From: Verrucomicrobiota bacterium
Lineage (GTDB): Bacteria > Verrucomicrobiota > Verrucomicrobiia > Limisphaerales > UBA9464
DNA length: 32,669 nucleotides
NCBI GenBank assembly: GCA_947471985.1
Contig: CANIZL010000080.1
Coordinates: 1-32,669 of the forward strand
Direction: 5' to 3'
Part shown: positions 1 through 32,669 of the stretch, in pieces
Numbering within the stretch: the first letter of the stretch is position 1
How the letters are laid out: every line of letters begins with the position of its first letter
Position numbers and translations under genes: made by a program
The notes under the pieces: generated by a model
The model's input: the letters and a program-made list of their open reading frames with translations, nothing else
Database searches by the model: none
Told to the model about the DNA's origin: nothing

Positions 1-591
1 GTTCACGTAATTTCCCCGCCAGATTTGCTCACGGCGGGCATCCGGGAAGCTGAGCAGAACCTGATCGACGATTCGTCCAGCTGCATCCCGGATCTCAACA
101 AGATTAGCGCCTCCCGCACCAAACTTCTTCCGGCTGGCCAGGCGCGGAAATATATCAGCTGCCCCGTCCCGGCAACTCCAAACCAGGATCCCGCCGGGTG
201 GCAGCACTGCGGGCCCGAGGATCTGCCGTTGCCGGTTCTGTGGTGAGTCGAGCAGACCGGGTCCGGCCTCCAGCGTCCATTCACTCAGGTCCACCGCGGT
301 CTCGCCCGGGTTAACGAACTCGATTTCCTGGGCATCCAGCGTGATCTCGGAAATCACGATCCCGGGAGCCGAAAATCGGTAGGCGGCGAGCGCCAAGTTG
401 GTATGGGTGGTTACGATCGGCGTACCCGCCCCGTTCACGGACCGTATTACCAGGGGAGCCGTGACGGTTCCATCATCGGCCGGCGGACTCGCGGGCCCGG
501 GTAGGACGGAGAGCCGCGCCGTGGTCTGCGCGGTCGCGGTGAGCACCAAAAAAATGGCGGGAAGGAGCAGGTTGCTAAGCAGGCGGAACAT
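1..591 (-). CDS. Secreted lamin-tail-domain protein, N-terminal part (runs off left edge)
   Basis: An open frame starts at ATG 591 on the minus strand and has no stop before base 1, giving 197 visible residues. An RBS-like GAGG lies 7 nt upstream of the ATG. Residues 1-21 (MFRLLSNLLLPAIFLVLTATA) form a classic Sec signal peptide with likely cleavage before QTT. From about residue 78 the text (VISEITLDAQEIEFVNPGE, then VDLSEWTLE) matches the start of a lamin-tail domain, a beta-sandwich common in large exported proteins of Verrucomicrobiota and Planctomycetota and often linked to surface or polymer-binding roles. The following ILGPAVLPPGGILVW stretch fits the same fold. The C-terminus is outside the window, so total size and other domains are unknown. 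Domain call is by motif recognition; function is inferred only as extracellular or envelope-associated. Confidence 0.75.
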   Translation of the reverse strand, partial: MFRLLSNLLLPAIFLVLTATAQTTARLSVLPGPASPPADDGTVTAPLVIRSVNGAGTPIVTTHTNLALAAYRFSAPGIVISEITLDAQEIEFVNPGETAVDLSEWTLEAGPGLLDSPQNRQRQILGPAVLPPGGILVWSCRDGAADIFPRLASRKKFGAGGANLVEIRDAAGRIVDQVLLSFPDARREQIWRGNYVN

Positions 592-875
592 GGGGAAACC
601 TCTGAGAACAACCTTTCGGGATGGGCTGGCTAATGGGATCAAAGTCTTCAAACAGTCTATCAGTTAACGTCTTCTAAAGCCTGATTCGATTCCTTGGAAT
701 GTGTGTGCAGCGCCTCGATCTGACAATATGATTCGCAATCGAAAACCATTCTTGAAATTCGGCCACGCGAGTTCACCTGTTCGGCGAGTGTAAATTGATA
801 AGGCAATTTTTCCTTTCGCGTCCAGCATGCCCCAAGCATTGCGCGGAAAGAAAAATCAGCTTCAGTGAATTTATA
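592..875. other. Intergenic AT-richer stretch
   Basis: This gap lies upstream of the lamin-tail gene and downstream of the stop of the 192-aa gene. Its base composition is visibly richer in A and T than the flanking GC-rich genes. I see no RNA gene, strong terminator hairpin or open frame of note. The lamin-tail promoter probably lies here, but no convincing -35/-10 pair can be picked by eye. Confidence 0.4.
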
Positions 876-1454
876 TCAAATACTGAGCTGCTCTCGGAGA
901 CGGACGTACGATTGCATTCGGTGCCCCTTTTCCCCAAATAGCCAGTTGCTTAATTCAGTAGATATTTCCGTGCTCATCAAATTATTTTGACGTATATAAA
1001 TAAGCCATCGAATAATAATTCCTCCGGCCTGGGCTCTGGGAACGTTCATTTCTGCTAGTAAACCATCATCGTGGGACCTCAGACGATCTGCAATGCCTTG
1101 TGTGCTTGCGATCTCCTCCTCTTGATGACGCTCAGCAGAACGCAAATCCAAGGCCGCCTCTAGCGACTTCACTTTTGAGAAGTCCGTCAGACTGGCAGTT
1201 GTTAGTTCTTGAATGAGCTTCGTGATTTGACCTCCGCTGTAGTAGTTCAATAACGGTGAATCGTATCCACTGCCTTCGATCAAGAGCCTGATACAGCAGG
1301 CGATCAAAATGGTCCGCTGATGTCCGTCCAGGCCTCGCAATAACATCGCAATTCTGGCGTCCTCATTTTTCATGTTGCTTCGTGTTGCTTCGGCAATTGC
1401 TTTCTTTCTCGACGCTCCTCGGAATGGAAAATCTGCTTTCGCGGATCGGTCCAC
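876..1454 (-). CDS. Hypothetical protein (192 aa), unrecognised, AT-rich
   Basis: I do not recognise a family. The frame gives a 192-aa soluble protein with no signal peptide or membrane segment; the middle (about residues 75-125) is charged and probably helical. The start used here is GTG 1454; ATG 1373 (MKNEDARIAML) is an alternative giving 165 aa. Neither has a good Shine-Dalgarno, so the start is uncertain. Base composition is clearly more AT-rich than the neighbouring genes, and the gene lies next to an hsdM remnant, which suggests acquired DNA or the debris of a mobile or defence region. That the frame is open over such AT-rich DNA supports a real gene, but no homology-based function can be given. 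Confidence 0.5.
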   Translation of the reverse strand: MDRSAKADFPFRGASRKKAIAEATRSNMKNEDARIAMLLRGLDGHQRTILIACCIRLLIEGSGYDSPLLNYYSGGQITKLIQELTTASLTDFSKVKSLEAALDLRSAERHQEEEIASTQGIADRLRSHDDGLLAEMNVPRAQAGGIIIRWLIYIRQNNLMSTEISTELSNWLFGEKGHRMQSYVRLREQLSI

Positions 1455-1545
1455 CTTTTTCGCAGTCTGAGGCGAACGGGCCGGTGCCGCAAGGACGATT
1501 GGAAATCCACAGCCTATTCTGGATGGTGGCGTGCGGTAAGTCGTG

Positions 1546-1734
1546 CTAGGAGCGTCCTGAGCGGCTGGGGTCGGCGATGTACTTGAAGAAGATGAGGCCC
1601 AAGACGACGTGCTTGTACTCCGCCGCGTCCATGTTGTTGCGGAGCTTGTCGGCAGTCAGCCAGATCCCGCCGCCGCGGGACTCGAAGCCCAGGTTGACGG
1701 AGGAATCAGCTTTTGTTGGTGCGGTCTTGGCCAT
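1546..1734 (-). pseudogene. hsdM: hsdM remnant: N-terminal fragment of type I restriction methyltransferase
   Basis: From ATG 1734 a 62-codon frame reads [19 protein letters not shown], then [20 protein letters not shown] and IAD before a stop. This is the hallmark N-terminal helical domain of HsdM, the methyltransferase and specificity-partner subunit of type I restriction-modification systems, normally around 500 aa. Everything after residue 55 or so is missing: the frame runs into PSRSGRS and stops, with no SAM-binding (NPPF/NPPY) domain and no hsdS or hsdR nearby. It is therefore a truncated remnant rather than a working gene. The break at about 1560 probably marks a deletion or insertion junction with the AT-rich DNA to the left. 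Confidence 0.8.
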
Positions 1735-2168
1735 CTGGATTTTTGCGGGAACAGTCTCCGGCACGCCGCCAATTGGCGGGAATCTGTATCCCCGATGAAA
1801 AGTAGGAGTCCCAAATAGGAGTAAGGCATGGCGCGACCCGCCCGGGCCATCGGCAACCACCCTCGGACGGCAACTCCAAGAACTTTGGATGTGGGTGCAG
1901 ATTGTGATTTGCGTTGGCGGGCTGGGATAGCCGCCATGGCGGGCGGTGCCAGGTTGAGTATTTCCTACCAAGACGGCGCGGCGACCCATTGCGGGATTGC
2001 CAATGCCGGGATCCGGTCCGGGTGTTCTGCGGTCGAATACCTGTTGACCGGGACGCGTTGGCGGAGCCCAATCTCGCAGAACACATGAACGCGGCCTTTC
2101 GCAACTTCACCTCGGCCCGCTGGCCCGAAACTCCGGCGGCGGGCGCGCGGTTGCCGGGCGACTAACCG
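1735..2168. other. Non-coding or degraded stretch upstream of the PSD1 gene
   Basis: About 430 nt without a gene I can support. Short frames occur on both strands, including an 86-codon plus-strand frame at 1828-2088 with AGGAG 6 nt before its ATG, but none shows recognisable protein sequence. The DNA between the hsdM remnant and the PSD1 start may be a degraded continuation of the remnant zone and should contain the promoter for the downstream plus-strand genes; no clear promoter motif is visible. Confidence 0.4.
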
Positions 2169-4952
2169 ATGCAGCACGGGACGAAAATGGCTCGGGCGGG
2201 TGGGATCCTCTTCGCGATCGTTGCGGGGGCGTGGATGGAGTTGGCGGCGCAGGGCGGGCGCACCAATGGCGCGGTGGCGCAGGGACCTGATCGGGCGGTG
2301 GCAGCGATCGAGCATTGGTCCCTGAGACCTTTGATCCAACCAGCCGTGCCGGAACGTAGCGGAGCGGGTTGGGCCAGGACGCCGATCGATCGCTTCGTTG
2401 CGGCGCGGTTGGCGGCGCAGGGATTGGTGCCGTCGGGCGCCGCGGATCGGCGGACGCTTCTGCGGCGGGTGACCTTGAATCTTACCGGCTTGCTGCCCAC
2501 GCCGGAGGAGGTGACCGCGTTCGTCGATGATCCGGATCCGCAGGCGTACGAAAAACGCGTGGCCGCGTTACTTGCGTCCCCACGGTACGGGGAGCAGTGG
2601 GCGCGGCATTGGTTGGACCTCGCAAGTTACGCGGACACCCACGGGAACGATCACGATTTCATTCGGCCGAACGCCTGGCCGTATCGCGATTACGTCATTG
2701 CGGCCTTCAACGAGGATCGGCCGTATGCGCGGTTCGTGCAGGAGCAGGTGGCGGGGGATGTCCTGTTTCCCGCGGAGCCGCAAGCCACGGTGGCGCTCGG
2801 GTTTCTCGCGGCGAGTCCGTGGGATCACACGCTCATGGTGACCGTGCGCGAGGATACCGTGGATCATCGGCAGGCCCAGGTGTTGGATCGCGACAACCTG
2901 GTCACGTCCGTGATGGGCACGTTTCAAAGCCTCACGGTGCACTGCGCGCGGTGTCACAATCACAAATTCGACCCGATCTCGCAGCGCGACTATTACGCCC
3001 TGCAGGCGGTTTTTGCCGGGGTGGATCGGGCGGATCGACCGTATGATCCCGAGCCCCGGACGCATCAGCGACGGCGCGAACTGCTGGCCCATCGGAAAAG
3101 GATCGCCACCCGCACGCCGGAGGTCCTGGCGTCGTTGGACACGCCGGCGGTGCAGCGTCAGGTCAATGATTTTGCCACGGTGGTGGAGAAGTGGGATCAG
3201 GCGTGGAGTCCGCTGGAAGTGATCAGCGTTCTGGCGACGGGGGGTGCGGCGATGACTCGCCAGGCGGATGGATCCTGGTTTGTCGATGGGCCGCGGCCAG
3301 CGCGCGATACGTATATCGTCACGGCGCGCTGGCGGAGCGGCCCGTTGCGGGCGTTGCGATTGGAGGCGTTGCCGGATGAACGGCTGCCGCAACGGGGGCC
3401 CGGGCGCTTCGACAACGGCCATTTTCACCTGACCGAATTCCGCGCCTTCCTCGCACCGCCCGGTGCGGTCAGCAATGCGGTGCCTTTGGTTTTCAGTCGG
3501 GCGACGGCTGATCAGAACGAAGGTCCCAACATGTCGGCCGCGCAGGCGATCGATGGCAATAACGACACCCATTGGGGTATTCATCCGCACTACGGCGTGC
3601 CGCATCAGGCGGTGTTCGAACTGGGCGCAGCGGTGGAGGTCGTGCCCGGCGCAACGTTTACCGTGTTGTTGGAGCATCAGGGCAGCGCGGCCGGTCACGG
3701 ACTCGGGCGCTTCCGGCTGTCAGCCAGTGGCGAACCGGCCGAAAAGGTTTATCCGGCGCCACCCCCGGCCGCGATCACTGCGCTTTTGCGGGTGCCGGCC
3801 GCGGAACGAACGGAGGCGCAATGCCGGGCACTGGCGCTGGCGGTCCTCGAAGAAAGCACCGAGCGCGAACTCGCGGCGCTCGGGACACCGCACCGGGTGT
3901 ATGCCGTGGCGAGCGACTTTCCCGCCGACGGAAATTTCAAACCGCCGGCCGGTCCGCGGCCGATCCATATTCTCGCCCGCGGCGATCTCCATCAGCCGCG
4001 GGAGTTGTTGGAGCCGGGCACCTTGGGCTGTGTCCCGGGATTGACGGGCGACTTGGGAATTCCTCCCGGCGCGGATGAATCGGCGCGGCGTGCGGCGCTG
4101 GCCCGGTGGCTGACGGATCCCCGCAATGTGCTGACCTGGCGGAGCGTCGTGAATCGCGTGTGGCAATACCATTTCGGTCGCGGCTTGTGCGATACCCCGA
4201 ATGATTTTGGCAAAATGGGCGGCACGCCGAGTCATCCGGAATTGCTGGACTGGCTGGCGATCTGGTTCCGCGACGAAGCGCATGGCTCGCTGAAGGCACT
4301 GCATCAATTGATCGTCACCAGCGCGGTCTACCGGCAATCGTCCCGGAATTCGCCCGCCGGCCTGGCGCAGGCCCGTGATCCGGACAATCGACTGCTCGCC
4401 CGGATGAACTCGCCCCGACTCAGCGCGGAAGCGGTGCGCGATACCGTCCTGCAATTGAGCGGGCGCTTGGATCTCACGATGGGTGGCCCCTCGGTGGTGC
4501 AATTTCAGCAGCGAGGGGACGCTACCTTTAATCCCGGGGGCAATCCGGCGTTTCTCGACTACGAGCACTTTGATCCGGACGCCCCGGAGAATCGGCGTCG
4601 GGCGATCTACCGCTTTCTTTTCCGCACGGTGGCGGATCCGTTCATGGACGCCCTGGATTGTCCGGATGGCGGCGCGAGTGCACCGGTGCGCAGTGTTTCC
4701 ACCACCGCGCTGCAGGCGTTTGCGCTGCTTAATGATGCGTTCTTGATCCGCCAGTGCGAGCACCTGGCGGGCCGCATCGCGCCGACAGCCCCGACGGCCG
4801 ACGCCCAGGCGGCGGCGGCCTTCCAACAAATTCTCCTGCGCCCCGCCCAGGCCCAGGAGCGGGCGCATTTTGCGACCTATATCGAAAAACACGGTCTCGC
4901 CAATGCCTGCCAACTGTTGCTCAACAGCAACGAATTCCTCTACGTGGAATGA
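2169..4952 (+). CDS. PSD1-type protein (DUF1549 + DUF1553), lacks N-terminal cytochrome domain
   Basis: A 927-aa exported protein. Residues about 7-28 look like a signal peptide; ATG 2169 is used, with ATG 2187 (MARAGG) an equally plausible start. Residues about 65-285 are DUF1549, with LLRRVTLNLTGLLPTPEEV, WLDLASYADTHG and a CxxCH heme-type motif at C259-C262-H263 followed by NHKFDP. A middle region (about 400-530) resembles a discoidin-like sandwich containing AIDGNNDTHWG. DUF1553 begins near D650 (LTWRSVVNRVWQYHFGRG) and runs to about 905. Family members usually also carry an N-terminal PSCyt1 c-type cytochrome domain; it is absent here. Biochemical function is not established; these proteins typically sit beside DUF1501 genes, as here, where the DUF1501 start overlaps this stop (ATGA). 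Confidence 0.88.
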   Translation: MQHGTKMARAGGILFAIVAGAWMELAAQGGRTNGAVAQGPDRAVAAIEHWSLRPLIQPAVPERSGAGWARTPIDRFVAARLAAQGLVPSGAADRRTLLRRVTLNLTGLLPTPEEVTAFVDDPDPQAYEKRVAALLASPRYGEQWARHWLDLASYADTHGNDHDFIRPNAWPYRDYVIAAFNEDRPYARFVQEQVAGDVLFPAEPQATVALGFLAASPWDHTLMVTVREDTVDHRQAQVLDRDNLVTSVMGTFQSLTVHCARCHNHKFDPISQRDYYALQAVFAGVDRADRPYDPEPRTHQRRRELLAHRKRIATRTPEVLASLDTPAVQRQVNDFATVVEKWDQAWSPLEVISVLATGGAAMTRQADGSWFVDGPRPARDTYIVTARWRSGPLRALRLEALPDERLPQRGPGRFDNGHFHLTEFRAFLAPPGAVSNAVPLVFSRATADQNEGPNMSAAQAIDGNNDTHWGIHPHYGVPHQAVFELGAAVEVVPGATFTVLLEHQGSAAGHGLGRFRLSASGEPAEKVYPAPPPAAITALLRVPAAERTEAQCRALALAVLEESTERELAALGTPHRVYAVASDFPADGNFKPPAGPRPIHILARGDLHQPRELLEPGTLGCVPGLTGDLGIPPGADESARRAALARWLTDPRNVLTWRSVVNRVWQYHFGRGLCDTPNDFGKMGGTPSHPELLDWLAIWFRDEAHGSLKALHQLIVTSAVYRQSSRNSPAGLAQARDPDNRLLARMNSPRLSAEAVRDTVLQLSGRLDLTMGGPSVVQFQQRGDATFNPGGNPAFLDYEHFDPDAPENRRRAIYRFLFRTVADPFMDALDCPDGGASAPVRSVSTTALQAFALLNDAFLIRQCEHLAGRIAPTAPTADAQAAAAFQQILLRPAQAQERAHFATYIEKHGLANACQLLLNSNEFLYVE

Positions 4953-6388
4953 ACCTGAACGGCTCTCCTTTCCATCGCCGCGATTTCCTGCGGCACACCG
5001 CCACCGGGCTGGGCGGGATCGCTCTGGCGTCGTTGTTGGGTCGATCCCAATCCCTCGCGGGTGCCACGGCGCAGCCCGTGCTGCATGGCGGGGTGCATCA
5101 TCGGGCCAAGGCCCGGCGGGTGATTCAGTTGTTCATGAACGGCGGCGCGAGTCCGTGCGATCTGTTCGACTACAAACCGCAGCTCATTGCCCGGCACGGA
5201 AAACCTTTTGATCCCGGAACCAGCGAGCGCGTCGAAGCGAGCATCAGCGTGCCGGGCGCCGTGATGAAGAGCCCGTTTGCATGGGCGCAACACGGGCAAT
5301 GCGGTCGCTGGGTCAGCAGCGCTTTCCCGAACACGGCGCGGGTGGTCGATGATCTCGCGTTTCTGATGGCGATGACGTCCAAGTCGAACGTCCACGGCCC
5401 CGCGGCGTACCTGCAGAACAGCGGCTTCGTTTTGCCCGGATTTCCCTGCCTCGGCGCCTGGCTGTCGTATGCGTTGGGCAGTCTGACGGAAAATGTCCCG
5501 GCCTTTATCTCGCTGCCGGATTCACGCGGGCTGCCGTATAATGGACGCAGTGCCTTCACCTCCGGCTTTCTCCCCGCGAATCATCAGGGAACGGTCATCC
5601 GGACCGCCGCCGCGGAGCCGATTTCGCATTTACGCCCGCCGGCCTCGGCCCGGCAGATCACGCCGGACAGCCGCACACAGGGATTGGCGTTGCTGCGGGA
5701 GTTGAACGAGGCCCACGCCGCGGAACATCCGGGCGATTCGCGCTTGCAGGCCCGCATTGAAAGTTATGAACTCGCGGCGCGTCTCCAATTGAGTGCCGGC
5801 GATCTGCTGGATCTTTCCGGTGAGACCGACGCGACGAAGCGCCTCTACGGCTTGGATCAGCCGGACGTCACTGGATTCGCGCGCAACTGCCTGACCGCGC
5901 GGCGGATGATTGAGCGCGGGGTGCGGTTCGTGCAGGTGTGGTCGGGGCCGGGTGGTGGCTCGGGCAATTGGGACAATCACGGGGACATTCCCTCGGAACT
6001 CGGATTCATCGCCCGGACCGCTGATCAAGCCACGGCGGCCTTGCTGGTCGATTTGAAATCGCGCGGACTGTTGGAGGACACGCTGTTGGTCTGGACCACG
6101 GAGTTTGGTCGCATGCCCTTCAGTCAGGGCGGCACGGGGCGGGATCACAACGGTGGCACGTTTGTTTCGTGGCTGGCCGGTGCGGGCGTGCAACCGGGAG
6201 TTGCGTACGGGCAGAGCGATGAATGGTCGTGGAAGGCGGCGGAGGGCGTGACGACCGGCCATGATTTCCATGCCACGATTCTGCACCTGCTCGGCATCGA
6301 CCACACGCAGCTCACGTTTCGCCACGGCGGCATCGACCGTCGTCTGACCGACGTGCATGGCCGGGTGATCCGGGAGATTCTGAGCTGA
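4949..6388 (+). CDS. DUF1501 family protein, Tat-exported (copy 1)
   Basis: A 479-aa member of DUF1501 (PF07394), related to the alkaline phosphatase/sulfatase superfamily. The start is ATG 4949, which overlaps the preceding stop as ATGA, indicating translational coupling with the PSD1 gene. The N-terminus HRRDFLR with R10-R11 followed by a hydrophobic stretch is a twin-arginine signal, implying export of a folded, possibly metal-containing protein. Conserved blocks are VIQLFMNGGASPCDLFDYKP near the N-terminus, the TEFGR motif (E385-R388), GRDHN around D399-H400 that would supply metal ligands, and the closing LHLLGIDHTQLTF and GIDRRLTDVHG. The substrate is unknown; I infer a periplasmic hydrolase-like partner of the PSD1 protein. 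Confidence 0.88.
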   Translation: MNLNGSPFHRRDFLRHTATGLGGIALASLLGRSQSLAGATAQPVLHGGVHHRAKARRVIQLFMNGGASPCDLFDYKPQLIARHGKPFDPGTSERVEASISVPGAVMKSPFAWAQHGQCGRWVSSAFPNTARVVDDLAFLMAMTSKSNVHGPAAYLQNSGFVLPGFPCLGAWLSYALGSLTENVPAFISLPDSRGLPYNGRSAFTSGFLPANHQGTVIRTAAAEPISHLRPPASARQITPDSRTQGLALLRELNEAHAAEHPGDSRLQARIESYELAARLQLSAGDLLDLSGETDATKRLYGLDQPDVTGFARNCLTARRMIERGVRFVQVWSGPGGGSGNWDNHGDIPSELGFIARTADQATAALLVDLKSRGLLEDTLLVWTTEFGRMPFSQGGTGRDHNGGTFVSWLAGAGVQPGVAYGQSDEWSWKAAEGVTTGHDFHATILHLLGIDHTQLTFRHGGIDRRLTDVHGRVIREILS

Positions 6389-6606
6389 GTCGGTGGGGCG
6401 GCGTGAACGGAACAGGTTCGGAGGTCGCGGCGCCGATGATGCAACCCCGTTGGGGTTGCGGGGGATTTTGGGGTGGCGACCCGGGGTAGCCAGCAGCGCA
6501 ACCCCGGGCTGACGGATTCAATCCCGTTGGGATAGGGGGCGAGGGGCCCGAATCCGGTGCACGGGATTTGCCTGCGCGAGGGCGCAGCGAGATAGTGTCG
6601 CTCCGC
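6389..6606. other. Intergenic gap between DUF1501 copy 1 and second PSD1 gene
   Basis: About 218 nt. It holds a compact set of palindromes (listed separately) and presumably the start signals of the second PSD1 gene. An in-frame TTG at 6568 would extend that gene 13 codons into this gap, but the extension has no signal-peptide character. Confidence 0.5.
6441..6533. repeat. Intergenic palindromic (REP-like) repeat unit
   Basis: Three inverted repeats lie in a row. GCAACCCC at 6441-6448 pairs with GGGGTTGC at 6452-6459 around a GTT loop. CCCGGGGT at 6480-6487 pairs with ACCCCGGG at 6501-6508 across 13 nt. ATCCC at 6521 pairs with GGGAT ending at 6533, again around GTT. On the minus strand the same DNA would encode NGIESVSPGLRCWLPR, a phrase resembling short dispersed repeats I associate with planctomycete and verrucomicrobial genomes. 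Only one copy is in the window, so dispersal cannot be shown here. It could also act in transcript ending or mRNA stability downstream of the DUF1501 gene. Confidence 0.6.
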
Positions 6607-9600
6607 ATGCGCTTGCCACGAACTCCCGTTTTTGCCCGGGTTCAGTCCCTTTTGATCTGCCTGCTTTGGGCGACGGCGGGTCTCGTCCGGGGCGCCGCCA
6701 CGGGCACAGCGCCGGCGTCGGCGTCGGCGCGGAGTATTGATTTCAATCGGGATATCCGACCGATTTTGGCGGAGAACTGTCTGGCCTGTCATGGACCGGA
6801 CAAGAGCAAGCGCAAGGCGGGGTTGCGGTTGGATCTCAAGGCGGACGCCACCGCCCGATTGGAGTCCGGTAAACAGGCGGTGGTGCCGGGCAATGCCGCC
6901 AGCAGTCATCTGCTCCAGGTGATTGCGTCCACGGATCCGGACGAGCAAATGCCCCCGAAGAAGACCGGGAAGCGGCTGGGACCGGAGCAGATCGAACTCC
7001 TGCGTGATTGGATTGTGCAAGGTGCGGAATTCAAGCCGCATTGGTCGTACGTGACCCCGGAGCGTCCGCTCTTGCCGGCGGTTGTCGCCACCCACTGGCC
7101 GCGCAACGAACTGGATCATTTCATTCTGGCGCGATTGGAGAAGGCCGGGCTGACGCCTTCGCCCGAAGCGGAGAAGCAGACCCTCGTTCGGCGCGTCACG
7201 CTGGATTTGACCGGACTCCCGCCCACGGTTGCGGAGGTCGACGCGTTTCTCGCCGACGAGACGCCCGCAGCGTACGAGAAGGTGGTGGATCGGCTGCTCG
7301 CCAGTCCGGCCTTCGGCGAGAAGATGGCGCTCCAGTGGCTGGACCTGGCGCGGTACGCCGACTCCGATGGCTATCACGCGGACGCGCCCCGCTCGATGTG
7401 GCAATATCGGGACTACGTCATCCGCTCATTCAACGACAACAAACCGTTCGACAAATTCACCCTGGAGCAATTGGCGGGCGATTTGCTGCCGAAGCCCACG
7501 CTGGACCAGCGCATTGCGACGGCCTTTAACCGGAACGGCATGAGCAGCACGGAGGGCGGCGCGGATCCCGACGAGTACATGAACAAGTACGTGACCGACC
7601 GGGTGAACACCTTCGGTACGGTGTTTTTGGGTTCCAGCACGGCGTGCACCGAATGCCACGATCACAAGTACGATCCTTTCACTCAGCGGGAGTACTATCA
7701 GCTTTACGACTTCTTCAACCGCGTGCCGGAACGCGGCTTGGACAGCGATCCCGCGCCGCCTTTCATCAAGGTGCCGACGGCGGAGCAGGCGGAGTCGCAG
7801 ACCCGATCGAGTGCCGAAATTGCCGCATTGGAGAAGCAGCGACGCGAATTCCTGGATCGGGCGGAGGATCCGTTGAACGCCGATCAGGCGGCCTGGGAAG
7901 AGCGGCAGCGAAAACGGCTCCACGAAGGTTGGGAAGTTCTGAAACCAGCGGTCAGCTCCGTCGCCAGCGGTGCCGCATTGGAGACTCTCGACGATCATTC
8001 GCTCTTGGTCCGCGGGACCAACGCGTCCCGCGAGACGTATCAAATCTCTGTGGAGACCGGCATGGCCGCCATTAGCGCGCTCCGTTTGGAAGCCTTAACG
8101 CACGCGAGCCTGCCGCTGAAAGGCGTCAGTCGCGGCACCAACGGTAATTTCGTGCTGACCGGTTTCGAAGTGATCGCGGAGAGCGCCGCCCCGGAACGGG
8201 AACCGGGCGTGGGGGAGATCGAATGGGGCGCGTGGTCGGCGCTCGGCCCGTTCACCGCGAGTTCGACCAAGGAAGTCTTCGAAAAGGCGTTTATCAACGA
8301 AGCGGCCGTGGATCTGACCCAAGTGTACGACAACGGCCGCTTGAAGTGGCGCGCCAGTCCAGAGTGGGCTGACGGCGTGGCCCTGCCGTTGTCCGGCGAG
8401 AACCAGGTCACCTATTTCCACCGGAAGCTGACTGTGAAAACGGCCCGGTATATCAGCGTCAGTGTGGGCAGCGATGGGGGTCTGCAAGCGTGGGTGAATG
8501 GGGCGCCGGTGCAAAACGGCCGAATTTTCCGACGCGTCGCGCCAGCACCGGACGAAATGATGGTGCGGCTGCAACCGGGCGAGAACACGCTCACGTTAAA
8601 AGTGCACCACGGTAGCGGGCTCTACGGTGTTCGTTTCGTAAGGCCGCAGCAGCCGGTCTTGAGGTATCGGGTGGAATTCGCGCTGGCGCTGGCGGATTAC
8701 AGTCAGAAGGACTTTCCCGTGCAGGCGGCGGTCGATGACCGGGCGGATACGGGTTGGGCGGTGGACGGACAGGACGAAAAACAGCGGACGAATCGACAGG
8801 CCATTTTCGTGGCCCGCAGTCCGATCATTTTCGGCGGTGGTGCGCGGCTCAGCGTGAAGTTGAAGTTTGAATCGGCGATTCCCCAGCAAGTGCTCGGGCG
8901 ATTCCGTCTTTCGGCGAGTGGGGAGGCCGGTTTGGCGGAAACCGCCGCGCTGCCAGTGCCGGTGCAGAGCGCGTTGTTTGCCGGGCGGGCTTCGGTGGGC
9001 CCGGCACCGGTGAGTATACTGCGGGAACACTACCGCGAGCAGCATTCGACGGAATTGAAGACCCTCAATGCGCGCTTGGCGGACGGGCGCAAGGCGGCGC
9101 AGGAGTTGGATGGACGGATTCCCACGCTGCGGGTCATGGAGGAAATGGCCGAGCCGCGGAGCACCCAGATTCGCATCCGTGGCGATTACCGCGCCAAGGG
9201 TGAGTCCGTGTGGGCCGGCGTGCCCCACATTCTGCCGCCGCTGCCCGTCACCGACAAAACCAATCGGTTGACGCTGGCTCGCTGGCTGGTGGATCCCGCG
9301 CATCCGCTCCTGGGCCGCGTGACAGTGAATCGCTATTGGGCCGCGTACTTCGGCACCGGCTTCGTGAAAACCGGCAATGAATTCGGCACGCAGGGCGAAA
9401 TGCCGTCGCATCCCGAGTTGCTCGATTGGCTGGCCCGCGAATTCATCGACGGCGGCTGGAACGTCAAGGCGATGCAAAAGAAGATCGTCCTGTCCGCCAC
9501 GTATCGGCAGTCGTCGAAAGCCCGACCGGAATTGCTGGAGCGCGACCCCAACAATCGCCTCCTCGCGCGGGGACCGCGGCTGCGGCTGCCGGCCGAGGTG

Positions 9601-10209
9601 ATTCGCGATTGCGCCCTCGATTACGCCGGCTTGCTGGATCGGAAACGCACCCCCGGCGGGGCCAGTGTGAAGCCGTATCAACCGGCGGGTTTGTGGGAGG
9701 AGAAAATGTTCGGTGGAAATAAATACGAGGAAAGCACCGGGCCGGATCGTTATCGCCGCAGCCTCTATACGTTGTGGAAACGCACGGTGTTGAATCCCAC
9801 CCTGATGACCTTCGACGCCCCGGATCGGGCGATCTGCACCGAACAGCGGAGTGTGACCTGCACGCCCTTGCAGGCCTTTGTCACGCTCAACGAAAAGGGC
9901 TTCATCGAGGCCGCCCGCGTCTTCGGCGAACGGATCCTGGCCGAGGGCGGGGCGGATCTGGATCAACAAATCACCTTTGCGTATCGAACGGTGCTGGCCC
10001 GGCCGCCCTCCACGCGGGAGCGACAGATCGTCGCCGAAGTCCATGCCGACATGCGGAACACGTATCAGAAGAATCTCCAGGCGGCGGTGGATTTGCTGGC
10101 GCACGGCGAGCCCCGACAGCCGGAGAAACGCAGCAGCCTCGATCTGGTGGCCTGGACCGCGGTGGCCAATCTGTTGCTGAATCTCGATGAAGCGATTGTG
10201 AAAGAGTAA
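6607..10209 (+). CDS. PSD1-type protein with PSCyt1 cytochrome, DUF1549 and DUF1553 domains
   Basis: A 1200-aa exported protein with the complete family architecture. The start chosen is ATG 6607 because it places a charged N-terminus ([11 protein letters not shown]) directly before the hydrophobic signal segment [13 protein letters not shown]; an in-frame TTG at 6568 is less likely. PSCyt1 carries the heme motif C58-L-A-C61-H62 followed by GPD, and MPPKK as possible distal ligand. DUF1549 (about 170-380) has [27 protein letters not shown] and a second CxxCH at C347-C350-H351 with DHKYDP. A long insert (about 480-760) contains a carbohydrate-binding-like beta-sandwich. DUF1553 begins near residue 885 ([12 protein letters not shown]). 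The two heme motifs suggest electron transfer at the envelope, but no reaction is established. It is followed after 17 nt by a DUF1501 gene. Confidence 0.9.
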
Positions 10210-10226
10210 CCCCGTTCCTTGAGCCT

Positions 10227-11696
10227 ATGTCTTCCCCCATTTTCTTCCCCGAACCGTCCGAGCTGACCACCCGACGGTATTTCTTTGGCCGTTCCGCCCG
10301 CGGGCTGGGCACCATCGCCCTGGCCTCGCTGCTGAATCGCAATTTGCTGGCTGGCGGCACGGGCTCCCCTTCGAACCCCTTGGCGGGAGGGACCCGTGGC
10401 AGCATTCATCCGCTTCACTTCGCGCCGCGGGCGAAACGCGTCATTTATCTGTTCCAATCCGGCGCCCCGTCCCAATTGGATCTTTACGATTACAAACCCA
10501 AGCTGATCGCGTTGAATGGGCAGCCGATGCCGGAGAGTTATACGAAGGGCCAGCGCATTGCCCAGTTGGCCGGACAAAAGCTCACCTGCGTCGGCACCAA
10601 GTTTAAGTTCGCGCGGCACGGGAATTCCGGCGCCGAGATCTCCGAGTTGCTGCCGCATATTGCCGGGGTCGCCGACGAACTGGCGATCATTCGCTCCCTG
10701 CATACCGAGGCGATTAATCACGATCCGGGTGTGACCATGATGCAGACCGGCAGCACCCAGGCGGGTCGTCCTGCGATGGGCGCCTGGCTTTCGTACGGAT
10801 TGGGCAGCGAGAACGAGCAGCTGCCGGCGTTCGTCGTGCTGACTTCCGGGCATGGGCAGGATCAGCCGTTGCTGACCCGCTATTGGGGAAATGGTTTTTT
10901 GCCCGGGAATCATCAGGGCGTCGACTTCCGATCGCAGGGCGAGCCCATCCTGTTTGTTTCGAATCCCCAGGGCATCGATGGACCTGTGCGTCGCCGGTTG
11001 CTGGATGGTTTGCGGGACTTGAATCAATTGAAGCTGGAGGCCGTGGGGGATCCGGAGATCAACACCCGGATTCAATCGTATGAGATGGCGTATCGCATGC
11101 AGACGAGCGTGCCCGAGCTGATGGATCTGAAGCGGGAACCGGCCAAAGTCTTGGAGGATTATGGGGCGCAACCGGGGCAGTCGTCCTTCGCGAACAACTG
11201 TCTGTTGGCGCGGCGCCTGGTGGAACGGGGCGTTCGGTTTGTGCAGTTGTATCACCGGGGCTGGGATCACCACGGCAATCTTCCGGCCGATATCACCCGG
11301 ACCTGCCAAAACGTGGATCGACCCTCCGCGGCATTGATTCGCGATCTGAAGCAACGCGGTCTGCTGGAGGACACCTTGGTCATCTGGGGCGGTGAATTTG
11401 GTCGGACGCCAATGAATCAGGGCGACATGGGCAACGGCAATTACGGCCGCGACCATCACATGAAGGCGTATAGCATTTGGATGGCGGGCGGTGGCATTAA
11501 GCCGGGAGTCACTCTGGGTGCGACCGATGAGTTGGGGTACAACGCGGTGGAGGATCCCGTGACCGTGAATGATTTCCAGGCCACCGTGCTGCGCTGCCTG
11601 GGCTTGGATCACGAGAAGTTGACGTATCGATTCCAAGGTCGCGATTTCCGCCTCACCGATGTCGCCGGCGAGGCGATCCAAAAGATCCTCGCATGA
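10227..11696 (+). CDS. DUF1501 family protein, Tat-exported (copy 2)
   Basis: A 489-aa DUF1501 protein beginning at ATG 10227, 17 nt after the second PSD1 gene. The signal TTRRYFFGR with R16-R17 is a twin-arginine motif and is followed by the alanine- and leucine-rich [11 protein letters not shown]. Family blocks are present: [41 protein letters not shown] with E390-R393, NYGRDHH, and the terminal [15 protein letters not shown]. It retains the same likely metal-site positions as copy 1 but is not closely similar over its full length, so this is not a recent duplication. Pairing with the preceding PSD1 gene repeats the arrangement at 2169-6388. Substrate unknown. Its stop codon overlaps the ATG of a 51-codon small ORF. 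Confidence 0.88.
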
Positions 11697-11848
11697 GTGG
11701 CTGCGAACGCACGCCGTTGGACGGGCCCGGGTCGTGGGCTTATCGATGGCCGGATAGAAACGTGAACCCCGCATTGAAGAACGATCGTTGCGACCGCGGC
11801 CACTTCGGGAGCAGCCTCACCCCGCAGGTTGGAACTCTGCGCCCATGA
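11693..11848 (+). CDS. Candidate small protein (51 aa) bridging two DUF1501 genes
   Basis: ATG 11693 overlaps the stop of DUF1501 copy 2 as ATGA, and the frame's own TGA (11846-11848) overlaps the ATG of DUF1501 copy 3, again as ATGA. The frame therefore fills the 148-nt gap exactly, with translational-coupling overlaps at both ends. The peptide starts [20 protein letters not shown] and ends [10 protein letters not shown]; it is polar, has two cysteines, no signal peptide and no membrane segment, and I recognise no family. It may be a real small protein, or a spacer kept open so ribosomes can pass to the next gene. The double overlap is seen directly; function is unknown, and chance cannot be excluded. 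Confidence 0.45.
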
Positions 11849-13284
11849 ATATTTCACCGACACCGCTGTTGTCGCGCCGGCATTTTCTGTCCAACACCGC
11901 TCACGGATTGGGGAGTGTCGCCCTGGCGTGGCTGCTGCAGCGCGAGCAAGCGCGGGCGGCGGGACCGGGACCGGTGGGCGCCGCCTTGAAGCCGCATTTC
12001 GCGCCGCGGGCAAAGCGCGTGGTGCAAATCTTCTGCTGTGGCGGGGTGAGTCATCTCGACACCTTCGACTACAAGCCGGAGCTGGAGCGGATGCACGGGA
12101 AGACGCTGGAAGGAAAGGGCGAGAACCTCGGCTTTTTTGGTCAGCCCGGGAAACTGATGAAGAGCGTCTATCCGTTCCGTCAGCGGGGGCAAAGCGGGAG
12201 CTGGGTGAGCGATCTGCTGCCGCATCTCGCGGGTTGTGCGGACGATCTGTGCTTCATCCACTCGATGTTCGCCAAGAGCAACAATCACACGCCGGCAACC
12301 TTCCAGATGAACAGCGGCTTCACGCTGAATGGATTTCCCTCCCTAGGCGCCTGGCTGAGTTACGGCTTGGGTACCGAGAACGAGAATCTGCCGGTCTTTG
12401 TCGTGCTGCCCGATCCGCGCGGATTGCCGGCCGGCGGATCGATCAATTGGGCTTCCGGGTTTCTGCCGGCGAATCATCAGGGAGTGCCGTTCCGCACGAA
12501 CAGCGGTGAACCCATTGTGGATCTCAACACCCCGGCGGGCATCACGGCGGCGAACCGCAATTCGGACCTGCAGTTGTTGGCGGCGATGAATCGGGAATTC
12601 GCGGACGCGCATCCCACCGACAACGCGTTTGCCGCACGGTTGCGGAGTTATGAGTTGGCGGCGCGCATGCAGACCAGCATTCCGGAGGCGACGAACGTCG
12701 AGGAGGAAAGCGCGGCCACGAAGGCCTTCTACGGACTCGGGGATGCCCGCAATAAAGGCTTCGCCCGCAATTGCCTCCTCGCCCGGCGCCTGCTGGAACG
12801 CGGCGTGCGGTTCGTGCAGATCATCAACGGCGGGTCCTTCGGCAGTCCGCGTATCAACTGGGACGGGCACGAAAACCTGAAGGAAAACCACGACACCCAG
12901 GCGGCCACCATGGACCAACCCGTGGCCGCGCTGATCCAGGATCTGAAACAGCGGGGCATGCTGGAAGACACTCTGTTCGTGTGGTCCACGGAGTTCGGTC
13001 GCAGTCCCTCGACGCAGGGCATTGACGCCCCCGGGCGCGACCATCATCCGACCGCCTTCACGTGTTTCCTGGCGGGAGCCGGGATAAAGAAGGGCTATCA
13101 CTATGGATCCAGCGACGAGGTGGGATATTTCGTGGGCAACAACAAGGTCACGATTCCGGACTTCCACGCCACCATTCTGCATTTGCTGGGCCTGGATCAC
13201 GAGCGCCTGACCTATTATCACAACGGCATCAACCGCCGGCTGACCGACGTCCATGGCCAGGTTCTCTCGGACATTTTGGTGTGA
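11845..13284 (+). CDS. DUF1501 family protein, Tat-exported (copy 3)
   Basis: A 479-aa DUF1501 protein. ATG 11845 is preferred over an in-frame upstream start at 11788 because it places the twin-arginine motif LSRRHFLSN (R11-R12) at the right distance before GLGSVALAWLL. Conserved blocks include [44 protein letters not shown] (E383-R386), GRDHHPTAF and the closing LHLLGLDHERLTYY with GINRRLTDVHG. Unlike the other two copies it has no PSD1 gene of its own directly upstream; instead it follows the small ORF and precedes a sulfatase. Its C-terminal half resembles copy 1 more than copy 2 (shared FHATILHLLGIDH-like and RRLTDVHG phrases). Probably a periplasmic metalloenzyme-like protein of unknown substrate. 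Confidence 0.88.
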   Translation: MNISPTPLLSRRHFLSNTAHGLGSVALAWLLQREQARAAGPGPVGAALKPHFAPRAKRVVQIFCCGGVSHLDTFDYKPELERMHGKTLEGKGENLGFFGQPGKLMKSVYPFRQRGQSGSWVSDLLPHLAGCADDLCFIHSMFAKSNNHTPATFQMNSGFTLNGFPSLGAWLSYGLGTENENLPVFVVLPDPRGLPAGGSINWASGFLPANHQGVPFRTNSGEPIVDLNTPAGITAANRNSDLQLLAAMNREFADAHPTDNAFAARLRSYELAARMQTSIPEATNVEEESAATKAFYGLGDARNKGFARNCLLARRLLERGVRFVQIINGGSFGSPRINWDGHENLKENHDTQAATMDQPVAALIQDLKQRGMLEDTLFVWSTEFGRSPSTQGIDAPGRDHHPTAFTCFLAGAGIKKGYHYGSSDEVGYFVGNNKVTIPDFHATILHLLGLDHERLTYYHNGINRRLTDVHGQVLSDILV

Positions 13285-13330
13285 TTCGGCGCCCGGGCCG
13301 GGGGTGCGATCCGAGATCGGCAGGCGTCCG

Positions 13331-14806
13331 GTGTACGGCAATTCCCGCTCGCTCCGCAACGGAATCCTCCTCGCGAACCGGTTGGGTTCGCGCTGGCGGA
13401 TTGTTGTTGGGCTAATCCTCGGCGCGTTCGCCCTCCACCCCTCCGGTCGTGCGGCAGAGCGTACGCGGCCCAATGTCATTGTGTTGATGGCCGATCAATG
13501 GCGGGCGCAGGCGTTTGGATTTGCCGGCGATCCCAACGTGCGGACGCCGCATTTTGATCAGCTCGCGGCGGAGAGTGTCTGGCTCAAGAATGCGGTATCC
13601 GGTCTGGCCGTCTGCTCGCCCACCCGGGCGTCGCTGATGACGGGACAGCGCCCGTTGACCCACGGAGTCTTTCTCAACGACGTCCCGCTCAATCCCGAGG
13701 CGACCACGCTGGCGAAGGTTTTCCGTCGGGCCGGCTACGACACGGGCATCATCGGGAAGTGGCACATCGATGGTCAGGGACGTTCCCGTTTCATCCCGCC
13801 GGAGCGCCGGCAGGGATTCGACTTTTGGCGGGTCCAGGAATGCACCCACGACTACACCAATTCCTCTTATTATGGGGACGGCCCCGAACGGCGGATGTGG
13901 CCAGGATACGACGCGGCGGCGCAGACCCGGGAAGCCTGTGATTACCTGCGCCGGGCGGCGGCACGGGAGTCGAAGCCATTTCTGTTGGTGCTGGCGTGGG
14001 GCCCGCCGCACGATCCGTATTTCTCGGCGCCGGAACGTTATCGCGCCTTGTACGACGCGGCAAAGCTGCGCCTGCGCCCCAACGTTCCCGCCGGACTCGG
14101 ACCGGCAACGGCGAAGCTATTAGCCGGCTACTATGCGCATTGCACGGCGTTGGACGATTGCCTGGGGGAGTTACGGCAAACTCTAAAGAGCACGGGCCAA
14201 GCCGCGAACACCCTCCTGGTTTTCAGTGCGGATCATGGCGACATGCTGGGTTCGCAAGGGCTCTACAAAAAGCAGAAGCCGTATGACGAATCGGTGCGCG
14301 TGCCGTTGCTGATCCACTGGCCGCAGGGATTGGGTACCCGCCGGCGCATCCGCAACGCGCCGATCAATACGGAGGATCTGATGCCCACTCTGCTCGGATT
14401 GTGCCGCCTGCCCATTCCGCCCAGCGTGGAGGGTTTGGACTACAGCGACTATTTGGCGGGCGGTCGTAATCCGGGTGACGATGCCACCGTGATCCAGTGC
14501 GTCACGCCCTTCGGGGAATGGGAACGCCGGGTGGGCGGACGGGAGTACCGGGGTTTGCGCACGTTGCGCTATAGCTATGTACAGGATCTCCAGGGGCCGT
14601 GGCTGCTGTTTGATAACCAGACCGATCCGTATCAAACCAACAATTTGGTGAATCAGCCCGCGCACGTCCGAGTGCAGTCCCGGTTAAAGGCTCAGCTGTC
14701 GCGCAAGCTTCAGGAACGGAATGATCAATTTCGGCCTGGTCCGGAGTACCTTCGGCAATGGTCGTATGCGGTGGATCCAAACGGCACCATGCCGTACGGG
14801 CCGTGA
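13331..14806 (+). CDS. Formylglycine-dependent sulfatase, exported
   Basis: A type I sulfatase of about 491 aa that should hydrolyse sulfate esters, most likely on a polysaccharide, outside the cytoplasm. The signature C95-S-P-T-R99-ASLMTG is the Cys-type site that maturation enzymes convert to formylglycine. Other family features are NVIVLMADQWRAQ (first metal ligands), GIIGKWHIDGQ, WGPPHDPY and the late FSADHGDMLGSQGLYKKQKP block with the second metal-ligand set. The N-terminal hydrophobic IVVGLILGAFALHPSGRAAE looks like a signal peptide. The start is uncertain: GTG 13331 is used here; GTG 13304 and ATG 13253 (overlapping the upstream stop by 32 nt) are in frame but leave an over-long N-region. 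No maturase gene is in the window. It probably belongs to the same transcript as DUF1501 copy 3. Confidence 0.88.
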   Translation: MYGNSRSLRNGILLANRLGSRWRIVVGLILGAFALHPSGRAAERTRPNVIVLMADQWRAQAFGFAGDPNVRTPHFDQLAAESVWLKNAVSGLAVCSPTRASLMTGQRPLTHGVFLNDVPLNPEATTLAKVFRRAGYDTGIIGKWHIDGQGRSRFIPPERRQGFDFWRVQECTHDYTNSSYYGDGPERRMWPGYDAAAQTREACDYLRRAAARESKPFLLVLAWGPPHDPYFSAPERYRALYDAAKLRLRPNVPAGLGPATAKLLAGYYAHCTALDDCLGELRQTLKSTGQAANTLLVFSADHGDMLGSQGLYKKQKPYDESVRVPLLIHWPQGLGTRRRIRNAPINTEDLMPTLLGLCRLPIPPSVEGLDYSDYLAGGRNPGDDATVIQCVTPFGEWERRVGGREYRGLRTLRYSYVQDLQGPWLLFDNQTDPYQTNNLVNQPAHVRVQSRLKAQLSRKLQERNDQFRPGPEYLRQWSYAVDPNGTMPYGP

Positions 14807-14851
14807 GTCCGATCAGGATACGCGTGGTGCTGGGGAGGCGTGACTTCAAAG

Positions 14852-14874
14852 CCGCCGGTCAAAGCATCCGGCGG
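14852..14874. terminator. Hairpin between converging operons, possible terminator
   Basis: CCGCCGG at 14852-14858 pairs perfectly with CCGGCGG at 14868-14874 across a 9-nt loop. It straddles the stop codon of the minus-strand acyl-AMP ligase and lies 45 nt past the plus-strand sulfatase stop, where the two transcription units meet. There is no U-rich tract on either side, so a Rho-independent terminator is not fully satisfied; the position is the main support. Confidence 0.35.
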
Positions 14875-16418
14875 AGGGCGGGGTAATCCACTTTGGCGTT
14901 GTGCCGTTGATCCACCGGAATGCGTCGAACAAAACGGATCTGATCCAGGCGCGCCCAGGCGAGTCGCGCGGTCAGATCCTGAGGCGTCAGGCCCTGCACC
15001 GCTTCCACCACCAGCCAGCGCTGGCCTTGCCAGGCAATCAGCGCGGAGCGGCGCACAGCGGGGTCTTGCTGGGCGGCGCATTCCACTTGGAACGGATAGA
15101 TCACTCCGGCGGCATCCTGAATCCGTTCGCGGCTGCGACCGAGGAGCCAGACCCGGCCACGCTCATCAAGATAACCGGCATCGCCGGTCTTGTGCCACGT
15201 GCGGCCGTCGACACTCAGTTTGGTTTCCGCGTCGCCAATGCCGTTCAGATAGCCCGGTTGCACATGGGGTCCGTTGACCACAATTTCACCAAATTCACCG
15301 GGGCTCAGCGATGCCGCCCCAAAGGCATTGGCTGAAACGGCACCGTCCATTCCGCGCGCTCCCTCTCGCAGGATGCGAAGCTGGATGTCGGGATCGGGAA
15401 ATCCCGACAGCAACCCGCGACCTGATAGCATGCCTTGCCGATCTTGGGCCGTGATTTCGTTCAGGCTGATTTTCGCAATGGGTTCGGCCTCCGTGGAGCC
15501 GTACACCGCCACGATCTCGGCCGCGGGAGCCATCGCCTGCAATTGATCCAGCAAGCGGGGAAAGACCGGGGCGCCACCGGTGAACACGCGTTTGAGCGAC
15601 CCCAGAGTTTCACCCGTGGCAGCGCAGTGTTCCGCCAGGCGCGCCAGCAGGGCTGGTGAGGCACTGACCCGATCCGGGCGGTGTCGTTGGAACTGTTGCA
15701 ACACCGGGACCGGATTCACCCGAGCGGGGGCCCGCAGATCCGCATTGGGCAGGATCGAAGTGACGCCGCTGGCGAGATTGGCGAGGACGAAGATGGGCAG
15801 GGTGGAGAAATCCACCTCGCCGGGTTGCAAGGCGAGGCTGCGTTCAATGACCCGTTGTTGTTCGCGCAGGAATCCGTGGGTGCGGACCGCCGCCTTGGGT
15901 TCCGCTGTGCTGCCGCTGGTGAAACGGATCAAGGCCGGGTTCGTGGCGGTGCAGGACGCCAGGCGCGGCACAGCGCCCGTGAAACCGGGCGCGATCAAAC
16001 GGGTGGCACCTGGAATGAATCCGCGCGTGGTGAACTTCCGGGGAATCCGGCAGAGCCCCGGGGAGAGGCACCGCAATGCATGTGCGGCCGGACTGCCAAT
16101 AAAAGCCAGCGGCGGATTCAAGGCGCAGCAGGAATCGATGTGTTTCCGGCCGGCCGATGGATCCAAAAACATCGCCACCAGACCCAGTCGGAAAAGGGCA
16201 CTCAGCGCGATGTAAAGTTCCGCCGACATCGGGACGAGCACCAGCACCGCGTCGCCCGGACGCAAACCGGCCGCCTGAAGCTGACCCGCGGCCTGCGCGG
16301 CGGCGTCGGCCAGTTCGCGAAAGGAGGTCGTTCGGACTTGGCCCCGCGGGTAGTCAATAATGGCCGGTTGATCCCCACTGGATGCCGCGCGGTCGCAGAG
16401 GATTTGGGCGACGTTCAA
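14859..16418 (-). CDS. AMP-dependent acyl ligase (fatty acyl-AMP/CoA ligase family)
   Basis: A 519-aa adenylate-forming enzyme that would activate a carboxylic acid, probably a fatty acid, with ATP. The phosphate-binding loop FTSGSTAEPKA is at residues 166-176, the adenine motif YGSTE starts at Y306, and TGDAGYLDERGRVWLLGRS is near 411. The C-terminal subdomain ends with HNAKVDYPALRR, holding the catalytic-type lysine. Local sequence is reminiscent of OleC-like ligases, but no OleA/B/D genes are present and there is no carrier protein here. The start is TTG 16418, overlapping the upstream stop as TTGA; the much longer open frame upstream runs antisense-like through the neighbouring gene and is not used. 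It is the last gene of the minus-strand cluster, and may feed acyl groups to the GNAT protein or the reductase. Confidence 0.85.
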   Translation of the reverse strand: MNVAQILCDRAASSGDQPAIIDYPRGQVRTTSFRELADAAAQAAGQLQAAGLRPGDAVLVLVPMSAELYIALSALFRLGLVAMFLDPSAGRKHIDSCCALNPPLAFIGSPAAHALRCLSPGLCRIPRKFTTRGFIPGATRLIAPGFTGAVPRLASCTATNPALIRFTSGSTAEPKAAVRTHGFLREQQRVIERSLALQPGEVDFSTLPIFVLANLASGVTSILPNADLRAPARVNPVPVLQQFQRHRPDRVSASPALLARLAEHCAATGETLGSLKRVFTGGAPVFPRLLDQLQAMAPAAEIVAVYGSTEAEPIAKISLNEITAQDRQGMLSGRGLLSGFPDPDIQLRILREGARGMDGAVSANAFGAASLSPGEFGEIVVNGPHVQPGYLNGIGDAETKLSVDGRTWHKTGDAGYLDERGRVWLLGRSRERIQDAAGVIYPFQVECAAQQDPAVRRSALIAWQGQRWLVVEAVQGLTPQDLTARLAWARLDQIRFVRRIPVDQRHNAKVDYPALRRML

Positions 16419-17479
16419 GGGGCCAAGGGAGCAGCGATTTCCGTGACATCGGACCGGTTTCCCAAGGCGCGATGATACAGTGCGTAGCGGCGGAAAGGAC
16501 GGGCGTAGCGGGCGCTGAGGCTGGTGGAGGGATTGCCGTCCTGCATGAGGGCGTGAATGACCCGGCGATACCCGAGTCGCCGCGCGGCCCGGTGCGTCTC
16601 CTGCGTCAGCCAGCGGCCCAGGCCGGCGTAGGTTCGATCGGGAATCACCGCGAGGGTCTTCAGGATCACCGTATCCACCGGTTGCCCCCGCCGGGCGGCG
16701 AGCAAATCGGGCACGTTGAACACGTAACCCACCGCCTGACCGCGGTGCATGGCCACCAGAATCAACTCCGGCCGCAGATACGGAAACAGTTGGCTGAATT
16801 CCCGGCGAAAAACTTCTTCCGGCAGCGGTTGATAAAGGAATCCTCGCTGAAAGCTCGCCAGTGTGATCCGATGAAATTCGCCCAACTCCTGGTCCAAGTT
16901 CCGCGGATCCAGCGGGCGCAGCGTGATGCCAAGCACGCTTAACACCTGTTCGGCATGCCGAGCCTTGGGATCCTCGAGCTCCAAATTGTCCGTAACGGTG
17001 GATCGATAGTGCGCCAGCGGCGTGAACCCGGCCGACGCGAAATGCTCGCACCATTCGTGGGGTGTGTCCGGCTCCAGCAGGAACGGAGGCTCATCCCCGC
17101 GTTCGGTGACGAGGCGGTAGCGTCGCCAGGTGTTGCCGTCCATGGGTCCCACGGCCTGGGTGCAGTCGTGGGCCGCCAGTTCGGCACAAACCTCGTTCAG
17201 CAGTCCCCGGCCGGCCGCCGCGGTGGCCGCGGCATAGTGCCCAAGAATGCCCAAGCGCTGGCCGGGCACCGGTGGCGTTGCGTCCCACCACAGCGAACAC
17301 CGGGCTTCGATGTGGCCGCTCGCATTCCGCCAGACCCGATGCGCATTCGCGCCGTGACGGGCGATGTCCTCGGGATCAAACGGTGGCAGGAGCGTCTCGG
17401 CCGCGGTTGGGGCGAGGGCGGATTCGGCCGTCGTTGGTGAGGGGGGATTCACGGCGCGGGGCGGGGCGGAATTAGACAA
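16415..17479 (-). CDS. GNAT-like N-acyltransferase
   Basis: A protein of about 354 aa resembling two-part GNAT acyltransferases. The N-terminal half has AVGPMDGNTWRRYRLV, PPFLLEPDTP and an AGFTPLAHYRSTVTDN phrase; the C-terminal half has ILVAMHRGQAVGYVFNVPD, a beta-bulge region VILKTLAVIPDRTYAGLGRW that would carry the acyl-CoA pyrophosphate loop, and GYRRVIHALMQDGN. It probably transfers an acyl group from CoA, acyl-AMP or a carrier to an amine. The start is unclear: TTG 17479 has GGAGG just upstream and overlaps the BtaA-like stop; TTG 17494 and GTG 17452 are alternatives. The downstream acyl ligase overlaps its stop by TTGA, which fits a two-step activation and transfer pair. Substrate is inferred, not shown. 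Confidence 0.7.
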   Translation of the reverse strand: MSNSAPPRAVNPPSPTTAESALAPTAAETLLPPFDPEDIARHGANAHRVWRNASGHIEARCSLWWDATPPVPGQRLGILGHYAAATAAAGRGLLNEVCAELAAHDCTQAVGPMDGNTWRRYRLVTERGDEPPFLLEPDTPHEWCEHFASAGFTPLAHYRSTVTDNLELEDPKARHAEQVLSVLGITLRPLDPRNLDQELGEFHRITLASFQRGFLYQPLPEEVFRREFSQLFPYLRPELILVAMHRGQAVGYVFNVPDLLAARRGQPVDTVILKTLAVIPDRTYAGLGRWLTQETHRAARRLGYRRVIHALMQDGNPSTSLSARYARPFRRYALYHRALGNRSDVTEIAAPLAP

Positions 17480-18614
17480 TTTCCTCCACCACAAAGGTGC
17501 AATAGAAAAAGGCCTGATCGCGCGCGTGGAGACTCCGACTGAGTTCCGTTAGCGAACGCAGGCGGTCCGCCAAGGAGTCCGGTCGGTGCCGATCTGCCAG
17601 CGTATTCCAGTACGCGAGGCGCGCGCCCGGGCGGCCGGATCGGATTAATCGGTCGAGCAATCGGTGATAATTCTCCGCCGACATATACTCGAAAATGTCG
17701 CTGAGATTAAAGGCCCCAAACGTGCCGGCATCGACGGTTTCCAGATAATTTTCGAGGGGCTGACAGTGCCATTCGAGGCGATCCAGTCCGTCGCGGATGG
17801 GGGCAAAGTTCTCCGGTCGCAGCGCGAAGGGCAGCGCGGTGGTGTGACTTCCGGTGAGGATCCACTGGATATAAGGATTCTCCGCCGGATTGAGCGCGGT
17901 GAGGGCGTGCCGGGTGCGGGTGAGGATGCGGTCGGCGACGCGCCCCTCGACGTAGCGGAAGAAACTGGGATCGCGGCCCAGTCGACCCATGACGAAGCGC
18001 GAGAAGAACATTTGGAACATGAGGCGCCAACGCCAGGTGTCCCAGTGGTCGCGATAAAAGGCCTCCCGCTCGTCCCGCGTTCCGCCCTGCAGGAGCCGTT
18101 CCACGGTGCGCCGGGAATGCACCAGCGGCAGCACCCGATTGCGGAAGGTGGCAAAATACCGTTCGAACTTGCCGGCGCTGCCGATGCCGGCGGCAATTGC
18201 CGCGGGTTGTGCATCCCAAAAGGCGCGTACGGCGGGCGAGACACTCCGACGGCACCGCGCGTACAATTCGGCGCGGCACGGACTGGGGCGGGAGCCGATC
18301 AATTCCAGCAGGCCCGCGTGGTCCAGTTCGCGATAGGCCGCCACCCGGAGTTCCAGGCAGGCCAGTTGCGAGGGATTCAGATCCAGCACCACCACCCGGC
18401 CGGGCGACCGGGTGAGCAGGGCGAGCGCATTGTCTCCGGCGGAACCAATCGATAGACAGTGGTCGCCCGGTTGAATGGCCAGGGCTTCCTGCAGGATGTC
18501 CGCGTCTTCCCAGCATTGTGCATAGCGGATCTGGGAAAAATCGGCGTGCTCCGCCGCCTCCCCGCGGAGGGGCGTTGCCCCTTCCACGGTGGCCGCCACA
18601 GAATCAACACTCAT
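17472..18614 (-). CDS. BtaA-like (DUF3419) aminocarboxypropyl transferase
   Basis: A 380-aa DUF3419 protein. The family includes BtaA, which moves the 3-amino-3-carboxypropyl group of S-adenosylmethionine to diacylglycerol in the first step of betaine lipid (DGTS) synthesis. Diagnostic features are IRYAQCWEDADILQEAL (the QCWED box), the SAM-binding stretch CLSIGSAGDNALALL with VVVLDLNPSQLACLELR, and the late GAFNLSDIFEYMS block. ATG 18614 is used. No BtaB N-methyltransferase is encoded in the window, so the usual end product DGTS is not predicted from this locus alone. Within this cluster it may place the aminocarboxypropyl group on another lipid or metabolite hydroxyl or amine. Family call is firm; substrate is inference. 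Confidence 0.85.
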   Translation of the reverse strand: MSVDSVAATVEGATPLRGEAAEHADFSQIRYAQCWEDADILQEALAIQPGDHCLSIGSAGDNALALLTRSPGRVVVLDLNPSQLACLELRVAAYRELDHAGLLELIGSRPSPCRAELYARCRRSVSPAVRAFWDAQPAAIAAGIGSAGKFERYFATFRNRVLPLVHSRRTVERLLQGGTRDEREAFYRDHWDTWRWRLMFQMFFSRFVMGRLGRDPSFFRYVEGRVADRILTRTRHALTALNPAENPYIQWILTGSHTTALPFALRPENFAPIRDGLDRLEWHCQPLENYLETVDAGTFGAFNLSDIFEYMSAENYHRLLDRLIRSGRPGARLAYWNTLADRHRPDSLADRLRSLTELSRSLHARDQAFFYCTFVVEEIV

Positions 18615-18641
18615 GGGACACGTCCCCGCAGTCGGATCCGC

Positions 18642-19220
18642 TTAGCGCTTTTTCGCGCGTCCGAGCAGGAGACCCACGACCACTCCCCCTGCCGCTGCCA
18701 AGCCAGCGGCCCAGGCCAGCGAGCCCTTCGCGGCATTCAGCAGCGGATTGTCGAGGACGTTCATGGAAATGTGATAACTGGAGAGCAGCCATTTGCCGTT
18801 TTCCTTGATGAGCGTGGCGGTCCAGCGGCTCTTTAATTCGAAGTCTTTGCCGAGCAGATTGTAGTTGGCCACGGTATAACCAAAGGAGATCCCGTGATCG
18901 CCGCCGGACAGGATCGTAAGTTCGTCGGGCGTGGGCGCGGTCTTATAGCCCTTGAAGGAATTCTTTCCCATCCGATCGAAGAACTCCCGCAGGCCCTGAT
19001 GACCGCGGCATACTTCGCCATTTTGCCAGGTGACCACAACGTTGGTGTGCACGTGACGGATCACGTTATCGAAGTCCCCCTTGGTGATGGCCTCCACCAC
19101 CTCGGACCGCAGGGTGCGGAGTTCGTTGTGGGCGGGATCTTCGGCGGCACGGACCGTCAGTCCGGCGGTGGCGACGGCCAGCCAACTGCAGGCGCTAAGA
19201 AACAAGAGTCGGAGTTTCAT
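18642..19220 (-). CDS. Exported NTF2/SnoaL-like protein with C-terminal membrane anchor
   Basis: A 192-aa protein. Residues 1-26 form a signal peptide (LLFLSACSWLAVATAGLTVRAA). Residues about 30-150 match the NTF2/DUF4440-like cone fold: ELRTLRSEVVEAITKGDFD, HVHTNVVVTWQNGEV, GHQGLREFFDRM and KENGKWLLSSYHISMN. A glycine- and alanine-rich hydrophobic helix (about 165-186) followed by GRAKKR forms a C-terminal anchor. The domain would therefore sit on the outer face of the inner membrane. NTF2-like proteins can be isomerases, cyclases or simple ligand binders; no catalytic residues can be assigned. ATG 19220 lies only 3 nt after the stop of the preceding phosphotransferase gene, so it is in the same operon; why a membrane-tethered external domain is made here is unknown. 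Confidence 0.75.
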   Translation of the reverse strand: MKLRLLFLSACSWLAVATAGLTVRAAEDPAHNELRTLRSEVVEAITKGDFDNVIRHVHTNVVVTWQNGEVCRGHQGLREFFDRMGKNSFKGYKTAPTPDELTILSGGDHGISFGYTVANYNLLGKDFELKSRWTATLIKENGKWLLSSYHISMNVLDNPLLNAAKGSLAWAAGLAAAGGVVVGLLLGRAKKR

Positions 19221-19223
19221 GGA

Positions 19224-21413
19224 TTATGGATTTTTGGATACTGATTTGAGGTTTTTCTCGCCGATCGGCGCACTGCGACTGCCGGTTTCGGCAGCCTTCG
19301 TTGAAGCTTCCAGTTCAACAAATCCTTCGCCGCCATGCACGATGAGCCGGGCTCCATCGGGTATGCGGGACGTGGCGTCCGGGATGCCGAGCACCGCCGG
19401 GATGCCGTATTCGCGGCAGATGACCGCGGCGTGCGAGAGCAGGCCGCCGGTTTCTGTTACCACCGCCGCCACCCGGTCCAGGACGGGCGTCCAGCCGGGA
19501 TCCGTAAAGGGACAAATCAGGATCGCCCCTTCCTCAATCCGTAGGGCCTCTTCGATCGAACGGGCCACCCGGGCTACACCGCGGACGGTTCCGTGGCTGG
19601 CCGCCACGCCGCGCAGGGCGCCACCCGGCGCCACCGGGGCAAAGGTGAACCGGGAGCCGATTTCATTGGGCGCCTTGAAGTTTCGATAACTTTCGTAACG
19701 GGCGCGATTCGCCGCGATCCGGGAGCGATCGTCCCGCAGAATCTCGGTGAAGGTCATGAAGAAGATGTCATCTCCGAGCCCCCGCTGCTCGGCCAACGCG
19801 AGCACGTAACGGCGGATCAGGTGATACATCCGGCTGGAGAGATCGCGCATCTCTTCGCGCAGCCAGAGGAAATGGCGCAGGCGATCCAGCTTCTTGGCAA
19901 ACCGCCCGCGTTGATGCCACGGGAGCCGGTCCAACGCCTGGGCGCGCGCGGCTTCATACGCGGGTCGGGGATCGGGGCCCGTGATCACGGATTGCTGCTC
20001 CAACAGCGCCCGGACCCATTCCGGATCCTCGTCCCATCGGGGCGATCGCAGATCCAATTCGCGTCGACTGTGATGGGCGAAGCGTTGCAGGAACGGGGCG
20101 AAGTCCTGGGACCCCTGCCGGGCCATTTCGCGCAGAGCCAACGTCGGGTCCAAATGCTTCAAAGCGGGCAGGGCCGCGACCAGAGCCGGAAAATCCGCCT
20201 CCGGAAAGGATTCCAAAAACGCGATCTTCGCGAGCGAGGCACAAAAGATGGTGCGGAAATAGTTCGCTTCCGTGGTGCAATACGCCTCCAGAATCAGCTG
20301 CTCAAATCCGGCCGTCAGGTCCTGCGGCAGGACCGCGAACCGCTGGTGAAGGTCGGCAAAGCCACCGGCGAGAAAGCCGCGATTGAAGCGCTCCTGGTCC
20401 CGCCAGATTCCGGGGATCCGCAGCACGGTGGGCAGGGCGCGCAGGTAGCCCCACAGGGTGGCCGGGGTGGTGACGCCGTCGCCCTCGTACTGGACCTGCA
20501 CACTGAGATCCAAATCGAATTCGCGCTCCACGAAGCCCGGGAGTTTTGCCAGGCAATGCTTCACTTCGCCCAGGTTCCAGTACGGGCGGCCGAAGAACAT
20601 CCGCCCGGCCGTAAAGTCGCCGTCCAACAGGCGAATTTCTTTCAGGAATCCCTTGAGCCCGGGCTCCCAGATGAAGTCGTACAGGGACCACATCAACGGC
20701 GTGCAAACCCCGCACGAGACCCCGCCATCGCGAAAGTCGGCGTTGGTCCATTCGCCGGTGCCCGGGGCAAATTGGATCCGGGTGATGGGCCGGGTTTGGA
20801 GGATGAAGAGCTGCCCGTTTTCGATGGCGAACTCAATGTCCTGCGGCGCTCCGAAATGGCGTTGAATCGCCAGCGCCGTTTGCTCGATGGTCGCACGATG
20901 CCGTTGCAGCAGCGGGTGGTCGGGGGGCAGCGCGGTCTGACGGCCCGCCAGCAATTCGTCGGCGAGACCTTCGCAGGCTTCGATGACCACCTCCTCGGCG
21001 CCGGTGGCGGGATTGACGGTGAAAACCACGCCGGCGAGTTCCGGTTGCACCATGCGCTGGACGATGACGCCCATGCGGAGGGCCTGCGGATCCAGTCCGG
21101 ATTTGCGGCAGTATTCGCCGACCGACGGCGCGGCCATCGATGCCTCACAGCGGGCCACCGCGTCGGTGACTTCCGCGAGCGTGCGGCGATTGAGGAAACT
21201 TTGGAATTGGCCGGCGAAGGAGAATTGCGCGCCGTCTTCGGCGGACGCGGAGGAACGGACGGCCAGCGGCGTGCCCAGGTGTTCGATCGCCCGGGCCAAG
21301 TCGGGCGGTGAGCAAAGGAACTCCGGGACGCAAAATCCCGCCTGCTGCAAGGCGCGTAGTTGGCGGGCCTTGCCGCCCAGGTCGCGGCCGAGGGGTTCAA
21401 GGGGTTGGATCAC
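19224..21413 (-). CDS. PEP synthase-like / rifampin phosphotransferase-like enzyme (copy 1)
   Basis: A 729-aa multidomain phosphotransferase. The N-terminal ATP-grasp domain has LGGKARQLRALQQAGFCVP, LAVRSSASAEDG, FSFAGQFQSFLN, GVVFTVNPATG and QDIEFAIENGQLFILQTRPI. The middle third (about 240-560) is unlike PEP synthase. The swivelling phosphohistidine domain ends the protein, with catalytic H661 in GGLLSHAAVICREYGIPAV. The C-terminal PEP/pyruvate barrel of true PEP synthases is missing, as in rifampin phosphotransferases, which use ATP to phosphorylate a hydroxyl and release AMP and phosphate. The middle region would then bind the acceptor, here unknown. The start is GTG 21413, overlapping the upstream stop as GTGA. 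A second, divergent copy lies on the other side of the fusion gene, implying two phosphorylation steps or a heteromer. Confidence 0.85.
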   Translation of the reverse strand: MIQPLEPLGRDLGGKARQLRALQQAGFCVPEFLCSPPDLARAIEHLGTPLAVRSSASAEDGAQFSFAGQFQSFLNRRTLAEVTDAVARCEASMAAPSVGEYCRKSGLDPQALRMGVIVQRMVQPELAGVVFTVNPATGAEEVVIEACEGLADELLAGRQTALPPDHPLLQRHRATIEQTALAIQRHFGAPQDIEFAIENGQLFILQTRPITRIQFAPGTGEWTNADFRDGGVSCGVCTPLMWSLYDFIWEPGLKGFLKEIRLLDGDFTAGRMFFGRPYWNLGEVKHCLAKLPGFVEREFDLDLSVQVQYEGDGVTTPATLWGYLRALPTVLRIPGIWRDQERFNRGFLAGGFADLHQRFAVLPQDLTAGFEQLILEAYCTTEANYFRTIFCASLAKIAFLESFPEADFPALVAALPALKHLDPTLALREMARQGSQDFAPFLQRFAHHSRRELDLRSPRWDEDPEWVRALLEQQSVITGPDPRPAYEAARAQALDRLPWHQRGRFAKKLDRLRHFLWLREEMRDLSSRMYHLIRRYVLALAEQRGLGDDIFFMTFTEILRDDRSRIAANRARYESYRNFKAPNEIGSRFTFAPVAPGGALRGVAASHGTVRGVARVARSIEEALRIEEGAILICPFTDPGWTPVLDRVAAVVTETGGLLSHAAVICREYGIPAVLGIPDATSRIPDGARLIVHGGEGFVELEASTKAAETGSRSAPIGEKNLKSVSKNP

Positions 21414-23911
21414 GATCTTCCCTCCGGTTGGGGCGTGCCAAAGACACTGGCGCGTTTGTAGTCCGCCAACGTGAATCCGTGGCGCTCGGCCAGTTGCGTG
21501 ACGCGGGCCACTTGCTCGGCGGTGATTGCTCCGGTGTGCAGCAGATCGCGCTCGCCTTCGAAACCGAAGAGCAAGGCTTCGGCCATGCAGCCATACGTCT
21601 GGCCGGGGGGCAGGGGGAAGTCGATGATCTCCAGGTCCTCCCGGCCCGGCAGGGAAACAATACCCCCTTTAATGAGCAAGAGATCCGGCCGTTCCTGCGC
21701 GGCATCGGCGGGCAGGCTCGACGGCACGGAAAGATCACAAACGATCGCGTGACGGGCCAGGTACGAGGCGTGCAACGGGGCGTCGACCGCATTCAGCGCG
21801 GCCACCACCACCTGCCCGTCGCCGACGGCCGCGAGGTCCGTGCTGATCACGGACCGCGGAATGGAGCGGGCGAACATTTCCAGGCGGTACGCAGAACCGG
21901 GTTTATTGCTGCCCACCAGGATCGTGCGGGCGTAGCGGGGTGCGAGGATCTCGGCGCAAGTGCGGCCGATGTTCCCGCCGGCGCCGGCCACCACGAGGGT
22001 GGATTCGCCGGGAGGCCGACCGGTTTCGCGATGGGCCCGTTCGATGGCCTGCAAGGCCAGGGCGACGGCGTAGCTATTGCCGGTGGTGACGCCCATGCCG
22101 CCCGGGGCCACGCGCGTGCCGTTGAGCGTGACGATGGAGGTGTATTGGCCGAGCGAAAACAACTGGCACCCGAGCGATCGGGCCACCTGAATGCCCTGTT
22201 GAACCAGCGCCTGCGGGGCGGCGAGGCAGCGGGCGTCGATCATGCGCTTGGCCCACGCAGAGGTGAACGGGAGCAGGATCGGATTGAGACGCACTACCTG
22301 GCCCGTTCGGGAACGAATGTCGACGGAGCTTAACACCACCGGAGCCGCCCGGGACACGAGGCCGGCGAGGAAGGATTCCCGTTCGCGAAACGAGAGGGCA
22401 TCGAAGGATGGCTCCAGAGAGACCAGATCGTCGGCGTCCATCAAGTGGCAGAGCCACGCCACACGGGAGGTGGGAACCTGCGCCTCGCGTTGTCGGAAGC
22501 GCACTTCGTCGTACACGAGGAACCGGGAGTCGGTCCGGGTGACCACGTTGAAGGCTTCCGTAGCCGGCGGACCCCAGGTCAAAAAGCGGCTCAATCCCAA
22601 GGCATCATTGGCCCCGAGACGTGAACAGACGTCATCGAGCGCGGCGAGAAAGCGGAGGATATCCTGCTCCTCCAGAAGTGCCGAGGGTTCGAGCCGCAGC
22701 GTAAACGGATCGCTCAAGGTTGGAGCAATCCGGATCTGATGCACGTTCAGCAGGTAACCGGCGAGGATGAACGTCAGGTCCTCCACGGCGGCGAGAAAGC
22801 GAAGGAGAAAACTGGGCGACCGCGCCGGGCGACGAAACTCCACACCGATCATCAGTCCCTGCCCGCGAACGTCGGCAATTACGCCGGGATATTGCGCGGC
22901 CAGGCGTCGCAGACCGTTCAGCAGGCGGTCCCCCTTGGTGCGACAGGCCTCCAGGAGCGGAGGGTCGATCAGCTCCAGAGTTTTCAGGGCGATGGCGCAG
23001 GAAAAGTCGTCCTCGGCAAACGTGCTGGTGTGTTTGAGTTCGAATTCCGGCTGATACCGCGAGCGACGGATCAGGACGGCGGAGATTTTGGCCAGACCGC
23101 CGCCGAGGGATTTGGAGAGGATGACGTAGTCGGGTTGAACACCCAGCCCCTCGCTGGCGAGGAAAGTGCCGGTACGGCCGAGGCCGGTCTGGCATTCGTC
23201 GGCGATCAGCGGCACGTCATGTTCCGCGCAGAGTTCGGCGGCCCGTTGGGCAAAGCGGGCACTGAGGGCGCGGACCCCGCCTTCGCCGATAATCGGCTCA
23301 AAGATAAACCCCGCCAGATTGGGAGTGGTGGCAAACGCCTCCTCCAACTGTTCCAGGTTGTCGATTTCAATCCGTCGCACCGGCAGACTGCTCAGTTCAA
23401 ACGCCTCGCGGTAGCCGGGATTCGAGGTCAGTTGCAGGGCCCCCAGGGTCTTGCCGTGAAACGCCCGATCCAGGGCAATGAAGGTGCGTCCGCCCGTTTC
23501 CCACAGGGCGTGCTTCATGGCGGCCTCCACGGCTTCGGTGCCGGAATTGCCGAAGACGACGCAATAATCGCCATTGGCCCGCTGGGCGAGTGCTTCCGCC
23601 AGTTGCGCGGCCAGTTCCCGGCGGGAGCCCTGGACGTGCATGGGACGCCCGCTGGCGAGCACGCGTTGGGCCTCCGCCACCAGCACCGGATGCGCGTGTC
23701 CGAGGAGCAGGGAGCCGTAGCCGCCGACGAGATCCAGCACCGCCACCTCGGCGCCCTCTTCATCGCGATAGTACAAATGATCTCCCTGTCCCCGCTCGTA
23801 GGAGACGTTGAGATGCAAGGTGTCCAACAAGGCCTGGAGACGCGGCTTGAAGCGGCGATCCCCGGGGCGCCGGTTGCGTGGAGTCGTGGCCTGGCGCGAT
23901 TCCATTCTCAT
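21410..23911 (-). CDS. Class III aminotransferase fused to acyl-ACP reductase-like domain
   Basis: An 833-aa fusion. Residues about 20-440 are a class III PLP aminotransferase: VFGNSGTEAVEAAMKHA (phosphate site), FIFEPIIGEGGVRALS, PLIADECQTGLGRTG (PLP-ring aspartate) and the Schiff-base lysine K267 in ILSKSLGGGLA. Residues about 475-830 resemble cyanobacterial long-chain acyl-ACP reductase (AAR): LGQYTSIVTLNG, TTGNSYAVALALQAIE, the nucleotide loop GAGGNIG (643-649), LLIKGGIVSLPG and QTYGCMAEALLFGFEG, where C775 aligns with the AAR acyl-cysteine nucleophile. AAR reduces acyl thioesters to aldehydes. One polypeptide could thus reduce an acyl thioester and transaminate the aldehyde to a primary amine; this coupling is inference. 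ATG 23911 overlaps the previous stop (ATGA). The AAR half without PCC-type aldehyde-deformylating oxygenase nearby argues against alkane synthesis. Confidence 0.82.
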   Translation of the reverse strand: MRMESRQATTPRNRRPGDRRFKPRLQALLDTLHLNVSYERGQGDHLYYRDEEGAEVAVLDLVGGYGSLLLGHAHPVLVAEAQRVLASGRPMHVQGSRRELAAQLAEALAQRANGDYCVVFGNSGTEAVEAAMKHALWETGGRTFIALDRAFHGKTLGALQLTSNPGYREAFELSSLPVRRIEIDNLEQLEEAFATTPNLAGFIFEPIIGEGGVRALSARFAQRAAELCAEHDVPLIADECQTGLGRTGTFLASEGLGVQPDYVILSKSLGGGLAKISAVLIRRSRYQPEFELKHTSTFAEDDFSCAIALKTLELIDPPLLEACRTKGDRLLNGLRRLAAQYPGVIADVRGQGLMIGVEFRRPARSPSFLLRFLAAVEDLTFILAGYLLNVHQIRIAPTLSDPFTLRLEPSALLEEQDILRFLAALDDVCSRLGANDALGLSRFLTWGPPATEAFNVVTRTDSRFLVYDEVRFRQREAQVPTSRVAWLCHLMDADDLVSLEPSFDALSFRERESFLAGLVSRAAPVVLSSVDIRSRTGQVVRLNPILLPFTSAWAKRMIDARCLAAPQALVQQGIQVARSLGCQLFSLGQYTSIVTLNGTRVAPGGMGVTTGNSYAVALALQAIERAHRETGRPPGESTLVVAGAGGNIGRTCAEILAPRYARTILVGSNKPGSAYRLEMFARSIPRSVISTDLAAVGDGQVVVAALNAVDAPLHASYLARHAIVCDLSVPSSLPADAAQERPDLLLIKGGIVSLPGREDLEIIDFPLPPGQTYGCMAEALLFGFEGERDLLHTGAITAEQVARVTQLAERHGFTLADYKRASVFGTPQPEGRS

Positions 23912-26496
23912 GCTTTTAGGGTAGCCAGCGGAGCCGCCGGCGGGCGAATTGATAAATCAGATTCACGCAACCCGGAAAGCGATGTCAGGGGCGTGGGTTC
24001 CAGCCGGCGGACCCAGCCGGTGCGACCGTCCAGTTCCACTTCGTCGCCGTCTTGCAGCCAGGCCGTAAGGCCGTCGATGGCGACAATTGCCGGCAGGCGC
24101 AATTCCCGGGCGACGATCGCCGAGTGCGACAACAGGCTGCCCCGCTCGATGAGCAGAGCGGCAGCGGAGGGAAATACCAGAATCCAACCGGGATCGGTCC
24201 GCTCGGCCACGAGAATCTCGCCGGGATGGAGATTCGCCGAACGCGGATCCGTCACCTTGCGCACCCTTCCGCGGACGATGCCCGGGCAGCATCCGAGCCC
24301 CCGGCGCGTCTCGCCGCTGGAATCCGGTGCGATGGTGTCGGGCGCGGTCCAGAGAGTGTGGGCGGTGATTTCGCCCTCGGTGGTGAAGCGTCGCGGCGGC
24401 GCGGGCATCGCGCGGTAGCGGGCGAATTCCGCCTGCCTTCGGGCCACGCGTTCCCGGAGTTCGACCGCAGCGGGAGCCGGGAGAGCCAGCGCCTCGTCGA
24501 GTTCGAGATGGAAGATATCGCGTGGATCCGCGAGGTGCCCGCTGGCGTGCCGGTGGCGGCCGAGTTCGACAAACAAACGACGTACCCGACCAAAAAGGCG
24601 GGTACGCTCAAACCGCAGATTCTCGCGATCCCGCACCCGGGCGCGGGTATTCCGCAGGACCCAGCCAAAGATCCACCGCCGCATTCGCTGGCCGGAGAGC
24701 GCGGCCTGACAGCGTTGCTCAGCCAGGATTCGGGGTGCAATGCCGGTGGGGACTGCGGGGCGGCTGCCCGACGTGCGGGCGAATTGACCGATCGCCCGGA
24801 GTAGCATCAGCGGATCATCATGCAGCGTCAGGGTCTCGAGCTTCAATTCCTCCAGGCAACGTTCGCCAAATACCGCCAAATATTCGGCGTAGCCGGCGGC
24901 GAATTCCGGGTAGCCGGGCAGCATCGCTTCAATCTCCGACCGCGATCGATCGCACAACGCCGTCACCAATTCCGGTTTGGACGCGGCCAGTCGGGCCAGT
25001 TCCGCAATCCGACGGGCGGGTTCCGCACTGATGATTCCGCCTTCATCGCACAGGAGATCGTTGGACAAGGTTCCCTCGGTGTCGTCGAGCCACTTCGTCG
25101 TGAGACGACGCAGCACCCCGAAGAAGATCATCGCGAAGAAATCGTTGAGCAGCGGGGCATCCCAACGCGTGAGCAGGCGGACCTCCAGATCGCGGAAATG
25201 GGCGATTAATTCTTCGGGTGACCGGGCGGTCAGCGGCGGACCAGCCGGGGCCAAGGCGGCATTCAGGCGGGCTTGAAAAAGGCGGATTTTTCGCGGCAAC
25301 AGAAAGTGATTCGCGATCAGTGCGACCACACTGAAGGCTAGATCCAGGCCATCCCGTACGCGCGCCCGCAGACTGGCGGCACCCAGGTCCGCGAGGACCT
25401 CAGCTGGGAGTTCCTCTTTGACGCCCATCATCTGCTCCATGAAGCGGCGATTCAAGGTGAACCCCGGCAGCAGGGCCAGGACGCGGTACCAGTTGATGAG
25501 ATGGTAGTACACCCGGCCCTGCACCAGGCCGATCATGTTTCGGAAAGTCTGGTCCTGCGCCCGCAGCTTCCGGTGAGGCACCGCCAGGATCTGACAGAAT
25601 TGCCGGTAGACACCCTCGTAAGCCCGGCGCGCAAACGAGAAGGTCAATGGCGTGGTGACGCCGCTATAGCTCTCGATGATGTTGCTGTTGTCCCAAATGG
25701 TCTGCGGGCCGCGGGGCGGCAGGGTGGTGATCGGACGCGCTTGGAGCAGGTACAGGACGCCACCGGCGATCGCCCATTCCACATCCTGCGGACCGCCGAA
25801 AATCAAGCCCAAGCGCCGGGCCAAAGCCGCGACGGCGACGATCTGCGCGTCTTCCAGCACCGGCAGTGGGCCGGCAGTTTGGCGGGTCAATAGACCGCCG
25901 GCGGGATCGACCTGCCACGTGTCCGCATTCGCGGTGCCGTCCACCAACGCATCACCGAGGCCGCTCACGGCAGTGACAATCACCCGATCGGTCTGACCGG
26001 TGACCGGATCGGCACCAAAGGCGACTCCGGCGACTTCGGCTTCGACCATGCGTTGGACGATGACGGCCGGTGGCCGGGTGGCGGCGGGAAGTTGGCGCTG
26101 TTCGCGGTAAGCGCGTACCCGCTCGCTGGCGGCGGATCGGGCCACCGCCAGCACGCGATCGGGCACATCCGCGGTGGGCACCCGCAGAAAGGTTTCGAGT
26201 TGCCCGGCAAAGGAATGCTGTTGTCCGTCTTCCTCGTGCGCGGAGGAACGCACGGCCCATTGGCCGTCGTGCGGGGCCAACTTTTGCAGGCCGGCTGATA
26301 ATTCCCGCACCGCCGCCGATGTGAGCCCCGGTGTGACCGCACCATTGGGTTCGCGAATCTCCGTGAACGCTTCGGGAAGGACCGCAAACCAAGCCGGTAT
26401 TGCCAGCTCACGTCCATGCAGCGCGGCCAGCGTCCCCGCCTTGCCGCCGAGCGCTGCTCCTTGGGTCGATGCCCCGGGCCAGTAGCAGGCACTCAT
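23908..26496 (-). CDS. PEP synthase-like / rifampin phosphotransferase-like enzyme (copy 2)
   Basis: An 862-aa phosphotransferase with the same plan as copy 1. ATG 26496 (MSACYWPGAS) overlaps the UbiA stop as ATGA, so a longer in-frame start at 26748 is rejected. The ATP-grasp part shows LGGKAGTLAALHGRELAIP, WAVRSSAHEEDG, QHSFAGQLETFLRV, IVQRMVEAEVAGVAF and QDVEWAIAGGVLYLLQARPI. The middle segment (about 300-700) is longer than in copy 1, with hydrophobic stretches such as LDLAFSVVALIANHFLL, hinting at lipid or membrane contact. The swivelling domain has H791 in GSLLSHSAIVARELRLPAIV. There is no PEP-binding barrel. It probably phosphorylates a hydroxyl on a hydrophobic acceptor using ATP; the acceptor is unknown. 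Confidence 0.83.
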   Translation of the reverse strand: MSACYWPGASTQGAALGGKAGTLAALHGRELAIPAWFAVLPEAFTEIREPNGAVTPGLTSAAVRELSAGLQKLAPHDGQWAVRSSAHEEDGQQHSFAGQLETFLRVPTADVPDRVLAVARSAASERVRAYREQRQLPAATRPPAVIVQRMVEAEVAGVAFGADPVTGQTDRVIVTAVSGLGDALVDGTANADTWQVDPAGGLLTRQTAGPLPVLEDAQIVAVAALARRLGLIFGGPQDVEWAIAGGVLYLLQARPITTLPPRGPQTIWDNSNIIESYSGVTTPLTFSFARRAYEGVYRQFCQILAVPHRKLRAQDQTFRNMIGLVQGRVYYHLINWYRVLALLPGFTLNRRFMEQMMGVKEELPAEVLADLGAASLRARVRDGLDLAFSVVALIANHFLLPRKIRLFQARLNAALAPAGPPLTARSPEELIAHFRDLEVRLLTRWDAPLLNDFFAMIFFGVLRRLTTKWLDDTEGTLSNDLLCDEGGIISAEPARRIAELARLAASKPELVTALCDRSRSEIEAMLPGYPEFAAGYAEYLAVFGERCLEELKLETLTLHDDPLMLLRAIGQFARTSGSRPAVPTGIAPRILAEQRCQAALSGQRMRRWIFGWVLRNTRARVRDRENLRFERTRLFGRVRRLFVELGRHRHASGHLADPRDIFHLELDEALALPAPAAVELRERVARRQAEFARYRAMPAPPRRFTTEGEITAHTLWTAPDTIAPDSSGETRRGLGCCPGIVRGRVRKVTDPRSANLHPGEILVAERTDPGWILVFPSAAALLIERGSLLSHSAIVARELRLPAIVAIDGLTAWLQDGDEVELDGRTGWVRRLEPTPLTSLSGLRESDLSIRPPAAPLATLKA

Positions 26497-27437
26497 GGGG
26501 TGTGTCGGGACAGGCGACTCAACCACGGCACGGCGCCGAGGCTGAGGTACGTGGCCAGCGTCCAAAGGCCGGAGAAATGCTCCAGCCAGCGGGCGGTGGC
26601 GTGAACCGGGCGGACGACGAAGCGGGCGGCCAGAAGCCCCGCAATCGCGAGCAGCCCGCCCAGAATCAGCAGCGTCATCTTTTGGCCGTTGAACGCGGCC
26701 GAGGCCGCCACCGCGCAGCCGGCCGTCACGGCCAACGCACCCCACCACGCCGCCGCGGCCGTTCCGCGTCCCCAGAGCCGACTATACGTGCGCACGCCTT
26801 CCTCCTCGTCGCCCGGCGCCCGCGTTTTCCGGCCGATTTCCAATCCGATGCCATTGAAAAAACTGACCGCGATGAACCAGCCCAATCCCGTCGGCGGCGT
26901 GTTGCCCGCCACCACCCAATCACAGGCCGTCGCATATAAATCCGTTAGCGGCAGGATCAACATGTGGGTCCACAGGTAGGTGATGGGTTGTTCGCGAATC
27001 CAATCCCGGACGAAGAACTCGCGGGTCATCAAGGCCAGATAAGCCCAGGTGACGAGGAGCAGTGGCACCAGGCGGGCAGACCACCAAAGCGCGAGGCCCA
27101 GTTGAAGCAGGGCCGTGAACGCACCGATCCAGCCTAGTTCGCGGAGTTGGACCAAGCCGCGGGGAACCGGCCGATAGGGGCGATAACGGGAGTCTTCATC
27201 AAAATCCTTGAACTCATCCGCGATGCGCAATTGCAGAAAGATGCCCAGCGAAGTCAACCCGGCGACGAGGAGTGACGGCCAGGTGGGCAGGTCCGTGGCC
27301 CCGCGCAGCAGGCGCGAAAAACTGACCGCCGAGGCACTGAACACCGCGATGAGGAGACCGTGCGCCAGCAGTGGGAAACGTTCCCGCTGATAGATCCACC
27401 AACGTTGATTGGTCCACCGGTCCGTCCACGCCTTCAT
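26493..27437 (-). CDS. UbiA-family membrane prenyltransferase-like protein
   Basis: A polytopic membrane protein of about 314 aa. The first Asp-rich site, ADEFKDFDEDSRYRPYRPVP (from D74), and the second site near EIGRKTRAPGDEEEGVRTYS are the two magnesium-diphosphate motifs of the UbiA superfamily, separated by several hydrophobic helices. UbiA enzymes transfer polyprenyl or other lipid groups from a diphosphate donor to an acceptor within the membrane. ATG 27437 is chosen: it overlaps the stop of a 26-codon upstream frame as ATGA; an in-frame GTG at 27476 would add 13 residues. It opens the second part of the cluster and is directly coupled to a phosphotransferase gene, so a phosphorylated or pyrophosphorylated lipid donor made by its neighbours is possible. 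The donor and acceptor are unknown. Confidence 0.82.
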   Translation of the reverse strand: MKAWTDRWTNQRWWIYQRERFPLLAHGLLIAVFSASAVSFSRLLRGATDLPTWPSLLVAGLTSLGIFLQLRIADEFKDFDEDSRYRPYRPVPRGLVQLRELGWIGAFTALLQLGLALWWSARLVPLLLVTWAYLALMTREFFVRDWIREQPITYLWTHMLILPLTDLYATACDWVVAGNTPPTGLGWFIAVSFFNGIGLEIGRKTRAPGDEEEGVRTYSRLWGRGTAAAAWWGALAVTAGCAVAASAAFNGQKMTLLILGGLLAIAGLLAARFVVRPVHATARWLEHFSGLWTLATYLSLGAVPWLSRLSRHTP

Positions 27438-27514
27438 ACGCGCAAGGGGCCGGCCGGCGGGTGGAAACCAATCCACGAACGCCGGGGAATCTTGGCCGAG
27501 GGAGTGTCCTTCAT
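27434..27514 (-). CDS. Possible 26-aa leader ORF upstream of UbiA-like gene
   Basis: ATG 27514 opens a 26-codon frame (MKDTPSAKIPRRSWIGFHPP and six more residues) whose TGA overlaps the preferred UbiA-like ATG at 27437 as ATGA. It has no visible Shine-Dalgarno. It may be a leader peptide that couples translation into the UbiA-like gene, or a chance frame over an untranslated leader. Confidence 0.25.
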   Translation of the reverse strand: MKDTPSAKIPRRSWIGFHPPAGPLRV

Positions 27515-27551
27515 GGGGTAAGACTAGCGACGATTGCAGTGGGGTGGGACT

Positions 27552-27586
27552 ATTGAATTTTTTGCCGCCACATTGCGAAATTCAAT
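27552..27586. promoter_or_regulatory. 9-bp inverted repeat between exporter and UbiA-like genes
   Basis: ATTGAATTT at 27552-27560 pairs perfectly with AAATTCAAT at 27578-27586 across 17 nt. This AT-rich dyad stands out in GC-rich DNA and sits in the only sizeable gap inside the cluster, 25 nt past the exporter gene end and about 115 nt before the UbiA-like start. It could be an operator near a second promoter, or a structure at the end of the sulfotransferase-P450-exporter transcript. No repressor gene is visible in the window. Confidence 0.4.
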
Positions 27587-27610
27587 CGTCGCCGTGGAGG
27601 CGCCGGAGCT

Positions 27611-29167
27611 TTAGTGAGTGGCGCTCGCCAGCGGTGGCGCACCCAAGGCCGTCGGGACGGATTTCAGGTATCGGAAGGCGACCAGCGCGGCCAGGCCACA
27701 CAATCCGGCGGCGAGTTGGGCCACGCGTCGAAAGGCGTCCACAAAGGCGAGTTGGATGGAAGTTTTCACGTCGGCTTGATCTGCTGGCCGCAACTTCGAC
27801 GGCGGTTGTGCGTCCGCCATTTTCACCGCTTCCTGCTTTAGTAGGAGCCGCGCTTCCACGGGCAGGTTCAGGCGGGCGGTTCGGGCTTCGAGCGAACGTT
27901 CAAACGAAACCAGGGCGACCGGACCCAGTAGGGCGATGGCCAGGACTCCGGCGAGGCGCGTGAGTGTGCTATTGATGCCGGAGGCCAGTCCGAGCTGCCC
28001 GGGCGGAACGGCGCCGATTACGGCCGTGTTCAGCGGGGTGGCCGTCAATCCCAGTCCGGCCCCTACCAGCAGCAACCCGGGCAAAAAGGAACCTGCAAAA
28101 TCCGCCGGACCGCGGGTGATCCCCGGCCAGGTCAGTAACCAAAAGCCAGCACCGGTGACGAGCGATCCCAACGTCAGCGGCAGGCGCGGGCCGTGGCGAT
28201 CCACGAAGCGACCCGCAAAACGCGACAGCAGAATCAGTAGGGCCATCAAAGGTAGCTGACTCAGTCCGGCCAAGGCGGGATCATAGTGCTGCACCTGGAT
28301 GAGGTTCAGCGGCAGGAAAAACAACATGCCGTGGAAGGCCATGAAGAATAACAGGCTCACGCCGCTGGCGGCGGTGAGGGGTACCGAGCGAAACATTCCC
28401 AGCGGCAGCAGCGGATGTGGGGAGACCTGTTGCAGGCGCAGGAAAGCCAGCAGCGCAAGCACCCCGAGCACGACGGCGCCCCAGGTGAGAAAGCCGTTGT
28501 GGCCGGGCTTCGATCCTTGGATGAGTCCGTGAGTCAGGGCGGCGAGGCCGAGGGTGACCGTGATCGCCCCCCACCAATCCACCCGGGGCGCAGGCGACGC
28601 GGGTTGATCGGCCGGGGTTTTCCGCAGCAGGACCAGCAGGGCGAAAATCGCCAACGGCACATTGATGAAGAAAACCCACCGCCACAGGCCCGCGCGTGCC
28701 AGCAAGCCGCCCAGCACCGGCCCCGCTGCGGTGGCGAGGACACTGCAGGCCGACCAGGTCCCGATCGCCCGCCCCCGTTCCGCCGGGCCGAAGTAGGTGG
28801 AGATCATTGCCAGCGCTCCCGGAATCATCAAGGCACCGCCCACCCCTTGGGCCACCCGGGCGGCAATCAGCGCGTGGACTCCCGGTGCCAAGCCACAGGC
28901 CACCGAGGCCAGGATGAAAGCGAGGATGCCCGCGACAAAGACCCGCCGCCGTCCAAAGGCATCTCCCAGTCCGCCGCCCAGCAGTAGCAGGGCCGCGAGT
29001 GGGAGGGAGAATCCATTGGTCACCCAAAGTAGATCGGCCCCGCCGGCGCCGGTATCGGCCTGCAGGGCCGGGAGGGCGATGCTTAGGGCGGTGCCGTCGA
29101 TGAACACCATGCTGGACGCCAGCACGGAACTCACCAATACCCAGCGGGCCGTGGCCGTGGTCTTCAT
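27611..29167 (-). CDS. MFS drug/metabolite exporter, DHA2 (EmrB/QacA) type
   Basis: A 518-aa integral membrane protein with about 14 predicted transmembrane helices, as in the DHA2 proton-antiporter group. Family marks include ASSMVFIDGTALSIALPAL in helix 1, WVTNGFSLPLAALLLLGGGL, motif A as GDAFGRRRVF, ARVAQGVGGALMIPGAL and the antiporter motif C AAGPVLGGLLA. It is expected to pump a small hydrophobic or amphipathic compound out through the inner membrane. ATG 29167 overlaps the P450 stop as ATGA, so it is coupled to P450 and sulfotransferase, and the likely cargo is the product of this cluster. The loop at about 440-470 (MADAQPPSKLRPADQAD) before the last helix is normal for the group. Substrate is inference. 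Confidence 0.88.
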   Translation of the reverse strand: MKTTATARWVLVSSVLASSMVFIDGTALSIALPALQADTGAGGADLLWVTNGFSLPLAALLLLGGGLGDAFGRRRVFVAGILAFILASVACGLAPGVHALIAARVAQGVGGALMIPGALAMISTYFGPAERGRAIGTWSACSVLATAAGPVLGGLLARAGLWRWVFFINVPLAIFALLVLLRKTPADQPASPAPRVDWWGAITVTLGLAALTHGLIQGSKPGHNGFLTWGAVVLGVLALLAFLRLQQVSPHPLLPLGMFRSVPLTAASGVSLLFFMAFHGMLFFLPLNLIQVQHYDPALAGLSQLPLMALLILLSRFAGRFVDRHGPRLPLTLGSLVTGAGFWLLTWPGITRGPADFAGSFLPGLLLVGAGLGLTATPLNTAVIGAVPPGQLGLASGINSTLTRLAGVLAIALLGPVALVSFERSLEARTARLNLPVEARLLLKQEAVKMADAQPPSKLRPADQADVKTSIQLAFVDAFRRVAQLAAGLCGLAALVAFRYLKSVPTALGAPPLASATH

Positions 29168-30510
29168 CGGTGGAGCGTCATGGGCAAGCCGTGGCGGGTG
29201 CGCAGGGTGATGCCGGGCAGGGGTTCCACCGGATGCCCGGGCTGCCGGCGCAATTGATAGGTTTGCAAGATCTGGGAGAGGATCAGTTGTGCCTCCAACA
29301 TGGCAAATTCACTACCGATGCAAAACCGCGGTCCGGCACCGAAGGGCAGGTAAGCCTCAGGCACCGAGTGGGCGAATCGGGTGGGATCAAAACGTTCCGG
29401 CTGGTCCCAGAATTTTGGATGTCGATGGAGGACGTAGGGAGCCAACACCACGGTCGAGCCGGCCGACAGACGAAAGCCGCCGACCTCATCCTCGCTCACC
29501 ACCCGCCGTTCAATGATCCAAATCGGCGGAAAGAGGCGCATCGATTCCTGCAGCACGTGTTTTACGCCGGTCAGCCGCGGGAGATCCTCCAGCGTCGGGA
29601 CGCGGTTGCCGAGCGCCTCCCGAATTTCTCCGCGCAGACGCGTGGCCACTTCCGGATGTTCCGACAAGAGATGGAAGGTCCAGGTCAACGCATTGGCCGT
29701 GGTCTCGTGCCCCGCCAGCAGGAACGTCACCGTTTCATTGCGCAACTGTTCATCGGTGAAGCCCACGCCGGTCTCGCCGTCACGCACGCGCATCAAAGTG
29801 TCGAGCAGGTCGCGATCCGGCGCCGCGTCGGTGGCCCGCCGACGGTGCTCGGCGATGATCCGATAGACGACCTCATTGACGTCCCGCAGCGCCGCTTGAA
29901 AGCGGCGGTTCGTCGGGGTGGGGGCCCAGTCCGGCCAGTTAAAGATCCGGCCTAGTCGACCAAAAGTGTGCGGCAGAATGACGGCCATGGCGCGCTCCAG
30001 GGTGTCCGCGTCCGTTCCGACATCCGTGCTGAACAGTGTGCGGCCGACGATCGTGAAGGTGAGCCGCATCATTTCCCGGGCGATGTCGAGGGGCGCCGTG
30101 GCATCGGAGCGGGCCTGCCAACGTTGCACGAGTTCGGTAGTGGCGGTGGTCATCTGCCGCGCGTAACCGACCAGGTGCTGTCGATGGAAGGCGGGCTGGG
30201 CCAATCGACGTTGTCGCTGCCAAAACTCGCCATTGCTGGTCAGCAGGCTGTCGCCGGTTACCGACTTGATGAAACCGGCGCTGCGGGTGCGTTTGTCGAA
30301 ATTCTGGTGATGGGTCTGCAGCACATGCCGCACGTGATCCGGATGATTGAGCAGGTGGACGATTTGTGGGCCAAGGCGGAAGCGCACGACATCGCCAAAG
30401 TCGGCGGCCGACTGCCGCATCAATCCCAGCACGTCGCGACGGAAATCGGGCAGATTCCCCAGTAGCCAGTTGCCCCGGGGCCCGGGGGCCCGGCTTGGAG
30501 TGGGATTCAT
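29164..30510 (-). CDS. Cytochrome P450
   Basis: A 448-aa soluble cytochrome P450 that would insert oxygen into an organic substrate. The oxygen-activation I-helix motif AGHETT is at 266-271, ExxR at E322-R325 (ESMRL), and the heme-binding loop FGAGPRFCIG has its cysteine ligand at C397. The short proline-rich start (PSRAPGPRGNWLLGNLPDF) and the FWQRQRRLAQPAFHRQHL C-helix region resemble the CYP102/CYP110-like fatty acid and terpenoid hydroxylases, but the subfamily cannot be set by eye. No reductase domain is fused and no ferredoxin gene is adjacent, so redox partners must come from elsewhere. ATG 30510 lies 4 nt after the sulfotransferase stop. A hydroxyl made here could be the site for sulfonation; that is inference. 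Confidence 0.9.
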   Translation of the reverse strand: MNPTPSRAPGPRGNWLLGNLPDFRRDVLGLMRQSAADFGDVVRFRLGPQIVHLLNHPDHVRHVLQTHHQNFDKRTRSAGFIKSVTGDSLLTSNGEFWQRQRRLAQPAFHRQHLVGYARQMTTATTELVQRWQARSDATAPLDIAREMMRLTFTIVGRTLFSTDVGTDADTLERAMAVILPHTFGRLGRIFNWPDWAPTPTNRRFQAALRDVNEVVYRIIAEHRRRATDAAPDRDLLDTLMRVRDGETGVGFTDEQLRNETVTFLLAGHETTANALTWTFHLLSEHPEVATRLRGEIREALGNRVPTLEDLPRLTGVKHVLQESMRLFPPIWIIERRVVSEDEVGGFRLSAGSTVVLAPYVLHRHPKFWDQPERFDPTRFAHSVPEAYLPFGAGPRFCIGSEFAMLEAQLILSQILQTYQLRRQPGHPVEPLPGITLRTRHGLPMTLHR

Positions 30511-30514
30511 AAGA

Positions 30515-31648
30515 TTAGATCGGGTAGTTCCAAGTGGAGAAACTGCGGTGCCACTCGACGCGGACCCGTTGCCGCCAGGTTTCGGGGAGGTCCCCGAATT
30601 CGTTCTTCCGATAGTCGGAAAGCGAGGCGGTGTACCGCTCCAGGCGGGGACAAAATTGTTCGAACCCGGTCAGGTTCAATTGGCGGTAGAGCTTTTGCAT
30701 TTCGCCCACCGGATCCCGTTCCAGATCGGTAAAACGAACTTCATGGAAGCGTCCGGCCGGAATCAGTGGGCGTTCCTCAAAATAGGCGTCGTACAATGCC
30801 GTGTAGCGCCGCAGGATACGGTCTTCGATTTGGGAGACGTTCGGGCGCTGGAGGTAAGTGTGCCAGGTGGCGGTGTCGAAATAGTGCCGGAAGGATTGAA
30901 ACACCGTGTAGGGATCACGATGGATGTGGACAAAACGGGCGTCGGGGAACATCTCCAGCAGGAGGCGGATGCGGGCCGTATGGGGTGGCGATTTCAAGAC
31001 CAGCGGGCGCTGATACTTGAAGGTCAGTTTTTGGAGGAACCAGCGAAAGGCCGATTTCCAGGCCTCGACATCGGCCGGGGGTGCGTCCCGGAAGGTCAGG
31101 TAGCGATCGTAGTGGTCCTCCCGGCGGGGAAAACTGATTCCCAGATAGGGTGATCGGAGGCTGGTGAGAGCCGGGGCAAACTCCTCTTCCTGCGGGGATT
31201 GAAAATTCAGCGCCATGTTGTCCATGGGACGCCGGGAGGGCACGAGCCAGGCGAAACGACGCGAGTTAACGGCCTCGGTGCTGAGGAACGTCCGGGGATT
31301 GACCACCTGGTAGGTGTTGGCGAAGGCAAACTGGTCGGTGTCCTGAGCCAGCAGGTTGTGGAGATGGGTCGTTCCCGTCCGCCAATGACCCAGCACAAAG
31401 AGAGGCGCCTGCACGGTGGTGCCAGTCACCGCATCGTCGAATCGTCGCTCCTGTCGTTGCCCCCAGGAATTCATCAGGCTGGCGGCGGAGATAAAAGCCG
31501 CGCGATGCCAATAGACGGGATCGATGGCGAAGCGGTTTTCCTGCAGGAGCCGCCACCAGTCACCGAAAGTAATACCCGCCAGGTAATTGTGCTGGACGCT
31601 CCAGCGATGCTTCAAGGCGTGCGACATGAGGCTGACAAAGTCCGCCAC
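30515..31648 (-). CDS. PAPS-dependent sulfotransferase
   Basis: A 377-aa cytosolic-type sulfotransferase that would move a sulfo group from PAPS to a hydroxyl or amine. The 5'-phosphosulfate loop LGHWRTGTTHLHNLL begins near residue 86, and the 3'-phosphate motif is FVHIHRDPYTVFQSFRH with R244 and downstream serine. LKSPPHTARI before it is also typical of bacterial sulfotransferase family 3-like proteins. The start is GTG 31648; ATG 31627 (MSHALKHRW) is an alternative, and neither has a clear Shine-Dalgarno. It is the first gene of the minus-strand cluster, 4 nt ahead of the P450, which suggests hydroxylate-then-sulfonate tailoring. No PAPS synthesis genes are in the window. The substrate is unknown. 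Confidence 0.87.
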   Translation of the reverse strand: MADFVSLMSHALKHRWSVQHNYLAGITFGDWWRLLQENRFAIDPVYWHRAAFISAASLMNSWGQRQERRFDDAVTGTTVQAPLFVLGHWRTGTTHLHNLLAQDTDQFAFANTYQVVNPRTFLSTEAVNSRRFAWLVPSRRPMDNMALNFQSPQEEEFAPALTSLRSPYLGISFPRREDHYDRYLTFRDAPPADVEAWKSAFRWFLQKLTFKYQRPLVLKSPPHTARIRLLLEMFPDARFVHIHRDPYTVFQSFRHYFDTATWHTYLQRPNVSQIEDRILRRYTALYDAYFEERPLIPAGRFHEVRFTDLERDPVGEMQKLYRQLNLTGFEQFCPRLERYTASLSDYRKNEFGDLPETWRQRVRVEWHRSFSTWNYPI

Positions 31649-32018
31649 GCTGAGTCACTGGGCAGGTGGTGTCAATTCAGTGGGTGGCGGGCAATCGGCG
31701 GCAAAATGGGCCGATATGACTTCGGTGCCAGGTGATTATCCAGTGCCGCCAGATCGTGAGTGCCAGGTAATCTTTTTTGGGGCGCGGTGACAGACACGTG
31801 CGACTCCCGGTTCGGGGCGTCGACAAGATCCGATTCTATCGGTGCACGACGGATCGATTGCCTGTAGACGGTGCGCGGACTCCGTTGTCGGTTGAGTTAG
31901 GCAACGATTCCCCCCCAGACAGTTCCTCCAGTCCGCTCGGCAGCGTCCCGAAGAAGGGGCTTGGATGGACAGGCTACCGCGAACACCCCCGGGAGTGGAC
32001 GCCGTGGACGGGCGCCGA
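31649..32018. other. Intergenic region upstream of the biosynthetic cluster
   Basis: About 370 nt between the propeller gene's stop and the sulfotransferase start; the promoter for the cluster should be here. A short direct repeat is visible: GTGCCAGGTGAT near 31719 and GTGCCAGGTAAT near 31760. A TTGACA-like hexamer occurs on the minus strand about 20 nt before the start codon, too close for a normal promoter. No gene, RNA or clear terminator could be supported. Confidence 0.4.
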
Positions 32019-32524
32019 TCAGGGCTTCACCACCGCGCGAAACGACCGATGTTGTCGGGATTTTGTGGTGGTATCCTCAAAAGTTGAACCCAGTCCATTG
32101 ACTGGGCCGGTTTGCACGGCGGTCCATCCGCCGGGGGTCAGTTCAGAATTAGCCTGAACCTCCACCTTTGAGCCGCGGCTGTCGCCATCGAAGACCAGAT
32201 ACTTGGCATTGCCCCCGGCGGTCAAAGTTGCGAGGCCGAGCGGCATGCTGGGGCGGAGATTAAATGCGGTGAGATAGGGTTGGAAAATGCCGCCAACGGT
32301 GGCGAATTCCCCCCCTGCAATCAGGTACTCGGACCCGTAAGAGAGCGTGCGAACCTCCAGAGTCCCCGCCGTGCTGATTGCCGGGTTCCAAGGTGTGACC
32401 GCCGAACGGCTGAACGGGATTCCAGCGAGGTAATTGCGGAATTCACCGCCCGCAGCGAGGAAGCTGCCACCCGCATAGAGAACGTTGCCAGAGGCGGCCA
32501 CTGTATAGACCCGCACGGAGGCTA
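32019..32524 (-). pseudogene. 3' fragment of a beta-propeller-like surface protein gene, cut by an insertion element
   Basis: The fragment encodes repeats of the NVLYAGGSFLAAGGEFRNYL and SEYLIAGGEFATVGGIFQPYL kind, typical of large secreted proteins built from AGGxF propeller-like repeats. It ends with a beta-rich tail (SRGSKVEVQANSELTPGGW, then SFRAVVKP) of the sort found at verrucomicrobial protein C-termini. A GTG at 32516 would start the visible frame, but it falls inside a repeat, with no signal peptide or upstream start. Beyond about 32524 the DNA switches abruptly to the end of an IS630-like element. I read this as the C-terminal 165 or so residues of a longer gene whose 5' part is displaced to beyond the element. 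Function was probably at the cell surface. Confidence 0.65.
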
Positions 32525-32669
32525 GTGTAGTGTTTCACAAATAACTTTACTAACAACACCTTTTCGTGCCAATCTCCGGAATGGCTCGTCCAAAGCTCCC
32601 CATCGTTCTCTCCGACACCGACCGAACGGAACTGCTCCGTCGTACGAAGGCGCCCGCTTCGACCGTCCA
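32524..32669 (+). mobile_element. IS630-family insertion sequence, left end (partial)
   Basis: The propeller coding sequence breaks off at a TA near 32524, the target preferred by IS630/Tc1-type elements. It is followed by about 57 nt of AT-richer end sequence and then an IS630-like transposase start. The right end, terminal inverted repeats and TA duplication lie outside the window, so the exact boundary is inferred. Confidence 0.6.
32581..32669 (+). CDS. IS630-family transposase, N-terminal fragment (runs off right edge)
   Basis: ATG 32581 opens a frame reading MARPKLPIVLSDTDRTELLR then RTKAPASTV to the window edge, 29 full codons. This wording, with the ..L(T/S)..ER..L..RTKAP.. pattern, matches the beginning of the helix-turn-helix domain of IS630 transposases. 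Catalytic DDE residues would lie beyond the edge, so intactness cannot be judged. It reads away from the truncated propeller gene, as expected for an element inserted into it. Confidence 0.7.
   Translation, partial: MARPKLPIVLSDTDRTELLRRTKAPASTV

Follow-up and report, generated by a model that had tools for sequence, protein, structure and literature searches.

Genes at the locus

The DNA analysed here, a stretch of 32,669 nucleotides from a Verrucomicrobiota bacterium (contig CANIZL010000080.1; hereafter the window), carries a gene for a class III transaminase fused to a domain resembling acyl-ACP reductase (AAR), together with the following neighbours.

14859..16418, minus strand: AMP-forming acyl ligase, PRK09274/OleC-like, 519 residues
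16415..17494, minus strand: GNAT-like acyltransferase
17472..18614, minus strand: DUF3419 protein
18642..19220, minus strand: SnoaL-like/DUF4440 protein, with what look by eye like a signal sequence and a hydrophobic segment at the C terminus
19224..21413, minus strand: short PEP-synthase-like protein (PEPS-short), 729 residues, swivel His kept
21410..23911, minus strand: transaminase/reductase fusion, 833 residues, ATG at 23911, the AAR-like half being a putative thioester reductase
21413..22597, minus strand: AAR-like C-terminal domain of the fusion (residues 439–833), used as query in structure and PDB searches
23908..26496, minus strand: long PEP-synthase-like protein (PEPS-long), with PPDK_N and PEP-utilizers domains, swivel His kept, PigC/RedH/Rph-like
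26493..27437, minus strand: UbiA-superfamily membrane protein (reading frame open to 27476)
27611..29167, minus strand: MFS efflux transporter of the DHA2 type
29164..30510, minus strand: cytochrome P450
30515..31648, minus strand: sulfotransferase family protein

The fusion reading frame, for which the initial annotation had named no strand, is real and lies on the minus strand. Read in that direction, the genes for UbiA, PEPS-long, the fusion, PEPS-short, the SnoaL-like protein, the DUF3419 protein, the GNAT-like protein and the AMP ligase follow each other with overlaps or at most 30 bases between them, and the sulfotransferase, P450 and MFS genes precede this operon. The start of the fusion gene overlaps PEPS-long by 4 bp and its stop overlaps PEPS-short by 4 bp. 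For PEPS-long, the likely start is the ATG at 26496; a GTG-started frame open to 26748 would overlap UbiA. We rejected a 731-residue reading of the AMP ligase, as its N-terminal ~210 residues run into the GNAT gene and the start at 16418 gives a 519-residue protein with a full AMP-binding match.

The two PEPS-like proteins scored 189–277 bits against the PigC/RedH models NF052631 and NF052632, whose cut-offs are 1300 and 1350, so that the relation is one of resemblance only, and the best PDB matches for both were 5hv1–5hv3 and 5fbs, which we take to be rifampin phosphotransferases. The DUF3419 protein had no PDB sequence match; its family presumably includes the BtaA-type 3-amino-3-carboxypropyl transferases. 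A search of the contig for PP-binding domains found no acyl carrier protein (ACP) gene within the window. With regard to a tandem-ACP protein of the PigH type, none was present on the contig and the nine PP-binding domains of the genome included no closely spaced pair. The plus strand at 2169–14806 of the window encodes a sulfatase together with DUF1501-type proteins and two PSCyt2/PSD1 (DUF1549/DUF1553) proteins. Such a combination is common among Verrucomicrobiota and Planctomycetota, and it is apparently unrelated to the operon.

The two halves of the fusion protein

The N-terminal half of the protein, at residues ~20–430, matched Pfam Aminotran_3 (PF00202) over residues 34–374 with an E-value of 1.1e-72 and has CrmG and PigE as its closest PDB relatives. 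Its PLP lysine K267 is the Lys within LSKSLGGG, in agreement with the class III assignment that had been made initially. The C-terminal half, at residues ~470–833, had been called AAR-type from a GAGGNIG loop and C775, and this description was also borne out. In phmmer searches of the PDB it matched the reductase half of PigE (4ppm, 5.9e-14) and AAR (6jzq/6jzy, 1.2e-10), with the loop at residues 643–649 aligned with the AAR-type loop and C775 paired in sequence with the catalytic C294 of AAR and with C296 of PigE. In the C294S mutant AAR entry 6jzz the residue opposite C775 is Ser, which confirms the register of the alignment, and as far as sequence can tell C775 is the counterpart of the AAR catalytic cysteine. 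A Pfam search of the domain gave no family above cut-off and no match to Shikimate_DH. The TIGR04058 model gave 58.3 bits (7.6e-16), far under its curated cut-off of 449.7 bits, and the strict AAR name is therefore unearned for this domain.

Two further genera of the family have relatives of the whole fusion, at 69 and 64% identity (the latter split across two contigs), as has a planctomycete metagenome-assembled genome (MAG) at 59%; plasmid-borne fusions at ~30–34% were found in Paraburkholderia phymatum, Photobacterium, Leisingera and Haematobacter. All seven aligned fusions share K267, the glycines G643, G646 and G649, C775 and E778. Given relatives at such distances, the pairing of the two domains with their motifs appears to be more than chance. 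The reductase domain is rare, occurring in 3 of 50 genomes of the family and, among 388 genomes sampled across the phylum, solely in the window's own. With a PLP-lysine transaminase joined to a domain having both the loop and the cysteine, the protein would belong to the TamH-type transaminase/AAR fusions.

Predicted conversion of an acyl thioester to an amine

Pigment and alkaloid pathways already provide examples of a single protein that takes a thioester to an amine. PtTamH, of the tambjamine YP1 pathway in Pseudoalteromonas tunicata, has like the present fusion an N-terminal class III transaminase and a C-terminal AAR-like reductase, and its published description also matches with regard to a GxxGxxG loop, the catalytic Cys, the PLP Lys and an acyl-activating partner (PMC9594044). 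Together with TamA, which joins an adenylating domain to an ACP, PtTamH converted C12 acid to C12 amine in vitro with NADH and L-Glu, gave the aldehyde when no amino donor was present, and used ACP-bound C12 whereas C12-CoA was not accepted (PMC9594044). It differs in having 941 residues against 833, in having an ACP-carrying partner, and in that we saw no bipyrrole (MBC) genes in the window, whose host belongs to Verrucomicrobiota. The tambjamine pathway also uses a PigC-type ligase.

The same domain order is found in PpKTFusion/KecF and in fusions from Thermaerobacter and Thermincola, for which transaminase activity on aldehydes was shown and in which the AAR-like partner was recognised by structural similarity; PpKTFusion sits in a type II FAS/PKS cluster, and the comparable clusters tabulated were from Proteobacteria and Streptomyces, with no Verrucomicrobiota named (PMC10829540). 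PigE of the prodigiosin pathway, which in cell lysate took a thioester to aldehyde and on to amine, shares both domains, with Cys296 at the position of C775, but in reversed order, the reductase coming first (PMC8341465). Membership in the PigE family itself was rejected, the present fusion having its transaminase first and scoring 343 bits against a cut-off of 850 for NF053554. Cyanobacterial AAR (6jzq/6jzy; TIGR04058), finally, has the nucleotide loop and Cys294 in common with the fusion domain and is its best fold match, but it is a stand-alone enzyme paired with an aldehyde-deformylating oxygenase (ADO) for alkane synthesis. No ADO (PF11266) was matched in the bacterium's own genome, which is 96% complete, under conditions where the Synechococcus elongatus control was matched, and an AAR/ADO alkane pathway was rejected for this lack. 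The presence of an AAR-type domain in such a fusion had initially been considered notable; with PtTamH, PigE and PpKTFusion already described, the fusion as such is no novelty, and what is new is its lineage, Verrucomicrobiota, and its operon setting.

We consider it very probable that the fusion is a TamH-type transaminase/thioester reductase, converting an acyl thioester by way of the aldehyde to a primary amine. By homology to the characterised fusions, the AAR-like domain should load an acyl chain from its thioester carrier, either ACP or CoA, onto C775 and release it as the free aldehyde with NAD(P)H as reductant, whereupon the PLP domain would form the primary amine by transaminating the aldehyde at K267 with an amino-acid donor. 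Both reactions and their order are thus predicted from characterised relatives, and the reading of acyl thioester to aldehyde to amine, as initially suggested, finds good support by analogy in PtTamH, which has the same architecture and motifs and performs both steps in vitro. The acyl chain may well be fatty, and the aldehyde may be channelled between the two domains. From the gene context, the AMP ligase is the candidate for activating the acyl chain, although it could instead act on another acid of the pathway. The same context suggests that the adjacent ATP-dependent PEPS-like enzymes and other operon products probably build the amine into a lipid or lipid-like metabolite, which the MFS pump would export. 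To be counted against a TamH-type activity is the lack of an ACP gene in the window, whereas PtTamH needs an ACP-bound substrate.

Among the proteobacterial relatives, some carry additional domains. An ORF of 955 residues on plasmid pBPHY01 of Paraburkholderia phymatum (L020:13755–16622) has an N-terminal ACP domain (PF00550, 24 bits against a cut-off of 20.8) before the transaminase–reductase pair, with an AMP-forming ligase gene next after it, and judged by its domains this chain combines three of the four functions of TamA/TamH. A 1395-residue protein on a plasmid of Leisingera sp. M527 (L022:13959–18146), annotated as an aminotransferase only, has the transaminase, the reductase and a C-terminal AMP-binding domain, and is possibly a free-acid-to-amine enzyme. 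Fusion of an ACP or acyl-adenylating domain in relatives is what would be expected if the substrate were a carrier-bound acyl chain.

The same chemistry might act on another acyl group, such as a polyketide, aryl or amino-acid-derived thioester as in koreenceine-type clusters. The location of the PpKTFusion family in type II FAS/PKS clusters points in that direction, as does the homologue on a plasmid of Photobacterium sp. DA100 (L021:9382–17605), which adjoins what appear to be four ketosynthase-like genes and at least one SDR gene, with a resemblance to the koreenceine type. In the window, however, we saw no gene for a ketosynthase, PKS or NRPS, and the operon carries its AMP-forming, fatty-acid-ligase-like gene together with genes of lipid type, so that we regard a non-fatty substrate as unlikely.

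Still less probable, and in our estimation very much so, is that the reductase domain is a Rossmann enzyme of another NAD(P)-linked type, akin to shikimate or amino-acid dehydrogenases, with the aminotransferase being fed aldehyde or keto acid from elsewhere. Such a reading would be compatible with the low TIGR04058 score, with the sharing of the Rossmann part by dehydrogenases in the fold search, and with a weak Shikimate_DH match in one homologue (L023). Against it stand the lack of such a Pfam match in the window's own domain, the invariance of the aligned cysteine in all seven fusions at the position of the AAR and PigE cysteines, and the first rank of AAR in both fold searches. The latter were made with a domain model of low confidence (mean pLDDT 50.7, from a four-sequence alignment), in which the confident portion is the Rossmann part and residues 311–395 in domain numbering, which include C775, fall below 50; a whole-protein model (pLDDT 45.5) was set aside, and the low confidence of both stems from only four sequences being alignable. 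Using this domain model, Foldseek placed AAR first (E=1.7e-12), with shikimate dehydrogenase well under it (~2e-5), and VIA-align 2 also gave AAR first (Z 17.3, 139 residues covering the Rossmann part, rmsd 3.4). The outcome named initially as speaking against the assignment, a fold like that of shikimate dehydrogenase with no cysteine aligned, was hence not seen in the low-confidence model, and the Pfam result and Foldseek ranking together led us to reject shikimate dehydrogenase as the best explanation.

A catabolic direction, with deamination of an amine to aldehyde and oxidation of the latter to the acyl thioester, is hardly credible, for although both half reactions are reversible in principle, as is established chemistry, the neighbouring genes for ligases, a P450, a sulfotransferase and an exporter make up a biosynthetic setting, and the characterised relatives run reductively.

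Operons carrying or lacking the fusion

The fusion is found in the same operon, with the PEPS-like, UbiA, SnoaL-like, DUF3419, GNAT and AMP-ligase genes, in three related verrucomicrobial genomes. In one of them (G031), the MFS, UbiA, PEPS-long and fusion genes lie together on one contig, and at two loci (L001 and L002) the order of fusion, PEPS-short, SnoaL-like, DUF3419, GNAT and AMP ligase is kept. The reductase domain, PEPS-short and the DUF3419 protein each have orthologues at >60% identity in 3 of the 50 family genomes, and the three genomes coincide exactly; PEPS-long is found in two of them, and in the third the contig stops right before the fusion. PEPS-short adjoins the fusion in all four genomes examined, and at the planctomycete locus it is retained with it. 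Downstream of this pair, the planctomycete MAG (L003:7749–10320) has a short PEPS-like ATP-binding piece and, beyond it, genes that by eye are diacylglycerol-kinase-like and thymidylate-kinase-like.

Relatives of PEPS-long were more widespread: of 289 genomes sampled from the phylum, 17 have one, with the window's own counted. In two of three verrucomicrobial surroundings examined, and on a plasmid of the alphaproteobacterium Roseinatronobacter, they belong to operons of one and the same fusion-free order, namely UbiA, PEPS-long, DUF3419, a multi-span membrane protein of ~437 residues, GNAT and AMP ligase.

L058:523-8507: fusion-free operon, Roseinatronobacter plasmid
L060:7303-15791: fusion-free operon, Verrucomicrobiota
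L061:8515-16866: fusion-free operon, Verrucomicrobiota

The fusion, a PEPS-short orthologue and the SnoaL-like gene are all absent from these three operons, and at the third verrucomicrobial PEPS-long locus (L062) no further gene of the operon was found nearby. The membrane protein of L058 matched no Pfam or NCBIfam family, and neither the window nor the fusion loci yielded a credible relative of it; an RKxVHV motif in the ~437-residue protein recalls, we assume, dolichol/phytol kinases. On a Streptomyces clavuligerus plasmid (L059:9026–12849), a PEPS-like gene is immediately followed by one for a UbiA-like hypothetical protein, which adds another instance of the UbiA/PEPS pair. We found no description of the DUF3419/UbiA operon in the open-access literature. 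The ebo cluster, with its UbiA-like EboC, was set aside, as we take its other genes to differ from those of this operon.

The backbone operon also occurs with the membrane protein and no fusion, which makes the fusion module look like a variant cassette within a more widespread operon. The product of that operon is probably a lipid, judging from its acyl ligase, UbiA and DUF3419 genes. Tentatively, and with somewhat more doubt than belief, we suggest that fusion, PEPS-short and SnoaL-like protein form a swappable amine-making cassette, which in Verrucomicrobiota would replace the membrane protein and give an amine-linked variant lipid.

The one-protein conversion of a carrier-bound acyl chain to an amine, a useful biocatalytic step, would hereby be extended to Verrucomicrobiota and a planctomycete, and the relatives fused to an acyl carrier or acyl-activating domain lend themselves to comparison in engineering work. 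The main interest lies in the conserved operon itself, which occurs across phyla with and without the fusion module and probably makes a lipid that is yet to be described.
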